A DNA stretch of 64,000 nt from a virus, in the IMG/VR virus record IMGVR_UViG_3300032291_001823, positions 1 through 64,000 of that record. One strand, 5' to 3'. The notes below the pieces were generated by a model, which worked only from the letters and a program-made list of their open reading frames with translations, was not told the origin of the DNA and did not search any database. This document shows, one piece after another, positions 1 to 64,000 of the stretch. The translations under genes were made by a program, and so were the position numbers. The stretch's first letter is position 1. Each line of letters begins with the position of its first letter.

Positions 1-93
1 TGCAATGTGACAGCATTGTTTTACGGTCTTCACGTATAGCGGTATACCGTAGTACTTCAGATATAGTTCCCGTGCTTTGTCAGAAGGTATCAT
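1..93 (-). CDS. Partial small protein, cut by window start
   Basis: The reading frame begins with ATG at 93 and runs off the left edge; 31 residues are visible, starting MIPSDKARELYLKYYGIP. The start overlaps the stop of the upstream gene in an ATGA arrangement, which supports translation. The visible part resembles the start of small helical proteins common in Bacteroidota phages (K/E-rich first helix, then a K-Q-C-C stretch). Function unknown. Confidence 0.6.
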   Translation of the reverse strand, partial: MIPSDKARELYLKYYGIPLYVKTVKQCCHIA

Positions 94-422
94 GCGTCTA
101 GTTTTTTTAGTTCTTCATCTAACCTTTCGAGGAACGATTCCTCGCCATCATCTGATGACAGCAGCCAGTCTACCCTGTGTGCATAAATCTGTGCCTTCCT
201 AAGATAGTATACAGCTCTTTTAAACTCTTCTATCACCTCATCAGAATACTTGTAGTGGTATAGCTCTTCTGGGTACTTTTCATACCATTCAGCATCTCTC
301 CAACGCTCTTCTTTAAGCTCTTCTCTTGTCTTAGGCTTACCGCTGTTGCGTATCTCTTGCTCTATCTCATCTGCTATGTAGCCTATCTTGTACTGATCAT
401 AGGAAAATTTCCCACCACTCAT
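90..422 (-). CDS. Hypothetical charged helical protein
   Basis: This 110-residue protein is rich in Glu, Lys, Arg, Tyr and Trp and looks largely helical, with no signal peptide or membrane segment. I do not recognise a family. It is coupled by ATGA overlaps to the genes on both sides (start at 422, stop at 90), so it belongs to a translationally linked minus-strand cluster running from 2051 down to the window edge. The strongly charged composition fits a soluble early phage protein, possibly one that binds a host protein, but that is a guess. Confidence 0.75.
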   Translation of the reverse strand: MSGGKFSYDQYKIGYIADEIEQEIRNSGKPKTREELKEERWRDAEWYEKYPEELYHYKYSDEVIEEFKRAVYYLRKAQIYAHRVDWLLSSDDGEESFLERLDEELKKLDA

Positions 423-700
423 TTGTTTTCAATTTTAAGTCCACAATATAAATCAAGCCAAGCCATTTGACGTTCAGCTACTTTTGAATAATAGCGATTT
501 TTCTTTTTAATGTGATTGGCACCCCATTCTCTCCATTCCTTGTTTTGAACATCAGTCATGGTGTATTGTGTAAACCATTCATCTGTTCTGCCTTCTACAT
601 CTTCAAACTTAACGTCATGACCTGCTATTTCAAACATCTTGTCAATGAGTTCTTTTAGCAGTTGTTTTTCCTTGTTTACTTTTTGTTCTGCTCGTGTCAT
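419..700 (-). CDS. Hypothetical small protein
   Basis: This 93-residue protein has a Lys/Glu-rich N-terminal helix followed by a basic Trp-containing stretch (WREWGANHIKKKNRYYSK) that could contact nucleic acid. No family was recognised. Its ATG overlaps the stop of the phosphoesterase gene by one base (TAATG), and its stop overlaps the next start (ATGA), so it is translated as part of the same cluster. Confidence 0.75.
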   Translation of the reverse strand: MTRAEQKVNKEKQLLKELIDKMFEIAGHDVKFEDVEGRTDEWFTQYTMTDVQNKEWREWGANHIKKKNRYYSKVAERQMAWLDLYCGLKIENK

Positions 701-1437
701 TATCTTACTGAGTTTACTTTGAGTTTATTATCCTGACAAACTAAATATTGACCTGTAGTTTCCATTGTATCAATGAAATAATATTTACCACCAGTGAATT
801 GTTTAGACAGTTCTATGCTTAACCTTTTCATCTGTGTATGTCCTACAATTTGTATGTAGTTGTTCTTTAATCCTTTAGAATGCTTCTTGTTTGCACTCAT
901 TAGTGACCTGGGTCTAATCCAAATTGGTGTTTGTGTTGTGTTATCACCTGTAGGTTCAAATCCATTAAAGTCAAATGCTCTTGGTTTGTGTTTAAATAAT
1001 TCGTTCAAATCTTCAACAATTGTTTCTTTTGACCAACCATTCTCACCAAACGCCTCATCCATAAACACAGGACTTACACCTGCGTGTGTAAATAGATATT
1101 TATCAAAACTATACGCCATTTGTAGATGATGTCTATTCTCATCTATCACTTGTTTTATATTTGGAGCTATGCCAGATTGGTAACCACTGGTTCCTGTATA
1201 TCCCACTTCTGGGAAGTAGTGATGATCATGATTACCTATGAGCATCACCACTTCCACTTGTGGATTGTCTTCCTTATACTTGATGATTTCTTTGAAATTA
1301 TGAATTTGTTCTAGCCCAGAGATTTCAAATGAGTCAAAATAGTCTCCAACCATCACGATTTTATCAGGTTTTTCTAGATGTACAATTAATTTCCAAACAC
1401 TACTACCATGCAAATCTCCAATAATTACAGTTTTCAT
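700..1437 (-). CDS. Calcineurin-like metallophosphoesterase
   Basis: The full motif set of the calcineurin-like phosphoesterase fold is visible in this 245-residue protein: GDLHG at residues 7-11, GDYFD near 31-35, GNHD at 68-71, a THAGVS block and a late VGHTQ block. These residues bind two metal ions that activate water to cleave phosphomono- or phosphodiesters. Such enzymes in phages act on nucleotides, nucleic acid ends or phosphoproteins; the substrate cannot be told from sequence. The arrangement resembles small PPP-type or Ap4A-hydrolase-type members more than nucleases of the Mre11 type. It is soluble and sits between a homing endonuclease gene (ATGA overlap) and a small unknown gene (1-base overlap). 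A second, different phosphoesterase lies at 25851-27071. Confidence 0.9.
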   Translation of the reverse strand: MKTVIIGDLHGSSVWKLIVHLEKPDKIVMVGDYFDSFEISGLEQIHNFKEIIKYKEDNPQVEVVMLIGNHDHHYFPEVGYTGTSGYQSGIAPNIKQVIDENRHHLQMAYSFDKYLFTHAGVSPVFMDEAFGENGWSKETIVEDLNELFKHKPRAFDFNGFEPTGDNTTQTPIWIRPRSLMSANKKHSKGLKNNYIQIVGHTQMKRLSIELSKQFTGGKYYFIDTMETTGQYLVCQDNKLKVNSVR

Positions 1438-2051
1438 TTTCTTTTATATTTTTGTATTTTTAATGAATAGTTTTCAGAATAATATTTCCATTGAAAACCT
1501 TTTGCCATCTTTCTTCTATTTTTTAAACAACCTGAAATAAGATTTTTATTTATATTTAACTCTTTAGATGCATTTATTATTCCTTTCCATTCTTTAATAA
1601 AGTTTCCTTCTAAATCGTACTGAAGAATACGTTTCCAATTTCCTTCGGCTTGTTTAGGTTCCCATATTTTTCCTTTTAAAAATTGTCCACTGTTAGGTTT
1701 TTTAGATGAGTTTTTAATTTTTTCTATTGTTTCCTTTGAATGTTTATATCCTTTTGGTAAACCTTCACCTCCTTCTAAAAGATTAGTTAATTTATTTCCT
1801 TGATTTTTATAAAAGGAAATCCAATATTTTTCTCTTTCTTGCCAATTTTCTTCTGTACATATCTCAATAATACTTATGCAAGGTTTTAATCCTAATTTGT
1901 TAAGTGATAATATCCAATTAGTTTTATAAGTTTTATGTTTATCTTTATAATGTCCAGACAATCTTTTATAAAGTTCATTTTTAGTTTTTCCAATATATCT
2001 GATTTCGCCTGTTATAGGGTCAGATAATGCATATATTATAGGAGTTTTCAT
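1434..2051 (-). CDS. GIY-YIG homing endonuclease with NUMOD-type tail
   Basis: The N-terminal GIY-YIG nuclease domain is clear in this 205-residue protein: IIYAL at the start, RYIGKT about 13 residues later, then a catalytic-type Arg in LYKRLSGHY. The middle (GYKHSKETIEKIKNSSK) is the NUMOD3-type DNA-binding repeat, and the end (ILQYDLEGNFIKEWKGI, then NINKNLISGCLKNRRKMAKG) matches a NUMOD1/helix-turn-helix unit. The family makes site-specific nicks or double-strand breaks that drive copying of its own gene. An in-frame TTG at 2057 would add two residues; ATG at 2051 is preferred. The stop overlaps the phosphoesterase start (ATGA), so the mobile gene is embedded in an operon rather than in an intron. 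AT content is higher than in the neighbours, consistent with separate origin. Confidence 0.9.
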   Translation of the reverse strand: MKTPIIYALSDPITGEIRYIGKTKNELYKRLSGHYKDKHKTYKTNWILSLNKLGLKPCISIIEICTEENWQEREKYWISFYKNQGNKLTNLLEGGEGLPKGYKHSKETIEKIKNSSKKPNSGQFLKGKIWEPKQAEGNWKRILQYDLEGNFIKEWKGIINASKELNINKNLISGCLKNRRKMAKGFQWKYYSENYSLKIQKYKRK

Positions 2052-2121
2052 GCTCAAATATACAAAAGAACTCCTATAAATATTACTTTATTGTATTATT
2101 AAATCGTTAAGTGTTTTCATG

Positions 2122-2274
2122 TTAATTTACAATTTTCACAAAGTTATGAATATAATCATCTTTAAACGTGTTGCACCTCTGACATTTACAATTCATTCTT
2201 AATCCATAGGAATAAATCATAAACCATTTGTGACCGAATAGCTTGCATCTGAAGGAATTAATAAACTTTTTCAT
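2122..2274 (-). CDS. Small zinc-ribbon-like protein (DUF1660-like)
   Basis: This 50-residue protein starts MKKFINSFRCKLFGHKW and continues with a CKCQRC cysteine cluster. The CKLFGHKW...CxxC layout matches the small phage proteins grouped as DUF1660, whose function is unknown but which probably bind one zinc ion through the Cys/His set. The start at 2274 lies inside the last codons of the upstream DnaA-like gene (17-base overlap), suggesting coupling. No membrane segment. Confidence 0.65.
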   Translation of the reverse strand: MKKFINSFRCKLFGHKWFMIYSYGLRMNCKCQRCNTFKDDYIHNFVKIVN

Positions 2275-2671
2275 TTGACTGGTGGGTTTTGGTTATTTTT
2301 TTCTCATCTATTCCAAGAACACCTAGTATTTTCATAATCTTCTGCCTAAATGTGTAATTGAATTCAAAAAGGTCGTCAAACGTCTCTCTTGAATAAATCA
2401 CTACAGAATGATCATAATTAACTATTTCAGAAGCTACCTCTGTGTTTGACCTGTTTAAGATCTCGACGCACAATTTACAATATATTTTCTTAGGTTCTAC
2501 ATACTTTCTTTTTCTTGATTTTGTCAGAAGGAAGTTTTCAGAATCTTGATATTGTGTAAGGATTGCATCAATGACATCTTTTGAGGTGAGCATTCTATCA
2601 TTTTTTACATACTCCTTAGGAAGTAAATAATGTTTTAGTAGAGGGTAGATGTATGGTGATATTTTTTTCAT
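2258..2671 (-). CDS. DnaA domain IV-like DNA-binding protein
   Basis: The C-terminal half of this 137-residue protein resembles DnaA domain IV: a basic lead-in (RKRKYVEPKKIYCKLCVEIL), then a DHSVVIYSRETFDDLF stretch that lines up with the DHTTV signature helix used by DnaA to read DnaA boxes. The AAA+ domain of true DnaA is absent, so it cannot be an ATP-driven initiator by itself. Stand-alone proteins of this kind occur in Bacteroidota phages near replication genes; a role in recognising the phage or host origin is plausible. The resemblance is by eye, from a few conserved positions. Upstream neighbours on the transcript are a tiny membrane protein and a ParB-like gene. Confidence 0.6.
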   Translation of the reverse strand: MKKISPYIYPLLKHYLLPKEYVKNDRMLTSKDVIDAILTQYQDSENFLLTKSRKRKYVEPKKIYCKLCVEILNRSNTEVASEIVNYDHSVVIYSRETFDDLFEFNYTFRQKIMKILGVLGIDEKKITKTHQSNEKVY

Positions 2672-2674
2672 TTG

Positions 2675-2785
2675 CTATTTTTTATAGAATCTCCCTGTTT
2701 GTTCGTCATACAAAGGAGCTGTGTAGAAGCTCCAAGCTAGAAAAATAAAAGACAAGAGCATTAAAATAATAAGGATTTTCAACAT
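2675..2785 (-). CDS. Tiny single-pass membrane protein
   Basis: This 36-residue frame starts at ATG 2785 and has one hydrophobic helix (LIILMLLSFIFLAW) followed by a short polar tail. It fills the gap between two genes and is preceded by the TTTAAAATCAA-type motif found in front of many genes of this block. Function unknown; small membrane proteins of this sort often act on the host envelope or exclude other phages. Confidence 0.55.
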   Translation of the reverse strand: MLKILIILMLLSFIFLAWSFYTAPLYDEQTGRFYKK

Positions 2786-2810
2786 AATTGATTGATTTTA
2801 AATTGATTAT

Positions 2811-2842
2811 AAAAATGCGTAGAGGATTTCTCCCCTACGCAT
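2811..2842 (-). terminator. Rho-independent terminator
   Basis: An 8-bp perfect stem (ATGCGTAG with CTACGCAT, 2815-2822 and 2835-2842) with a loop that can pair further is followed on the minus strand by TTTTT (A-run at 2811-2815). It lies directly after the stop of the 72-residue gene at 2850. Confidence 0.75.
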
Positions 2843-2849
2843 ATTTGCA

Positions 2850-3068
2850 CTAAAAGGAATGATGCAGTCTAATGACCATCTTTCTATTTCCATTAGATGG
2901 AATATAGGAGAATCTTTTCCTTTTTACCACTAGCACTCCCTTTCTTGCCTTGTTGGCAGAAATGATAGAATCTATTAACTTACTGGCTAGGAAGTAGTCT
3001 GACATATCCTTGGTGTAGGATAATGGTTGCAAACTTACTTTTTTTGATGAATAGACTAGTGTAGGCAT
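2850..3068 (-). CDS. Hypothetical small basic protein
   Basis: This 72-residue protein is rich in Ser, Lys and Arg (for example VLVVKRKRFSYIPSNGNRK) and has no membrane segment or known motif. It ends just before a strong terminator, so it is the last gene of a transcript that includes the ParB-like gene. Its start at 3068 is preceded by a CCAAAATCC stretch related to the block-wide upstream motif. Function unknown. Confidence 0.65.
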   Translation of the reverse strand: MPTLVYSSKKVSLQPLSYTKDMSDYFLASKLIDSIISANKARKGVLVVKRKRFSYIPSNGNRKMVIRLHHSF

Positions 3069-3086
3069 ATTTATGGATTTTGGTTA

Positions 3087-3239
3087 CTATTGATTAGCTT
3101 GAACCTTATAGTAGTTAGAAATGTGTATTAGTCTTTCAACTAATTGTTCATCACTTTCTTTTGCTATAACTACAAGATCCTCATATTGAAGCTCATCACC
3201 AGAAAGCTCCAATATTGTGTCAATTAGATGTTCTCTCAT
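3087..3239 (-). CDS. Small acidic hypothetical protein
   Basis: This 50-residue frame (MREHLIDTILELSGDELQYE...) is acidic and probably all-helical, with repeated Leu/Ile spacing that suggests a two-helix hairpin. It sits tightly between the ParB-like gene (2-base gap) and the next gene, and keeps an intact frame with an ATG start and TAG stop. No family recognised. Confidence 0.55.
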   Translation of the reverse strand: MREHLIDTILELSGDELQYEDLVVIAKESDEQLVERLIHISNYYKVQANQ

Positions 3240-3240
3240 A

Positions 3241-4029
3241 TTATTTCATTGTTTTGAACTTCTCTACCAACCTTCCTTTTGCATTAATAGCAAGACTTAT
3301 ACAGTCTTTATTTCTTCTTAGCTTCTCAATAAAGGTTTTATGATTATAGTCTGTTCCTTCTTCTTTTACATACTTTATATACTCACTGCAGAAATACCTA
3401 TTCTCATAACGGCTCATTTTCATAACAACATTGAGAGCATCTTTAAGATATTCCATAAGAACGATTGCTCTTTGTTTGTTCTTTATAACAAAGTTGCCTG
3501 TTTTGATGAGTTTAGTTACATGTGCACCACTAGCAACTGTATTACCTGAGAAAACTGCTCCAATTATGCTAGCTTCTACATCGCTATATTTTCCAATATA
3601 ACTATTGAGCTCTTTGTAGTCATCTTTAAGATAAGACCAAGCGTCAATGTAATTGGTAAGAATCCAACTCTTAGAAGAATTGTTCAACATAGCAATAGTT
3701 TCTATTAATTCCTGTTGAGTTGCTATTTTAATAGTGATATAAGGAATATCAAAACCAAGTCTTTCAAGAGCTCTAAACATGTGCTGCCCATCAGCAACAT
3801 AAAGTTCAGGTTTACCAGTAAAGAATGCAACTTCTACTACAATTGCAGGTCTAACAACACTCAATTTCTTAACAGACTCATTAATAACATCAACATGCTT
3901 TGTATTCACACTTCTATTCATTAACCCTGGAAGAAAATGAATTTTTTTCTTTGATTTAGAACTGTACCATTTAAGATTGTTAAGAGCAAGTTTGTAAGAT
4001 TGATCTAAACGAAAATTGATTTTTTTCAT
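3241..4029 (-). CDS. ParB/sulfiredoxin-fold protein
   Basis: The ParB-like N-terminal fold is marked in this 262-residue protein by LYVADGQHMFRALERLG around residues 77-92, which corresponds to the DGxHR box (here DGQH, with Arg three residues later) used by ParB-type proteins to bind nucleotide. An Ile/Val-rich strand and a region following VRPAIVVEV complete the small domain; the C-terminal two thirds are helical and unassigned. Family members include CTP-dependent clamps, nucleases and kinases. In phages such proteins are usually not partitioning factors but act on DNA or nucleotides. There is no ParA gene nearby, so classical partition is unlikely. It is followed at a 2-base gap by a small acidic gene. 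Confidence 0.75.
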   Translation of the reverse strand: MKKINFRLDQSYKLALNNLKWYSSKSKKKIHFLPGLMNRSVNTKHVDVINESVKKLSVVRPAIVVEVAFFTGKPELYVADGQHMFRALERLGFDIPYITIKIATQQELIETIAMLNNSSKSWILTNYIDAWSYLKDDYKELNSYIGKYSDVEASIIGAVFSGNTVASGAHVTKLIKTGNFVIKNKQRAIVLMEYLKDALNVVMKMSRYENRYFCSEYIKYVKEEGTDYNHKTFIEKLRRNKDCISLAINAKGRLVEKFKTMK

Positions 4030-4046
4030 AATAATTGATTTCTAGT

Positions 4047-4880
4047 TTAAAAATTGGTTTCTAACTCTTTTTTTGCTTTCCTTGTATATCCTTCTTTTTT
4101 AAAGTCTTTAATCCAAATAAGTTTACGTCCCACTCTACCTTCTCCATGAGCTTGTAGTCTAAAATGACCTCTCACTTTAAAAGCTTCTGACTTAATAAAC
4201 TCTGTAAACCAAGTTGAGTCCATGATTTCTATTTGATGGTCGTTATCATTATGATATCTACATTTAAACAGTTCGACTTTTATTTTTGGCTGCAAAACTT
4301 TTACTTTTACATCTGCATATTTTCTGAAAAGTTCAAATGCTATTACAATTGTGTAATAAAATTCACAGACTTTTGAACTTAAACTGGCATCATCAACAGA
4401 AACATTATTAATAGAAGTGGTAATAGCCTCCATTCTAGATTTTTGTAAAGGATTTATAAAACTATTAGCTTTAAATCCTGAAACTTGTACAGTGTAAAAT
4501 AGTAATGTTGTGTTTTTATCAAAAGCTGCTATACAAAAGTCATAATCAAGAGCTTCTGGACGTTTTGTAAACCTATAATATATCACCTCGTTCATTAATA
4601 AAACTCCTGTATGAGAATCTTTACAGTCCAAAGATGTCCAGATTTTTTTATCCATTAACTTAGGTACAGCATTCATAAAAGCCTCATCAAATGAATTAGT
4701 CATCTTTCTGATAACTATAGGAGCATCATCTAGATTCATTACATCATTGATTCTTTTCTTTAAAACTGTAATAAGTTCCTCTTTTTTAGGAACATTTGCA
4801 AGAATTATATCAGCATATTCAGGAATACATCTTTTCTTGATCCAATTAATGACTGGTATTCTATTAATTTTTTGTTTCAT
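4047..4880 (-). CDS. Conserved phage protein, function unknown
   Basis: This 277-residue soluble protein has a long helical N-terminal half and a characteristic end: VRGHFRLQAHGEGRVGRKLIWI, then GYTRKAK. I recall the same HFRLQ...KLIWI...GYxRKA pattern in other Bacteroidota phage proteins of unknown function. The basic end could bind DNA or RNA, but no catalytic motif is visible. It is the first gene after a terminator at 4902-4934 and is preceded by a TTAAAACC motif eight bases or less before ATG 4880, so it probably has its own promoter. Confidence 0.75.
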   Translation of the reverse strand: MKQKINRIPVINWIKKRCIPEYADIILANVPKKEELITVLKKRINDVMNLDDAPIVIRKMTNSFDEAFMNAVPKLMDKKIWTSLDCKDSHTGVLLMNEVIYYRFTKRPEALDYDFCIAAFDKNTTLLFYTVQVSGFKANSFINPLQKSRMEAITTSINNVSVDDASLSSKVCEFYYTIVIAFELFRKYADVKVKVLQPKIKVELFKCRYHNDNDHQIEIMDSTWFTEFIKSEAFKVRGHFRLQAHGEGRVGRKLIWIKDFKKEGYTRKAKKELETNF

Positions 4881-4901
4881 GGTTTTAATGTTTAAATAAA
4901 T

Positions 4902-4934
4902 AAAAAAGCCCCCAACAAATTAATGTTGAGGGCT
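4902..4934 (-). terminator. Rho-independent terminator
   Basis: On the minus strand, a stem of ten pairs with one mismatch (4907-4917 with 4924-4934; AGCCC and AACA arms) is followed by TTTTTT (A-run 4902-4907). It lies about 20 bases after the stop of the 53-residue gene at 4955. Confidence 0.8.
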
Positions 4935-4954
4935 CTATTCACCATATAAAAACC

Positions 4955-5116
4955 CTAACCAAAATGTCTATTGATGTAAGCAGAAGAAACATTGAACTGT
5001 AAACACCACTCATTAAATGATGGTTGTTTTACAACATTCACTGTTCTTGTTCCTGGCTTGAAAGGTTCACCTTTTTTATCAATTGTGAACCCAAGTAGTT
5101 TTTTAATCTTTTTCAT
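4955..5116 (-). CDS. Small hypothetical protein
   Basis: This 53-residue basic protein (MKKIKKLLGFTIDKKGEPFK...) has a C-terminal part, PSFNEWCLQFNVSSAYINRHFG, that looks like a short helix-turn-helix end, so DNA binding is possible. It starts four bases after the stop of the acidic gene at 5120 and ends before a strong terminator, making it the last gene of that transcript. No family recognised. Confidence 0.6.
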   Translation of the reverse strand: MKKIKKLLGFTIDKKGEPFKPGTRTVNVVKQPSFNEWCLQFNVSSAYINRHFG

Positions 5117-5119
5117 TGT

Positions 5120-5629
5120 TTAGTAATTTTCATCATTACGAGATTCATCTATTATCCATCTTTCTTCATCACTTTCAGTGTATTCGTCATCATAATCATC
5201 GTCTTCAACAAATTCTTCCTCTGTAGGATATCTGATTATGATTTTTCCTTCGTAGAGCAAAGGAGAGATGGAATCTTCATCATTTGGGTCTATTTCCAGC
5301 TCTATTTCACTTTCATAATCCTGTATAATGGTGTTGTAATGCTTTACAGTTATATCAAGAATGTAATCAGAACTTTCTCCTTCATCAAACCATGCTATTT
5401 CTTCTGGTCCTGCTAGAATGTATTCCTCATTCAAATTAGGATTGCCGTAATAGATGATGTATGGTTCAACAGGATAGCCATTTTGAAAAACATACTCTTC
5501 TTCATCAAAAGGAACATTATCAAGACTTCTAATGTAAGGAACGTCTCTTATCCAACTTAGAAATAACATGCCTTTCTCTAATCGCATAGGCATATAACTT
5601 TTGAAAACTAATGATGCTTTCTCGTACAT
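5120..5629 (-). CDS. Strongly acidic hypothetical protein
   Basis: This 169-residue protein is very rich in Asp and Glu, most of all at the C-terminus (EEEFVEDDDYDDEYTESDEE). Aromatic and Pro residues in the first hundred residues suggest a folded beta domain followed by a disordered acidic tail. Acidic tails of this type mimic DNA or bind basic proteins, so an anti-host-defence or host-takeover role is possible but unproven. It ends next to the small basic gene at 4955-5116. Confidence 0.7.
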   Translation of the reverse strand: MYEKASLVFKSYMPMRLEKGMLFLSWIRDVPYIRSLDNVPFDEEEYVFQNGYPVEPYIIYYGNPNLNEEYILAGPEEIAWFDEGESSDYILDITVKHYNTIIQDYESEIELEIDPNDEDSISPLLYEGKIIIRYPTEEEFVEDDDYDDEYTESDEERWIIDESRNDENY

Positions 5630-5631
5630 AA

Positions 5632-6198
5632 TTAAAATGAGTTTAATGTTATTGCGTCTAATTCTTCTTTTAGCTTCTCTACTAATTGGTTGTTCTCATA
5701 GCTAATCTCAACAAACTTACCTTTGTTAATCGCTACAGATAGATTGAGATTGTTCTTTTCAAACCAAAACTTATTGTATAGACATTTTTCAAGGGAAATA
5801 GCACTAAGCTCATACCCATCTCCATTCTCATAAGGAGATATGAAAAACTCATAAGAATCATCAGGTTCTCCAAGTTTCTCCTCCATAAGAGATGTGAATT
5901 TGTTATACATAGTTTTTAAAGACAACCAACTGTCTTGCTTTGGCAGTTGTACAACAGCTTTACAGAAAAGCTTTGTAGTTGGTGTGCTAACTAATAACAG
6001 CTTTACAGCATTACCAGCTACAGTTCCTTTCATTTGTACAACATTAGCCTCAGCTTTTACAAACACATAGCCTTTCTGCCTATATTTCATAATGGCACCA
6101 TTAATAGGACCACTAATAGAAACACCATCAAAGCTTTGTGCATTTGTCAAATTAGAATAAATAAACAACATCAAGGCAATAAATAAACATTTTTTCAT
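5632..6198 (-). CDS. Secreted or periplasmic hypothetical protein
   Basis: The 188-residue protein begins MKKCLFIALMLFIYSNLTNAQ, a standard signal peptide with probable cleavage after NAQ. The remaining part is mixed alpha/beta with no recognised motif. The frame stays open upstream to 6261, but that extension lies inside the tRNA-like gene, so ATG 6198 is chosen; it is preceded by an ATTTAAAACC motif. A phage-encoded exported protein could change the host envelope, for instance blocking further adsorption. Function unknown. Confidence 0.75.
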   Translation of the reverse strand: MKKCLFIALMLFIYSNLTNAQSFDGVSISGPINGAIMKYRQKGYVFVKAEANVVQMKGTVAGNAVKLLLVSTPTTKLFCKAVVQLPKQDSWLSLKTMYNKFTSLMEEKLGEPDDSYEFFISPYENGDGYELSAISLEKCLYNKFWFEKNNLNLSVAINKGKFVEISYENNQLVEKLKEELDAITLNSF

Positions 6199-6226
6199 GA
6201 TCTGGTTTTTTGGTTTTAAATATGAG

Positions 6227-6320
6227 CAGTCAGGACAGGATTCGAACCTGTATGATAACACGCCCTATTAATTAACGGTTGTTATCTACGTATAGCGTCT
6301 ACCAATTTCGCCACCTGACT
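6227..6320 (-). tRNA. tRNA-Leu-like gene with abnormal anticodon arm
   Basis: On the minus strand the acceptor stem is perfect (AGTCAGG with CCTGACT), the D arm has the class-II leucine form GGCGAAATTGGTAGACGC, and the T arm is perfect (ACAGG TTCGAAT CCTGT). The 43 bases between D and T arms do not give a normal 5-bp stem with 7-base loop. The best fit is a long hairpin: GATAACA pairs with TGTTATC, then an inner CGTT/GGCG stem closes an ATTAATA-like loop that would place UAA (leucine) as anticodon. CCA is not encoded. It is either a divergent tRNA-Leu(UAA), a decayed tRNA, or a tRNA-like RNA with another role. Confidence 0.65.
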
Positions 6321-6321
6321 A

Positions 6322-6391
6322 TTTGCAACTTCTGGAGAGTTGCCACCCACCTGCAAACTTTTTCAATTTGAATATAGGCACCATTATGCCT
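6322..6391 (-). other. Two hairpins between tRNA-like and folded RNA
   Basis: The first is a perfect GCAACT/AGTTGC stem with a 7-base loop (6325-6343), flanked by TTTGCA and TGCAAA that can pair as well. The second is AGGCA/TGCCT with loop CCATTA (6376-6391). There is no reading frame here. They may be processing signals or parts of a larger RNA. Confidence 0.4.
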
Positions 6392-6392
6392 T

Positions 6393-6467
6393 AGTAGGAA
6401 TTGAGTCATCAAGTTTGCTATGTCTATCCCAACCCAAGTGCGTGGGTTCAAGGGTCAAACTCCTACT
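6393..6467 (-). ncRNA. Folded RNA candidate of tRNA size
   Basis: In these 75 bases four helices nest without conflict: AGTAGGA/TCCTACT closing the element, GTTTG/CAAAC next to it, a CCC + AACCCA helix paired with TGGGTT + GGG, and a small TTGA(TGAC)TCAA hairpin. The size and 7-bp closing stem recall a tRNA, but D-loop GG and the T-loop TTCRA pattern are missing in either direction. It lies between the 198-residue gene and the tRNA-like gene, so it would be carried on the same minus-strand transcript. Could be a degenerate tRNA or an unrelated structured RNA. Confidence 0.4.
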
Positions 6468-6478
6468 TTGTGATTATG

Positions 6479-7075
6479 TCAATACTTCCTAAGCTCATCA
6501 ATTCCAAAATCAAGTTTTGGAGCTTGTGATGCCTCAAGAAGAGATTTTGAGAACATGTCTACATCCTCAAGAGCCAATTCAAGCTCATATTTGAGCTTTT
6601 TAAGGGCTTTTGTAGCATTATCCTTCACTCTTGCAATAGCTTTTTGCTCAAGCTGTTCAAATGGGAGCAATTCTGCACCCCATCTTGCAATAAGATGAAT
6701 ATCAGCTCTCCATTCAGATTCTGCTTTTGTAAAGCCAATAACAAATGGATCTGGACTCTTATCATCATAACAAATATGAATCATAGAATACCAACCATTC
6801 TCTTCAGCTTTCTGAATTTCCTTCAGAACATCCAAAGGAATTGTAGAAGCACTGTATTCCTTGTATTTAACCTGAACAGGACACAAGGTTTTGATAATAC
6901 GTGATGTCTTTGGATCTACATACATATAAGGAGGAGCTTTCTTCTCCTCACTCTTATCTGCATGTTTCAATTGTGCATCCAATCCAAGTTTGGATGCAAT
7001 TTCAAACCATTCTTGAGCGTGTTCTGCTTGCTCTAAGTCTTGGAGTTCTGGTTCGATGAAGATTTCTGTAGCCAT
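6479..7075 (-). CDS. Hypothetical soluble protein
   Basis: This 198-residue protein has an acidic N-terminal segment, a central alpha/beta part (SRIIKTLCPVQVKYKEYSAS...GWYSMIHICYDD) and a C-terminal helical part that may form a coiled coil (KALKKLKYELELALEDVDMF). I do not recognise a family with confidence. Its ATG at 7075 is preceded by TTAAACCAAAAAACC, the block-wide upstream motif, suggesting its own start of transcription, and the folded RNAs lie just after its stop. Confidence 0.75.
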   Translation of the reverse strand: MATEIFIEPELQDLEQAEHAQEWFEIASKLGLDAQLKHADKSEEKKAPPYMYVDPKTSRIIKTLCPVQVKYKEYSASTIPLDVLKEIQKAEENGWYSMIHICYDDKSPDPFVIGFTKAESEWRADIHLIARWGAELLPFEQLEQKAIARVKDNATKALKKLKYELELALEDVDMFSKSLLEASQAPKLDFGIDELRKY

Positions 7076-7093
7076 ATTTGGGGGTTTTTTGGT

Positions 7094-7231
7094 TTAATAG
7101 CCTAATTCATCAAGGTCATCAATATTAGCAGTTATATGTACAAATCCTCCTTTTACATAAAGATCAAAGAAGAATGTAGCAAGCTGCTTAAATGAATGAA
7201 ACTCTTGAATTGTTAATGTTACGGTTTTCAT
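7094..7231 (-). CDS. Small hypothetical protein
   Basis: This 45-residue frame (MKTVTLTIQEFHSFKQLATFFF...) starts at ATG 7231, is preceded by an ATTTAAAT stretch, and ends 18 bases before the next gene. The ordering beta strand, helix, strand with an acidic end (IDDLDELGY) suggests a small folded protein. No family recognised. Confidence 0.55.
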   Translation of the reverse strand: MKTVTLTIQEFHSFKQLATFFFDLYVKGGFVHITANIDDLDELGY

Positions 7232-7248
7232 GATATTAATTTAAATGG

Positions 7249-7347
7249 TTAGAATTCTTTTGAAACGAGAATTAATTGGATGATGAGAGCTAGAAATGTC
7301 CAGATGAGAATTAGAATAGCTACGAGGATTTTTATCTTTTCTTTCAT
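7249..7347 (-). CDS. Tiny single-pass membrane protein
   Basis: A 32-residue frame with a short basic start (MKEKIK) and one hydrophobic helix (ILVAILILIWTFLALIIQLI). Its ATG overlaps the stop of the upstream gene (ATGA), which argues for real translation. The form fits a small inner-membrane protein or holin-like peptide, but the length is below that of known holins. Confidence 0.55.
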   Translation of the reverse strand: MKEKIKILVAILILIWTFLALIIQLILVSKEF

Positions 7348-7685
7348 TTTTTCTTCTTTACATAAGGACGAATCGATTCTAATGCTATATTATTGCTGCG
7401 CCTACTTATAGGAGACACCTTGTATTTTATATTATTCCTGTCAAGAATATCCTTTACTAAAGGAAGTTCTTTATCAGTGTGTAATATAGCTTCAGATATG
7501 CTTGAATGTCTGAGAATTTCATAATCCTTCATAAGAGGAGAAAGGATTCCCACATAATGACGTATAACTTTCACTACAGAGATTTTAACACATATTCCTT
7601 TCTCATCCTTAACATACTTACCCTTATCATCTCTCATTCTTTCTTCTACAGTCTTTTTCTCTTCTACAATAAATGCGTATGTCAT
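7344..7685 (-). CDS. Hypothetical basic protein
   Basis: This 113-residue basic protein begins with a beta strand (MTYAFIVEEKKTVEERMRDDKGKYVKDEKG) that contains a short direct KGKYVKDEKGICVK turn and ends with a Lys/Arg-rich tail (IRPYVKKKK). No motif was recognised. It is linked by ATGA overlaps to a two-helix membrane protein upstream and a one-helix membrane protein downstream, so the three probably act together or at least are made together. Confidence 0.7.
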   Translation of the reverse strand: MTYAFIVEEKKTVEERMRDDKGKYVKDEKGICVKISVVKVIRHYVGILSPLMKDYEILRHSSISEAILHTDKELPLVKDILDRNNIKYKVSPISRRSNNIALESIRPYVKKKK

Positions 7686-7861
7686 ATTTGTTCCTCTTTA
7701 TATGTGATGTAATAAAGTGCGCTTGTTCCATATCCAGCAAGTGATATGCAAGATATAAACAATAAATTAAGCAAACTAGGCTCGAGATAACAAAATGCAA
7801 GAAAAATAATAATGGATGTCAACATCACCATTAAAATGCTGATAATCAATAACTTGTTCAT
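7682..7861 (-). CDS. Small two-helix membrane protein
   Basis: This 59-residue protein has two hydrophobic helices (LLIISILMVMLTSIIIFLAF and LLNLLFISCISLAGYGTSAL) joined by a short loop and a charged end (YKEEQI). ATG at 7861 is preceded by ATTTAAAACCAAAACC, the clearest copy of the block motif. A holin or an envelope-modifying role is possible from the topology alone. Confidence 0.6.
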   Translation of the reverse strand: MNKLLIISILMVMLTSIIIFLAFCYLEPSLLNLLFISCISLAGYGTSALYYITYKEEQI

Positions 7862-7884
7862 GGTTTTGGTTTTAAATGAATGAA

Positions 7885-7919
7885 ATAAAAAAGAGGCCCT
7901 AATGTAGACACATTGAGCC
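7885..7919 (-). terminator. Probable rho-independent terminator
   Basis: On the minus strand an imperfect stem (GGC...CAATG with CATT...GCC, 7895-7919) is followed by TCTTTTTTATTT. It lies shortly after the stop of the 103-residue gene at 7946. Confidence 0.6.
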
Positions 7920-7945
7920 GTACTAACCTTTGAAAAACACCTATT

Positions 7946-8257
7946 TTAGCTTGGATAGCAATCTGTTACAACTTGAGGACATTCATTGTAAATCCACCAC
8001 TCTGAGCCGTCATATTCTCCTCTTGTTCCCCATGTATTATTATTAAACCATATAGTTCCATATAAATACTGAAGTCCATATCCAGCGTCATAATCAAAAT
8101 CAAGACTATTTAGGAAGTCTTGATATTGTTCCTCTGTATATCCAATACGAAGGACCGTCTGTTTTTCTTTAAAATCATCATCTGTAAAAGTGATGATGGC
8201 ACAAATAACGTTTGGAAGGCCAGTTACAAAGTCTTGAAATTCTTCTTTTGCGTTCAT
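7946..8257 (-). CDS. Hypothetical acidic protein
   Basis: This 103-residue protein is acidic and aromatic (YDAGYGLQYLYGTIWFNNNTWGTRGEYDGSEWW), with likely beta structure in its second half and a helical start. It has no signal peptide. The start overlaps the stop of the lipoprotein gene by one base, so the two are coupled, and a terminator follows. No family recognised. Confidence 0.7.
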   Translation of the reverse strand: MNAKEEFQDFVTGLPNVICAIITFTDDDFKEKQTVLRIGYTEEQYQDFLNSLDFDYDAGYGLQYLYGTIWFNNNTWGTRGEYDGSEWWIYNECPQVVTDCYPS

Positions 8258-8604
8258 TATTCTTGATTTAATATGTCATCTAATTTATTACATTCACCAT
8301 TAGCTATTGTTCCCAATTTACGACCAAAATCATATATTACAACACTATCTTCCTCCATAAACAGCTGAAATTCACTTGATTCTGTAATAACTAAGTCTTG
8401 ATTACGCTTCCATTGTCCTGTAATAAGACCATTTGCCACCTCCTCAGCATAAAAATGCTCATATAGAACACCATTAGCTTTTACATTAAATATAGGACGA
8501 CCCTCATCATCATCCCATAATTCTGTTACAATAACATCAGATTGTTCCTTCAGAGAACAAGAAAATAAGGCAAAAACAAACATAATAGCAACTAAATACT
8601 TCAT
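8257..8604 (-). CDS. Predicted lipoprotein
   Basis: The 115-residue product starts MKYLVAIMFVFALFSCSLKEQS: a signal peptide with a lipobox (LFSC), so Cys16 would be lipid-modified and the protein anchored in the host envelope. The mature part is an acidic beta-rich domain. The open frame extends upstream to 8745, but that stretch covers folded intergenic DNA; ATG 8604 with a preceding ATTTAAAATCAAG motif is the supported start. Phage lipoproteins often block superinfection at the outer membrane; no direct evidence here. Confidence 0.75.
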   Translation of the reverse strand: MKYLVAIMFVFALFSCSLKEQSDVIVTELWDDDEGRPIFNVKANGVLYEHFYAEEVANGLITGQWKRNQDLVITESSEFQLFMEEDSVVIYDFGRKLGTIANGECNKLDDILNQE

Positions 8605-8627
8605 ATACTTGATTTTAAATTGGTGAC

Positions 8628-8655
8628 AAAAGAAAAATGCAGGCCTTGCACCTGC
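8628..8655 (-). terminator. Terminator-like hairpin upstream of lipoprotein gene
   Basis: GCAGG and CCTGC (8639-8643 with 8651-8655) form a perfect 5-bp stem, followed on the minus strand by a T-rich run ATTTTTCTTTT. No gene ends close upstream, so it may instead be a leader attenuator for the lipoprotein gene whose start lies 24 bases further on. Confidence 0.45.
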
Positions 8656-8696
8656 TTGGGAGCATCTATCCCTCCAATTTCCCTCTGCACTCAAAA

Positions 8697-8763
8697 TGTA
8701 ATACGTGTACGAACACTTTTTCTGAATACTCATGTACGAGAACACGTTATTTTACATATTACA
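8697..8763 (-). other. Long inverted repeat in non-coding stretch
   Basis: TGTAATACGTGT at 8697-8708 is matched by ACACGT (8742-8747) plus TATTACA (8757-8763), interrupted by nine bases, giving a 12-bp stem with one bulge. The loop holds near-repeats GTACGAACAC and GTACGAGAACAC. The surrounding 8605-8882 stretch has no gene I can support. Confidence 0.5.
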
Positions 8764-8866
8764 TTCTGTCAGCCCTTGGGAAGCTGTTTGTGGTGCATTA
8801 GAATAAGAATGTGTTTTCATTTCCATTAGCTTATATACACATTCAACGCCTTGCTATGTAAGGCAT

Positions 8867-8895
8867 AAAATAAAGAGCCCTGTTACAGGCTCTTT
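8867..8895 (-). terminator. Rho-independent terminator
   Basis: A perfect 8-bp stem (AAAGAGCC at 8872-8879 with GGCTCTTT at 8888-8895) is followed on the minus strand by TTTATTTTATG. It overlaps the stop codon of the gene at 8883. Confidence 0.8.
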
Positions 8896-9155
8896 AATAT
8901 CCAATCCAAAGGATTTCTCCCTAATATAATATCTGTTTTAATGGCAGATATGGCATCTTGTAAACCATATCCACTCTCTAATGAATATAAATATGCATTC
9001 CTATCTGAGCCTTTAATAATAACTTCCAAACTGTTACCATTGCCAGAAGATGAAATAACATACAATGAATCAGAAGAAACAGCTAATCTATATTTACAGG
9101 GTGCAGAATAATTAACTTTAAAAGGAGTTTTGACAAATGTTTTAATGAGTTTCAT
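8883..9155 (-). CDS. Hypothetical small protein
   Basis: This 90-residue protein has a basic N-terminal strand (MKLIKTFVKTPFKVNYSAPCKYR) and a Ser-rich middle (SDSLYVISSSGNGNSLEVIIKG) suggestive of a small beta-rich fold. It has no signal peptide. It is a single-gene transcription unit: two copies of the ATTAAAATCAA motif precede its ATG and a strong terminator overlaps its stop. Function unknown. Confidence 0.7.
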   Translation of the reverse strand: MKLIKTFVKTPFKVNYSAPCKYRLAVSSDSLYVISSSGNGNSLEVIIKGSDRNAYLYSLESGYGLQDAISAIKTDIILGRNPLDWILKSL

Positions 9156-9160
9156 GTTTA

Positions 9161-9192
9161 TTGATTTTAATGCTTTAATTGATTTTAATGCT
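9161..9192. repeat. 14-bp direct repeat in front of a minus-strand gene
   Basis: TTGATTTTAATGCT occurs at 9161-9174 and again at 9179-9192, an 18-base period. Each copy holds the motif seen upstream of other minus-strand genes (ATTAAAATCAA on the minus strand). It could be a doubled promoter element or an operator. Confidence 0.6.
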
Positions 9193-9344
9193 ATGTATAT
9201 CTACGAATTTGACTGATTTTAAGGAATTTGAAATGGGTTGTGAAGGGTTTTAATGACTATACACCACCCTATTTATGTCCATATTTTCCCCACCCTATGC
9301 AACATAAGTCGTTGATTCCCACCCATATATATACATTATGTGGG

Positions 9345-9378
9345 AAAAAAAGGGCCTCCCACAAATTGTAGGAAGCCC
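9345..9378 (-). terminator. Strong rho-independent terminator
   Basis: On the minus strand GGGCTTCC (with four more pairs reaching the loop) pairs with GGGAGGCCC, 9352-9378, followed by TTTTTTT (9345-9351). It lies seven bases after the stop of the gene at 9385. Confidence 0.85.
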
Positions 9379-9384
9379 ATGCTA

Positions 9385-9771
9385 TCAGATTGCATCAGAT
9401 TCGAGTGCTTTAATACTCTCCACACTCAAGCCAAGTGAGGAAGCCTGCTTTTTGTAAGCCGCTTCACACTCGTCGTTAAGCAATCGAGCATCATTCTTCG
9501 CAGCAAACATTTCTTCCTTAGTCTTGAAAATGCTGCAAGCCTGCACTCTGGAGAATGTTTGTCCCGTGCGCTCTTTGGTCTTCGGGTCAAGCTCGTCGAA
9601 TGTCTTAATTGCTGTGAGAGCGAAGAGTTCTTTGGGCAGAGTGTCCTTGGTCAGACCAAGTGCTTCAATCTGGCGTGCAGGAATGTGAATTCTGTCTCCG
9701 CTTGCATTGTAAGCCGTGAAATTCTGTCCGCTCTTGGATTGGCTAATGCTAATCAATTTTACAGTTTGCAT
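9385..9771 (-). CDS. Hypothetical protein, first gene of the minus block
   Basis: The 128-residue product starts MQTVKLISISQSKSGQNFTAYNASG and has a beta-rich first half (DRIHIPARQIEALGL...ELFALTAIKTFDEL) followed by a helical Ala/Lys/Glu-rich end. The beta half could be an OB- or SH3-like barrel that binds nucleic acid, but I see no decisive motif. GC content is clearly higher than in neighbouring genes. An open extension reaches 9879, but ATG 9771 with an upstream ATTAAATCG motif is the better start. Its position next to the divergent control region and its own strong terminator suggest high early expression. Confidence 0.75.
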   Translation of the reverse strand: MQTVKLISISQSKSGQNFTAYNASGDRIHIPARQIEALGLTKDTLPKELFALTAIKTFDELDPKTKERTGQTFSRVQACSIFKTKEEMFAAKNDARLLNDECEAAYKKQASSLGLSVESIKALESDAI

Positions 9772-10089
9772 TGTCTTTCGATTTAATTTTTTGTGTGTTA
9801 CATTGAATGGGGGATAGTCCCAACCACACAATCTGTACTGGGGGTTGCAATATGGAGTGGTCCCCTGTCCCATGAACATAAAACATTTCCTAATTCCTAT
9901 GTAATATCCGTGTAATGCTTTCCTTATGAAGGAATAATGGGGGGCATACCCAGATTTATATTTCTATATAGGGGGGCTTTTATATTGTCATTAACCCCCA
10001 GAAAAAAAATTATTTTGTCATATATTGCTAAATACATTTACCTTTGAGGGCGGAGGGTGGGTTTGGAATTACATTAAAAAGGGTTTTAT
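9772..10089. other. Divergent intergenic control region with G-runs
   Basis: These 318 bases separate the minus-strand and plus-strand blocks and hold no gene. In an AT-rich genome it carries unusual G-runs at 9809-9813, 9840-9844, 9939-9944 and 9971-9976, a CCCCC at 9995-9999 that can pair with the last of them, and a GGGCGGAGGGTGGG cluster at 10048-10061. A rightward Bacteroidota promoter lies at 10014-10046. No matching host-type promoter was found facing left. A replication or packaging role is possible but unsupported. Confidence 0.7.
10014..10046 (+). promoter_or_regulatory. Bacteroidota-type promoter for the plus-strand block
   Basis: TTTG at 10014-10017, a 21-base spacer, and TACCTTTG at 10039-10046 match the Bacteroidota vegetative consensus TTTG-N19-21-TAnnTTTG exactly. 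Transcription would start near 10053, giving a leader of about 37 bases that includes the G-rich cluster before the first gene at 10090. Confidence 0.8.
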
Positions 10090-10323
10090 ATGATTTGGGT
10101 TATATTGTTGGTGCTTTTTAGTATTTCCTTTGTATATGGATGTATTAGGATGTATTTAGCTTCTGTGTCTTTTGAGATTATCAATCTTTCATATGGGTAT
10201 TATAATATAGGTGTACATTATAATAGGGTGTATGAGGATGAAGAAGTTTGTTACAATGAGCTTTTAATTGGATTATTTCTTATAAATATTGTGTTTGTAT
10301 TTGTAGGAGATAGTGATGGGTGA
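10090..10323 (+). CDS. Small membrane protein, first plus-strand gene
   Basis: This 77-residue protein has a hydrophobic helix at each end (MIWVILLVLFSISFVYG and LLIGLFLINIVFVFVG) with a Tyr-rich loop between, so a two-pass inner-membrane protein is likely. It is the first frame after the consensus promoter. I do not recognise the family; a lysis or membrane-attachment role would fit the topology only. Confidence 0.6.
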   Translation: MIWVILLVLFSISFVYGCIRMYLASVSFEIINLSYGYYNIGVHYNRVYEDEEVCYNELLIGLFLINIVFVFVGDSDG

Positions 10324-10414
10324 GTAATTTTTGGACATAATATGGCATTTAGATGTAATGTATTGTTCATCAAGTGTTTGTGGATTGTATGTAATTTTAT
10401 ATTTTTGTATTGTA

Positions 10415-10795
10415 ATGTCAACAAAAGAATTAAATAAGGAAGCTATAGGTGTTTTACAAAGGATTAAAAGGCCTGAGGAGAATGCTTATGATTTGGCAGA
10501 GAAGTATTATAAGATTATTTCTGTTGTTAATAATTTGAAGTTGACAGAGAGGGAAGTGCAATTAGTGGCATATACGGCTATTAAGGGGAATATTTCTTAT
10601 GCTAGTAATAGGAATGAGTTTTGTGAGAAGTATGACAGCTCTGAGGCAACGGTTAATAATATTATTTCCAAGCTTAAGAGGATAGGGGTGTTGGTGAAGG
10701 ATGGGAATAAGACGAAGGTGAATCCTGTTATATTGCTGGATTTTAATAAACAGTTGACATTAGAAATAAAGCTTTTACATGGAGATGGACGTTAA
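10415..10795 (+). CDS. Winged-helix-like DNA-binding protein
   Basis: The 126-residue product starts at ATG 10415 (MSTKELNKEAIGVLQRI); an extension to 10331 is Cys/Tyr-rich and unlikely. Residues about 50-110 read as a helix-turn-helix with wing: LTEREVQLVAYTAIKGN, then a recognition-type helix SSEATVNNIISKLKRIGVLVKDG and a short strand. Conserved small helix-turn-helix proteins stand at this place, a few genes before TerL, in crAss-like phages. A role as transcription regulator of late genes or as packaging-site binder is plausible. The end overlaps the HU-like gene by 17 bases. Confidence 0.65.
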   Translation: MSTKELNKEAIGVLQRIKRPEENAYDLAEKYYKIISVVNNLKLTEREVQLVAYTAIKGNISYASNRNEFCEKYDSSEATVNNIISKLKRIGVLVKDGNKTKVNPVILLDFNKQLTLEIKLLHGDGR

Positions 10796-11141
10796 ACCAC
10801 GATCGATGTCCATGAAGGACTATCTCGTGAGGGTGCTTGCTGTAAAGATGATGATGGCTGAGAAGACGATAGAAACTGTTATAAATCACCAGTTCCAAAG
10901 TTCTTCTGAGGCAATGTTGAATAATAGTAGTGTGGAGATAAGTGGGTTTGGGAAGTTTTATTTTAATAAGAAGAAGGCACAGAATAAGCTGGAAGCCCTT
11001 GTTTGTATAAAGGGTAAGCTGGAGGATGAGCTTAAAAAGGACACTCTTTCTGATAAACAGAGGGGTAAGCATGAAACTAGATTACAGGGTGTTTGTTCAG
11101 AAATTGATTATTTGATACAGAAAACCAATACAAATGATTAA
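10779..11141 (+). CDS. HU/IHF-like DNA-binding protein
   Basis: The N-terminal helices of this 120-residue protein (KDYLVRVLAVKMMMAEKTIETVINHQF) followed by SVEISGFGKFYFNKKKA at residues 51-67 correspond to the HU/IHF fold, in which the GFGxF turn leads into the DNA-bending arm. The arm itself is replaced by a helical, charged C-terminus (KLEDELKKDT...), so DNA contact may differ from that of bacterial HU. crAss-like phages carry an IHF-like gene in this place before TerL. A role in bending DNA for packaging or transcription is inferred. Starts inside the end of the previous gene. Confidence 0.75.
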   Translation: MEMDVKPRSMSMKDYLVRVLAVKMMMAEKTIETVINHQFQSSSEAMLNNSSVEISGFGKFYFNKKKAQNKLEALVCIKGKLEDELKKDTLSDKQRGKHETRLQGVCSEIDYLIQKTNTND

Positions 11142-11445
11142 TTTTCATCAAGTGTTCGAAGGATGGAGAAATAATATTCTTCCTCCAGAGGAGATGAAAG
11201 AAGCCATTGCATCTGTGAGTGTTGAAAGGTTGGAGGTTTGTAAGGGATGTAGCTTCTACTCTGAGAACAAGAAGAAAGAAGGATGGGCTATTTTACGTCT
11301 AGACATACATTGTACAAAGTGTGGATGTACGCTTTCTGCTAAAACTAAGTGTATGTCTTGCAGTTGTCCAATAGGGTTTTGGAAGGAAGTTATTTCTCAA
11401 AAAGATGAAGAATTGATTCAAAATGAACAACAACTTAAGAATTAA
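11134..11445 (+). CDS. Zinc-binding small protein
   Basis: This 103-residue protein contains eight cysteines in two sets: C36xxC39 and C60xxCxC65, then C73xxCxC78. This is enough for two zinc sites and recalls short treble-clef or rubredoxin-like folds. The N-terminal helix (NFHQVFEGWRNNILPPEE) and acidic end are probably exposed. A cysteine-rich protein of this size sits upstream of TerL in other crAss-like phages. It overlaps its neighbours by 8 and 23 bases, so translation is coupled. Confidence 0.75.
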   Translation: MINFHQVFEGWRNNILPPEEMKEAIASVSVERLEVCKGCSFYSENKKKEGWAILRLDIHCTKCGCTLSAKTKCMSCSCPIGFWKEVISQKDEELIQNEQQLKN

Positions 11446-11689
11446 AAAGGTGCCTCTGGAAACTTTCCTTGACATTCTTTCAGATTTGTTTGACAGGGGG
11501 GTTGATTATGTTGACATAGCAGGAACGGACGAAGAGAATGGCATCACCATATCCTTCTGTAAGGAGTATATGTCTGAGGAATTTGCTGAGAACTTTGACG
11601 CAATTCCTACAACAACAAAGTCCTCAGAAGAGATTAATATTAATCTTCCAAGTGATAGCGACGTAGATGATTTAAATGATTTAATATGA
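11423..11689 (+). CDS. Acidic hypothetical protein
   Basis: This 88-residue protein has a folded first half (IKKVPLETFLDILSDLFDRGVDYVDIAG) and a disordered acidic end (SDSDVDDLNDLI). It overlaps the previous gene by 23 bases and the next by 4 (ATGA). No family recognised; gene position argues for a helper of packaging or regulation. Confidence 0.65.
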   Translation: MNNNLRIKKVPLETFLDILSDLFDRGVDYVDIAGTDEENGITISFCKEYMSEEFAENFDAIPTTTKSSEEININLPSDSDVDDLNDLI

Positions 11690-11868
11690 GTAGTATATTT
11701 GAAGTTTGGGTGATGATAGAGAAACTGGCAGCACTTGCTGCTACAGAAGGAGTTTCTGAAGAGATTAAGAAATTGGCAAATGCTGAAATTGAAAAGCTTT
11801 TGCATAATGTAATATTGCCAGAAGCAAAGGAGCTTTCAGCTAATTATTCTGGTATAATAACAAAATAG
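11686..11868 (+). CDS. Small helical hypothetical protein
   Basis: This 60-residue, almost fully helical protein (EKLAALAATEGVSEEIKKLANAEIEKLL) may form a coiled coil or helical hairpin. The start overlaps the previous stop (ATGA). No catalytic or metal-binding residues seen. Function unknown. Confidence 0.6.
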   Translation: MSSIFEVWVMIEKLAALAATEGVSEEIKKLANAEIEKLLHNVILPEAKELSANYSGIITK

Positions 11869-11876
11869 AAAGGGAA

Positions 11877-12170
11877 ATGAGCAGAAAAGCCAGTTATTAC
11901 AACCAGGTTATCAATGCTCTTCAGGAACTACATACTCACTACCCATCTTATAATTTGGGTAGGCATTTAGCGACAGCTTTTTCAGACTATGGAGATTTGT
12001 GGGGAGTGACAGACAAAGAGATGGTTTTTGCATTAGATAGGTATAGGGCACAGCTTGATATGGATTATTCTCATAAGGATGAGGATTATATTGATAAGAT
12101 TGTGAAGGATGGGATGAATTTAGATAAATTATTTAAAGAAGACGAAGACGATTATGGCGACAGCTATTAA
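11877..12170 (+). CDS. Conserved hypothetical protein upstream of terminase
   Basis: This 97-residue protein has a helical N-terminal part (ASYYNQVINALQELHTHYPSYNLGRHLATAFSDYG) followed by an acidic tail (DKLFKEDEDDYGDSY). It lies two genes before TerL and overlaps the next gene by 17 bases. The NLGRHLATA part looks like a conserved small-domain signature that I have seen in Bacteroidota phage proteins next to terminase, without known function. Confidence 0.65.
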   Translation: MSRKASYYNQVINALQELHTHYPSYNLGRHLATAFSDYGDLWGVTDKEMVFALDRYRAQLDMDYSHKDEDYIDKIVKDGMNLDKLFKEDEDDYGDSY

Positions 12171-12489
12171 GAAAACTACATATATTAATGCAGAGCTCGA
12201 ATGGGCTGAAGAACAGCTTAAGAGCTGGAAAGCTTATGTTGATGCCAATCCTCTACATGAGCTCAAGGATAGGATTGAATGGAAGCCTACAGCTAAGGGT
12301 GGAATGCTACCTATGGTGATTGCCTCTATTGAAGCACAGGGTAAGTTTGTTCAGGAGACAATGAAGAACTATCTTGCATTGGTTGAAGTGGTGGATAAGC
12401 TGAGGAGTATTGAAGAAGCTAAGGTGGAAGTGAGAGGAAAGGGTGAACTTAGTGCGCAGGCAGAGGAGTTTTTGAAAAATAGAAAATGA
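12154..12489 (+). CDS. Hypothetical protein; small terminase candidate
   Basis: This 111-residue protein is mostly helical, with a long N-terminal helix (ELEWAEEQLKSWKAYVDANP) and a second long helix (IASIEAQGKFVQETMKNYLALVEVVDKLRSI). It immediately precedes TerL with a 4-base overlap, which is the usual place of the small terminase subunit. A DNA-binding helix-turn-helix is not obvious, so the assignment rests on position, size and helical nature only. Confidence 0.55.
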   Translation: MATAIKKTTYINAELEWAEEQLKSWKAYVDANPLHELKDRIEWKPTAKGGMLPMVIASIEAQGKFVQETMKNYLALVEVVDKLRSIEEAKVEVRGKGELSAQAEEFLKNRK

Positions 12490-14516
12490 ACAACCTAGAA
12501 TCAATAGATTATAAGGACTGGTTCATGAATCAAAAACGAATCCCTGATAGGGATAGTGATGAGTATGTTCCGTTCTTTAATTTTCATAAAAATCTTTGTT
12601 TAAACGGTGCTATGATGAATGGGGTGTATATCAACCCCTTTTTATATTGGCACCTAAACATATGGCATACGGAGGTGGATGTTATTGATGAGAGAGGTAG
12701 AATCTCTCAGAAATACGCCAATCCACTTCTGAGGGACAACGAATGGATTGTAACAAACGAGATTGATAGAGCACAGCAGGAGAAGAAAGGACTTGTCATT
12801 CTTGGTATACGAAGGTTTGCTAAGTCTGTTCTTGAGGCAAGTTATATAGCATGGGGAGCTACATTTGATGAAAACTCCCAAAACATTATTGCTGGACTGA
12901 ACGCTCCAGATATTAAGCTTATTACAGATAAGATTGATAAGGGATTAAACTTCCTTCCAGAAGCTTGGAGATGGCAGAGAATTGAGGACAATTGGAAGAA
13001 TCAAGTGACACTGGGTATTAAAACAAAGGGAGGTGAAAGGATTCCTTTCTCCCAAATCCTCATAAGGAACCTAGACGAGGGTAATAATGAGGAAGCTATT
13101 GCTGGTACCAAGCCACGTAAATTGATTATTGACGAGATTGGTAAGGGATCTTTTCTCAGAGGATTTCAGGCAGCTGTACCTGGTTTCACTACACCTTTTG
13201 GATGGGGTTGTTCCCCTATTCTTACAGGTACTGGTGGTGATATGAAGAAGTTTATGGATGCAAAGAGCTTAATGTTTGACGTAGACAATTTTAACTTTCT
13301 TACATATAACAATGACAAAGATACAGCAAGAGTGCACGGATTATTCATCTCGTACAAATATAGGATGGAGGCAAAAGAGGAGTCTAGCCTTGGTGAATTC
13401 CTTAAGGAACCTACTGGTAGCGATTTACACAACATTAAGATGTTGGTTAGCAATGAGGAAAAGGCAGTCAATATAACTACAGCCAACTTAGAACGTCTAA
13501 AGAAAGCAGGAGACAGGATAGCATATCTGAAGGAAAAGATGTACTATCCATTAGAAGTGGATGACATTTTCCTAAACGAGGATACAAATATATTTGATAT
13601 TGAGGCTGCTAAAAGACAGAAAACTAGGCTTTTATACCAAGAACGTACAGGCACCCCAGTGATATTGTTCTCTGATGGAGAAAAGATTGGTCATGATTTT
13701 ACAGATAAATTACCAATTACAAACTTCCCATTAAAGAACTCAGACGCAAAGGATGCCCCTATTGTAATATATGAGTTTCCTGTAAACAACCCTCCTTATG
13801 GATTGTACGTAGCAGGAGTTGACCCGTATAGACAAGGACAATCAGCATACAGTTCCTCTTTAGGAGCTGTATACGTATATAAAAGAATGCATGATATTAC
13901 AGGGGAGAAATATCAGGACATGTTTGTTGCTTCCTACGTAGCAAGACCTGATAAGAAGGAAAAGTGGGAAGAGCAGGCTAGATTGCTTATAAAATATTAT
14001 AACGCAAGAACTCTGTGTGAGAATGATGATATTTCCTTCATAGAATACATGAAAGCCAAGGGAGATGCCCATTATTTGGAGAAACAACCCCAATGGTTGA
14101 TGGAAGTTGTGCCAAACACAACAGTGAAACGTGAATACGGCATACACAGGAGCTCCCAGAAAATAATAGACTATCTTCACAACTGTCTTAAGAAGTATTT
14201 GGAAGATGTTATACATTCAGAAAAAGACGAGCAAGGTAATCTTATAAGAGAGGTTACAGGGGTGAGTAAGATATTTGATCCAGTGCTGCTTGAAGAGATA
14301 ATACAGTATAACGACCAGGGAAACTTCGATAGATTGGTTGCTGCAGAACTTGCTATAGCACAAGCCCTTAAAATGGACCCCATCATGGGAAGAGTTGGAG
14401 GTTCAGGAGACGAAAGAATAGCAGCTCTCTTTTCTAAGAACAAAAAGAAAAGATCCGTTATAGAGTCTTCAGGAGGAGGATTGTTTAACCATAGAAAAAA
14501 TAAACTCTTTACATAA
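12486..14516 (+). CDS. terL: Terminase large subunit
   Basis: This 676-residue packaging motor has a Walker A variant at residues 107-114 (GIRRFAKS), Walker B with catalytic Glu at LIIDEIG (D216, E217), and a second domain beginning with a RuvC/RNase H-like nuclease Asp at D446 in AGVDPYRQG. Further acidic positions of the nuclease (ENDDISFIEYM and the C-terminal AELAIAQALKMDP) follow in order. The ATPase pumps DNA into the prohead at the portal, and the nuclease cuts concatemers. The family is typical of Crassvirales. Its stop overlaps the portal start by one base (TAATG), showing tight coupling of motor and portal production. Confidence 0.95.
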   Translation: MNNLESIDYKDWFMNQKRIPDRDSDEYVPFFNFHKNLCLNGAMMNGVYINPFLYWHLNIWHTEVDVIDERGRISQKYANPLLRDNEWIVTNEIDRAQQEKKGLVILGIRRFAKSVLEASYIAWGATFDENSQNIIAGLNAPDIKLITDKIDKGLNFLPEAWRWQRIEDNWKNQVTLGIKTKGGERIPFSQILIRNLDEGNNEEAIAGTKPRKLIIDEIGKGSFLRGFQAAVPGFTTPFGWGCSPILTGTGGDMKKFMDAKSLMFDVDNFNFLTYNNDKDTARVHGLFISYKYRMEAKEESSLGEFLKEPTGSDLHNIKMLVSNEEKAVNITTANLERLKKAGDRIAYLKEKMYYPLEVDDIFLNEDTNIFDIEAAKRQKTRLLYQERTGTPVILFSDGEKIGHDFTDKLPITNFPLKNSDAKDAPIVIYEFPVNNPPYGLYVAGVDPYRQGQSAYSSSLGAVYVYKRMHDITGEKYQDMFVASYVARPDKKEKWEEQARLLIKYYNARTLCENDDISFIEYMKAKGDAHYLEKQPQWLMEVVPNTTVKREYGIHRSSQKIIDYLHNCLKKYLEDVIHSEKDEQGNLIREVTGVSKIFDPVLLEEIIQYNDQGNFDRLVAAELAIAQALKMDPIMGRVGGSGDERIAALFSKNKKKRSVIESSGGGLFNHRKNKLFT

Positions 14517-17101
14517 TGGCAATAATTAGATATACAAAAGATGCTACAATACGTTATGCGTATTTAAATATATTCCCTGACCAGTTTAAAACTGAAAAGG
14601 AAAAGAGAGATGAGAGCTGGATAAAGAACACAATGGACTATTTTGCAAATAAGGCTTACGCTGAATATGTTAAAAATAGGGACACATTTGTTAAAAACTA
14701 CGATCTTGTAAAGGGCATCCTTCGTATGGAGGACTTCTATCAAGAGCCTGAGGTTAAGAGTTTTACAGAGATGCTTACAGCAGATTTGCAACTTCCTGCT
14801 TATGTAAAGCACTATTCAATAATAACAACACCGATTAACGAACTTGTTGGAGAGATATCCAAGCGTCCAGATGCATTTAGGGTGAAAGCTTTTGATGATG
14901 ACAGTCAGTCAGAGGAATTGAAGTTTAAAACAGAGATTCTTCAAAACTATGTAATGTCTCAAGCAAAGCAAAAGATTGCTGAGAAAATGGCTATGGAAGG
15001 AGCTGAGATTGATGAGGAGCAGCTTCAGCAAATGACAATTGAGCAAGTTAAGGATGAGCTAGATACATATACATCTGTTGCTGAGAAGTGGGCAAATCAC
15101 GTATTGACAGCCCAAAAAGCTGAGTTTATTCTGAAGGAAAAAGGTGAAGATGCCTTTAGAGACATGCTTATTTCTGCCAGAGAGTTCTTCCATATTTATG
15201 AGGACAACTCCAAAACTGGCTATAATGTAGAGGTGGCTAATCCAAAGAACACATGGTTTCTCACCACTCCAGATAGGAAATATATTTCTGACCCTACAGG
15301 AAGAGCTCAAGGTGCCTACGCTGCTGGTACAGTGCAGGTGATGGAGCTTTCTGAAATAATCGAATCCATACCAGATCTTACAAAGGATGAAATAGATCAC
15401 CTGAGAAGCTCTCTGCAAGACTATGGATTGATTAATGTTCGTGAATCAAACCTTGGTAATCCAGACGTATCTCCTGGTATTGATTCTGTTACATATGACA
15501 CTTATGACCCATTGGTTCTTCAGACAAGGATGATGATTGAGTCTGAGATGAAAGAGAATAATGATGGGTTGAAAGATTTTCTAGGACTCACATCAAACGT
15601 TTCCTCTTTTGGTTACAAGTATGTGGTTGTTAGATCTTATTGGTTGAGTAAGAGGAAAATAGGTAAGCTTATTTACATAGATGAACTGGGAAATGAACAG
15701 TCTATTCTGGTAGATGAAAATTATAAATCGGGAACAATCCCTACACAACAATCTCTTGAATGGGGATGGGTTAATCAGTGGTATCAAGGAACTAAGATTG
15801 GTCCTGACATCTATCACATCAAGCCTTACAAACTCTTGAACTATTGCCCTATAATAGGACTTGTTCATGAGATTAAGAACACTGAAGCTAAGAGTCTTGT
15901 AGATCTTATGAAGCCCTTCCAGGTGTTGTACAACGTATGTATGAACCAGCTTTACAAACTCCTTGAGAAAGAAGTGGGTAAGGTGTATTTGACATCTATT
16001 AGACACGTTCCTGTTCCAAAGGATGGTGATGCTCAGGATGCTCTTGATGTTTGGGAAATGGAAGCTAGAAACAGAGGTGTAGTGTTTATTGATGACTCTC
16101 CAGAGAACCTAAAAAGCCCAAGCTCATTCAACCAATTTAGAGATATTGACCTTACACGCACGCAGGAGATTCAATCTAGATATCAGCTTGCTCAACAACT
16201 CAAGAGTGAGTGTTGGGAGCTCATAGGTATGACTAGGCAGCGTATGGGTTCTATTTCAGCAAGTGAGTCTGCTACAGGTGTAAATGCAGCTGTTCAACAG
16301 TCGTATTCCCAAACAGAGCCTCTGTTTGTAGCACACGAGTATGTAATGGGTCAACTGTATCAAGCAATTATTGATGCATCTCAATATGTTGAAAGCAAAA
16401 AACCACAATCCACGCTTTCATACATCACATCTGAAGGAGAATCTGCATTCATCCAAGTTAATGGTACAGATTTGAAATTCCGTGATTTGAAAGTCTATCT
16501 TACAAATCGTCCTGAAGATAAGAAGATGTTTGATGAGATTAGAGGTCTTTCTCAGGCAGTTCTTCAAAATGGTGGTTCTCTGCATGACATAATTGAGCTT
16601 TATTCAACAAATTCTGTTAGGCAAATGAAGAGAGTGTTCAAAACTCTCAAAGAAAGGCAAGAACAACTGCAAGATCAGCAGATGCAAATGCAACAGCAGC
16701 AGATGGAGCAGCAGCAACAAATTGCTCAAGCTCAGATGGAACAAGCACAAATGCAGAACGAGCAGAAGGTTGCAAATGAAAACTACCAAAAAGAACTTGA
16801 CAGGATCAATAAAAAGGAAATTGCAATCATCCAAGCAACAGGATTTGGTAAAGTGGAGAGTGAGGATTTGAATAGCAATGCTGTTCCAGATGTCCTTGAG
16901 ATGAGCAGATTTGCTAGCGAAGAGGCTCAAGCTGCTAAAGATTACCAAATGAAAATGTCTGATATACAAAATAAGAACAGGCTTGCTGCAGAGAAAATGC
17001 AAATAGAAAGAGAGAAAATTCAATTGGCTAGAGAGAATCAAGCAAACGATTTAGCAGTAGCTAAAGAGAATGCAAAGGGCAGAAATAAAAAGAAATCGTA
17101 A
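14516..17101 (+). CDS. Portal protein
   Basis: This 861-residue protein follows TerL directly, as portals do. It has an N-terminal helical part, a central region with the portal-like beta and stem segments (LLNYCPIIGLVHEIKNTEAKSLVDLMKPFQVLYNVCMNQL), and a long Gln-rich coiled-coil C-terminus (residues about 700-861, repeats of QMQQQQMEQQQQ type). The length fits crAss-like portals. It forms a twelve-fold ring at one vertex through which DNA enters and leaves. The Gln-rich crown is expected to project inside the capsid. Sequence divergence from classical portals is high; call based on order, size and architecture. Confidence 0.88.
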   Translation: MAIIRYTKDATIRYAYLNIFPDQFKTEKEKRDESWIKNTMDYFANKAYAEYVKNRDTFVKNYDLVKGILRMEDFYQEPEVKSFTEMLTADLQLPAYVKHYSIITTPINELVGEISKRPDAFRVKAFDDDSQSEELKFKTEILQNYVMSQAKQKIAEKMAMEGAEIDEEQLQQMTIEQVKDELDTYTSVAEKWANHVLTAQKAEFILKEKGEDAFRDMLISAREFFHIYEDNSKTGYNVEVANPKNTWFLTTPDRKYISDPTGRAQGAYAAGTVQVMELSEIIESIPDLTKDEIDHLRSSLQDYGLINVRESNLGNPDVSPGIDSVTYDTYDPLVLQTRMMIESEMKENNDGLKDFLGLTSNVSSFGYKYVVVRSYWLSKRKIGKLIYIDELGNEQSILVDENYKSGTIPTQQSLEWGWVNQWYQGTKIGPDIYHIKPYKLLNYCPIIGLVHEIKNTEAKSLVDLMKPFQVLYNVCMNQLYKLLEKEVGKVYLTSIRHVPVPKDGDAQDALDVWEMEARNRGVVFIDDSPENLKSPSSFNQFRDIDLTRTQEIQSRYQLAQQLKSECWELIGMTRQRMGSISASESATGVNAAVQQSYSQTEPLFVAHEYVMGQLYQAIIDASQYVESKKPQSTLSYITSEGESAFIQVNGTDLKFRDLKVYLTNRPEDKKMFDEIRGLSQAVLQNGGSLHDIIELYSTNSVRQMKRVFKTLKERQEQLQDQQMQMQQQQMEQQQQIAQAQMEQAQMQNEQKVANENYQKELDRINKKEIAIIQATGFGKVESEDLNSNAVPDVLEMSRFASEEAQAAKDYQMKMSDIQNKNRLAAEKMQIEREKIQLARENQANDLAVAKENAKGRNKKKS

Positions 17102-17172
17102 TTATTTACGTTATAGTAAAAATCACTAATGCTATATTATCGCAAAAATTGAATTCTATAATGTATTACGTC

Positions 17173-17203
17173 TTTGTAATTAATGCACGTTAATATATTT
17201 TTA
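17173..17203 (+). promoter_or_regulatory. Bacteroidota-type promoter before scaffold and capsid genes
   Basis: TTTG (17173-17176), a 19-base spacer and TATTTTTA (17196-17203) fit TTTG-N19-21-TAnnTTTG with one mismatch at the last base. It lies in the only sizeable gap between portal and the next gene, with an expected start about 25 bases before ATG 17236. Confidence 0.65.
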
Positions 17204-17235
17204 CACAGTAAACCAATAATTTAAATAAACTACAT

Positions 17236-18486
17236 ATGGCCGATAATCTAAACACTCCATCTTTTGGAAACTTTAGTATTGAAAACACTATGGAAATGGG
17301 AATGGGAAGTGCAGATCTTATTAATGATTTGCTAGGTCCTGAATCAGTTTCAGCAGCCCCTTCTGACGTTAAAGAACTTGAACCAGAAGCTCCTGTAGAA
17401 GCTCCTAAAAAAGCATCTCAACAATCTCCTAAAGAGGAGAAAAAAGTTGAGCCTGAAGATTCAAAAAAATCTATACAAGATTTTTTATATGGTTCTGAAC
17501 AAGAAACTGATGAGGACGATGAAGAAACTTCATCAAAACCTGCAGCAAAACCTGAACCAACTAGTGCTGACAGTGATGATTCCTCAGATTCTGAAGAGGT
17601 TAATCAATTCGAAGCTCTTTCTCGTGACCTTTTCAAACTAGGTGTATTCAATAAAGATGATGAAGATGAAGAATCCCCATCAATAACCACTCCTGAGGAA
17701 TTTCTAGAGAGGTTTAATTTAGAGAAGAAGAAAGGAGCAATTGACATAGTGAATAATTTCATAGGTCAATTTGGTGAAGACTACCAACAAGCTTTCCAAG
17801 CTATTTTTGTAAAAGGTGTTGATCCAAAAGATTATTTCGGTACATATAATAATATTCAAAGTTTTTCAGACTTGGATCTTTCACAAGAAAGTAATCAAGT
17901 TTCTGTAATTAAACAAGCTCTGGCTGATCAAGGATTTGAACCAGAAGATATTGATACAGAAGTCGAAAGACTTAAAAACTATGGAGATCTTGAAACTGTT
18001 TCAGCAAAACACCACAAAGTGTTAGTTAAGAAAGAAGCAGCAAAGCTTGCTCAAATGGAGCAGCAAAGAGAACAAGACCTCCAAAAGCAACAAGCCCTTA
18101 AACAACAGTATGTACAAAACGTACAAACTGTTCTACAGGATAAATTAAAAGCTAAAGAATTTGACGGAATCCCCATCAATCCAAAATTAGCTAACGAACT
18201 ACAAGATTTTCTTTTGGTTGACAAATATCAAACTCCTTCTGGCGAAAAGCTGACAGAGTTTGACAGGCAAATTTTGGAATTGAAAAGACCTGAAAACCAT
18301 TCTACTAAAGTTAAAGTGGGACTAATTCTTAAAATTCTGGAAACCGATCCTACGTTGTCAACAATACAAAAAAGAGGAATCAGTAAAAAATCAGATGATT
18401 TATTTAGTGAAGTTGCAAGGCAGAGTACAAAAACTGCAGCAAAATCTTCAAAAGAATCATCTAGGACAACATCATGGTTTCAGTAA
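17236..18486 (+). CDS. Probable scaffolding protein
   Basis: This 416-residue protein lies between portal and major capsid protein, the usual scaffold position. The first 150 residues are disordered and acidic (Glu, Asp, Ser, Pro), the centre is helical, residues about 270-300 form a Gln-rich coiled coil (LAQMEQQREQDLQKQQALKQQ), and the end is basic and Ser-rich. An acidic disordered start, coiled-coil centre and basic capsid-binding tail are typical of scaffolds. No protease is seen next to it, so scaffold removal may involve another route, perhaps the zincin-like domains of the giant cargo protein. Assignment by position and composition. Confidence 0.7.
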   Translation: MADNLNTPSFGNFSIENTMEMGMGSADLINDLLGPESVSAAPSDVKELEPEAPVEAPKKASQQSPKEEKKVEPEDSKKSIQDFLYGSEQETDEDDEETSSKPAAKPEPTSADSDDSSDSEEVNQFEALSRDLFKLGVFNKDDEDEESPSITTPEEFLERFNLEKKKGAIDIVNNFIGQFGEDYQQAFQAIFVKGVDPKDYFGTYNNIQSFSDLDLSQESNQVSVIKQALADQGFEPEDIDTEVERLKNYGDLETVSAKHHKVLVKKEAAKLAQMEQQREQDLQKQQALKQQYVQNVQTVLQDKLKAKEFDGIPINPKLANELQDFLLVDKYQTPSGEKLTEFDRQILELKRPENHSTKVKVGLILKILETDPTLSTIQKRGISKKSDDLFSEVARQSTKTAAKSSKESSRTTSWFQ

Positions 18487-18515
18487 ACATTTATAATAAT
18501 TAAAAAGATAACAAA

Positions 18516-20069
18516 ATGCCAATTCAAACTATCCCAGGTTTAACTGGGTTTACGTATGCTAGAGTGGCTTCTATGGATAAACGTGCTGTAGGCAAGCTTA
18601 CGGACGCTAATCACTTAGAAAGTTTCCACTCCACCGAACCTGCTGATTATGATAAGAAAATCATCAGCTTGTACACTCAAAGTTCTTTGTACAGCAACGA
18701 TTTTCTGGACATGATCAACAAGTCCACTCCTTATTACATTGATAACAACAGTGATGCTTGGAAATGGCAGGTACAAGTGCCTTACAAGTTTCCAAAAATT
18801 ATCGATGTTCCTGGAACAACAGAAGCTCTTTCGAAGCCTGGTATTGATGGTCAAGAGTTTGCTCTTGTACTTGACACCAATGAGTTTTCTAAAAATGCAA
18901 TTGTTTCTGTAGGTTCTCGTCAGTATGGTCCTAGGTTTTATGTTGTTAAAGATCCAGTTCCTTGGAACATGGGCTACCTTTACAGCTTCACTCTTGTAAG
19001 TGACAACCCAACAGTTGATTTCGTAAGCAGCACCTTCTTACAAGTTGGTATTGAGCTGGAACTGGTTGACGCTGCAATTGGTGAGTTTGACCAGGATTTG
19101 TTAGGTCTTCCTCGTCTTGGTGAGCAAATCACAATGTTTGAATCTCTTGGTTCAGCTTATGGTTATGAGCACAAAATCACTGAGTGGGCTGATGACAAAA
19201 TGATGCGTGATGCTTCTGGTAAGCCTCTTGACATCCTTGTATATGCTCCTCAACGTAGGAACCAGCTTCCTCTCACTAGGAACGATGTTAAATGGGAACC
19301 ATTCATCGAGTTCTGGATGCGTAAGTCTATGCTTGAATTGAAAGTTAAGCGTATGATTTGGAGCAAGCCTGGCACTGTTAAAACAAACGGTTCTAAGCAA
19401 GAATTGAAGCGTACTTCTGCTGGTGTTTATCACAGGATGCGTAACAATGGTAACTTGGTTCAATACAATCGTGGTGAATTCACTGCAAATCTGATTCGTT
19501 CCGTATTTGGTGATTTGTTCTATCGCAGGGTGGACGTTAAAGACCGTAGGGTTAAAATGTACACCAACGAAGCAGGTTTCGATGTATTCCAACAAGCTCT
19601 TAAGAACGATGCTCTGAATTCTGGTCTCACCTTTATGGCTGATTCTGGAAACAGGTATTTGCAAGGAGAAGGTCAACACATCACTTACAACTTTGCTTTC
19701 GATAGCATGGTTACTCGTGAGACAGGTCGTGTTGAACTGATCCATCTGAAGGAACTTGATCTTCCACAATCTAATCTGGAATTTGGTCAGAATAAAAAAT
19801 CTACTCCTGTATTCATGGTGTTCGATGTTTCTCCAATGAGCGATGGTTCAATGATTAACAACATCCGTGAAGTAAGGATGAAAGGTGCTCCTTCCATGAC
19901 TTGGGGTTATATTGACGGAACTCGTCACCACTTAGGCTTTGCTAAGTCTCAGGGTATGAGCTCTGCTAACAAGTTCCCTGGTTATGAAATCTGGATGAAA
20001 GATCGTTGCGATGTGTTCATTGAGGATCTCTCTCGCACAGTTTTGATCGAAGAGATTCCACAGTTCTAA
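18516..20069 (+). CDS. Major capsid protein (HK97 fold)
   Basis: This 517-residue protein has the length and order of crAss-like capsid proteins, with characteristic stretches such as the N-terminal GFTYARVASMDKRAVGKL, the central GEQITMFESLGSAYGYEHKI and the C-terminal MKDRCDVFIEDLSRTVLIEE. It builds the icosahedral shell. Arg is encoded mostly by CGT here, whereas neighbouring genes use AGA, a sign of selection for very high expression. A series of strong hairpins directly follows the stop (20077-20213), probably to keep the capsid message high relative to downstream genes. HK97 fold is inferred from family membership, not from a motif visible in the sequence. Confidence 0.92.
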   Translation: MPIQTIPGLTGFTYARVASMDKRAVGKLTDANHLESFHSTEPADYDKKIISLYTQSSLYSNDFLDMINKSTPYYIDNNSDAWKWQVQVPYKFPKIIDVPGTTEALSKPGIDGQEFALVLDTNEFSKNAIVSVGSRQYGPRFYVVKDPVPWNMGYLYSFTLVSDNPTVDFVSSTFLQVGIELELVDAAIGEFDQDLLGLPRLGEQITMFESLGSAYGYEHKITEWADDKMMRDASGKPLDILVYAPQRRNQLPLTRNDVKWEPFIEFWMRKSMLELKVKRMIWSKPGTVKTNGSKQELKRTSAGVYHRMRNNGNLVQYNRGEFTANLIRSVFGDLFYRRVDVKDRRVKMYTNEAGFDVFQQALKNDALNSGLTFMADSGNRYLQGEGQHITYNFAFDSMVTRETGRVELIHLKELDLPQSNLEFGQNKKSTPVFMVFDVSPMSDGSMINNIREVRMKGAPSMTWGYIDGTRHHLGFAKSQGMSSANKFPGYEIWMKDRCDVFIEDLSRTVLIEEIPQF

Positions 20070-20076
20070 TAGCCTC

Positions 20077-20213
20077 TCTAGGAATAGTATTCCTAGACCA
20101 ATCCTACCGAGAAGAGCTCTCCTCTAACTCCCTCCTTTGGAGGGCTCTTCTCAACCTACAGATGGATGGACTGGGGTGTCTCCCAGTTGCATTCCCTTCG
20201 ATGGGAACCATCT
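20077..20213 (+). ncRNA. Folded RNA after capsid gene (hairpins plus three-way junction)
   Basis: Three elements follow one another. First is a 9-bp hairpin TCTAGGAAT/ATTCCTAGA type (20077-20097). Second is GAGAAGAGC/GCTCTTCTC (20109-20117 with 20144-20152), enclosing CCTCC-TTT-GGAGG. Third is a three-way junction: AGATGG/CCATCT (20160-20165 with 20208-20213) enclosing ACTGGG/CCCAGT and TTCCC/GGGAA hairpins. All stems are perfect. None is followed by a T-run, so simple intrinsic termination is unlikely; an mRNA-stabilising 3' end or processing site is the better guess. Confidence 0.7.
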
Positions 20214-20241
20214 GCTACAAACCAAATAAAATAAACTAAAT

Positions 20242-21207
20242 ATGGGCAAAGTTGGTAAAATTTCCACAATTAAGAAAGAGTATAACAACTCTCAGTTGCA
20301 AACAATGCAAGGTGGTCTTTCGCAAAAAGGTATGACAAGAATTCCTGGAACAGGTGTTTTTAAGTATCCTTATAAAGAACTTGATGGTCAGTATAGGACA
20401 GGTTTAGATCCAAACGCATCTTATATAAGAAGAATTCAAGATCCTACAGAAAGAGAACTGGAAAGAGAGCGTGTTGAAAATCTTAAGATTAAGCTGGAAC
20501 AAGCACTTAACATTGAGCTTGGTCCTCGTTCTCCTTTTTGGAACAGCGGATTAAGCACTTCTTCAAATGACACTCTGCACGTTCAGGCTGTAAAATTGAT
20601 GGATGGTGACAATTTCTACGATCTTGATCAACCTCTTCAGGAACTAGCATTTTCTTGGTTGCGTGTGCATCCTACAATTGCAAGTTCTTATCAAGCTTGG
20701 GAGCGTGGTGAATTTCCTGCAGACACACAGTTTTATGTAGTGGATGATGAAATTGAAAACGCAGTTATGTTTAAAAAGAAACAACTTGTAAATAAAGCAA
20801 TTTCCAAGTTTGATAACATGACTCCTGAGAAGAAGAAGAAAGTTGCAAGGTTGTTGGGACTACCTGTCACAGACAATACAAAAGAAGAAGTTGTTTACAA
20901 TCTTGTAGATAATGTGTTGAAAGAGACAGAATTCAAAACTGGAAGTTACCAAGGTCTTTCTACAGTGGAAGTGTTTAACAGATTCGCTGACATGAGAGAA
21001 AATTTGCTCCATATTAAAGACCTCGTTAAACAAGCAACCTCTCATTCTATATATAGGATAAAACCTAATGGAAGGATTTATGAAGGAGAATTTGAAGTTG
21101 CAACTGACGAAGAAGAACTCGTAAAATTCCTTGCAGACGAAGATCATCAAGATGAACTTCTCACTCTAGAAGGAAAATTGAAAACTAAAAAACTAGCAGC
21201 TCTATGA
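20242..21207 (+). CDS. Conserved crAss-like structural protein
   Basis: This 321-residue protein starts MGKVGKISTIKKEYNNSQLQ and ends with a domain holding YRIKPNGRIYEGEFEVATDE, a stretch I recall as conserved in crAss-like phages in this place after the capsid gene. Much of the C-terminal half is helical and charged. It overlaps the connector gene by 4 bases. Likely a virion or assembly protein at the head-tail interface; the exact role is unknown. Confidence 0.75.
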   Translation: MGKVGKISTIKKEYNNSQLQTMQGGLSQKGMTRIPGTGVFKYPYKELDGQYRTGLDPNASYIRRIQDPTERELERERVENLKIKLEQALNIELGPRSPFWNSGLSTSSNDTLHVQAVKLMDGDNFYDLDQPLQELAFSWLRVHPTIASSYQAWERGEFPADTQFYVVDDEIENAVMFKKKQLVNKAISKFDNMTPEKKKKVARLLGLPVTDNTKEEVVYNLVDNVLKETEFKTGSYQGLSTVEVFNRFADMRENLLHIKDLVKQATSHSIYRIKPNGRIYEGEFEVATDEEELVKFLADEDHQDELLTLEGKLKTKKLAAL

Positions 21208-21935
21208 TATTAGTAGATAGTTTATTATATAAGATTGATCAGAAACTAAATAAACTATCTACCAATGAGCATCAACAGATTAATCTTGAGGACAAAATTT
21301 TAGTTCTCAATGAAAGTCAAATAAAATTGATTAAACAAAAGGTTGATGGTTTTAGTGTAGTTAGCGGTATGGGTTTTGATTCTTTTAAGAAACGTTATGA
21401 GGATCTCCAAAGATTGGTGGTACACTACAATCATCAGCCTTTAAATTTAGAAATCAAGAATCCGAAGATAAACCAATGGTATACAAAACTTGACCAGCTT
21501 TTCCCAAAATACATGTTTTACATTGACAGCTATATGCTAGCTGACAAAGATAAGTGTAAAGACAGGGTGATATGGATAAACAAGGATTTGTCAAAACATG
21601 GTGACACTTCTCTACTCCTAAATAACGATAACTACAAACCTTCTTTCGAATACCAAGAAACTTTCAATTATGTGTCATCTGATGAGATAAGTGTATTCAC
21701 AGATGGTACGTTCACACCAAAACAAATCTACATATCTTACATGAGGTATCCAGACTATATAGATAAGGCTGGATATGTAAAGTTTGATGGAACAGATTCT
21801 ACAGATGTTAATTGTGAACTTGAAGAGTATTTGGAGGACGAACTTGTAGATCTCACTGTTCAAAATCTTGCAATGTACACAGAAAACCAATCAGCAGTAC
21901 AGAACAGTGCATATAGAATACAAACAAACGAATAG
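21204..21935 (+). CDS. Head-tail connector (ring) protein
   Basis: This 243-residue protein has the crAss-like connector signature PKQIYISYMRYPDYIDKAGY, followed by an acidic cluster CELEEYLEDELVDLTVQNLA and a helical end. Proteins of this kind form dodecameric rings beneath the portal in crAss-like virions. The N-terminal part is helical and lysine-rich. The assignment is by family resemblance and gene order; which ring it forms cannot be said. Starts in an ATGA overlap with the preceding gene. Confidence 0.75.
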   Translation: MILVDSLLYKIDQKLNKLSTNEHQQINLEDKILVLNESQIKLIKQKVDGFSVVSGMGFDSFKKRYEDLQRLVVHYNHQPLNLEIKNPKINQWYTKLDQLFPKYMFYIDSYMLADKDKCKDRVIWINKDLSKHGDTSLLLNNDNYKPSFEYQETFNYVSSDEISVFTDGTFTPKQIYISYMRYPDYIDKAGYVKFDGTDSTDVNCELEEYLEDELVDLTVQNLAMYTENQSAVQNSAYRIQTNE

Positions 21936-21962
21936 GCTTTTTAATATTTAAAATAAACAAAA

Positions 21963-23156
21963 ATGGCAGATTTTTCTTTAACTACGCTCTTCGTGGTTCC
22001 TGTTGGCAGCTCAATTGCCAGTAGCGGTTCTACGCAAGACCTTACAGCTGGAACAGTCGGTTTCTATAGGAACGACTATACAGTTGCCACAGCAGCAAAC
22101 ATTGGTGCTGCTCCTTATTTCTATGTTGCTCAAGGTAGATCAAACACCTATCTTCAAGGATCAAAAAGATCTGACAAAATTGGTGTTGCTACAAATGCAT
22201 TATCAGGTAATGCTGAAACAATTTTACCAAGAAACTCTAATGTAACTGAGTGGTACAAAGTTAGCGGTTGTCCTACACCAATTACACAAATCACTGACAT
22301 CGGTAACTGGACTGTTCAGTGCGGTGAGACTGTAACTGTTACCCTCCGTGCACATTCTTCTTACTTGGACACCTTGTATTTCAACGGTTTCACTCGTAGT
22401 GTAACTGTTCAAGCTCCTTGTTGTGATTGTGGTGGAAACCCTTGTGCAAATGTTAACGTTCCAGCTTTGATTGACGAAATCATTCTGGCTTTCCAGCAAC
22501 AAGCTCCTGGTATCAATCCTGATGATATTAGTTTTAACAATTTCTATCAGTTCCAGCGTCTTCGTAATGATGCCACTGCGATTCTTCGTATCACTGGTAA
22601 GCCTCTTACCAAATATGGTCAGCCTTGTGATGTAGCTGCTTTCCCTTACGAATATGACAGGATGTGGTTCCGTGCATTCGTATACGAAGGTCCAGCCACC
22701 ACAGCAGACTTCATTGTAGCAGACGCTTGTAACCTTGTTGCAAACCCTCAAGTTGTTCAACGTGCATCTTATGCAATTGGAACTTCTGACGAGATTGCAC
22801 AACTTGAGAAGAACTTCTACAGCTATCAAGCTGGTTATCTCAAGCACCTCTACAGGATGGCTGGTTACAATGGTAACTTCGAATCTTGGGTTTCTGCAGG
22901 TACTACTTATGACACTTATTACATTAAGTTCAATGAGTATGACAAATCTGCTTATCAGTGGAGCGATTACATCAAAGAAGATAGTACAGTGATTATAGCA
23001 GTACCTACTGGATCAGGTGCCGCAACTTCTGTAAGTGCAATTCTCACTGCAGCTTTGGGTACTCCAGTTGACAACGGTTCTGTATGCTTGACTACTACAT
23101 CAACTAGTACAACTATATGGCCAACCACTTCAACAACTACTACACTGATTCCTTAA
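21963..23156 (+). CDS. Abundant virion protein with Cys cluster and Thr-rich tail
   Basis: This 397-residue protein combines a beta-rich N-terminal domain, a cysteine cluster (PCCDCGGNPC near residue 155), a helical middle (YDRMWFRAFVYEG, then IAQLEKNFYSYQAGYLKHLYRMAGYNG) and a C-terminal poly-Thr tail (TTSTSTTIWPTTSTTTTLIP). Codon choice resembles that of the capsid protein (CGT for Arg), which suggests a high-copy virion component such as an auxiliary capsid or head-fibre-associated protein. A strong hairpin follows the gene. The Cys set could bind zinc or form disulfides. Family function not recognised with certainty. Confidence 0.7.
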   Translation: MADFSLTTLFVVPVGSSIASSGSTQDLTAGTVGFYRNDYTVATAANIGAAPYFYVAQGRSNTYLQGSKRSDKIGVATNALSGNAETILPRNSNVTEWYKVSGCPTPITQITDIGNWTVQCGETVTVTLRAHSSYLDTLYFNGFTRSVTVQAPCCDCGGNPCANVNVPALIDEIILAFQQQAPGINPDDISFNNFYQFQRLRNDATAILRITGKPLTKYGQPCDVAAFPYEYDRMWFRAFVYEGPATTADFIVADACNLVANPQVVQRASYAIGTSDEIAQLEKNFYSYQAGYLKHLYRMAGYNGNFESWVSAGTTYDTYYIKFNEYDKSAYQWSDYIKEDSTVIIAVPTGSGAATSVSAILTAALGTPVDNGSVCLTTTSTSTTIWPTTSTTTTLIP

Positions 23157-23178
23157 TAAAATAAGGATCATATAAACC

Positions 23179-23220
23179 TATGCCTGAGGGTGAGAGAGGA
23201 TTCTCAAGTCCTCAGGCATA
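23179..23220 (+). terminator. Strong hairpin, probable terminator or attenuator
   Basis: An 11-bp perfect stem (TATGCCTGAGG, 23179-23189, with CCTCAGGCATA, 23210-23220) encloses a second GAGA/TCTC stem. It is followed by an AT-rich stretch ATTATTTT rather than a clean T-run, so partial termination or 3'-end protection is likely. Confidence 0.7.
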
Positions 23221-23235
23221 ATTATTTTAAAAGAT

Positions 23236-23790
23236 ATGGCAAACGTACTGGATATATTAGTTATCGACACTCATAATATCAACACATTAGGAATAGCTGA
23301 TAACTCTACATATGATGCCACTCCTGTAAGTCCAACAATAAGTATTACAGTTCCTGGATTTGCAGCAGTGGTTTTACCGTTTGTTCCAAATGATTTCAAC
23401 GTTTTCAATTCTACCTCTTTAGGATTGTCAGCGGTGGGACAACCTTTACAACCTCTTCCTGATGGAGTGTATTATTTAAAATACACTATCAATCCAGCTT
23501 TGACAAACTTTGTCAATAAGACAATAATGAGAGTTGATAAGATACAGGAGAAGTTTGATGAAGCTTTCATGAAGCTTGATATGATGCAGTGCGATTTGGC
23601 TATAAAACAACAACAAAAAGTTGAACTGAACAGTATATACTATTTCATACAAGGATCTATTGCAGCAGCTAATAACTGTGCTGTAGACACTGCTAATAAA
23701 TTGTATACGCAAGCAGACAAAATGTTGTCAAACTTTATAAAGAACAATTGTGGTTGTTCTGGAACAAATTACTTTAACAGCTTTGTATAA
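23236..23790 (+). CDS. Conserved crAss-like virion protein
   Basis: This 184-residue protein has an N-terminal beta sandwich-like half (Pro/Val/Ser-rich, ISITVPGFAAVVLPFVP), a helical middle (MRVDKIQEKFDEAFMKLDMMQC) and a Cys-containing end (NNCGCSG). The layout, followed by a tiny cysteine protein and an 88-residue protein, is a recurrent trio in crAss-like structural blocks. Probably a head fibre or connector accessory. Function not established from sequence. Confidence 0.65.
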   Translation: MANVLDILVIDTHNINTLGIADNSTYDATPVSPTISITVPGFAAVVLPFVPNDFNVFNSTSLGLSAVGQPLQPLPDGVYYLKYTINPALTNFVNKTIMRVDKIQEKFDEAFMKLDMMQCDLAIKQQQKVELNSIYYFIQGSIAAANNCAVDTANKLYTQADKMLSNFIKNNCGCSGTNYFNSFV

Positions 23791-23808
23791 CATACAAACA
23801 TTATAATT

Positions 23809-23946
23809 ATGGGAGCACAATGTAGAAATTGCGGAATGAAAGTTGGTTGTGGATGTCAATTAATAAATGGATTATGTTCAGCTTGCAACAGTGCTATTCA
23901 GAACATAACACAAAAGATAAAAAATGTTATCACCAAGATTAGTTAA
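23809..23946 (+). CDS. Tiny zinc-ribbon protein
   Basis: This 45-residue protein carries CxxC (CRNCG), CGC and CSAC cysteines in its first 26 residues and a basic helix after that. Six cysteines in so short a chain point to a zinc ribbon or knuckle. Starts at ATG 23809 and overlaps the next gene by 23 bases, so both are likely translated together. Below the usual size for gene finders. Confidence 0.65.
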   Translation: MGAQCRNCGMKVGCGCQLINGLCSACNSAIQNITQKIKNVITKIS

Positions 23947-24190
23947 TTGCGTAGACTGCACCACTCCTGCAAATTTGATACTTGATATTGACTGCAAGCT
24001 AACAGATCTTGCAAATAATCAATACAATAACATAGTATTTATGTTAGGACTTCCTTTTAACCAAACGGTTATTGGAGACCTTCTTAACTACAAGAGGATA
24101 TTGGTAAATAAGATTTGTAACCCAGACTACGCCAAAAGCTACACTATTGAAATGATAGCTAGCAGGGTAAAGATTTTAATATATAAATAA
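23924..24190 (+). CDS. Small structural-block protein
   Basis: This 88-residue protein (MLSPRLVNCVDCTTPANLILDIDCKLTDLANNQYNN...) has three cysteines near the N-terminus, including a CVDC pair, and a helical C-terminus with conserved-looking ILVNKICNPDYAKSY. It sits between the zinc-ribbon protein and the collar-like fibre gene. Function unknown. Confidence 0.65.
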   Translation: MLSPRLVNCVDCTTPANLILDIDCKLTDLANNQYNNIVFMLGLPFNQTVIGDLLNYKRILVNKICNPDYAKSYTIEMIASRVKILIYK

Positions 24191-24198
24191 TTAATAAA

Positions 24199-25338
24199 AT
24201 GGCTTGTAATAACTGCTATAATGGTTGTGTAGAAACAACTTCAGATAAATGTGTAAGATATACAGGTGAGAATGTTGCTAGCTTGGCTATTGAAAATGGG
24301 GACAATCTATTTACAGTGGAGCAAGCTTTAATAAATACAATTGTTTCTTTTCTTGATGGAACAGGAATAAAGATAAATATTCCAATTGGAGACTACTGTA
24401 CACTTGTAACACAATATCTTCCTCCCTGCTTTCCTGCATGTGGAAATCCTTCTGCAAAGGAACTTTTTACAGCTTTAGTAAAAGCTGCTTGTAACTTGCA
24501 AACTCAAGTTACATCAATCAACGGAACTCTCACCATACTGAATGCCAATTATACTATTGGATGTCTTACAGGAGTTACAGCATCGTCTGATACGCATGAT
24601 ATTGTACAAGCTGTAATTACAAAACTTTGTCAGCTAGGAGTTGACTTGGCAGCACTTTCTCTTGATGTAAGTACAAACTATGTAAAGATTGCTGACCTTA
24701 ACGGTTTGATTGCTGCATATCTTGCTTCTGTAGCACCATCAACTACTCCTTATTATACAAGAATGGTTCCTTTCACTGTAATGGAATACTATGGAGGACT
24801 TTCTGGTAACTTTGATGTTAATGGTGTAGGAATAGGACCTTGGCAACAAATCTATCTTTGTAATGGTCTTAATGGAACTCCTGATAAGAGAGGAAGAGTT
24901 GGTGTAGGTGCAATTGTAGGTGTAGGTGGTGGAGCTCTTAATCCAGCTGTAGATCCTTCTAATCCAAGCAATCCAAACTATGCTCTAAATCTTGCTACAG
25001 GTGCAAACACCGTAACATTGTCTGCTACACAGATTCCTGCTCACACGCACAGTGTAACTTTGACAGATCCTGGGCATCATCACTTTGTTGCTGGGTCAGA
25101 CACATCAGCATCTACCGCTATAATAAACTCAACAACTCCTATTGCTTCTGCAGGATCCTATGGAACAAACGAACAATATGCACTTCGTCCTAGCACACTA
25201 GGTGCAACTGTAGGAAAGACAAGTACTAGTTTTACAGGAGTTAATGCAACAATAGGCTCTACAGGAGGCGGACTTTCTCATGCAAACATACAGCCTTCTA
25301 TTGCTTGTTATTATATTATGTACATTCCAAATCCTTAA
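24199..25338 (+). CDS. Tail-collar-domain fibre protein
   Basis: The C-terminal 190 residues of this 379-residue protein form a phage tail-collar domain: LCNGLNGTPDKRGRVGVGA, a Gly-rich middle, LSATQIPAHTHSVTL, GHHHF, and an IQPSIACYYIMYI end. The histidine triplets usually bind a metal along the trimer axis. The N-terminal part has several cysteines (NNCYNGC, CFPAC) and a helix that resembles the attachment modules of the proteins at 25342 and 61252. It is probably a receptor-binding or head-fibre tip protein exposed on the virion. Position directly after the small Cys-rich proteins suggests they assemble together. Confidence 0.85.
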   Translation: MACNNCYNGCVETTSDKCVRYTGENVASLAIENGDNLFTVEQALINTIVSFLDGTGIKINIPIGDYCTLVTQYLPPCFPACGNPSAKELFTALVKAACNLQTQVTSINGTLTILNANYTIGCLTGVTASSDTHDIVQAVITKLCQLGVDLAALSLDVSTNYVKIADLNGLIAAYLASVAPSTTPYYTRMVPFTVMEYYGGLSGNFDVNGVGIGPWQQIYLCNGLNGTPDKRGRVGVGAIVGVGGGALNPAVDPSNPSNPNYALNLATGANTVTLSATQIPAHTHSVTLTDPGHHHFVAGSDTSASTAIINSTTPIASAGSYGTNEQYALRPSTLGATVGKTSTSFTGVNATIGSTGGGLSHANIQPSIACYYIMYIPNP

Positions 25339-25341
25339 ACT

Positions 25342-25683
25342 ATGGCTTGTGTACCTGGTATGCCTTGTTACAACGCTGATATTGTTTACACTTACTATCC
25401 CTCTGGATGTGTATATGATGGGTTTTTAGGCTATCCTATAAACTCAGATTACATCTATTATTCTGGATCAAACCTTCCAGGATCAGGAGTACAGTTTAAA
25501 GATTGTCTCACTACAGCACTTCAGAAGATAGATTCTAAAATTACACCAGTTGCTATTGTACAATCAATGATAGCCATCCTAAGCACCAACCCTGGATATT
25601 TGGCAGCATTATGTTTATTGTTAACACAGTGTGCAAGTGTCACAACAAGCACAACAAGCACAACAACTACAATAGCTCCTTAA
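25342..25683 (+). CDS. Small fibre-module protein with Thr-rich tail
   Basis: This 113-residue protein contains YYSGSNLPGSGVQFKDCLTTALQKIDSKI, which resembles the YTGINTNDSLQVALQKIDAAL module in the fibre at 61252, so it looks like a fibre attachment domain without a fibre. The C-terminus is a poly-Thr tail (TTSTTSTTTTIAP). It could be a fibre base or the remains of a longer fibre gene after module exchange. A terminator lies downstream. Confidence 0.7.
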   Translation: MACVPGMPCYNADIVYTYYPSGCVYDGFLGYPINSDYIYYSGSNLPGSGVQFKDCLTTALQKIDSKITPVAIVQSMIAILSTNPGYLAALCLLLTQCASVTTSTTSTTTTIAP

Positions 25684-25722
25684 ATTTATAAAAACTCTGT
25701 TTTGTTGGTTTTACAGGGTTTA

Positions 25723-25751
25723 CCTCTGACGTGTCTACGTTGGGGGTTTTT
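25723..25751 (+). terminator. Rho-independent terminator
   Basis: A ten-pair stem with several GU pairs (25723-25732 with 25737-25746) and a four-base loop is followed by TTTTT at 25747-25751. It closes the capsid-fibre transcript before a new promoter. Confidence 0.75.
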
Positions 25752-25793
25752 AATTAATCATGTTAATGTAATAATTGACAAAATTAAAATTAT

Positions 25794-25824
25794 TTTGTAT
25801 ATTCAATAATATTCCCTATCTTTA
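25794..25824 (+). promoter_or_regulatory. Bacteroidota-type promoter before tail genes
   Basis: TTTG (25794-25797), 19-base spacer and TATCTTTA (25817-25824) match the consensus with one mismatch; expected start near 25831, twenty bases before ATG 25851. A sigma70-like TTGACA-N17-TATATT also begins at 25775, but Bacteroidota RNA polymerase does not use that form. Confidence 0.7.
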
Positions 25825-25850
25825 TGTCAATTTAACTAAACATTTCATAA

Positions 25851-27071
25851 ATGTCTGAAAATCAATCACTTCTGATTCAACTTCAAAATTTATTGACGTG
25901 GAAGAAAAGCAAGAAGTTTTATGCAGATAAACTTGGTGTGACAGAAGAATGTGTAGATGATCTTTTGAAAGAGTTAAGAGATGTAAAACCTGTTCAAGTT
26001 TTTGAAAACAACACAGCAATATTCAAAGAAGATATTGTAAACGGAACTGGAGAAATAGTTTTAAACGTTAAGGAAGAAATAAAGTCTTTAGAAGAGCTGA
26101 TTGAAAAGTCTAAAATAGATGTTTCTGTTTGGGAAATAACTAAATACGTACAAAACTATTGGGGAAACACAACCACACCTAACTGGCAAGTTAAAGCATG
26201 GTTGAGTAAAAAGAGTCAGGAAACAATATTCCAAAACGAATTTATTTCCTTTCTAAAGGAATATAAACCCACTCTTCCTTCTATAGGCTCTCCTAAAGTG
26301 AGAAAAGATGTGTCAGAAGCATCTTTGATAATAAACAAACAAGATTCACATTTTAACAAGCTTGATGTAGATGGTTCAAATAACATCAACGACAGGTTTG
26401 CAAAGATAAGAGAAAAGGTAGAAGTGATTGTTAATCAAGCTCTTGTGTCAAATCTTGTTGATACAATTTATTATGTAATAGGTTCTGATGAGTTCAATAG
26501 TGAGTTTAACGGAACTACAACTAAAGGAACACCTCAGCAAAATATATTGTCATATCATAAATCTTTTGAAAAAATATGCAATCATGAGGTTGATATGATA
26601 AACTTTTTGGCATCTAATTGTTTTTTCCTGAACATTATTTACGTTCCTGGAAATCACGATGAATATGTAGGATGGCATTTGGTCAAATGGTTAGAAACGT
26701 ATTACAAGTCAGAAGAGCACATATCTTTTGAAACTTCTCCTAAGTATAGAAAATATGTGAGCTACGGAAAGACAGGAATAATGTTCAACCATGGAGATGC
26801 AATGAAGCCTGCTAAGCTTGCTGGTATATTTCCAATAGAATATAAGGACAAATGGTCAAGTCATGAGAACTTTTACATATTCACAGGAGATAAACATCAT
26901 GAGGTGAGTCACGACTTTGGAGGAATTAAATTTTATCAAATTCCAGCATTCTCAAATGCTAAGAGTTCATGGGACGATAAGAATGGATATACAGGATCAA
27001 GAGGAGAAGTGACAGGATTTCTAATAGACCATCTCTATGGAATGACGAATATATATAAACAGTATTTATAA
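25851..27071 (+). CDS. Virion-block metallophosphoesterase
   Basis: After a helical N-terminal domain of about 150 residues (possibly DNA-binding, with KFYADKLGVTEECVDDLLKEL), this 406-residue protein carries a calcineurin-like phosphoesterase: Q164-D-S-H167, GSDEF at 211-215, GNHDE at 267-271, HGD at 314-316 and GDKHH at 346-350. The D-x-H, GNHD and late GxxHH blocks provide the two-metal site. Resemblance to the DNA-repair exonuclease branch (SbcD/Mre11-like) is modest. It lies between fibre and ring-protein genes behind its own promoter and overlaps the next gene by one base (TAATG). It may process DNA during packaging or after entry; whether it is in the virion is unknown. Confidence 0.85.
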   Translation: MSENQSLLIQLQNLLTWKKSKKFYADKLGVTEECVDDLLKELRDVKPVQVFENNTAIFKEDIVNGTGEIVLNVKEEIKSLEELIEKSKIDVSVWEITKYVQNYWGNTTTPNWQVKAWLSKKSQETIFQNEFISFLKEYKPTLPSIGSPKVRKDVSEASLIINKQDSHFNKLDVDGSNNINDRFAKIREKVEVIVNQALVSNLVDTIYYVIGSDEFNSEFNGTTTKGTPQQNILSYHKSFEKICNHEVDMINFLASNCFFLNIIYVPGNHDEYVGWHLVKWLETYYKSEEHISFETSPKYRKYVSYGKTGIMFNHGDAMKPAKLAGIFPIEYKDKWSSHENFYIFTGDKHHEVSHDFGGIKFYQIPAFSNAKSSWDDKNGYTGSRGEVTGFLIDHLYGMTNIYKQYL

Positions 27072-27796
27072 TGGCCACTCTAAGAAAATTAGTATCTGAC
27101 GTAAGAAGCATGCACAAACTTTTATCAACTGATAGTTTGATAACTGATCGTGCTATTGCGTCTGAAATTAAAAACAATTCTCTTTTATTGATAAAGAGAG
27201 AAACAAATCTTAGAAAACTTTGGGCAACAGACACACTGTTTACAACAATACCCTGCCTTGAAATGGTGGAAGTTCCCATTTCAGAATGTTGTGATTACGT
27301 AGACCCATGTACTATATCAAGGAGTAAAGAAAAGATTCCAAGAATAGCAGAAGGAAACTACCAATACATCATACAAGGTGTCTACTCAATAAATGCAATG
27401 AGTGGTCAGGGAAAGAAACTTAAAGAAATTACAGTAAATAGATATATAAATCTTTTGAAACTTCCAATAATAAAGAAAGAAGCTTATTATTGGATAATAA
27501 ACAATTATTTATATGTAAGTAATCCTCTTCTGAAAGCAATAAGAATGACTGCTTTGTTTGAAGAGGATGTTCCAAACAGCATAATGTTCTCAGAATGCTG
27601 TTGCGGAGAAAGTATAAACATTGACGAGTTTTGCAAAAATCCTTTGGACAAACCTTATTCTCTCCCAGGATATTTGCAAAGTCAGGTGCTTGAACTTACT
27701 ACTAAAAAGCTACTACAAACTTACTTTAGTATTAAAACTGACATATCTGACGATGGTATAGATGGTCAGGCTCCCAATGCACCAAATCTTAAATAA
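27071..27796 (+). CDS. crAss-like tail/neck ring protein
   Basis: This 241-residue protein starts ATLRKLVSDVRSMHKLLSTDS and contains ITDRAIASEIKNNSLLLIKRE and a LWATDTLFTTIPCLEM segment, all of which I recall as conserved in crAss-like structural proteins just before the HU-like and muzzle genes. Cysteines (SECCDYVDPC, ECCCGES) may form metal sites or disulfides. Likely one of the ring or tail-tube proteins below the portal. Overlaps by one base with genes on both sides. Confidence 0.7.
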   Translation: MATLRKLVSDVRSMHKLLSTDSLITDRAIASEIKNNSLLLIKRETNLRKLWATDTLFTTIPCLEMVEVPISECCDYVDPCTISRSKEKIPRIAEGNYQYIIQGVYSINAMSGQGKKLKEITVNRYINLLKLPIIKKEAYYWIINNYLYVSNPLLKAIRMTALFEEDVPNSIMFSECCCGESINIDEFCKNPLDKPYSLPGYLQSQVLELTTKKLLQTYFSIKTDISDDGIDGQAPNAPNLK

Positions 27797-28269
27797 TGAG
27801 AACCAAGATCGATTGGAGATCGGCAAGTAGAGAGAACTATATAAATTTTTGCAAGAAACATCCAGATGTAAACCTATCATTTGATGCTTGGAGGGATGTT
27901 ATCTATAGATTTAACGAAGCTTTCAGAAATTACATTTTAGAAACTGGAAACAGAGAAAAGCTTCCTTTTGGATTTGGAGAGTTTTCAATAAACAAAAAGA
28001 AAAGGAAGAAACACAAAGGTGCAGAAAGTGAGTTTGTAAATCTCGCTATAGACTGGAAGAAAACCAAAGAGAAAGGGAAAGTTATTTACAATTTCAACTA
28101 CCATACAGAAGGATATTTCTTTGGATGGATTTGGTTTAAAGAAACAGCAAGATTAAAAAACTGTAACTTTTGGTATTTCAAACCTTCAAGAGTTACATCA
28201 AGAATGATAGCACATTACATCAACGCTGACGAAAAATACCAACACATTTACAAAGAATGGAAGAAATAG
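27796..28269 (+). CDS. Conserved protein with HU-like GFG motif
   Basis: Residues 58-69 of this 157-residue protein read FGFGEFSINKKK, close to GFGKFYFNKKK in the HU-like protein at 10779, and are preceded by two helices as in HU (AWRDVIYRFNEAFRNYILET). The C-terminal half is aromatic and basic (FNYHTEGYFFGWIWF, NCNFWYFKPSR). In crAss-like phages a gene of this type stands between two ring-protein genes. HU-like folds can be reused as tail or connector proteins, so a structural role is as likely as DNA binding. Confidence 0.7.
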   Translation: MRTKIDWRSASRENYINFCKKHPDVNLSFDAWRDVIYRFNEAFRNYILETGNREKLPFGFGEFSINKKKRKKHKGAESEFVNLAIDWKKTKEKGKVIYNFNYHTEGYFFGWIWFKETARLKNCNFWYFKPSRVTSRMIAHYINADEKYQHIYKEWKK

Positions 28270-28294
28270 TTTTTACAAATAGAAAGATACAAAA

Positions 28295-29224
28295 ATGAGC
28301 TACTACTATAAATATAATTTTGTAAGCCCAGAACCAGTTTTTTCCGTTATAAAGGAAGAACTGAAAAGCTATTTTGATACAGGAGCTGTTGATGATCTTC
28401 TGTTTCCTACATACTTGGATAAGTGTCTTAGGAAACTTGGAAGAGCTACGTATGAAATTCAAGAAACTTATTTGACAATAGAAGACTTTGAAGCAAGGCT
28501 TCCTGACAACTTCTTTGCTGTAAGAGAAGCTTGGATGTGCACATATGTTGATGGCTATCCTTACAGGTCAGCAAACTCATTCTATTCACAAGCTGCTTCT
28601 CAAACAACAATTCAAGTTTCTCCTATAATTGTAGGTGGTGGTGATGTTTGTGGCAATCCTAGTTGTACAAATCCTTCATGCTCAGGCACTTGTATGCCTG
28701 AGATACAGGCTGTCTACAAGACAAACAATGAGCTGAATATAGCCTACCAAAAATCATACCTACTTAAGCCAGGAAACATCTCTGTAAAAGCTCATTGCTC
28801 ATTAGATTGTGCAAACATTGGGGCTTCTTCTGCAGACAGTTTTGATATAAGGGATAACAAGTTTGTAACAAACTTCAGACAAGGTATTGTCCATCTCGTA
28901 TTTTATGCATATGACTATGATCAGTCAGGAAATCAAATGATTCCTGACAACTACCGTATAAGAGAATATGTTGAAGCGTTTATCAAATATAAAATATTTG
29001 AAACTCTTTCTAATCAGATAAACGACGAGACATTCAATCAAGTTCAACAAAAGCTTGTTTACTATAAACAATTGTCAGATGAAGCATTTATAATGGCTGA
29101 CATAGAAATAAAGAAACAAGATCCTTACGCAAAGCAAAGAAGAATCAAGCAAGATTTGAACAGGTTCAACATGTACGAACTGCCTAATAGGACAAATAGA
29201 TATGGCTGGAGAAGAAACGGGTAA
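28295..29224 (+). CDS. crAss-like ring/adaptor protein
   Basis: This 309-residue protein has an N-terminal part with LPDNFFAVREAWMCTY, a cysteine-rich insertion (CGNPSCTNPSCSGTC near residue 125) and a C-terminal helical part (MIPDNYRIREYVEAFIKYKIFETL, then QQKLVYYKQLSDEAF) that is typical of tail adaptor proteins contacting the portal. The end overlaps the muzzle gene by 23 bases. The Cys insertion might bind zinc and stabilise a loop. Role by family resemblance and order. Confidence 0.7.
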   Translation: MSYYYKYNFVSPEPVFSVIKEELKSYFDTGAVDDLLFPTYLDKCLRKLGRATYEIQETYLTIEDFEARLPDNFFAVREAWMCTYVDGYPYRSANSFYSQAASQTTIQVSPIIVGGGDVCGNPSCTNPSCSGTCMPEIQAVYKTNNELNIAYQKSYLLKPGNISVKAHCSLDCANIGASSADSFDIRDNKFVTNFRQGIVHLVFYAYDYDQSGNQMIPDNYRIREYVEAFIKYKIFETLSNQINDETFNQVQQKLVYYKQLSDEAFIMADIEIKKQDPYAKQRRIKQDLNRFNMYELPNRTNRYGWRRNG

Positions 29225-32200
29225 TATTAAACTGCAACAAGCTGTTGGTAGGATAGGGCTTGACATGGATTCATCTGCAAATCAGGTGGCTCCAGGTAAG
29301 CTTTCATATGCCCTAAATGCAGCATTAGAGAACTACGACTCTAACTCAGTGAACTATCAGAATGAACCAGGAAATGAACTTTGTGTTTCATTTCCTGAAG
29401 GATATTCATTGATAGGTTCACATTTTATAAACGAATCTGGAAAACATATATTCTTTTTAACAAACGATACAACAGGCGATTGTGAGATTGGATATATGGA
29501 TAATAACGATTGTGTTTACAAAACTTACATAAACGCACCTTGTTTAAATTTTAAAGTGAGCAGCCCTATTCATAAGGTTGTTCATAAAATTACAAACTGT
29601 ACCACTGAAATCTATTGGACAGATGGTTTGAACCCTAGAAGGTTTCTAGATTTAAATAACCCACCATACACTACATCTATAGGAGTAAATGTTTGTGATA
29701 GTATTGATACATCTGCAATTGACTGTAACAAATTAAAGATACAGCCTAATTTTTCAATTCCTGAAATAGATGTAACAGATATAGTTAATGGAGGAAATTT
29801 AACTGCAGGTGTGTATCAATTTGCAATACAATATTGTGACGCTGGTGGAGAGCCTTACACATCATACTACTCTGTAACAAACCCCACTCCAATATCCAAC
29901 GAAGATATCATCACTCTTGATTTCAACTATTCTGTAGGAAAGTCTATAGAACTATATATAAAGAATCTAGATCTTACAAGATATTTTGAATATTACAATA
30001 TTGCTGTAATTAAAACAATTAATGCAATAACTTCTGTTGAATTAATTGGTACGTATTTTATTGATAGTTCTTCAAAAACAATCACTTACACTGGTCAGAA
30101 TCAAACACAAATAAGACTTACGTTAGATGATGTGTTTGAAAAATTCCCATATTACGATATTGCAAGTGACGTAACTGCTGTACAAGATGTTATAGTTTGG
30201 CAAGGTCTTACATCTATAGATCAAGTTAACTATCAGAAGATTGCTAATCAAATAACTCTTCAGTGGGAAACTTGGAGAATACCCTCTACAGAAAACTATT
30301 CAAACTCAGTGAATGCCACAAATCTTCGTGGTTATTTAAGAGATGAGGTTTATGCATTTGAAATAGTTTTCCTATTAAAAAATGGTCAACAGACAGATGG
30401 TTTCCATATTCCTGGAAGAACATTGTCAGTTAATGACACATTATATCCAGATGTACCTGATACAAACCCTGACTTTATAGGAGAACCTACGTATTCCTCT
30501 GGAGGAATTGGATATAGCCCTTATTGGAAAATATACAACACTGCCACAGAAATAGATTTCTCAGAAGGATATAGTTCAAACGCAGATTATAAAGGTGCAT
30601 ACAAATATGGTGATTTTGCATATTGGGAATCAACAGATGTATACCCTTGTAATACAGATGTTTGGGGAGATTTAGCAAATCAACCAATCAGACATCATAA
30701 GTTTCCAGATGCGCTTGTAAGCCCTATATTTGAAAGTGCAGTTTATGCATCAGGATCTCCATTAACTCCTGTTGAGACAAAGAATGCAGTGTTTCCAATA
30801 GGTGTAAAGATTGATGTACAACAGATTAATCAACTTGTACAAACATCAGACCTAACTGCTGACGAGAAACAGAACATAGTTGGTTTTAAGATTGTACGTG
30901 GTAACAGAAATACAAATAAGTCTGTTATTGCAAAAGGTATTTTAAGAAACGTAGGAAAGTACAACAGAGAAGGAACAGATTATTATTTTCCAAACTACCC
31001 TTACAACGACCTTAAGAAAGATCCTTTTATTACAACTAAAAGCAATGCTTTCTTAGGTCAGTGTGAAAGTTATAGAATAACTGTACTCACTTCAGGTGAA
31101 TACCAGTATACAGATTGTTACACTGCTGAAGTTGTAGAAGCACCAATGAATGCTGGTGATGTTATTACACAGTGTACAATTGGAACAATTACACTAATAA
31201 GTGGAACTGCAACAATACTAAAAACTTCATGGTATACATACAAAATCTCTTCAATATCAGTTTCAAATACATGGTTTTGGGTTGATCCTGTATCACTTCT
31301 TACAAAAAGTTGGATAGTTGGTCCTGGTCAAACTGTTACAGTGGATTCAAGCATCTTGCCAAATCCTGTACCAGGATTGCCAGGAACATTTACAAGAAAT
31401 GCAATCAGTAATATAAATAATCCTTCTTGTGCAGGAACAGACCTGGATGGATTTTCAACAGACGATTCCAAATTCAGACATGTATTCAACTCTCCAGAAA
31501 CATCCTTTGGAAGTCCTTTCTTAGGAAGTGTTTTGAAGTTGGAAAATGTAATGTTTGGTGCTGGTAGGGCTCACTTTGTAGAAGTGAAGAAGAATGCAAT
31601 GTATAAGCTTATTACAAAAGAAGCACAAGAAGATGCACTGAAAGCAAGTGAAGATGTTTCTAGAATTGCAGGAACTTTTGATGCCACTGCAATGTTTACG
31701 GCTTACCAATCCTACTTACAGATATATATAAATGGTATTACAAGAAAGAATTATGGATATTCTTTCAACTCTATAGCTGAGTATAACTATTCAGCCAACA
31801 TAGATAATAATCTGGGAATTAAACAAAGAGAACTTGATCTCTATCAATATCTTATTCCTGGTGTACAGAATGTAGGAGATAATTATAATATAAACAATTT
31901 CCAAAGAGAGTCTTCTGTTTATTTGAAAACAGCAGGAACTACACCTCTACCATTCCCAGATAAAACAAACAGTCTCATCCTCTCTTCTGGAGGAAGCTTG
32001 ATAAGTGATGATTCAAGATTTACAATATCACAAAAAGACAGTTGTCTCACTCCAGAAAAAGAACAACCTATAAGTGTAGTTAGTTATTACGCAGCAATTA
32101 AGAACATCATCCCTAACCAATGGGGTCAGATGTATTCTTATGAAACAATAGACACAGGAGCGCAAGTAATATTCGACCTATCTAACTCTTATACAGGAAC

Positions 32201-33857
32201 AACTGTTTTTGGTGGAGACACATTTATAAATAAATTCTCATTCAAAACAAAAGTGCCCTTCTTTATTGATAATAGGGTGGGTGCTCCTGATGATAGTGAT
32301 GTGTTCTATGATGAACTTGGAAATATTGGCTATCCAAAGTATTGGCACTCTGCAAGATCTATTCTTAGCAATTACACTGTAGGAGGTGGTACAGGACCTC
32401 TTAAAAATATTATTTCTTACAAAGCACGTAATTTTGATTGCCCAAATAGTCAAGCAGATACATCTGGTAATCCTGGAAGAACATTCTATGATGGAAAGAT
32501 GTACATGTTTACATATGGTATTCCTACATTCTACTGTGAGTCAAGTGTAAACGTAGATCTTAGACAAGCATTTAATAATAAGGAAGGAGATTTCTATCCT
32601 CATGTTAGTACAGGTATTCCTGATGAATGGGTTCAGGAAAGTAATGTAACTATTGCGTTTGACAACACTTACTATTACAATCCATCTTTCTCAAAACAGA
32701 ACACTGAGAATTTTTTCTCACACCTTCCAGTTGATTGGACTGATGATCAATGTTATACAAATTTTCCATTCAGAGCAATATATTCTGACAGACAACAAAG
32801 TTATACAGACAATCGTGTAAATAGTTGGTTGATATACAGACCAATTAGCTTCTTTGATTTTCCACAGAATTATGGAAAGCTTACAAGCTTAGATGGTATT
32901 CAGAATAGAGCTGTCCTTGCAAGGTTTGAAAACAAATCATTGCTTTACAACACCTTGCTAACAATTGATACAAGCAACCCTCAAGCTGCTTACGTAGGAA
33001 ACGACACATTGTTCAGAAGTTCTCCTCCAATAGATTTTGCAGAAACAGATCTTGGTTATGTAGGAAGTCAGAATAAAATGTTGTTAAAGATTCCTCAAGG
33101 ACAGATAACTATTGATGCAAAAAGAGGACAAGTGTTTCTTGTTTCAGGGAACAGTGTACAAGACTTGTCAGCGTTTGGCTCAGGACTGAATAGGTTCTTT
33201 ACAGATCATCTTGCTTTTGAAATACTTAGATATTTTCCAAATGTTCCTACAGACAACCATTTCAATGGTGTAGGATTGCATGGTGTATTTGATAGCAAGT
33301 TTGATAGGGTTATAATAAGTAAACTTGATTATATTCCTCTAAGAAATGACATTAAATACGACGCTGTTAAAGATGAGTTCTACATTGAAACCAAATATAG
33401 AATGCCTAGTGAGGAATTATTTTACAGCGTCATTCGTGAAGTTGTTTATTTAACAGACACTACATATTTTTGTAATAAGTCTTGGACACTCTCTTTCAAT
33501 TTCAATACAAAGAGTTGGGTGAGTTTCCATAGTTATATTCCTAACTGGTATATTGCAGAAAACAATTTCTTCTATTCTGGAATAAATACAGGTTGTGATT
33601 TACATGCAATTGCTGTACAGAGAATACCAACACCAACCACCACTACAACAAGTACAACACGTAGAACCACAACCACCACCACTACAACTACAACACTTGC
33701 GCCTCAATGTACTCTTGCAGGAAATGCTAGAGTTGGTGTTTGTACACTTGCAGGAACTGCAGTGCTAATACCTCCAGTGACTACAACTACAACCACAACA
33801 ACAATAGCAGCAAATTGTACATTGGCAGGAACAGCAGAATTTATTCCACCAGCTTAA
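29202..33857 (+). CDS. Muzzle-like (tail stabilisation) protein
   Basis: The 1551-residue protein is of the size and place of the crAss-like muzzle, the large protein closing the end of the short tail. The N-terminus (residues 13-40, VGRIGLDMDSSANQVAPGKLSYALNAALEN) fits the pattern of tail-needle or stabilisation proteins in which a glycine-rich start is followed by a small beta-propeller-like domain; many YD-, DG- and Tyr-rich beta strands follow. The last 70 residues are unusual: poly-Thr tracts alternate with three short repeats of the CTLAGxA type (residues about 1500-1551). These may anchor the paralogous proteins encoded next. Membership inferred from size, order and N-terminal pattern. 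Confidence 0.8.
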   Translation: MAGEETGNIKLQQAVGRIGLDMDSSANQVAPGKLSYALNAALENYDSNSVNYQNEPGNELCVSFPEGYSLIGSHFINESGKHIFFLTNDTTGDCEIGYMDNNDCVYKTYINAPCLNFKVSSPIHKVVHKITNCTTEIYWTDGLNPRRFLDLNNPPYTTSIGVNVCDSIDTSAIDCNKLKIQPNFSIPEIDVTDIVNGGNLTAGVYQFAIQYCDAGGEPYTSYYSVTNPTPISNEDIITLDFNYSVGKSIELYIKNLDLTRYFEYYNIAVIKTINAITSVELIGTYFIDSSSKTITYTGQNQTQIRLTLDDVFEKFPYYDIASDVTAVQDVIVWQGLTSIDQVNYQKIANQITLQWETWRIPSTENYSNSVNATNLRGYLRDEVYAFEIVFLLKNGQQTDGFHIPGRTLSVNDTLYPDVPDTNPDFIGEPTYSSGGIGYSPYWKIYNTATEIDFSEGYSSNADYKGAYKYGDFAYWESTDVYPCNTDVWGDLANQPIRHHKFPDALVSPIFESAVYASGSPLTPVETKNAVFPIGVKIDVQQINQLVQTSDLTADEKQNIVGFKIVRGNRNTNKSVIAKGILRNVGKYNREGTDYYFPNYPYNDLKKDPFITTKSNAFLGQCESYRITVLTSGEYQYTDCYTAEVVEAPMNAGDVITQCTIGTITLISGTATILKTSWYTYKISSISVSNTWFWVDPVSLLTKSWIVGPGQTVTVDSSILPNPVPGLPGTFTRNAISNINNPSCAGTDLDGFSTDDSKFRHVFNSPETSFGSPFLGSVLKLENVMFGAGRAHFVEVKKNAMYKLITKEAQEDALKASEDVSRIAGTFDATAMFTAYQSYLQIYINGITRKNYGYSFNSIAEYNYSANIDNNLGIKQRELDLYQYLIPGVQNVGDNYNINNFQRESSVYLKTAGTTPLPFPDKTNSLILSSGGSLISDDSRFTISQKDSCLTPEKEQPISVVSYYAAIKNIIPNQWGQMYSYETIDTGAQVIFDLSNSYTGTTVFGGDTFINKFSFKTKVPFFIDNRVGAPDDSDVFYDELGNIGYPKYWHSARSILSNYTVGGGTGPLKNIISYKARNFDCPNSQADTSGNPGRTFYDGKMYMFTYGIPTFYCESSVNVDLRQAFNNKEGDFYPHVSTGIPDEWVQESNVTIAFDNTYYYNPSFSKQNTENFFSHLPVDWTDDQCYTNFPFRAIYSDRQQSYTDNRVNSWLIYRPISFFDFPQNYGKLTSLDGIQNRAVLARFENKSLLYNTLLTIDTSNPQAAYVGNDTLFRSSPPIDFAETDLGYVGSQNKMLLKIPQGQITIDAKRGQVFLVSGNSVQDLSAFGSGLNRFFTDHLAFEILRYFPNVPTDNHFNGVGLHGVFDSKFDRVIISKLDYIPLRNDIKYDAVKDEFYIETKYRMPSEELFYSVIREVVYLTDTTYFCNKSWTLSFNFNTKSWVSFHSYIPNWYIAENNFFYSGINTGCDLHAIAVQRIPTPTTTTTSTTRRTTTTTTTTTTLAPQCTLAGNARVGVCTLAGTAVLIPPVTTTTTTTTIAANCTLAGTAEFIPPA
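33636..33812 (+). repeat. ACN-codon tandem repeats at the end of the muzzle gene
   Basis: Two runs of ACA/ACC/ACT codons (about 33636-33700 and 33777-33812) encode poly-Thr linkers, separated by CTLAG-type repeats. Similar ACN runs occur near 23094-23152, 25638-25678 and 34106-34134, giving short homologous DNA segments in several virion genes. Confidence 0.75.
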
Positions 33858-33876
33858 AACCTTAAAATATTATAAA

Positions 33877-34482
33877 ATGGCACAAACAGTATTAATAACA
33901 TTGACTACGGCAGGAGCTGATACAGGACCTTTTAATCTATTTTCAAATGTAGATGGTTATGTATCTGCGTTTCAAACAGGAGTGGCGAAAGCTTCTCTTG
34001 TTTCAGGATTTACATCTACAGTTGTTCCTGATGGAACATCTATAATAAGGGTGAAGTCTACAAGTGTTCTTTGTCCAAACTTTATAGATTTGGCAGTTTC
34101 TGGTGTCACCACCACCACAACCACCACTACACAAGATCTTATTCAGGTGATTCTTTATGGTAGGCATGATCCAGCTGCTTCTACATTCCCACTTTTGGCA
34201 TTTGCATATTCACAAAACGGAGGAGTTTCATGGACTCAAGTGGGTGCATCTTTTAACGACACAACTTGTACCCAAAGAGCTGTTATCAGTGTACAAAGAA
34301 ACTCATCTCTTTCAATAAAAGTTGTTCAAGATGGAAACGTTGGAAATACATGGCAATCAAGTAGAAGTGGTACAAGCTGTCCTGCTTTTACAATATTAAA
34401 CTGTATTTGGCCAGCAGCAACTGCAGCAAATTCAAATACATACTACTTTACAGTGAATGGTGATAATCAAGGAACTTGTTAA
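33877..34482 (+). CDS. Virion protein, paralogue of the next gene
   Basis: The first 75 residues of this 201-residue protein (MAQTVLITLTTAGADTGPFNLF...VKSTSVLCPNFIDLAVSG) align by eye with the start of the next protein (MAKTIIIKLTSAGRRTGPF...). After a poly-Thr linker (TTTTTTTTQ) comes a second beta-rich domain with VILYGRHDPAAS and two late cysteines. It looks like a modular exposed virion protein: an attachment domain, a flexible linker, and a variable tip. No enzymatic motif. Confidence 0.75.
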   Translation: MAQTVLITLTTAGADTGPFNLFSNVDGYVSAFQTGVAKASLVSGFTSTVVPDGTSIIRVKSTSVLCPNFIDLAVSGVTTTTTTTTQDLIQVILYGRHDPAASTFPLLAFAYSQNGGVSWTQVGASFNDTTCTQRAVISVQRNSSLSIKVVQDGNVGNTWQSSRSGTSCPAFTILNCIWPAATAANSNTYYFTVNGDNQGTC

Positions 34483-34491
34483 GAATAACAA

Positions 34492-35361
34492 ATGGCTAAG
34501 ACAATAATCATAAAGTTAACTAGTGCAGGCAGAAGAACAGGCCCCTTTCAGATATTAGATGATAGGGGCAATGTTCTTGCCAATGATGTTTCTAAACAAA
34601 ACATCATTGATGGCTTTACAGTTAGTGTTGCTGATGAAACAAAGGTTATTGTAATAAAATCTCTATACACATGCTGCAACACCTCAATCAACGTCTCAAT
34701 AGGAACAGCTACAAAGGAGGAACTAGCAGCTCAACAATTCAAAGACACAAACACTGCATCTCTTTGGAGGCATTTGACAAACACCACTATTTATAATAAA
34801 TATTACGGCTGTACAAATCCTTACATTATAGAATATTCATTTGCATTTAGATATCAAGATGAGATTCTTCAAAATATAAAAGACTATACAAAGGTGTATC
34901 AATACATTCCTTCAGAATATGGTGTGTTTGATGACAATCTTAAAGTTGAAATAGACAACCAGTATTTTGATAAATCAATTCTTTACAATGGTCAGCAGTC
35001 TTCTGGTGTGTTGAAACTTGTTCCAAAACCAATCAACAACCTGAGTGACTACATGAAATATCCTATTTACAGCGCAGACAGTAAAACAATAACATTTACA
35101 AAAAGCGATAACTTCTACCAGTATAATACATTTTGGTCTTTGGTAAGAGATAAGTCTAAACCACTGTTCCTATCAACATGTGAGTCTCTTTCAATTGACA
35201 AAGTTGTAAACCAATCTAATATGGACTACTCTAAAAGATCCTTTAAGAAGGAACCTTTGAGAGCTAAAGAACTTAAAGTTAGACATATTCTTGATTCAAG
35301 AAGCGACGTACATTTAGTTTCACAATTCTTTGTAACAGCAAACCAAATCTCTTACAAATAA
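34492..35361 (+). CDS. Virion protein, paralogue of the previous gene
   Basis: This 289-residue protein shares the N-terminal LTxAGxxTGPF...GFTxxV...VIKS module with its upstream neighbour but lacks the poly-Thr linker; instead it continues with an alpha/beta part containing LWRHLTNTTIYNKYYG and a C-terminal KELKVRHILDSRSDVHLVSQFF stretch that resembles conserved ends in crAss-like tail proteins. Probably binds at the tail near the muzzle. Role unknown. Confidence 0.75.
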   Translation: MAKTIIIKLTSAGRRTGPFQILDDRGNVLANDVSKQNIIDGFTVSVADETKVIVIKSLYTCCNTSINVSIGTATKEELAAQQFKDTNTASLWRHLTNTTIYNKYYGCTNPYIIEYSFAFRYQDEILQNIKDYTKVYQYIPSEYGVFDDNLKVEIDNQYFDKSILYNGQQSSGVLKLVPKPINNLSDYMKYPIYSADSKTITFTKSDNFYQYNTFWSLVRDKSKPLFLSTCESLSIDKVVNQSNMDYSKRSFKKEPLRAKELKVRHILDSRSDVHLVSQFFVTANQISYK

Positions 35362-35362
35362 C

Positions 35363-37834
35363 ATGGCTAACAAGATTACATGCACATGTGGACATTCCTG
35401 GAATAAATCAGATTCCAGTAAGAAGGATGCAACTGTATGTCATATATGTGGAAAAGATAACACTATGAAAAATGGAGGATGGTTAGATAAATATGAAGCT
35501 CCAAAAGCCCAGAATGGTATAGAAGGAACCATGGGAGGTCTCACTGACAAGGGATTTAATTATAATGGTGCATGGGGTGGAACAATGCAGAATGGTGGAG
35601 GTTTAACATTCCTTGAACCTACAAGTAGAAAGTTACCAAAAGGATATGTTATTCCATATAACACTCCTAGTACAGAGTTAGCAATTTCTGTAGGTGGTGA
35701 AAATGGAGAACCAGCTTATTTAATTCCATCATTTAAGTATGGTAGACATTTAACAGATAAAGATGCTAAAGCTGAATTTAGAAAAACAGGAGAACATCTT
35801 GGTGGTCCATTTAAAACATGGCAAGAAGCTGATGAGTGGGAAAGAACAGTGAGACATCCGTATGTAGAGAAAGGACAAAACATTCCTACACCTCTTAGAA
35901 GATGGGGAAAAGATTTTGCAATGGGTGGGTCTATGCCTGGTGCTGTAGGATTCACGTACGCACGCACAGGAAGTATTCCTTCTAATGGTCCTTATGCAAA
36001 GAAGACAAAGGCTAGTGCACAAGATGGTACAAATGTAAAAAAACCATCGGTTAAACTTTCTCCTGATGAAATAAAAATGGAGCGTTTAAAACAGTATGCA
36101 CAACAAGCTTCTAGAAAAGAAAACCCCAAGTTACAGTCTAGAGGATCTACACCTGATGCTGTTAGAAAGAAGTTGCATGATGATGCTCAAAAGGCAAAAC
36201 TAAAAAACCAAATACTAAAAGGTGCTGACATTGCTACAGACATAATGCAAGTTGGAAACTTTGTTCCTAATCCAATAGGTCAAGCTATTGGTAAAGTTGG
36301 TAATGCAGCTGGTGCTTGGATAGATGCTGCGCAGGCAGCTGGTGATCTTTATAATAGAAATTATGTATCTGCTGCAATAAATGCAGCAAGTGTTGCACTA
36401 CCTAATGTACTTGCAAAGAATGAGTTTAGAAGAAATAGTAAATATTTAAAACCAGGACAACCTCTATACCCATTTAGTCCACAAGCAAGAAATAACTTTA
36501 TTGATAGAGAATATTACATAGAACCTTTTACAAAGGTGAGAGGTATGACAGATAAATCTCTATTAGCAAATCGTGCATTGCTTGGAGTACTTGGTGCTGA
36601 AACAGCTTATGATTCTTATCAGAATGGTGGTGAAATGAAATACTACCAAGAAGGCTTGGATTTCAAACCTAAGACAATCAGTGAAGATGGTTCCATTATA
36701 ACACCTTATGGACAATGGGAATATCCTGGTGAGATAACAACAATTCCATCTAACGAAATAACAATGGAAGGAGTACCTTATCCTGTCCTTGGAATATCAG
36801 ACACTGGTGATACACAGATGATGTATCCTGAGGAAGAATATGAGTTTGATGGAGAATCAGTTACAGAATACCCTGTAATGCAAAAAGGTGGACGTGTTCC
36901 TGTATACACAGAGAATCCAAGAGATCCTAGACTTAGAGCTTATCAGGATAGTTTAAAGTTGCATAACCTTTCTTTAAAAATAGCTAATAGACCAAATGGT
37001 GATATAAGTTATGGAAGAAAGCCTGAAGGTAAGTTTAGTAAAACTTTTACTGCAGCAGATGCTATCGATTACTTATATCCAGTTACTCCTGATGAAATAG
37101 CAATGGTTAAACTGAGTAATAAATCTAAAATATTACCTACAAGACATTATCCAGGAGAAGGTGGTGGTGTACACTTTAAAAAACCAGTGCAACCTGTAGA
37201 ATATAGAAAACCAGAACCTACAACGGTGTATGTTGATGATCTTAACGATCCAAGACTAAGAGCATACCAAGATAGCTTATCTCTTTCTTCAAGACCAAGG
37301 CAAAATCCTAATCCAATGATATCTATTCAGGAGTGGGAAAAGTCAAGAAGCAGTAGTGCTAAAAATTTTAAAGAAAAAGGAATAATGCCAATAGGTATAA
37401 GGGAGTTTTCTGAACAACCTTATAGGAAATCAGAAGCTGTATTTGCAAAACCTAAACAAAAAGTAGAATATAGAAAACCACAACCAAAGAAAGAACAACC
37501 TGTTAAGAAACAAGAACAATCTAAACCTGTTGAGAGAAAGCAGAACGTATATGAAGGTTCTCCTGTATATTCTCCAGGAACAGGAAGTGGTCTACCATCA
37601 GCTCTTATAGGTTTTACTAATCAACAAGGTGACACAACATATATTAAGCCTGAAGACTACGAAAGGTTTGCTGTTCCTAAATATGGAAAAGAGTTTATAG
37701 AGAGTAAGAAGAAACAGAGGAACGGTGGTGTTAACAGTGCTGATGCTCAACCTATTAAGAAGCTAGATCAATTGCTTAACTTTACAAACTATAATAAACC
37801 ATCCAAAGGTGGATGGCTTGATAAATACAACTGA
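35363..37834 (+). CDS. Cargo-type protein with zinc ribbon and peptide repeats
   Basis: The 823-residue protein opens with a zinc ribbon (CTCGHSW...CHICGK, residues 8-30), followed by GGWLDKYE; the same GGWLDKY peptide ends the protein. Two DPRLRAYQDSL repeats lie near residues 521 and 628, and two VEYRKPxP repeats near 612 and 700. The middle has a helical Ala/Gly part. Repeated short peptides in a disordered Pro/Lys-rich chain are typical of internal virion proteins that pack with DNA. Its place at the head of the cargo block and its GG-rich start fit a crAss-like cargo or ejection protein. Confidence 0.7.
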   Translation: MANKITCTCGHSWNKSDSSKKDATVCHICGKDNTMKNGGWLDKYEAPKAQNGIEGTMGGLTDKGFNYNGAWGGTMQNGGGLTFLEPTSRKLPKGYVIPYNTPSTELAISVGGENGEPAYLIPSFKYGRHLTDKDAKAEFRKTGEHLGGPFKTWQEADEWERTVRHPYVEKGQNIPTPLRRWGKDFAMGGSMPGAVGFTYARTGSIPSNGPYAKKTKASAQDGTNVKKPSVKLSPDEIKMERLKQYAQQASRKENPKLQSRGSTPDAVRKKLHDDAQKAKLKNQILKGADIATDIMQVGNFVPNPIGQAIGKVGNAAGAWIDAAQAAGDLYNRNYVSAAINAASVALPNVLAKNEFRRNSKYLKPGQPLYPFSPQARNNFIDREYYIEPFTKVRGMTDKSLLANRALLGVLGAETAYDSYQNGGEMKYYQEGLDFKPKTISEDGSIITPYGQWEYPGEITTIPSNEITMEGVPYPVLGISDTGDTQMMYPEEEYEFDGESVTEYPVMQKGGRVPVYTENPRDPRLRAYQDSLKLHNLSLKIANRPNGDISYGRKPEGKFSKTFTAADAIDYLYPVTPDEIAMVKLSNKSKILPTRHYPGEGGGVHFKKPVQPVEYRKPEPTTVYVDDLNDPRLRAYQDSLSLSSRPRQNPNPMISIQEWEKSRSSSAKNFKEKGIMPIGIREFSEQPYRKSEAVFAKPKQKVEYRKPQPKKEQPVKKQEQSKPVERKQNVYEGSPVYSPGTGSGLPSALIGFTNQQGDTTYIKPEDYERFAVPKYGKEFIESKKKQRNGGVNSADAQPIKKLDQLLNFTNYNKPSKGGWLDKYN

Positions 37835-37835
37835 T

Positions 37836-40517
37836 ATGAAAGCAAAAATGCTCAAAATTGCTGGTGTTAAGTCTGAAGCTGAGTTCTACAAGAAGTTTCC
37901 TACAGAGGAAGCATTTATGGCTAAGCATGGCAAAGCTTTTAGCAAAGCTCAAAAAGGAATCAAACTGAGTGATCCTGATGTATCATCTGGTTTGAAAAAT
38001 ATTATAGAAGGGTCTATTCAACTGAAAGAGGATATAGCTAATGTGAAGAAGGCAAAGCAGTATGGTAAGATTGCTGAACTTGCACAGAAAGCTGTTCGAA
38101 AACCAGAGGTTCCCAGAAGAAGATATATTAGACCAGAAGATACAATGGTTAATCCTATGAATCCTATGGGATCTGGAGCAGACTTCCTTCAGATGGAAAT
38201 GGGAGGAAATGTTACAGAAATTCAAAATATGTACAATCCTGGAGACATTTATTCTGACATGGGATATGAGCCTCTTGATGATAGTAATATAAAACAATAC
38301 GATGATGGAGGAAAACTTTTTGGATTAAATTCTAAAGAATCTGGTCAACTTGGTGGAGGTCTTGGAAGTCTTATTGGTGGTGGATCAGGAAGACCTTCTG
38401 GAGCAAGTCAAGTTGGAAGTGGCGTGGGTAGCATAGCAGGAATGGCAATTGGTGGTCCTCTTGGAGCAGCAATAGGTAGTGCTCTTGGAGGAGCAGTTGG
38501 AGGACTTATTGGAGGCGGTCAAGAAAAGAAAATAAAAGAACAAGAAAAGAAAATAGGAAACCTTGCTTTTCAAAGTGGTGTTGTAGGATTGCAAGATTCA
38601 ATGTCAGCATACATGAAGAATGGTGGTTGGGTTTCTAATGATTGGCAACCACAAGTGATTGCAAAGTTTGGAGAGTATGACGTTAAAGATTTGCTGAAAG
38701 CTCCAAATGATGCAGACATGCTTAGGTCTGGTGGTCATCTTAAAGACTACACAGCTCCTAGTGCAAGAGCTATGTCTACAGAAAGACCTGATTTTCAAAT
38801 GGGTGGAGAGCTTCAAACTTATTGGGGTGGATATGCAGAACCTATTTCTCAAAATCCTTATTTACCTGATGGTGGTGAAACTGTAATGTTTAGAGGACAG
38901 TCTCACGATGAATCTGATGGACAAGGAAGAACAGGAATTGGAATCACCTATGGTGACAATCCTGTAGAAGTTGAAAGGGGTGAACCTGCTGTAAAACTTA
39001 GAGATGGAGGTAGTAATGAAGAAAACCTTGTTGTATTTGGTAATATGAAGATTCCTTCCTACGGAGTTAGTGAGTTGGATGATCCTAAAGCAAAAGGTAT
39101 GAAGTTTAAAACATATACAGCAGGCTTGAGTAAAATTGAAAACAAAGCAAATAAAACAACTGACAAGGCTTTGAAACTTTTAGAAGATACTGACACAGAT
39201 AGTGCTTTTGATCTTCTGTCAATTTCTACAGCTAAAGCAATGTTAAAAGGATCTGACATGAAACTTAAAGATGCAGCTATGAAAAAACAAACAGCTGCTA
39301 GTATACAAAGTGCAATATTAGATACAGCAGAAGAAATGGGAGTTGAAAGTGATTCTCTTTCTAGAGGAAAAATCAAATCTGCTAAATCTGGAGGTAAGTT
39401 TACATCTGCTCAGGTGGGAATTAATCAACCTTTGACACCAATCCCTCCTGTAAATACATATTATCAAATTCCAGTTAGAGAAAATCAACTTCTTAAAACA
39501 ACTGCTGCTGTACAAGAGTTGGTTAAACAACAGCAACAACAACAAGTAAAAAAAGCTGCACCAAAATCTAAAGTTACAAAAGCTCCTGCTATATCAGCTC
39601 CTATAAAAGATAGACTTTTTGCACCAGTAGCACCTATAAAAAGAGACATACCAAAACTTCCAGCTATTAGTTCTACTATTGATCCAGAAATTTCAAAACG
39701 TGTAATTTCTGATTTAGAAAATCTTAAATTATCTAAACCAGGTGAGCCAGAAGATGAGTTTGATATGTCAGATTTTCTACAAATGGTAAACCCTTATTTA
39801 AGACCTGGTATACAAAATCGTTTAGACCCAGGTCAACTTGCTCCAGAGATGTTTGCTCTTTCAGCAAATCAACTTGAGCCAGTACAAGCCCAACTCTACA
39901 CACCTCTTCTTGAGGAAGTAAGTAGAATCTCTTTACAAGACCAGCTTAATGAAATACAAGCTGAGGCAAATGCTGCTAGAAGAATGGTTGGTGGTAATCC
40001 AGCAGCTCAAGCAGCTATAGCAGCTCAAGCAGCATCTGCTAAGAACAAAGTGCTTGGTGAACAATTTAGAGTTAATCAAGCAATGGAAATGGAGTCTCGT
40101 AGAAGAAACTTAGCTACATTGAATGATGCCACTCTTAAGAACCTTGGTATTCTTGATCAACAATATCAAAGGCAGTCTCAGGCTAAATCTGCTACAAAAG
40201 CACAAGCATTCACTGCTCTTAGTTCAATTGCTGATAAGATTGCAAAGAATAAAGCTGAAACTCTGAGCACAAATGTAATGGCAAACATGTATCCACAATA
40301 CACGTTTGGTCCTAATGGTAGAGTGTTTAACACTGGTTTGACAGAATTTAATATTCCTCAAGTTGGTGCCACATCAACCACAAAAGATAGTAAAGGAAAT
40401 GATCTTATTCCTATATATGGAAAAGACAATAATATTACAGGATATAGGGTGAAAGAGGATCCTAAGCCTAAAAAAGGAAGAAACGGTTCTATCGTAAAAG
40501 CAATAAAAAATCTATAA
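37836..40517 (+). CDS. Cargo/ejection protein with glycine zipper
   Basis: The 893-residue product starts MKAKMLKIAGVKSEAEFYKKF at ATG 37836, one base after the previous stop; an in-frame GTG at 37809 would overlap that gene and is rejected. A long Gly/Ala-rich hydrophobic segment at residues about 160-228 (SLIGGGSG...IGGPLGAAIGSALGGAVGGLIGGG) forms a glycine zipper of the kind that inserts in membranes. The rest is helical and Gln/Lys-rich. Such proteins leave the virion to form a channel across the cell envelope. A short NGGWVSNDW peptide echoes the GGWLDKY motif of the preceding protein. Confidence 0.75.
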   Translation: MKAKMLKIAGVKSEAEFYKKFPTEEAFMAKHGKAFSKAQKGIKLSDPDVSSGLKNIIEGSIQLKEDIANVKKAKQYGKIAELAQKAVRKPEVPRRRYIRPEDTMVNPMNPMGSGADFLQMEMGGNVTEIQNMYNPGDIYSDMGYEPLDDSNIKQYDDGGKLFGLNSKESGQLGGGLGSLIGGGSGRPSGASQVGSGVGSIAGMAIGGPLGAAIGSALGGAVGGLIGGGQEKKIKEQEKKIGNLAFQSGVVGLQDSMSAYMKNGGWVSNDWQPQVIAKFGEYDVKDLLKAPNDADMLRSGGHLKDYTAPSARAMSTERPDFQMGGELQTYWGGYAEPISQNPYLPDGGETVMFRGQSHDESDGQGRTGIGITYGDNPVEVERGEPAVKLRDGGSNEENLVVFGNMKIPSYGVSELDDPKAKGMKFKTYTAGLSKIENKANKTTDKALKLLEDTDTDSAFDLLSISTAKAMLKGSDMKLKDAAMKKQTAASIQSAILDTAEEMGVESDSLSRGKIKSAKSGGKFTSAQVGINQPLTPIPPVNTYYQIPVRENQLLKTTAAVQELVKQQQQQQVKKAAPKSKVTKAPAISAPIKDRLFAPVAPIKRDIPKLPAISSTIDPEISKRVISDLENLKLSKPGEPEDEFDMSDFLQMVNPYLRPGIQNRLDPGQLAPEMFALSANQLEPVQAQLYTPLLEEVSRISLQDQLNEIQAEANAARRMVGGNPAAQAAIAAQAASAKNKVLGEQFRVNQAMEMESRRRNLATLNDATLKNLGILDQQYQRQSQAKSATKAQAFTALSSIADKIAKNKAETLSTNVMANMYPQYTFGPNGRVFNTGLTEFNIPQVGATSTTKDSKGNDLIPIYGKDNNITGYRVKEDPKPKKGRNGSIVKAIKNL

Positions 40518-40558
40518 CTGATTCAGTTATACCAACTTACCAAGTTTCGTTATGATGT

Positions 40559-40590
40559 CTTGGTTATTATAATATATTAAATTACATTTG
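40559..40590 (+). promoter_or_regulatory. Bacteroidota-type promoter before cargo and RNAP genes
   Basis: TACATTTG at 40583-40590 fits TAnnTTTG exactly; CTTG at 40559-40562, twenty bases earlier, fits TTTG with one mismatch. The start would lie about ten bases before ATG 40606, a very short leader. A small ACCAAG/CTTGGT hairpin overlaps the upstream element. Confidence 0.6.
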
Positions 40591-40605
40591 CTAACTTAAC
40601 ATATC

Positions 40606-43248
40606 ATGGCTTCATTTACTGACCAAATAATGCAATTTAACCCATACGTTCAGCAATTGCCTGTTGAGGCAATGGCTAAAGTGGGTATGTATAAACAACA
40701 GAAGTATGAAGAAGGGGTACAGAAAATCCAAAGCTATATAGATAATGTGGCTGGATTGGATGTTGTTAAACCATTACATAAACAATATCTTCAATCCAAG
40801 CTTGATGAGCTTGGAGGAAAACTGAAGAGCGTAGCTGCTGGAGACTTCTCAAACTTCCAATTAGTTAACTCTGTAGGAGGAATGGCTACACAAATTGCAA
40901 AAGACCCCACAGTACAAAATGCAGTAGCATCAACTCAATATGTAAGAAAAGGACAGCAAGATATGGAGACTGCTAGAAAAGCAGGTAAATCTTCTGTACA
41001 AAACGAAGCATGGTTTAATAATAAAATAAACGGATGGTTAAATAACAATGACATAAATGCTTCTTTTTCGGACTATTATGTTGAATATACAGATATTGAA
41101 AAGAAGCTTAGGGATGTTGCAAAAGATGTCCACGAATACGATCGATCTATAGAAATGCCTTTCCAAAGAGATAATGGTGGCAATATTTTATATTTTGATA
41201 AAAATGGTAATGTTACAACTCCAGACAAAGGGCAGAGTAGGATTGATGAAGTGCTGCTAAAAACTAAAGTTAAAGGGAAATCTGCTCAAAAGATTCTTGA
41301 TAACTTTTACAGTAGTATTGATGAGAATGATAAAAGACAATTGAATATTGACGGTTGGTATCATTATAGAGGATACACTGGAGACTCGTTTAAACAAAAA
41401 ATAACAAGTGATATAACTTCTTCATACAATATGAAGAAAGACATACTATCAAAAGAAATTGTCAAGATATCAACAGAGCTCTCTGGAAATTCTAAGCTTA
41501 CAAAGGAACAAAGAAATGCTCTTACAGCAAAGATGAACGAGTATACAGATCTTGTAAACAAAGGTGGAATAGATAAAGAGCTTAGTGAGAAACTTAGTGA
41601 TATTGGTAGAATTAGCGATGATGAACTTAAGGGTTCAGTTTACATGGAAAAAACATTAAATAAACTGGCCACTGATATTTCCTACCAAGATATAGAAACA
41701 GAATATAAAGACAACCCTTACTTCAATGCATTGATGAAGAAGAAGGATTTAGCATTTAAATATTCAGAAGCTGTTAGAGACCAGAAGAATAAAGATAGAG
41801 ATTACGGGTTAAGTCTAGAAAGACTTAATATAGAAAAATTCAAGTTAACAAAAGATGCTGCTGGTAAAGATATTATATTCGAAAACTTAGGAACATCTAC
41901 AGATAAAACTCTTCCTACACTTGGGGATTTGCAAAATGGCATCACTGGTCTTGATGACGAAATGCAAAAGTTTAAACGAGAGAACGCTCCTTTTGTTATT
42001 TCAGGATATAACGAGATGAATGATGTTCAGAAAAGAGAGGCAATGAATAGCCTAGTTGATCAATACCTAGCAAACCCATCAAGCATCACTGATAATAACA
42101 AAAGAAAAATTCTTGATCAGTGGATTGGTATGCAAACTGATATGACTAGGAGAATGAGCAATTATGTAAACATTACACAAAAGGCAAAACCTTTTGACGA
42201 CGCAATTAATAATATTGCAGACTCTCTTCCTGGATATGTAAAAAATGGTACACAAATATATAGTGCTAAAGAAATCAGAAGTATAACTAGTGATATTAAT
42301 AGATTTACTTCTTCTTTACAATTAAACAAATTTGGAGTTCCTATTGGAGGTGGGGTGACAGATTGGGGTAAAATGAAACAAGCATACGCTAATTCAAAAT
42401 ATCTTCCAATAATTAATGTTATTGAGAAAAGACAAAAAAGTGGATTGGCATCATTAGTTGGTGAAGAAATGGAGATTGCAAAAACACTTGATAATATTCG
42501 TAGTCAAGTTAGAGAGAAATCAGCTAAGATTTCAAAAGATAAAGATAATTTTATTAATACAGAACTTGGAAAAATAATGCCTCAGTATCAAGATGAAGTT
42601 GGTACATTGGATAAAGAAGATAAGGTTACAATGGGAAAAGTTGATAATCTTATTGGTAACATGTATGGGATAGCAAGTCAACTTGGTGGAAAGATTGATT
42701 CTGAAAAGTTTGACCCTGCCACCATAACAGCATGGAGAACAGGTAAGCAAGCTAGTGATTTAAAATATGTTGTAAAGAGAAAAGCTGATATGTCTCAAGG
42801 AACTCTTCAAATATTTAATGGAAACGAAGTTCAAGAGATTCCACTTAACTCTAAACAACTAGGTAGATATTTTCCACAAGCAGCTAAAGGACATCCTCTA
42901 GATAGTGCGAAATATATGGTAATGAGTTCTCCTACAAAAACAACAAACGCAGCTGGAGTAGTTGATGGTGGACCATCTGGAGCATTAAATGCTGCATTTA
43001 CAGGAGATCAGCTTCCGCTATTGGCAGGAAGTAAATATTCAAGTTTGGTAAGATTTGACATTGAAGGCGCTTCTGACAACGATGGTGGAGACGACGATCT
43101 ATACCAAATTAGAATGTATGTAAATGATAATGGTATTTGGAAAGATGATGTTGTGAACAAAGAGGGCTTTGCAAAATTAGATGGTGTATTTGCAATTATG
43201 CAAAACATTGGTACAAAGAAATATCAAGAAATAAAAGATAGCAAATAA
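40606..43248 (+). CDS. Conserved crAss-like cargo protein
   Basis: This 880-residue protein begins ASFTDQIMQFNPYVQQLPVE and continues with a segment containing YLQSKLDELGGKL and GDFSNFQLVNSVGG; I recall these as hallmarks of a family conserved in crAss-like phages that lies directly before the RNA polymerase giant. It is almost wholly helical, lysine-rich and without signal peptide. In studied crAss-like virions proteins in this place are packed as cargo in the tail or capsid. It overlaps the giant by one base (TAATG), implying joint production. Confidence 0.85.
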   Translation: MASFTDQIMQFNPYVQQLPVEAMAKVGMYKQQKYEEGVQKIQSYIDNVAGLDVVKPLHKQYLQSKLDELGGKLKSVAAGDFSNFQLVNSVGGMATQIAKDPTVQNAVASTQYVRKGQQDMETARKAGKSSVQNEAWFNNKINGWLNNNDINASFSDYYVEYTDIEKKLRDVAKDVHEYDRSIEMPFQRDNGGNILYFDKNGNVTTPDKGQSRIDEVLLKTKVKGKSAQKILDNFYSSIDENDKRQLNIDGWYHYRGYTGDSFKQKITSDITSSYNMKKDILSKEIVKISTELSGNSKLTKEQRNALTAKMNEYTDLVNKGGIDKELSEKLSDIGRISDDELKGSVYMEKTLNKLATDISYQDIETEYKDNPYFNALMKKKDLAFKYSEAVRDQKNKDRDYGLSLERLNIEKFKLTKDAAGKDIIFENLGTSTDKTLPTLGDLQNGITGLDDEMQKFKRENAPFVISGYNEMNDVQKREAMNSLVDQYLANPSSITDNNKRKILDQWIGMQTDMTRRMSNYVNITQKAKPFDDAINNIADSLPGYVKNGTQIYSAKEIRSITSDINRFTSSLQLNKFGVPIGGGVTDWGKMKQAYANSKYLPIINVIEKRQKSGLASLVGEEMEIAKTLDNIRSQVREKSAKISKDKDNFINTELGKIMPQYQDEVGTLDKEDKVTMGKVDNLIGNMYGIASQLGGKIDSEKFDPATITAWRTGKQASDLKYVVKRKADMSQGTLQIFNGNEVQEIPLNSKQLGRYFPQAAKGHPLDSAKYMVMSSPTKTTNAAGVVDGGPSGALNAAFTGDQLPLLAGSKYSSLVRFDIEGASDNDGGDDDLYQIRMYVNDNGIWKDDVVNKEGFAKLDGVFAIMQNIGTKKYQEIKDSK

Positions 43249-46200
43249 TGGCAATTTTTAAAGAAGAGTTGATAACAAACACTCCTTTAGAAGGAGATCC
43301 TATTCCGCAACTTGCATTAGGTACTCCTCAATTAAGTGCTATGCCCACACTTCCAAATATTGAAGTTAGTGGAGGCTCTGTAAATAAATCTATAGAGGGT
43401 CTTGACTCTTCTCAATTATCAAAGCTTGCAAAACTTCCTGGACAAGGTGGTGGTGCTAATCTTATTCCGTTAAGTGAAGTGGCAGCTAACAAAAGATACA
43501 ACACTTATGTTAGAGGGATGGATCTTGAGAATATTTATGGAATGCAACAATCTGCATGGGCACAATTGGGAAATAGTGCTGTGAAAATGGCAGGATTGGC
43601 TGCAGGTACATTTGCTCAAAGTTTTGCTACAATTCCTAATACTATTTCTGCTTTTAAAAATGGTACAGCTGCTTTATCTGGAGGACCAGATAGTTATGAA
43701 GCTGCAATAGATGATTGGACAAAAAATCTAGAAGACTATTTTCCTAACTACTACACTAGAAAAGAAAAAGAAAATCCATATCTAGCAATAGTTCCTTTCA
43801 TGCCTGGAAGTGCTAATTTCTGGGGTGATAAAATTATTAAGAATCTTGGTTTTACAGCAGGAGCTATTGGTGGAGCTCTTGTACAAGATGCAATTATTGG
43901 AGCTGCTACAGAAGGAATTGGAGCTGCTCCATTGGTGGCATCTCAACTTGGTAAAGCTTCTTTGTGGTTAAATAAACTTTACGCTGGTAGTACAAAAGTA
44001 GATAAGGTTTTAGATCTTGCAAAAACTGTTGGAAAAACTGAACAACAAATTCTAAACATTAAACGTTTAGGAGAGATTGCTGCTGGAACAAAAGTAACAA
44101 ACGGATTTAGATATGGAATGGGCATATATGGCTCTTCTAGAACTGAAGCTGCAATTGAGGCTCGTGATGGATATAGGCAAGTGAAGGATGAGTTGATTAA
44201 AGAATATAAAAGTCAAAATCCTGGAAAAGAACCAATTAGTTCTGATTTAGAAGAAATTGAAAAATATGCAACAGATGCAATGAATACCAGATTTGGTATT
44301 AACATGGCACTACTGACAGTATCCAATGCTGTTCAGTTTGGAAACTTGTTTAAATCATTTACATCTGCTCAAAAAGGAATTAGCGGACAGCTCACAAGAG
44401 ATATAGACGAGGTTGGTAAAATTGGACTTAAGGAAGGATCGCTTGACTTGTTTGAAAGAAAAGGTGCTCAAACACTTTCTGGAAAAATCTGGGAGTCTGT
44501 ACAACCTAAATTGCCAAACATTCTGTCAGAAGGTGTATATGAGGAAGGTGGTCAATATGCTGCAGAAAAAGGAACTTATGATTATTTTACAAGAAAGTAT
44601 AAAAATCTTTCAAACCCATTATACAAAGATAACTGGAGCACCACTGTTGAAGCAGTTAATTCTACAGTGAAGGGACTAAAAGATCAATTTGGAACAGACG
44701 AAGGATTGGAGAACATGATTGTTGGTGCAATCAGCGCAATGATTAGTGGTGGAATAATGTCTAAAATTGATACAGTAAGAGGACAAGGATCTGATGAACG
44801 TTTGCAAAGTTCTATAAACATTCTCAATCAATATGGTCTCACTGGAGTGTTGAGTAGTAATTTTGAAAACACTTTGAACTCAGCTGGCATTGCTAAAGAG
44901 ATGGATGAGGCTGTAAAAGCTAATGACGTCTTTAAATATAAAAATCTTAAGAACGACATGTTCATCAACTTTGTACAATCACGTATTCCTTCAGGAATGC
45001 ATGAGGTTACAATTGAACAGTTGAGGATGTTGAAAGATTTGGATAAAGCTGAGTTTGAGAAGTCATTTGGTATGGACTTCAATTCTTCCAATAAGTCCAC
45101 TGTAAATGAATATGTAGATTCATTAATTGATGAAGCTAATCAAATTAAGAAGATTAGTGATTCAATTGATTTTACATTCAAGAATCCTTTCAAGAAGATA
45201 GACAACCCAACCACTACTGAAGAGGGAATTGAAACCTCACGTTTTAATGATTTCAATAAATGGAAAGCAGAGCTTACATTTCTTGCAGCAAAGATTCCAC
45301 ATGTAAATAACAGATTAGACTCTATACAACAAAGTGTCAATAGCATTAGTCCTATTGTTACAAATGATTTGCTTTCTCAATTAACAAACAAAGAGTCTCT
45401 TAAAGATCTTAGCACATCTTATGAGGAAAAAGCCAATCAGTTAAATAAAACTATTACAGAGTTTACATCTATACAGGATAAGAAAAGAATAAACAATCAG
45501 GTTAAGGCATTACGTACAGCTTCTGAAAGAATCAATCTTGGTTTGACAAATGGTGTAGATGGTAAATTATTTGATTATCTACTCAACTTTGAGCTCAATA
45601 ATCAAGACCCAACTGCTAGCAGACAAGTTGGTCCAGAGAATACCACTGACTTATTCACTTATGGTCATGACATTAATAGGCTCAACTCTCTGAAAGATGA
45701 TGTGTCTGAATTATACGACAATCTCACAGGCGAAAAAGGATTTAACAAATTCATGGACCAAGGAGAGCAGCTTCGTTCTGGTGCTATTCCTGAGGAAGAA
45801 GATAAAGAAGAAAAAGAGATTGTTGTAAAAGAAGGTCCTCAGTTTACAAATAAAGCTGGTGTTAAAGAAACATTTGAAGAGGGTAGAGAATATCAAATTC
45901 CTGCAGGAAAGAAAGCTAAAATTGATAAGATTGCTGATGATAGGTGGCAAGTGACTGCACCTGATGGTAACATCACCTTTTATGAATCTGAGGAAAAAGC
46001 AAAAGAACAAGTTGATTCTATAAATGAAGAATTTGGTAATCTTCAGAAAGCAAAGGTGATTGCTATCAATCCTGATGGTACACTGAAGGTGGAAGATATA
46101 AATGGTGACATATATAATGTCGATCCATCCAAGTTTGAGGGGTATGAAAAGGTAGAAACTGAGCAGGAGAAACTGCAGAAGTTTAAACAAGATGTAGAAG

Positions 46201-49200
46201 AAGATCAAAAAGATATAGAACATACATCTGGAACAATAGCTTCCAAAGAAAATACAGCAAAAACAAAAGCTGAGTTTGATGTAGAGAGTAAGAAGAAAGG
46301 AATTGAATGGTTATTTATATCAACTAGTGGTGCGTCTGAAGACTGGGAATCAGGTAAACTTAGTCCTAGTCAGCAACGTGCTATTACACTTAGGAACAAT
46401 TACAGAAACCTTCCTAACAGAAACAACCTCAGAATAATCCTTGTTACACAGAATCAAGAAAACTCTCTTGGTTTATCTGGACTGACAGCAATGTCAATGG
46501 CTAACACTGGTGTAGATTCTTCTACATACACAGACTTGAATGATGGATTTGTTGGTGCAGTGTATGTTGAACAAGATGGGGCTGATGTATATTTTGTAGA
46601 TAAGAGTGGTAAGAAACTTGGAAAGGTTGGTGATCCTGTGGACATTAATCAAGTGGTATTTGATACAATGCCTACAACAAGTCTTACATGGAGTGATAAA
46701 GAAAATAGGTATAGAGCTGGAGATGAGGATAAGGCACAAGAGTATTCAGATAGGTGGAAAGCAAAACGCAACCAACTGTTTAACACTCCAGAAGGAAAAT
46801 ATGAAATCTATAAGTTTTCTGTAAGCCCTGGTATTCCAGACATAGCAAACCTTAGCGATAACAACACTGTTGGTGAAACTCTTATTCCTGAAAATGAGAT
46901 TGTTTACCAAGAAGGACTTGTTGTAATCCCTACAACAGGAAATATTCAACACCAAGGACGCAACCTTAAGTTTCCTGATGGTGTTCCTGTTTTCCAATAC
47001 AGAGATGTATTGACATTCCTCAAGACACGTAAGTTCACTAAAGCTGAAGCACGAACTATTTTTGAGGTGATGAAAAAGATGTCTGAAGACATCAAACAAA
47101 AACTTGACCAAGGAAAGAAAATAAAGAGCAACAAGAAGTATACAAGGTTCCTTCAAAATGTTCTTTATTGGAGGAAATCACCAAAGACAGATAAGAATCA
47201 GATATTCATTGACTATGATACAATGGATTTCTTCTTTGGTGGAAAGAGATATGATTTGACAAACCTTGGTGCAAGTGAGGCTGAAATTATAGATCAGCTT
47301 GAGAATCTCTACGCTAACATCAATAATGACTCTCTTACAAAAAACTTTAGTGAGAAGTTTAATGAATATTATATTGATGAGTCTAAAAATCTTGCAACAA
47401 GAACATGGGATAATTATCAGTCTTATCTGTTGTCTTCAAAGTATCCAGATGGGTCTAATAGGTCAGTGGTAGACATTCCTTTGACAACTCCTATTCAGAA
47501 ACCTACAGAGCTTAAGCCTTTTAATTTCAAACAAAAGTATTCCATTCTTGAGGGAGTGGAACTTCCTTCTATTGAAGTGAAGCCTGTTGTTAAACCAGAA
47601 GCTCCTACAGCACCTGCTCCTTCTGGAAAGAAGATAGGTGATTACACCGTAGATGGTGTAACGCAAAACGTATACCAACTTAAGAACGGTCCTGTTGGAT
47701 TTACAGCCACTATTAAGGATGGTGAAGTTTTTGTAGAGGTTGAATCTAATGACACAATAAAGAAAATTACTGATAATAAGGATGCTCTTAACAATACAAT
47801 AATTCCTTTATTAAAAGCAGAAAAGAAATTTGATGCTACAGAAAAAGACGAACAGCATGTTCTTGGTTTTGTTTCTCTCAAAATAGCAAACGATTTACAA
47901 AAACAATTGAATGCTTCAGTTGCTCCTACAACAGCAGCTGTATTGCAGCCTGATGTTTCTCCTCTTGCACAAGTGCAAGGAACAGCTAGGACAGAGCCTC
48001 TTACAACAGCAGTTTCTACAGATGCTAAGACTGATATAGAAGAAACTGGAAATCAGTTACAGGTTATTCAAATGATGACTCTTCGTATAAAGTCTTTGTC
48101 CAAAGAAGAAAGAGCTTTGATGGACAAATACTACGATGTACTAAATGCTGAAGGTTTAAGGAATGGAAAAGAGTTGTCTGAACTGTATTATAAAGTTAAA
48201 AAAGACGGTAGTAATCCTGAGCTAGTAAAGAAGGTAGATGAGTTTCTTTCAGAAGTTAAGAAACTTCAAGCAGCTCCTGCTGTTACAGATGTTAAACCAA
48301 CTACTCAGTTTACTCAATCTTTTGGAGCCTTTACTGTCTATGAAGGAAGTGACGGATCATATGATGTACAAGATAATACTGGTGAAGGCATAATAGCTGA
48401 GTATGTTAAAACAAAAGAAGAGGCTATACTCATAGCTAAGCGAGCTGATATAGAGAAAAGAAAACAAGAAGAGATAAAACAAAAAGCTCCATACGTTTTA
48501 ATAAAAGGAAGCTATGAGGGAGAGAATAAGACAATCGGTACATTAACTTTCAAAAGTAATGTAGACAATATATATGCATACGATGAAGGAAGTACAAACA
48601 TATCTAAAGACGCACTAAGAGGTGATAAGAGACTTTCAAAAATAACTAAAGAACAATACGACGCTGCTATAAAAGCACCTGAGTTAATAAAAGAAATTGA
48701 GGCTGAATATAATGCAAAATTAGATGTCTTAGAAGGGATTAAACCTACTGCACCAACAAATTTTGGAGGAACTAAACCACCTCCTAATACAGAATATAGA
48801 AGAGTGGGTGCTGATGGAATAGAAAGAATTTCTAGTGAAGAGCTTGAGTTGTTCAAAGCTTGGGCTGCTGAAAAGGTTCCTACTATTCCATATACAGTGA
48901 TGGAGAATGTTCTTACAACACATGATGGTGAGAAAGCATGGGGTGCATTTGAAAATGGTGTTGCTAAGTTCTATAGGTCTGCAGCTAGAGGTACAGAATA
49001 TCATGAAATAGGAGAAGCTGTATGGAACGGTATGCTTTCTCCTGAAGAGCGTCAGGCTATTCTTGATGAAGAAAGACAAAAGTCTGGTAAGTTTAAAGAT
49101 AGACAATCAGGAAAAACTTATTCCTATGATGATCCAAATGTAACTGACCAGATGCTGAAGGAGAGAATCATGGATGATTTTGCTGAGTTTAGACTTGGTA

Positions 49201-52200
49201 AACTCCCTGCTCGTTCTCTGAAGGAGAAAGTTCTCAGATTCTTCAGAAGCATTATTGAATTCTTCAAGCAGTTTGTACAGAAACCTTCTATGAAGGAACA
49301 ACTGTTTAAAGCAATTGACACAGGTAGATTTAAAGAAAGAGTTATTTCAGAGAGCGCAAAGAATGAATTTGCTGAATATAGAGCTGTAGAAGGATTGACA
49401 GAAGAGCAAACTCATGACTTTGTACAGGATATTACAGCTCGTGTTTTTCAAATAGCATTTGGAACAAACATGTCTTTGTACAATCCTGAGCAAATTACAG
49501 CTCCTCAAATATTTGCAGAAATAAAAGAAAGCTATCAACAAGAAGGAAAATTAGATTTGCTTTCTGAAAATACATGGAGACAACTTATTGGTAAAACTCG
49601 TGACTTCCTTCGTACGTTCAAAATAGATTTTGATGAAGAGGGTGTTCTTGGTATAAACGATGAGAACTATAATAAGAATGATTATGCTCGTGAGGCATTC
49701 TCTACAGACTGGAAAAAGTCTTCTCCATTTCCTATCAAGTTAATCCTGGGTACATTAACAGAAACTGTACCAACAAGTCAGATAGACACCACTTCTTTGG
49801 ATCTTCCAAAACAAAAACTGTCTAGTGTAAATGGATATAAAATTCTAAACTTTGCAAGAACCTTTGCAACAGCTTTGGATAAGTTTGCAAACACCAACAG
49901 TGTAACAAAACTTGTAGACAAACTTATCGAACTGTCTAGATATGACAGTAATTACGTTCGCCTCTTCACTCGTCTGAAGGGAGATAGAAACACTGTATCT
50001 ATAGACTTCTCAAAGTTCGAAGAGCAAGACTGGAGACTGTTCATCAACTTCTACCAGACATTTACAAAACAAAAACCTAATGCTGTTATACAATATATAG
50101 GTGAAAACAATGAAGTGTATAATGGTGCAGCTAATCTGTTCAGTGCTGTAGAACAATTTAAACAGGGATGGATTGAGAATGTTAAGACGTTAGCAAATGA
50201 TAATACATCTCTGATATATTATTATTCTCCAGATAAGACATATAGAACAAAGAAACTGTCTGATATTCCTATTGGTAATCCTCAACAGATGGTTGAGTTT
50301 CTTGACAAGCTTGGTATAAACTTCCCATTTGAGGTGTATCAAAACCTTAAAGACCCTCAACAAAAAGCTTTTGGAAGAGCTATATCTGCAATACATAAAT
50401 ATGCAAGTGAGAAAGAGATAGGAAAGGTTACAGGAGAAACACTCACCATAAATGGTCAGCTGAACACTCTTGCAGAACTTTATATAAAAGCCACCAATCC
50501 AAATATAGATTCTACATATTTTGGTGTAGATGGTAAACGTCAGCAATCTTATGCTGATAGTAATGCACCTTCTGTATTTGAGAACACGTTTAATGAAATA
50601 GAAACACTTGACGAGCTTCTTTCTGCAAGACCTGAACTTAACGATGTATTCTCTAAGAACAGTTTGATTCTAAAAAAAGGAGGACCATTCTTTGACAAAG
50701 ATGGTAAACGTACAGATAGGAAATTGAAAGTGGGCTACATCCAAGGTACAAAAGATACAGTGGATGATAAAGGAACATCTACATCAAAGCTAGGACTTGG
50801 TAGTAGGTTTACACAAGAGTTTAATCAAAACTTGTCTGGTGACTACTATATTCTTATTCCTGCAGACGGATCTACAGAATGGATGCTCAATCTTGGAAAC
50901 CAAATAAGTTTTGAAGATTTTGAAGGAAATGAGGCAAATGATCAAATCCACAAAGTGTTCAGAGGTTATCTGGAAGATGAGATTGAACTTGCCCTGTCTG
51001 ACAGGTCTTATTTGAGAAATGTCAAACCTCGTGCAAAAGAACTTCGTTTCTTCAAAGATATTCTTTCTGAAAACCTTTTGACAAACTTAAACAAGTTAAT
51101 AGAAAAAGGTGACAAAGAAAAAATCAAAGAGTTCATTGATGAAAATATTTCTGAGATAAATGCAAACATAGACGACTATGTAAATGGTACAGTGGATGAT
51201 TCAATTAGAGATTTTAAAAATAATAGTCAGATTTTCCAAATTAATGAGGATGCTTATTCATTCCCATTAATGAATGATAAGTTTGCAAAAGAGCAAGATG
51301 TTAATAAATATAACATGTCTGAGGATGAGCTGAAGGCATTGTTCAAATTTGCAAACACCAATTACATCATAAACAATATTGAGTTCCATAAGATATTGTT
51401 TGGTGATCCTTATCAGTTTGCAATTAAAGAAAATCAACTGGATGAGACAAAACGTATCAAATCATTCCTCTCTCCAAGAAGAGTGACATTTGATAGCCCT
51501 GAGTTTAACACATGGTTGAATAGTAAGAATAAAGCAGGAGACATTTCTCTCTTACCTGGAGATCCTGGTTACCATGTACATAAAAGTTACACTTCAACAA
51601 TCACCACTGCTGACGTAAATATTGTTGGTAGTATTGCTATGATGGAAGGTGTTCCTAAAGATATAAAAGATGCTTATGCCAAAACAAATGAGGCAGATGC
51701 AGCATCTATATTGATGGACACTACATACAGAGAAATCAAGAATAAGAACGGACAATGGAGTAGGGAAGCTGAAGATTGGCATCAGTGGCAAATGGCTTAT
51801 ACAAGAAACAGGATGTCTGCCAAAGGATTGTACACTTATACAAATGACAATCTTAAAAAACAAGATGAGAAAACTATATCATCTCCTTCACCTAAACATA
51901 CATTAGAGATATTGAAACCTATTGTGACTGGTAGTAAACACAATAAGAACACTATCGATCTTGTGTTGGATAAGTTTTCTCAAATGCCCATGTATTATAG
52001 CATGATTGAGGGAACCAATCTAGAGAACCTCTATCTGAAGATGATGAAGGAGGACGTAGGATATACAATAATGATAAGTGGTAGAAAGGTTGGAGCTGAA
52101 AGTCTTCATAGTTTGTACAATCAAGATGGCTCATTTAATCAAGAAGCTTTCAATAATCGAATTGAAGTTCCTTGGAAGGCTTATGGTATTCAAGTGGAAA

Positions 52201-55200
52201 CTACAACAGAAGACGATAAGTATCAAACAAGAGGATCTCAGCTTACTAAAATGTCAAGCATGGATCTCTTTAGCAATGGTGAACCTCTTAGTAAAAATCC
52301 TGAAAGACAAGCAGTTATAAGAAAAGCTTATGATAGGAATAAGGATATTCTTGACAAGATGCATGAGAATTCTTATTATGAGCTTCTTAATAAATTAGGA
52401 GTTGAAGACCTTGGTGATAGTTTTAATGTAGTGGATAGGAAGAAACTTTCAGAATCTCTTGAACATGAGATGCTTAGAAGGGAGCTTTCTGACAATGCTA
52501 TTGATACTGTTAGAACTGATGAGAACGGTCAATTCAGAATACCATTTGAATCATCTCCTGCATACACACAGATAAGAAGTCTTATGTTCTCTATGGTGGA
52601 CAAAGCTCTTGTTTCTCCAAAGATGAGTGGTGGTGCACACGTACAGGTTCCTGTTACACTCTGGGAATCTGCTACAAAAGGAAGAAGCTTGGCTTATAAA
52701 ACCAAAGATGGTTGGAAAAAGATAACCAAAGAGGCATATGATAAGCTAGATGATAATGAGAAGAAGAAGGTGGCTCTTACAGATGACACTCTTAAGTTCT
52801 ATACAAAGGATGCTCCGTATTGCGAAGTGATGATTCCTCATTGGTTCAAAGACAAGTTTCCAAAAAACAAATTCAAGACAGATGAAGATATTCTTAACTA
52901 TCTGAATAATACAGAAGAGGGTAGGAAGATTCTTACAGGTATAGGATTTCGTATTCCTACACAGGCAACAAGTTCTGTTGAGGTGTTTAGGGTGAAAGGG
53001 TTTCTTCCAAAATATATGGGAGCAACAGTTATTGTACCTTCTGAAATCACCACTAAGTCTGGATCTGACTTTGATATTGATAAACTCAATATGTACCTGA
53101 AGTCTGTATACGTGAATGCAAGAGGTGAGGTTAAGTTGATAAAATATCTAGGATCTGAAGGAAAAACAAAAGAATTCTTTAGAGGTGAGTTTGATAGGAT
53201 TCTTGAAGGTAAAGCAGTTAAGAAAGCTGAACTACTTGAGGCAGTTGATATTCTTGCATACAATTTAGCAGATCCGAAAAACCTTCTTAAGAGGTATGAT
53301 GGTATTTTGAATGTACTTTTAGAAGAGTATAACGATATTTCTGATTTGGCAGATTCTCTTATGAAGGATTTGGAAAAACTTGGAGATGAGTCTGTTCAAG
53401 CTGATCTTAAAGAAAAGTTTGTAAACCAAGCATATAAGCAATCCCTTGAGAATGAATATTACGAATCTCTTGAAGAATTGCTCACTCTTCCTGAAGTGTT
53501 CCAAAGATTAATATCTCCTGTAAGTGATGGTGGTCTTAAGAAACTGTCTGAAAGACTGGATGAATTAACAGGTTTTGACGAGAGTAAGATTAAGAACAGG
53601 CTTCTTAACAGAAGCTATATGACTGCTCTCAGACATGCTTTTGTATCTGCAAAGAAATGGGTGGGTATTGCTGCTGTTAATATTACAGGACACTCATTGT
53701 TCCAGAAGTCTCAAATATATCTTGACCCAGAAAGATTTGCATTTTTACCAAAGAGAGACAAAGAACTTCTTGGAGATGGTTCAGTTGTTCTCCCTCACAA
53801 CACTGTTGTTGTAAATGGAAAGACATACGTATCAATGTCTGGAGCAAAGACTGAAGATGGAACACAATACATATCTGATAGATTGTCTGGATATGGTACA
53901 TCCTTTGTGGATGTTGCAAAAGATCCATACATCATGAAGATTATAAAGAGTGAATTGGTTGTTGGTACATTTATGTATCTTGAGAGAATTGGTGTAGGTG
54001 AGAAAGCTGCAATGTTCTTGAATCAACCAATCATTGCTAAATACCTTAGCCATCTGGACAGCATTGGTTATAAAAACCTATTCAACAAAGGTAATATAAC
54101 TAATGCCCTGGAATCTTTTCCTTCAAAAGGAGAAACATTTAGGGCAGCAGGTATAGATGTAAATTCTCTTGGGAGTAATATTGAGAAGTATTACAAAAAT
54201 GGTGGTAAGTTTGACACAGACATAGACAATGCTGTTCAGCAAAAGATATTCTTTGAGTTCTTGAAATATGCTAAAATGGCTGAGTTCAGTTTCAACCTCA
54301 CTCAAGGATATAACTACGACACTACTAGATTTGGTAGTGGTGACGCTCTATTCAGAAAACAAGTAAAAACCCAGAAAGCAAGAGATAAAAATATATTCTC
54401 TTCTATAGATAAGGTTTTTGATACATCATTTATTGGTGAGCAAGCTTTTTTAATTGACAAATCTACAGAAGCATTAGGAGAATATCTAAAGCTTGAAAAT
54501 CCAAAACTGAGAATAATAAGCGACAGTGTTCTAAGACCGTTTGCTGAAAACCAGTATTTGTCAGCTGACGATTATGAAAGGATAGGAAACAGGATTACAT
54601 CATCTTTCCTAGACTTCATAATCCAAACCAAGACAACGCTAAGTGATGAAATAAAAGAACTATTGGTAGATCCTGCTACAGCTGTAGCTACACAACTTGC
54701 TGAAGCTCAGGCTAAGTTTCCTGAAAACAAGTTGTTGAATGAACTGCAGGTGGTTAGTTCTGATAGGTTTGATGGAGCAAAAAGCATCAAGCTTAGGACA
54801 AATGATAAGTCTGCATACAGTGAAAATCTCTACCAAGGAATGTTCAGACAACTCAGAGACACTCCTGAGACAAATGCTTTATATAATAATATTGTAAAGC
54901 TGGCTATTCTTCAAGGAACCTATCAGAGTGCAATATCAATAAGGAATGTAATTCCTATTGAAGACTTTAGTAAAACAATTGCTCCAGTTATTGCAAATCT
55001 TGTAGCCACTCCTGAAATAGAAGCATTTGCAAAAGGAGCATTCCAAAGAAACAATTGGAAGAACCAAGATGTATGGAGAACAATTTCTCCTAAGTTTTTT
55101 GTAAACGATGAACCTATTGGACAAGTTGAGACGTACAGTGGTGATGTTATTGACATCTATCAATACAACTCTCCTGCATTTCCAAATGTTGCAAATCTGA

Positions 55201-56144
55201 ATATAAAAAGTGAAGATAGAAAAATCCTTACACTGAATGAGGCTTATAACTATCTCGATGTACAAAGAGACTTCCTTTTAGTTCCTGCTGTTGTTACAGA
55301 TAGAAAGACTGGTGATATGATTGACGTTGAGTCAGGAACCACTATGGCAAAATCAATGATTGCTCAAATGAAAGCAAAAGGTGATATGTCATACAAGGAT
55401 GTATATGGTTATCAGAAGGTGAGATATGATAATGGAGATCCTGTTCTTACATATGATAAGGATGGAAATGCAATACACATTTACAAACTTATCAATCTAT
55501 ATGGAGATGGAGTGTTTGCTTCTGAGTATTATAGTGTAAACAAACCTTCTGTGTTCAACAATGGTACAAAGAAGATTGATAATGAGATTCCTAACGCAGA
55601 CATTATTAACTACTTTGCTCCAAGAACAACAGATCCTAAACCAATAGCTCCTACTCCTATAGAACCTAAACCTGCTGAAGAACCTAAGAAGAAAGAACTA
55701 TTCACTCCAGAGAAAGGAATTGCTCAGAAATCATTCAGAGGCAAGCCGTTGAACTTTGTAGACAAGATTCCTACACAAAAGGAAACAGTTGTTGCAATGC
55801 AGAACAATAGACAAACTGGTGTAATCACTATAGATTATAAAGCCATGGTTCAAAAGTTTGACGATAAGGCATGGACTAAACCAGCTAAGCAACTCGATGG
55901 ATCTTTTGCTACACCTTTAGCTGAAGATGCATTTAAAAGTGCAGAGGAATGGTTTACCTTTGCATTGATTCATGAAGTGAAGCATGATACAATTTTTAAA
56001 GAACCAGGAGAGACAACAGGACAATACGAGGATAGGATTAATCAAGCTGCTATGAAAGACCTTGAGGAAAACTATACAAAACCTCCAGTTGTAGATAATT
56101 TTCCTGACAAGAATTTGAATGTTAAAGATCAAAAATGTAACTAA
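43248..56144 (+). CDS. Giant virion protein with RNA polymerase and zincin-like domains
   Basis: A 4298-residue fusion. Residues 1-400 resemble crAss-like cargo (YVRGMDLENIYGMQQS near 90, Gly/Ala hydrophobic stretches at 100-240). A zincin-like region follows near H1919-E-I-G-E1923 with a downstream helix DFAEFRLG. Residues about 3100-3300 carry the two double-psi barrels of a single-chain RNA polymerase: SPKMSGGAHVQ with K3125, R3235-I-P-T-Q3239, and the metal-binding D3274-F-D-I-D3278. The last two compare with R-x-PT and DFDGD of bacterial beta'. A full HExxH (H4242-E-V-K-H4246) lies near the C-terminus. In phi14:2 this polymerase enters with the DNA and transcribes early genes. No frameshift or stop interrupts the frame. 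Cleavage into smaller proteins is possible but no site is known. Confidence 0.93.
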   Translation: MAIFKEELITNTPLEGDPIPQLALGTPQLSAMPTLPNIEVSGGSVNKSIEGLDSSQLSKLAKLPGQGGGANLIPLSEVAANKRYNTYVRGMDLENIYGMQQSAWAQLGNSAVKMAGLAAGTFAQSFATIPNTISAFKNGTAALSGGPDSYEAAIDDWTKNLEDYFPNYYTRKEKENPYLAIVPFMPGSANFWGDKIIKNLGFTAGAIGGALVQDAIIGAATEGIGAAPLVASQLGKASLWLNKLYAGSTKVDKVLDLAKTVGKTEQQILNIKRLGEIAAGTKVTNGFRYGMGIYGSSRTEAAIEARDGYRQVKDELIKEYKSQNPGKEPISSDLEEIEKYATDAMNTRFGINMALLTVSNAVQFGNLFKSFTSAQKGISGQLTRDIDEVGKIGLKEGSLDLFERKGAQTLSGKIWESVQPKLPNILSEGVYEEGGQYAAEKGTYDYFTRKYKNLSNPLYKDNWSTTVEAVNSTVKGLKDQFGTDEGLENMIVGAISAMISGGIMSKIDTVRGQGSDERLQSSINILNQYGLTGVLSSNFENTLNSAGIAKEMDEAVKANDVFKYKNLKNDMFINFVQSRIPSGMHEVTIEQLRMLKDLDKAEFEKSFGMDFNSSNKSTVNEYVDSLIDEANQIKKISDSIDFTFKNPFKKIDNPTTTEEGIETSRFNDFNKWKAELTFLAAKIPHVNNRLDSIQQSVNSISPIVTNDLLSQLTNKESLKDLSTSYEEKANQLNKTITEFTSIQDKKRINNQVKALRTASERINLGLTNGVDGKLFDYLLNFELNNQDPTASRQVGPENTTDLFTYGHDINRLNSLKDDVSELYDNLTGEKGFNKFMDQGEQLRSGAIPEEEDKEEKEIVVKEGPQFTNKAGVKETFEEGREYQIPAGKKAKIDKIADDRWQVTAPDGNITFYESEEKAKEQVDSINEEFGNLQKAKVIAINPDGTLKVEDINGDIYNVDPSKFEGYEKVETEQEKLQKFKQDVEEDQKDIEHTSGTIASKENTAKTKAEFDVESKKKGIEWLFISTSGASEDWESGKLSPSQQRAITLRNNYRNLPNRNNLRIILVTQNQENSLGLSGLTAMSMANTGVDSSTYTDLNDGFVGAVYVEQDGADVYFVDKSGKKLGKVGDPVDINQVVFDTMPTTSLTWSDKENRYRAGDEDKAQEYSDRWKAKRNQLFNTPEGKYEIYKFSVSPGIPDIANLSDNNTVGETLIPENEIVYQEGLVVIPTTGNIQHQGRNLKFPDGVPVFQYRDVLTFLKTRKFTKAEARTIFEVMKKMSEDIKQKLDQGKKIKSNKKYTRFLQNVLYWRKSPKTDKNQIFIDYDTMDFFFGGKRYDLTNLGASEAEIIDQLENLYANINNDSLTKNFSEKFNEYYIDESKNLATRTWDNYQSYLLSSKYPDGSNRSVVDIPLTTPIQKPTELKPFNFKQKYSILEGVELPSIEVKPVVKPEAPTAPAPSGKKIGDYTVDGVTQNVYQLKNGPVGFTATIKDGEVFVEVESNDTIKKITDNKDALNNTIIPLLKAEKKFDATEKDEQHVLGFVSLKIANDLQKQLNASVAPTTAAVLQPDVSPLAQVQGTARTEPLTTAVSTDAKTDIEETGNQLQVIQMMTLRIKSLSKEERALMDKYYDVLNAEGLRNGKELSELYYKVKKDGSNPELVKKVDEFLSEVKKLQAAPAVTDVKPTTQFTQSFGAFTVYEGSDGSYDVQDNTGEGIIAEYVKTKEEAILIAKRADIEKRKQEEIKQKAPYVLIKGSYEGENKTIGTLTFKSNVDNIYAYDEGSTNISKDALRGDKRLSKITKEQYDAAIKAPELIKEIEAEYNAKLDVLEGIKPTAPTNFGGTKPPPNTEYRRVGADGIERISSEELELFKAWAAEKVPTIPYTVMENVLTTHDGEKAWGAFENGVAKFYRSAARGTEYHEIGEAVWNGMLSPEERQAILDEERQKSGKFKDRQSGKTYSYDDPNVTDQMLKERIMDDFAEFRLGKLPARSLKEKVLRFFRSIIEFFKQFVQKPSMKEQLFKAIDTGRFKERVISESAKNEFAEYRAVEGLTEEQTHDFVQDITARVFQIAFGTNMSLYNPEQITAPQIFAEIKESYQQEGKLDLLSENTWRQLIGKTRDFLRTFKIDFDEEGVLGINDENYNKNDYAREAFSTDWKKSSPFPIKLILGTLTETVPTSQIDTTSLDLPKQKLSSVNGYKILNFARTFATALDKFANTNSVTKLVDKLIELSRYDSNYVRLFTRLKGDRNTVSIDFSKFEEQDWRLFINFYQTFTKQKPNAVIQYIGENNEVYNGAANLFSAVEQFKQGWIENVKTLANDNTSLIYYYSPDKTYRTKKLSDIPIGNPQQMVEFLDKLGINFPFEVYQNLKDPQQKAFGRAISAIHKYASEKEIGKVTGETLTINGQLNTLAELYIKATNPNIDSTYFGVDGKRQQSYADSNAPSVFENTFNEIETLDELLSARPELNDVFSKNSLILKKGGPFFDKDGKRTDRKLKVGYIQGTKDTVDDKGTSTSKLGLGSRFTQEFNQNLSGDYYILIPADGSTEWMLNLGNQISFEDFEGNEANDQIHKVFRGYLEDEIELALSDRSYLRNVKPRAKELRFFKDILSENLLTNLNKLIEKGDKEKIKEFIDENISEINANIDDYVNGTVDDSIRDFKNNSQIFQINEDAYSFPLMNDKFAKEQDVNKYNMSEDELKALFKFANTNYIINNIEFHKILFGDPYQFAIKENQLDETKRIKSFLSPRRVTFDSPEFNTWLNSKNKAGDISLLPGDPGYHVHKSYTSTITTADVNIVGSIAMMEGVPKDIKDAYAKTNEADAASILMDTTYREIKNKNGQWSREAEDWHQWQMAYTRNRMSAKGLYTYTNDNLKKQDEKTISSPSPKHTLEILKPIVTGSKHNKNTIDLVLDKFSQMPMYYSMIEGTNLENLYLKMMKEDVGYTIMISGRKVGAESLHSLYNQDGSFNQEAFNNRIEVPWKAYGIQVETTTEDDKYQTRGSQLTKMSSMDLFSNGEPLSKNPERQAVIRKAYDRNKDILDKMHENSYYELLNKLGVEDLGDSFNVVDRKKLSESLEHEMLRRELSDNAIDTVRTDENGQFRIPFESSPAYTQIRSLMFSMVDKALVSPKMSGGAHVQVPVTLWESATKGRSLAYKTKDGWKKITKEAYDKLDDNEKKKVALTDDTLKFYTKDAPYCEVMIPHWFKDKFPKNKFKTDEDILNYLNNTEEGRKILTGIGFRIPTQATSSVEVFRVKGFLPKYMGATVIVPSEITTKSGSDFDIDKLNMYLKSVYVNARGEVKLIKYLGSEGKTKEFFRGEFDRILEGKAVKKAELLEAVDILAYNLADPKNLLKRYDGILNVLLEEYNDISDLADSLMKDLEKLGDESVQADLKEKFVNQAYKQSLENEYYESLEELLTLPEVFQRLISPVSDGGLKKLSERLDELTGFDESKIKNRLLNRSYMTALRHAFVSAKKWVGIAAVNITGHSLFQKSQIYLDPERFAFLPKRDKELLGDGSVVLPHNTVVVNGKTYVSMSGAKTEDGTQYISDRLSGYGTSFVDVAKDPYIMKIIKSELVVGTFMYLERIGVGEKAAMFLNQPIIAKYLSHLDSIGYKNLFNKGNITNALESFPSKGETFRAAGIDVNSLGSNIEKYYKNGGKFDTDIDNAVQQKIFFEFLKYAKMAEFSFNLTQGYNYDTTRFGSGDALFRKQVKTQKARDKNIFSSIDKVFDTSFIGEQAFLIDKSTEALGEYLKLENPKLRIISDSVLRPFAENQYLSADDYERIGNRITSSFLDFIIQTKTTLSDEIKELLVDPATAVATQLAEAQAKFPENKLLNELQVVSSDRFDGAKSIKLRTNDKSAYSENLYQGMFRQLRDTPETNALYNNIVKLAILQGTYQSAISIRNVIPIEDFSKTIAPVIANLVATPEIEAFAKGAFQRNNWKNQDVWRTISPKFFVNDEPIGQVETYSGDVIDIYQYNSPAFPNVANLNIKSEDRKILTLNEAYNYLDVQRDFLLVPAVVTDRKTGDMIDVESGTTMAKSMIAQMKAKGDMSYKDVYGYQKVRYDNGDPVLTYDKDGNAIHIYKLINLYGDGVFASEYYSVNKPSVFNNGTKKIDNEIPNADIINYFAPRTTDPKPIAPTPIEPKPAEEPKKKELFTPEKGIAQKSFRGKPLNFVDKIPTQKETVVAMQNNRQTGVITIDYKAMVQKFDDKAWTKPAKQLDGSFATPLAEDAFKSAEEWFTFALIHEVKHDTIFKEPGETTGQYEDRINQAAMKDLEENYTKPPVVDNFPDKNLNVKDQKCN

Positions 56145-59100
56145 TGGCTTGTAGATTAGATGTTAGAAAAGCAATATTAGACAATGCCTTTGATGAAGCT
56201 TTTGAGGGTAGGTATACATTTACACGTATGTCAGACGACACTGTCAGAATAAATGGTCAAGTGGATGCTGCACAAACAAAGGCTTTAAGTAGGAACCAGG
56301 CTATTAACATAGCTAATCAAAAACTAGAGTCAATCAAGAAATCATTCAATAATGCAATAACTGGATATGTTACAAACAGATCTGAGTATGATCCAGTTAC
56401 AATTACATTAAACGTTAATCCAGCATACATTGAATATGAATATAGGAAACTACCATTAGATAAACAAACTGATCCTGCAGATAGAATGTTTCAGCTTCCA
56501 GGAACAGAACTATCAAAAGCTTCTCCTGAGACAATCAAACGTATTAAAGAACTCCTCAATAGGATAGGTGTTGATTATCAAGTTGTTAGCAAGATAGCTG
56601 TCAATGGTAAAATAATTGGTGCAAACGGTGTTGCTGATATAACACAGAAGCTTATTCAAGTGGTGAATGGTAAAGAAGCAACAGCGCTTCCTGAGGAAGC
56701 TATGCACTTTGTTGTAGAAATCATCCAACAAACAGATCCTAAACTCTTCAGCACTCTTCTGAAGGAGATTAATGGATATAGGATGATGAAGGATGTATTT
56801 GCCACATACAGCAGCGATCCCAACTACCAAACAAAAGAAGGTAAACCTGATGTAATAAAACTCAAGAAAGAGGCTATTGCAAAGGTGCTTGCTGAAACAG
56901 TTATAAATAAGTCAGAAGGATCTATAGAAAATCCAGAGAATGTTGCTAAGGTGGAGAGTTGGTGGCAGAAAATAGTTAACTATCTAAAAGGATTGTTTAA
57001 TAAGAGTGGGTTTGACACAGCAGCAATGAAGATTATCTCTGGAGAAGAAATTGGAAGTGTAGATGATGTTAGAAATAAAGAAGCACAGATATACCTACAG
57101 AAAGGTACTAGAGATTCTATATATGAAAAGCTTAAAGACATTTCTTCAAAGATTGAAAAAAAGGACGACGGATATTATATAGATGGTAAGAAGGTGCCTA
57201 GAAGGGTAACTGATCTTGTAAAAGATTGGTATGAGAGAAGGTTTAAAGCTAAAGATCTTACAAAGAATGAATATCAAACGGCTTTGTTTGATTTAAAGGC
57301 AGAGAAGGGAACAGCTGGTCATGCTGATCTTGAATATGCTTTTACTGTATTTGTAAACGAAGATGGATATTTAAGAACCACTCCACTTGATGATAGTGGA
57401 TATGTTTCCCAGCTCAATCCAGATAATAGGGATATGTACGAGCTTTTGAGAGATAACTTAAAAGAACGTCTCAACTCTTTTCCTAAAGAGAATGGAGGAA
57501 CAAGATTCTTGTCTGAAATAATGACGTATGATGCTAAACGTGGACTTGCTGGTACAATAGATTTCTTGGCAATTGAACCTGATGGTAAAACTAACATCCT
57601 GGACTGGAAGTTCATGGATTTGAATGTTGACAAATATACAGATGTTCCTTGGTATAAGGTGAATGCTTGGAGACAGCAAATGGAGCAATACAAACTCTTG
57701 TTGGAGAAAGTTTATGGGGTTAAACCACAAGACTTTAAGCAGACAAGAATGATTCCAATCAAGGCTAAATATGTTGGTGGAAATGTTAAAGAAGGAATCT
57801 TACCTACACTTTCAGGTATACAGATTGGAGATGTTAACGTAAAAAATGTTAAGGAGGATTACTTATTACCTGTAGGACTAGAAGGTGAAAAAACAGGAAA
57901 CAAAAAGATTGATGCTCTCCTGGAAAAACTAAATGCTGTATACAAAAAGATGTCTGAAAAGAAAGCTCTTCCTAGTGAGAAGCTTAATAAGGCTGAGCAA
58001 TTGAATGCTCTCTTTTCTGCTATTAGGCAGCTTCAGATTAAACAAAACATCAAACCTTTGTTGTATCAAGCAAAGGTGTTAAATAAACAACTGAATAAAC
58101 TTCTTGAGCAATACCAAACAAACTGGAAAGGAAAAGATGTCAAATCTTTCTCTCAAGAACAAATCAGCGCTTTCTATGATGAATTGGAAAATGCATACAA
58201 TTCAATATCACATTACACTACATTAGATACAGAACTTAAGTTTCTATTCCAAGGAGAACTGTCTGAAGAAGATAAAGCACTTAGAGAAGACTTAAGAGAT
58301 ACAGTTGATGATGCAAGAGGTATATTATCAGAACTATCTGAAGTGTCAGGAGAGTTTGTAGAAGACTTTGTAGCTGGATCTGAAGGAGTAGAGAACTTCC
58401 TCACTCCTGAGAAGGTGATAAAGGGTATAACAAAATGGTTTTCTTCTACAGCTACAATTCCATTAAAAGCTTTGGAGGTGCTGTATAAAAAAGCAAATAG
58501 AGCATTTACATATGCTGCTCAAGATACAATTGTTGAAACCAAAAAACTCACGAACATCAAATCTAAATATGATGAGTGGGCAAAAGGTAAAGGGTTGTCA
58601 TCTAAAAACTATTTCAGCTTTATAAAGAAAGAAAAGTCAAATGAGCTTATAGATGAGTTTAATCCAGAATTCTATAAAACTCTCAGAACAAAGATTGGTG
58701 AGAAGGACATTCAGTGGATTAAGAACAATATAAATGTTGCAGAATATACAGACTTTCTTAAAGAAAAACTGAAAGAAGATTTACAACGTATCCAAGATAA
58801 AGCAAGGGTGGGAACTGATGAGGAAATACAGAAAGAGATAAAAAGAGAAATTGCACAAACTAAATCTTTATACGACACATCTACAATAGATTCAGCTGGA
58901 TGGTATAACTATGACCTACTTAAAAAGTTTCCTGACAGAACTACTTGGGAATCAAATGAATGGAAACAACTTAATAAGACTGAGAACAAACCAGCTCTTG
59001 ATTTCTATAATTATATTAAAGAAAGGAACGAATACTATCAGGAGATAGGATATATCAGTAAGGCTGAGGCTAGGGTGTTTCTACCTTTTGTTCGTAAAGG

Positions 59101-61081
59101 ACTTATGGAGAAACTTGTACTTGGTGGTAAAATTACAGTTGGTGAACAGTTCCTAAGAACTATATCTATTGATGAGGGAGACATTGGATTTGGTAAAATT
59201 GATCCTCTTACAGGTAGACCAATTGACACTATTCCTACATATTTCACTAAAGAAATTGAAGGAGAACTTAGTGAAGACTTGTTTAGAAACATGGCTCTTT
59301 ACAATGAAATGGCTATCAGATATAAATATCTTAGTGACATTGAAGCTCAAGGACGTGCATTGATTAACACTGAAAGAAACAAGAAAGCAATTGCTACATC
59401 CATGTTTGGCAAAACCGTATATAAAGATGGTGTGTTACAATACACTCCAGATAATAATGAGAATGCCCAGCTAATTGAGAACATGGTGAAGGGTATTGTA
59501 TACGGACAGAAGTTTGTAGAAAGTGAAAGTTTTGACCAACTTCTTGGTAGCCTGAGTGATTTTGGCGAAAGAGCTAATAAGAAACTTGGAATTAATATAT
59601 TCCCAGAGAATTTATCTGGAAGACAAATCAGTATTAACAAGGTGATAAATCAACTTAATAATACATTCCAATTAAATGCCTTAGGACTTAATCCCTTATC
59701 TGCTCTATCAAACTTGTTGGGTGGTAGTTTTCAATCTATAATTAACGCTGAGACCTATTTTACAAAAAGTGATTTTGTATCTTCTGAGCTCTTTCTTACA
59801 GCAGGCAAAATGACTGGTGGTGAAGATCAAAAAAAGTTTGTTGGAGCACTTGAATATTTTCTCCCTCTTACAGAAAGTTACAATAAAGAACTTGCTAAAC
59901 ATCTATCAATCAATAAGTTAAGTCAAGAGAACATACAAGAATTTCTTATGATACTCATGAGGAAATCAGATATGCTTGTACAAACTGCAAACTTCCGTTC
60001 CTTCTTAATTAACACTATAGTAGATGGAGGTAGAGTTGTAAATGCTCGTCAATATCTTAGAGAGCAACCTGAATATCAAGATATGTATGCAGGAACTCAA
60101 GAAGATAGGAAAGCTAGAAAGGAAAAGTTTGAAAGTGATGTAAAAAAGTTAATTGATGAAAAGGGTGTATTAAAACTTGCTGAAATAAAAGATGGAGAAT
60201 TTATTATTCCAGGAGTTGATAAAAAGGATGAGAGTGTTATAGAACTTAGAAGAAAGGTGCAACAGGTTAGTAAGGATGCATTGGGTAACTTGTCTGAAGA
60301 TGATTTGAGAATGATAAATCTTAACATATATGGAAAATCTTTCATGTTGTTCAAGAACTGGATTCCTCGTCTGGTGGATGTGCGTTTAGGTAATATTAAA
60401 TACAACTCAGCATCTGATGCTTATGAGTGGGGAAGAATGAGAAATGTGTTTAGGGTGATATCAGAAGACTTACTTGGTTCAATTAACAATCTTACAAACT
60501 CTCTACAAGGAAATGATAAGGGTGTAGAGTTTATGAGAAAGCTTTACGAAAAGAAGAAACAAGAATACGAAACAGAAACTGGAAAGCCTTTGGAAATGAC
60601 AGAATCCCAGTTTATGGATCTCACAAGGAAAAATATTAAAGGACAGCTTGTAGACCTAATGTTCATGTTAACTGTGTATGCTCTCTATCTTGGACTGAAA
60701 GCAAATGCTCCAGAGGATGATGAAGATGCTATGGTTAAGAACCAATATAAGTTTATGCTTAGAGCTGCTGATAAGGTTAAAGATGAATTGGCTTATTTCT
60801 ATGATCCTACAAGCTTAACAAGTCTTGTATCCTCTGGAATATTCCCATCAATGTCTTATCTAAATAACTTTAAAAAGCTTGTTGTTAACTTTAACACTGA
60901 GATGTTTGGACTGGCAGTTGGTGATGAGGAGCTTGTAGAAAAAACCAAGGTGATCAAATATCTTATGAAAACATTCCCTGTAGCTAATCAAGCTGCTGGA
61001 ATGCTTCCAATGTTCTACCCAGAACTTGCTAAAGATCTTGGTATAAAGGCACAATCACAAGCTAGACCAATTTCTCTGTAA
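56144..61081 (+). CDS. Large virion protein with PD-(D/E)XK nuclease
   Basis: This 1645-residue protein starts one base into the giant's stop (TAATG). A PEEAMHF segment at 183-189 and a later IAKVLAETV helix recall zincin-like regions of crAss-like cargo, with an altered order of catalytic residues. A PD-(D/E)XK nuclease domain of the Cas4/RecB type spans about 385-530: GTAGH393, G470-T-I-D473, D487-W-K489 and Q511-Q-M-E-Q-Y516. Such nucleases cut DNA ends with a metal ion. The rest is helical with coiled coils, and the C-terminal 150 residues contain one hydrophobic helix (MFMLTVYALYLGLKA). Probably injected with the polymerase; nuclease target could be host DNA or DNA-processing intermediates. 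Confidence 0.85.
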   Translation: MACRLDVRKAILDNAFDEAFEGRYTFTRMSDDTVRINGQVDAAQTKALSRNQAINIANQKLESIKKSFNNAITGYVTNRSEYDPVTITLNVNPAYIEYEYRKLPLDKQTDPADRMFQLPGTELSKASPETIKRIKELLNRIGVDYQVVSKIAVNGKIIGANGVADITQKLIQVVNGKEATALPEEAMHFVVEIIQQTDPKLFSTLLKEINGYRMMKDVFATYSSDPNYQTKEGKPDVIKLKKEAIAKVLAETVINKSEGSIENPENVAKVESWWQKIVNYLKGLFNKSGFDTAAMKIISGEEIGSVDDVRNKEAQIYLQKGTRDSIYEKLKDISSKIEKKDDGYYIDGKKVPRRVTDLVKDWYERRFKAKDLTKNEYQTALFDLKAEKGTAGHADLEYAFTVFVNEDGYLRTTPLDDSGYVSQLNPDNRDMYELLRDNLKERLNSFPKENGGTRFLSEIMTYDAKRGLAGTIDFLAIEPDGKTNILDWKFMDLNVDKYTDVPWYKVNAWRQQMEQYKLLLEKVYGVKPQDFKQTRMIPIKAKYVGGNVKEGILPTLSGIQIGDVNVKNVKEDYLLPVGLEGEKTGNKKIDALLEKLNAVYKKMSEKKALPSEKLNKAEQLNALFSAIRQLQIKQNIKPLLYQAKVLNKQLNKLLEQYQTNWKGKDVKSFSQEQISAFYDELENAYNSISHYTTLDTELKFLFQGELSEEDKALREDLRDTVDDARGILSELSEVSGEFVEDFVAGSEGVENFLTPEKVIKGITKWFSSTATIPLKALEVLYKKANRAFTYAAQDTIVETKKLTNIKSKYDEWAKGKGLSSKNYFSFIKKEKSNELIDEFNPEFYKTLRTKIGEKDIQWIKNNINVAEYTDFLKEKLKEDLQRIQDKARVGTDEEIQKEIKREIAQTKSLYDTSTIDSAGWYNYDLLKKFPDRTTWESNEWKQLNKTENKPALDFYNYIKERNEYYQEIGYISKAEARVFLPFVRKGLMEKLVLGGKITVGEQFLRTISIDEGDIGFGKIDPLTGRPIDTIPTYFTKEIEGELSEDLFRNMALYNEMAIRYKYLSDIEAQGRALINTERNKKAIATSMFGKTVYKDGVLQYTPDNNENAQLIENMVKGIVYGQKFVESESFDQLLGSLSDFGERANKKLGINIFPENLSGRQISINKVINQLNNTFQLNALGLNPLSALSNLLGGSFQSIINAETYFTKSDFVSSELFLTAGKMTGGEDQKKFVGALEYFLPLTESYNKELAKHLSINKLSQENIQEFLMILMRKSDMLVQTANFRSFLINTIVDGGRVVNARQYLREQPEYQDMYAGTQEDRKARKEKFESDVKKLIDEKGVLKLAEIKDGEFIIPGVDKKDESVIELRRKVQQVSKDALGNLSEDDLRMINLNIYGKSFMLFKNWIPRLVDVRLGNIKYNSASDAYEWGRMRNVFRVISEDLLGSINNLTNSLQGNDKGVEFMRKLYEKKKQEYETETGKPLEMTESQFMDLTRKNIKGQLVDLMFMLTVYALYLGLKANAPEDDEDAMVKNQYKFMLRAADKVKDELAYFYDPTSLTSLVSSGIFPSMSYLNNFKKLVVNFNTEMFGLAVGDEELVEKTKVIKYLMKTFPVANQAAGMLPMFYPELAKDLGIKAQSQARPISL

Positions 61082-61102
61082 ATAATAACAGAGTTGTATA
61101 GC

Positions 61103-61230
61103 TATATTATGACCAAAATTTTAGGAGGTGTCATTGTAAATTATGGGAATTGGTTATTTTTGTAATCTCCCGTAGACACATTTCGATTAAAATGTGTGTG
61201 TAAAGTCAGCTCTGACAGATTCCAATTATA
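61103..61230 (+). promoter_or_regulatory. Folded leader with competing stems before fibre gene
   Basis: GTGTC (61128-61132) pairs with GACAC (61175-61179) around an inner GGGA/TCCC stem, while ACACATTT (61176-61183) pairs with AAATGTGT (61190-61197). The two share 61176-61179, so they exclude each other. No T-run follows. No convincing promoter consensus was found in 61082-61251. Confidence 0.4.
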
Positions 61231-61251
61231 TACTTTTTTATCTTTTTATAA

Positions 61252-62736
61252 ATGAATGTCACTTGTTCATCACCAGTGTGCCCTGTCATATTGAATTCCA
61301 CCTGCGTATTTTACGAAGGTGAGAGTCTTATTTATACAGGTATAAACACAAACGACAGTTTGCAGGTAGCTCTGCAAAAGATAGATGCTGCTCTTGGTGT
61401 AACAACCGTAGTGAATATTTATAACTCAAACGGAACATTAACAGGAAACAGAACAATAAGTTCTGGAGGATTTACATTAACAATAGGTCCTGTTACAACC
61501 TTTACAGCAGCTCCTGCAATAAGCACAATTACACAAGGATCTGTTTTCTTTGCAGGTTCAGGAGGAACAATAAGTCAGAACAATTCTCAATTCTTTTGGG
61601 ATAATAGCACCAATAGATTAGGATTGGGAACAATCACTCCTTTATATAAGCTTGATATTAGTGGAACAGCACGTGTATCAAGTACATTAGAGGTTAATAG
61701 TTTGAATGGTGTTGGAAGTAGAATGGTGGTGGCTAATGCTAGTGGTGTATTAAGCACACAATCAATTCCTGTAAGTGGTGTAACAAGTATAAATACAACA
61801 GCTCCTATAACAGGGGGTCCAATCACTACCACTGGTACAATAGGTATAACACAAGCAACAATCTCTACAAACGGTTACCTAAGTTCAACAGATTGGAGTA
61901 TATTCAATAATAAACAGAACGCCCTATCCTTAACAACAACAGGAACAGGTGGTGCTTCTACACTTATTGGTAGTGTATTAAACATTCCTCAATATCAATC
62001 TGCATTAACTAATCCTATTACAGGCATAGGTGCAGCAGGACAAGTGGCATATTGGACAGGAGTGAGTTCTCAGAGTGGAAGTAATAATTTCCAATGGGAT
62101 AACACAAATCAAAGACTTTCAATAACTGGTCAAAATGTAACAAATACAACAACAATAAGTGCTACTTGTGCAGCATCAACTTTTTCATTGAATAATGTAT
62201 CAAATCATTATGCAAATTTTACTCTATCTACAACATCAGCAAGTGGTTCAATTTCTAATATATTAAGTAATAATTCATCATTAACTGGCTCTTTTGTTTT
62301 ATTCTCATCAGCTGAGGGAAATAACCTTTTTGGGACATCAAGGAATAGTGCTTTAGCATTAGTAAATAATAGCGGAACAAAGTTTTACATTGGTACAATT
62401 AATGCTACTGATTTAATATTCGGTACTACCAATATAGAACGTTTTAGATTGTTCGCAGGTGGAAATCTCGGAATAGGCACAGGAGCAACCGACACAACGG
62501 AACGCTTGCAGGTGAGTGGTACATCTGTAATCAAGGACATAGTGACATCAAGTGTTACATCTGCATTGCTTCAGTTGTCATCAACCACCAAAGGTTTCCT
62601 TCCTCCAAGAATGACTCTTGTCCAAAAGAACGCAATAGCAACACCAGTTGAAGGTCTTATTGTATATCAAACGGATGGAACAAAGGGATTATATTTATAT
62701 GACGGTGCTTCCTGGAGAGCAATAACAATAATATAA
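61252..62736 (+). CDS. Tail fibre protein
   Basis: The N-terminus of this 494-residue protein has an attachment module (YTGINTNDSLQVALQKIDAAL) shared with the protein at 25342. The shaft is made of Thr/Ser/Gly/Ile-rich beta repeats (SLTTTGTGGASTLIG and relatives). The end has the recurrent Bacteroidota phage fibre motif STTKGFLPPRMTLVQKNAI...GLIVYQTDGT...LYLYDGASWRAI. This last region is usual in fibres that bind surface glycans or proteins of Bacteroidota. It lacks a recognisable chaperone. It lies after the cargo block and three bases before the next fibre gene, which shares shaft repeats. Confidence 0.85.
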   Translation: MNVTCSSPVCPVILNSTCVFYEGESLIYTGINTNDSLQVALQKIDAALGVTTVVNIYNSNGTLTGNRTISSGGFTLTIGPVTTFTAAPAISTITQGSVFFAGSGGTISQNNSQFFWDNSTNRLGLGTITPLYKLDISGTARVSSTLEVNSLNGVGSRMVVANASGVLSTQSIPVSGVTSINTTAPITGGPITTTGTIGITQATISTNGYLSSTDWSIFNNKQNALSLTTTGTGGASTLIGSVLNIPQYQSALTNPITGIGAAGQVAYWTGVSSQSGSNNFQWDNTNQRLSITGQNVTNTTTISATCAASTFSLNNVSNHYANFTLSTTSASGSISNILSNNSSLTGSFVLFSSAEGNNLFGTSRNSALALVNNSGTKFYIGTINATDLIFGTTNIERFRLFAGGNLGIGTGATDTTERLQVSGTSVIKDIVTSSVTSALLQLSSTTKGFLPPRMTLVQKNAIATPVEGLIVYQTDGTKGLYLYDGASWRAITII

Positions 62737-62739
62737 AAC

Positions 62740-64000
62740 ATGGCAAACAGCATAGGATTAGTAGATGGTAATGTAATAACAGCAAGTGTTCCAGTGGCAG
62801 CAACAGCTGGTCAAGTGTTAAGCTCAAATGGAACAACGCTTGCATGGACAACTCCTACAACAGGAACTGTAACTGGGCTAACAGGAGAAGTTACTACAAC
62901 TGGTAGTGGATTATTGACTGTAACTTTGTCAAACTTAGCCGTAATAGGTAAAACGCTTTCAGGACTTTCTGTAACTTCTGGATCTATCACATCTGCTGAT
63001 TCTATACTCACAGCAATGGGTAAGATACAAGGGCAGATAAATGGTCTAGCTGGAGGATCAACTTATAAAGGAACATGGAATGCTGCTACTAACACACCTA
63101 CTATTGTAAGTAGCGTTGGTACTGGTGGTGATTATTACATTGTCAGTGTAGCAGGTACTACTAATATTAATGGTACAGCTTCATGGGATGTAGGTGATTG
63201 GATTATATTTGATGGAACTGTTTGGCAGAAGGTGGACAACACTGACTCCGTAACATCTGTTAATGGTTTTACAGGTGCAGTTAATCTCACTACAACAAAC
63301 ATAACAGAAGGAACTAACCTGTATTATACAGACACCAGAGCTAGATCTGCCATTAGTCTTACAACAACTGGGTCAAGTGGAGCTTCCACTTATATTTCAG
63401 GTGCTTTAAATATTCCCAACTATACTCTTGCTGGACTTGGAGGTGTACCTACAACCACTACATTGAGTATAAATGGTACATCATTTGACTTGAGTGCTAA
63501 TAGAGTTTGGTCTGTGGGAACAGTTACAAGCGTAGTTGGTACAGGAGGTTATGGTGGACTCACTCTTAGCGGTACGGTTACTAACACAGGCTCACTGACG
63601 CTTGGGGGAACCCCAACGGGCACATGGCCAATAAGCATAGGAGGAAATGCAGCAACAGTAACAATAGCTAACACAAACGTAAACACCAGTTATTATATAC
63701 CTTTAGTTTCTTCAACAGGAAATATGTCCTTGCTGATCGACGGTGGTAATGATCTTAACTACAATCCATTTACAAACGTATTCACTATAGGTGGTAGTAT
63801 TGTTATTAATAGTGTAGTTATCAACGGTGGTACTGCTAATCAGTTCATGAAGGCCAACGGTACTCTTGATAATAATATATACCTAACAGGTTCTGGAGTA
63901 TCTGGAAGAATAGCGTTCTGGGATTCTACATATGGTTTATCTAGTTCAGCAGCAATGCTATTTAACTCAGGTACAAATAACGTAACCTTAACAAGTCTAT
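62740..64000 (+). CDS. Tail fibre protein, partial at window end
   Basis: Starts at ATG 62740 (MANSIGLVDGNVITASVPVA) and stays open to the window edge, 420 residues visible. It contains SVNGFTGAVNLTTTNITEGTNLYYTDTRARSAI, a typical fibre coiled or beta-helix repeat, SLTTTGSSGASTYISGALN shared with the preceding fibre, and a GTWNAATNTPTI...GDYYIV...GDWIIFDGTVWQKVDN module found in many phage fibres. Repeats continue to the edge, so the full protein is probably long. Likely receptor-binding. Confidence 0.85.
   Translation, partial: MANSIGLVDGNVITASVPVAATAGQVLSSNGTTLAWTTPTTGTVTGLTGEVTTTGSGLLTVTLSNLAVIGKTLSGLSVTSGSITSADSILTAMGKIQGQINGLAGGSTYKGTWNAATNTPTIVSSVGTGGDYYIVSVAGTTNINGTASWDVGDWIIFDGTVWQKVDNTDSVTSVNGFTGAVNLTTTNITEGTNLYYTDTRARSAISLTTTGSSGASTYISGALNIPNYTLAGLGGVPTTTTLSINGTSFDLSANRVWSVGTVTSVVGTGGYGGLTLSGTVTNTGSLTLGGTPTGTWPISIGGNAATVTIANTNVNTSYYIPLVSSTGNMSLLIDGGNDLNYNPFTNVFTIGGSIVINSVVINGGTANQFMKANGTLDNNIYLTGSGVSGRIAFWDSTYGLSSSAAMLFNSGTNNVTLTSL

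Follow-up and report, generated by a model that had tools for sequence, protein, structure and literature searches.

How do several large proteins leave a phage in a fixed order through a narrow tail? In this work we have approached this question at one locus of a Crassvirales genome, within a window of 64,000 nucleotides (positions 1 to 64,000 of the 93.5 kb IMG/VR record IMGVR_UViG_3300032291_001823). Downstream of genes matching the Crassvirales capsid (Crass_capsid, 1.6e-27), muzzle (crAss_MUZ, 1.2e-40), portal and terminase, the plus strand carries a frame of 4298 codons without a stop (43248-56144), which overlaps each of its neighbours by one base: the upstream gene ends at 43248 and the downstream gene starts at 56144. 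Is this frame a genuine gene, of what parts is it composed, and must such a long chain be cut on its way out of the virion?

The fused gene and its modules

Could the frame be an artefact of assembly or annotation in which several genes were merged into one? In IMG/VR we found 12 loci which cover most or all of the chain, with best segments of 45-99% identity, and in most of them the frame is uninterrupted, with lengths of 3655-5004 aa. Intact frames are present in the independent contigs L002 (4372 aa), L004 (4206), L005 (3794), L006/L010 (5004), L007 (3937), L008/L012/L013 (3655) and L011 (4484). The isolated Flavobacterium phage FpV4, whose genome is complete, has a 4287-aa version annotated as a virion structural protein, and the version of cr118_1 has 4946 aa. 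In favour of an artefact, the 99% identical locus L003 is split near residue 2657, where a homopolymer is longer by one A; as this break carries no cysteine, it looks like an error. Because the same frame is intact in independent contigs, mis-assembly is very unlikely; we reject the merging of genes and consider its chance practically negligible, and the single uninterrupted gene of the preliminary description was thus borne out. A megablast search against phage records did not find a close relative of the window. Length and fusion alone are not new, since fused giant RNA polymerases (RNAPs) had been described in Crassvirales before, and a review mentions crAss-like RNAP genes as long as about 6000 aa (PMC10136315).

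Judged by homology, the gene is modules A and B of a three-module Crassvirales virion cargo, fused into one chain (Table 1). Residues 92-697 match crAss001 gp47 with E of about 1e-18 to 1e-24 (tblastn/blastp). The homology of module A rests on the matches to crAss001 gp47 and to the cyanophage Lbo-JY46, as a profile of separately encoded A proteins gave no match to it at 1e-3. In module B, residues 2639-3599 match the RNAP of phi14:2 (PDB 6VR4, E 1.6e-18, phmmer), and a profile of separately encoded B proteins matches at 1e-68. The core is of the two-barrel DxDxD type and not of the T7-like single-subunit type of the N4-like virion RNAPs. It had been proposed from the first reading that the frame fuses a cargo part with an RNAP, that its N-terminus resembles separate cargo proteins of crAss-like phages and that the polymerase barrels lie near residues 3100-3300; all of this agrees with the matches to gp47 and 6VR4 and with the position of the DFDID motif. 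Pfam and PHROGs searches of the fused protein gave nothing above the cut-off. The linker between A and B is where the family alignment loses coverage (to 0.08-0.3) and identity collapses. The next gene, module C, matches the C profile with E 7e-233. In phi14:2, modules A, B and C are gp078, gp077 and gp076 (record numbering), which together have about 5400 residues; in crAss001 they are gp47, gp50 and gp49, all three of which are present in the virion (PMC10172136).

Table 1. Features of the fused gene and its neighbours (positions in the window, residues in the respective protein)
Feature	Residues	Positions	Strand	Basis and remarks
880-aa cargo-like protein		40606..43248	+	ORF; directly upstream of fused gene; no Cys
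Module A	1-1560	43248..47927	+	Virion RNAP-associated protein, homologue of crAss001 gp47
Pro/Ala-rich hypervariable linker, A-B junction	1561-1822	47928..48713	+	Family alignment; no Cys
Zincin-1-like domain	1829-2069	48732..49454	+	Alignments, motif, AlphaFold model
HEIGE motif of zincin 1	from 1919	49002..49016	+	Second zinc-ligand His replaced by Glu
Module B	2169-4009	49752..55274	+	Single-chain virion RNA polymerase; phmmer, B profile
DFDID catalytic motif	3274-3278	53067..53081	+	Sequence; kept in all aligned relatives
Zincin-2-like domain	4136-4279	55653..56084	+	Alignment, motif, model
HEVKH motif of zincin 2	from 4242	55971..55985	+	Only canonical one of the two HExx[HE] sites
Cys4297	4297	56136..56138	+	Sequence; penultimate residue of fused protein; proposed link to module C
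Module C	1645 aa	56144..61081	+	RNAP-associated virion protein, homologue of phi14:2 gp076 and crAss001 gp49
Cys3 of module C (MAC...)	3	56150..56152	+	Only Cys of module C; proposed disulfide partner of Cys4297

The same arrangement is found in described phages. Like the window, phi14:2 (gp66, PDB 6VR4) and crAss001 (gp50) have the DxDxD motif in a homologous core of about 960 residues, flanked by A and C and downstream of muzzle and cargo genes; in both of them, however, A and B are separate proteins with cysteines at the end of A and the start of B, whereas in the window they form one chain whose border has no cysteine. FpV4 gp32, its homologue in the Flavobacterium phage FPSV-S29 and cr118_1 gp14 are single A+B fusions (4287-4946 residues) with a terminal cysteine, as in the window, and the next gene, C, begins with MAC or MIC. 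They belong to other lineages of the order than the window; FpV4 lacks zincin 1, while cr118_1 has a canonical HEAFH.

Some further observations concern the neighbourhood. The 880-aa protein has 30% identity to a Lbo-JY46 protein at the equivalent position. The gene at 37809-40517, two genes upstream of the fusion, has a possible glycine-zipper stretch (residues 202-241, E 0.003, below the cut-off), and its start may be GTG. Module C gave weak matches to a phage exonuclease (411-529, E 0.0016) and to tape-measure families (23-179, E 8.6e-6). The 5004-aa protein of L006 (10001-25012) has several hundred additional residues, placed after the RNAP and before zincin 2.

Zincin-like domains and self-cleavage

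Does the chain cut itself? The preliminary description had pointed to two zincin-like sites which could do so. Judged by motif and alignment, zincin-like sequence is indeed present at both, although only the second site is canonical and the first is degenerate. HExxE replaces HExxH at zincin 1 throughout the subclade of the window except in L009/L011, while the presumed third ligand, E1972, is invariant in alignments of 30-32 relatives. The usual zincin 1 motif of A+B fusions is YHEAFH, in most of them about 1300-1550 residues before DxDxD. AlphaFold models of zincin 1, for which L017 and L014 were left out of the alignment, and of zincin 2 had moderate mean pLDDT values (75.6 and 73.7). Neither gave a significant match in a fold search against the PDB (best for zincin 2, YbeY, E 0.25), so the assignment rests on the motif, the third ligand and known annotation. 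Zincin 2 lies within B in the window, L004, L006 and FpV4, but in L007, phi14:2 and many others C starts with it; the gene border thus moves around this domain.

A general proposal that zincins process polyvalent proteins was made by Iyer et al. 2017 (PMC5512222), and it may be that in these phages both zincins cut the polyprotein where modules meet, either inside the head or once it has been ejected. Across the order, zincin domains do lie at the A-B and B-C borders, p-crAssphage gp45 is annotated as an RNAP-associated protein fused to a zincin protease in the homologous region, and in raw counts an intact zincin 1 was present in 38 of 47 fused and 11 of 59 separate cases (Fisher p 1e-10). 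This association was gone once relatedness was removed, with about 1.0 independent tree contrasts for it, 1.1 against and 2.9 showing no difference, and a tie between zincin 1 and fusion was rejected. Besides the degenerate site in the clade of the window, an intact HExxH is absent from both the A+B chain and C of the fused relatives L005, L008, L012 and L013, and zincin 1 is missing from the fused FpV4 and FPSV-S29. Conversely, Intestiviridae and crAss001 retain zincin 1 even though their A and B are already separate. Domains of this kind also occur in a phage head protein and in plasmid ArdC and TraC1, polyvalent proteins which are packaged or transferred without being processed (PMC5512222). 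Cutting by the zincin domains would thus be neither general nor tied to fusion, it is not supported by our comparisons, and we regard self-processing in the virion as quite improbable.

Nor does the passage of so long a chain, of about 480 kDa at full length, through a short tail demand cutting, a question which the preliminary description had raised. N4-type virion RNAPs of about 3400-3500 residues are ejected through a tail of 30-45 A, for which unfolding was proposed (PMC12633501). These coliphage enzymes resemble the protein of the window in being giant injected RNAPs with an HExxH domain, and they are free of cysteine (PMC3715699, PMC3915230, PMC12633501). They differ in having a T7-like polymerase fold and in consisting of one chain without terminal cysteine partners. 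Polyvalent proteins of phages and conjugative elements are likewise very large injected multidomain chains with zincins and RNAP; they differ from the window in that zincin processing is not supported here, and the terminal cysteine rule described below was not found in the passages of that article which were consulted (PMC5512222).

Cysteines at the open junctions

The strongest signal at this locus, absent from the preliminary description, is the terminal cysteines. We surveyed 114 nonredundant relatives, setting broken genes aside for the junction counts. Where modules are encoded separately, a cysteine was found at the start of B in 53/53, at the end of A in 48/49, at the end of B in 101/101 and at the start of C in 96/96 cases; when each protein keeps its cysteines but their places are shuffled, the expected numbers are 0.58, 0.37, 0.99 and 1.00, respectively. 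The only miss, at the end of A in L024, has its cysteine 32 residues from the end. The outer ends behave differently (0/48 at the start of A, 3/92 at the end of C), as do the start of A+B fusions (1/44) and the end of the gene before them (0/40). Nearly all apparent exceptions are broken or displaced genes. The survey shows, at the level of sequence, an order-wide rule: a cysteine lies on both sides of every separately encoded A-B and B-C junction and is not found in this way at outer ends or fused borders. A literature search, which did not cover the structural paper on the phi14:2 RNAP, found no earlier account of terminal cysteines in Crassvirales.

These cysteines stand out in proteins which otherwise nearly lack them. 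Of 51 separate B proteins 46 have exactly two cysteines, and of 46 A proteins 45 have exactly one. The cysteine density of the module interiors is 4e-5 to 4e-4; in the same loci it is 0.0027 for the other genes on the same strand and 0.011 for those on the opposite strand. Their distance from the ends varies (positions 2-8 from the start, 1-12 from the end). In phi14:2, A has only its last residue (1797), B has residues 3 and 2179 of 2180 and C only residue 3; in crAss001 the positions are 2339 of 2341 (the only one in A), 5, 1334 and 2404 of 2412 in B and 5 in C. The fused protein of the window has Cys3192 and Cys4297, and FpV4 gp32 has a single cysteine, at 4286 of 4287. The tail that carries Cys4297, ending in DQKCN, is predicted to be disordered (pLDDT < 50 for the last 19 residues).

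The modules occur in four architectures, all of which obey the rule; the last two were examined after it had been stated. Where all three are separate (phi14:2, crAss001, DAC15, cr111), cysteines are present at both junctions, and where A is fused to B (the window, FpV4, FPSV-S29, cr53, cr130), only at that of B with C. When B is fused to C (p-crAssphage, Rudgehvirus, crAss002), they are found only between A and B. p-crAssphage has the same three modules as the window, with the zincin at the end of A, and its gp44 is annotated as an RNAP catalytic subunit fused to an unknown RNAP subunit; here B is joined to C and not to A, and the cysteine pair lies between A and B instead (residue 1956 of 1957 in gp45, MSC at the start of gp44). 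Finally, fusions of all three modules (L131, about 7430 codons; L168, 5547) have no terminal cysteines.

In a tree built from 120 RNAP cores, the state changed at least 7 times at the A-B junction and at least 3 times at the B-C junction. On supported branches the cysteines followed the open junction in 5/5 and 3/3 independent contrasts, respectively, with none against; owing to the small number of supported contrasts, neither sign test reaches p 0.05 alone (0.0625 and 0.25). Eight fused proteins have some cysteine in a broad junction region of 700 residues, mostly in lineages richer in cysteine, and some gut-phage lineages (L164, cr130) retain many internal cysteines.

Several single loci deserve mention. 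The L131 gene, present whole in a record of 97,237 bases (G001), is the longest in the set and has one cysteine. The annotated start of crAss002 gp33 (L179, 12242-12340) is probably 32 codons early; the likely start is MSCTPSN, with the cysteine as residue 3. L096 (7373-19364), L092 and L147 have a B gene that breaks into two frames past DxDxD; in L096 these are separated by about 3.5 kb, and the second piece starts with MGC and ends in cysteine. Is this an intron, a frameshift or a new split? Each of the three could account for the break. In the cyanophage Lbo-JY46 (PP438436; L016, 17578-30484), an A-like protein has its only cysteine as the last residue (1552), and the next protein, of 2748 aa, has its only cysteine at residue 4. 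This second protein ends with a C module and contains two HExxH motifs, but an RNAP could not be recognised in it. The same kind of junction is present here in a cyanobacterial phage, apparently one without the polymerase.

Possible role of the terminal cysteines

Since the cysteines are lost in pairs on fusion and there are none at the two outer ends, head-to-tail pairing of A with B and of B with C is indicated. A disulfide would be the simplest chemistry for such links. We hypothesize that A, B and C are held in the virion as one covalent string, an arrangement to which we give a probability of about 0.65. In this string, modules would follow one another in the order A-B-C, joined by a peptide bond where the genes are fused and elsewhere by a disulfide between the C-terminal cysteine of one protein and the N-terminal cysteine of the next; in the phage of the window, Cys4297 would pair with Cys3 of module C. 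Its passage through the tail would run from N to C, with fixed order and a 1:1:1 number, and reduction of the disulfides in the host cytoplasm would then free the parts. The near-total lack of other cysteines would prevent wrong pairing during passage. Fused modules would not be released in this way and may work joined, or be cut. That the RNAP machinery is ejected in this manner throughout Crassvirales, fusion and disulfide being interchangeable and release depending on redox conditions, seems to us slightly better than an even bet; we found no earlier description of such a mechanism.

As the cytoplasm in which virions assemble is reducing, the disulfides would need to arise in the periplasm or after lysis. 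The surroundings of gut phages are reducing as well; this and the many internal cysteines of the L164 and cr130 lineages count against disulfide links. On the other hand, disulfides are present in the tail of crAss001 virions, of which both reduced and non-reduced samples were analysed by mass spectrometry (PMC10172136). For crAss001 the linked tryptic pairs are predicted to be ICGANTLYEL-S-S-CAIIPQVR for gp50-gp49 (computed M 1992.017, 2+ at 997.016) and CNS-S-S-CITTNSTIEELAAK for gp47-gp50 (computed M 1812.823, 2+ at 907.419). For the N4-type RNAPs it was proposed that the lack of any cysteine eases passage (PMC3715699, PMC3915230). The general avoidance of cysteine in the Crassvirales modules would fit this idea, and the retained terminal pair would be the new part.

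Could the terminal cysteines serve something other than each other? They might bind another partner (the portal, the tail, DNA, a metal or another copy of their own protein) through tails which are lost on fusion. Homodimers are possible, as about six copies of each protein have been suggested per virion (PMC10172136). Against such partners, the cysteines disappear in pairs on fusion and are absent or rare at the outer ends; the cargo protein adjoining A has no terminal cysteine, and a metal site cannot be built from one cysteine per end alone. We consider this explanation unlikely. Much less probable still is that the cysteine codons act as a signal in the DNA or RNA which couples translation where starts and stops overlap. 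Many open junctions do read TGT-stop/ATG-TGT within a few bases, but the distance from the ends varies, some of the genes are hundreds of bases apart, and no cysteine marks the junction with the cargo gene upstream, which is just as tight. Moreover, crAss001 and DAC15 encode A on one strand and B and C on the other and nevertheless keep the pair, and on this gene order we rejected the coupling signal. Split inteins, which terminal cysteines also bring to mind, were rejected because the cysteines lie a few residues from the terminus and leave no room for an intein domain.

Meaning for the Crassvirales

The crAss-like phages are more common in the human gut than any other viruses. While giant fused RNAPs were already known in this order, we found no earlier account of the terminal cysteine rule, and it bears on how several large proteins make an ordered exit through a narrow tail. 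About 300 open gene ends follow the rule, which is switched off exactly where genes fuse, and it makes the order, the stoichiometry and the mechanism of release directly testable in two cultured phages and perhaps in existing mass-spectrometry data. If the covalent string linked by disulfides and peptide bonds is real, it would explain how the RNAP genes of these phages can, apparently without harm, range from three proteins to a single chain of about 7430 residues.
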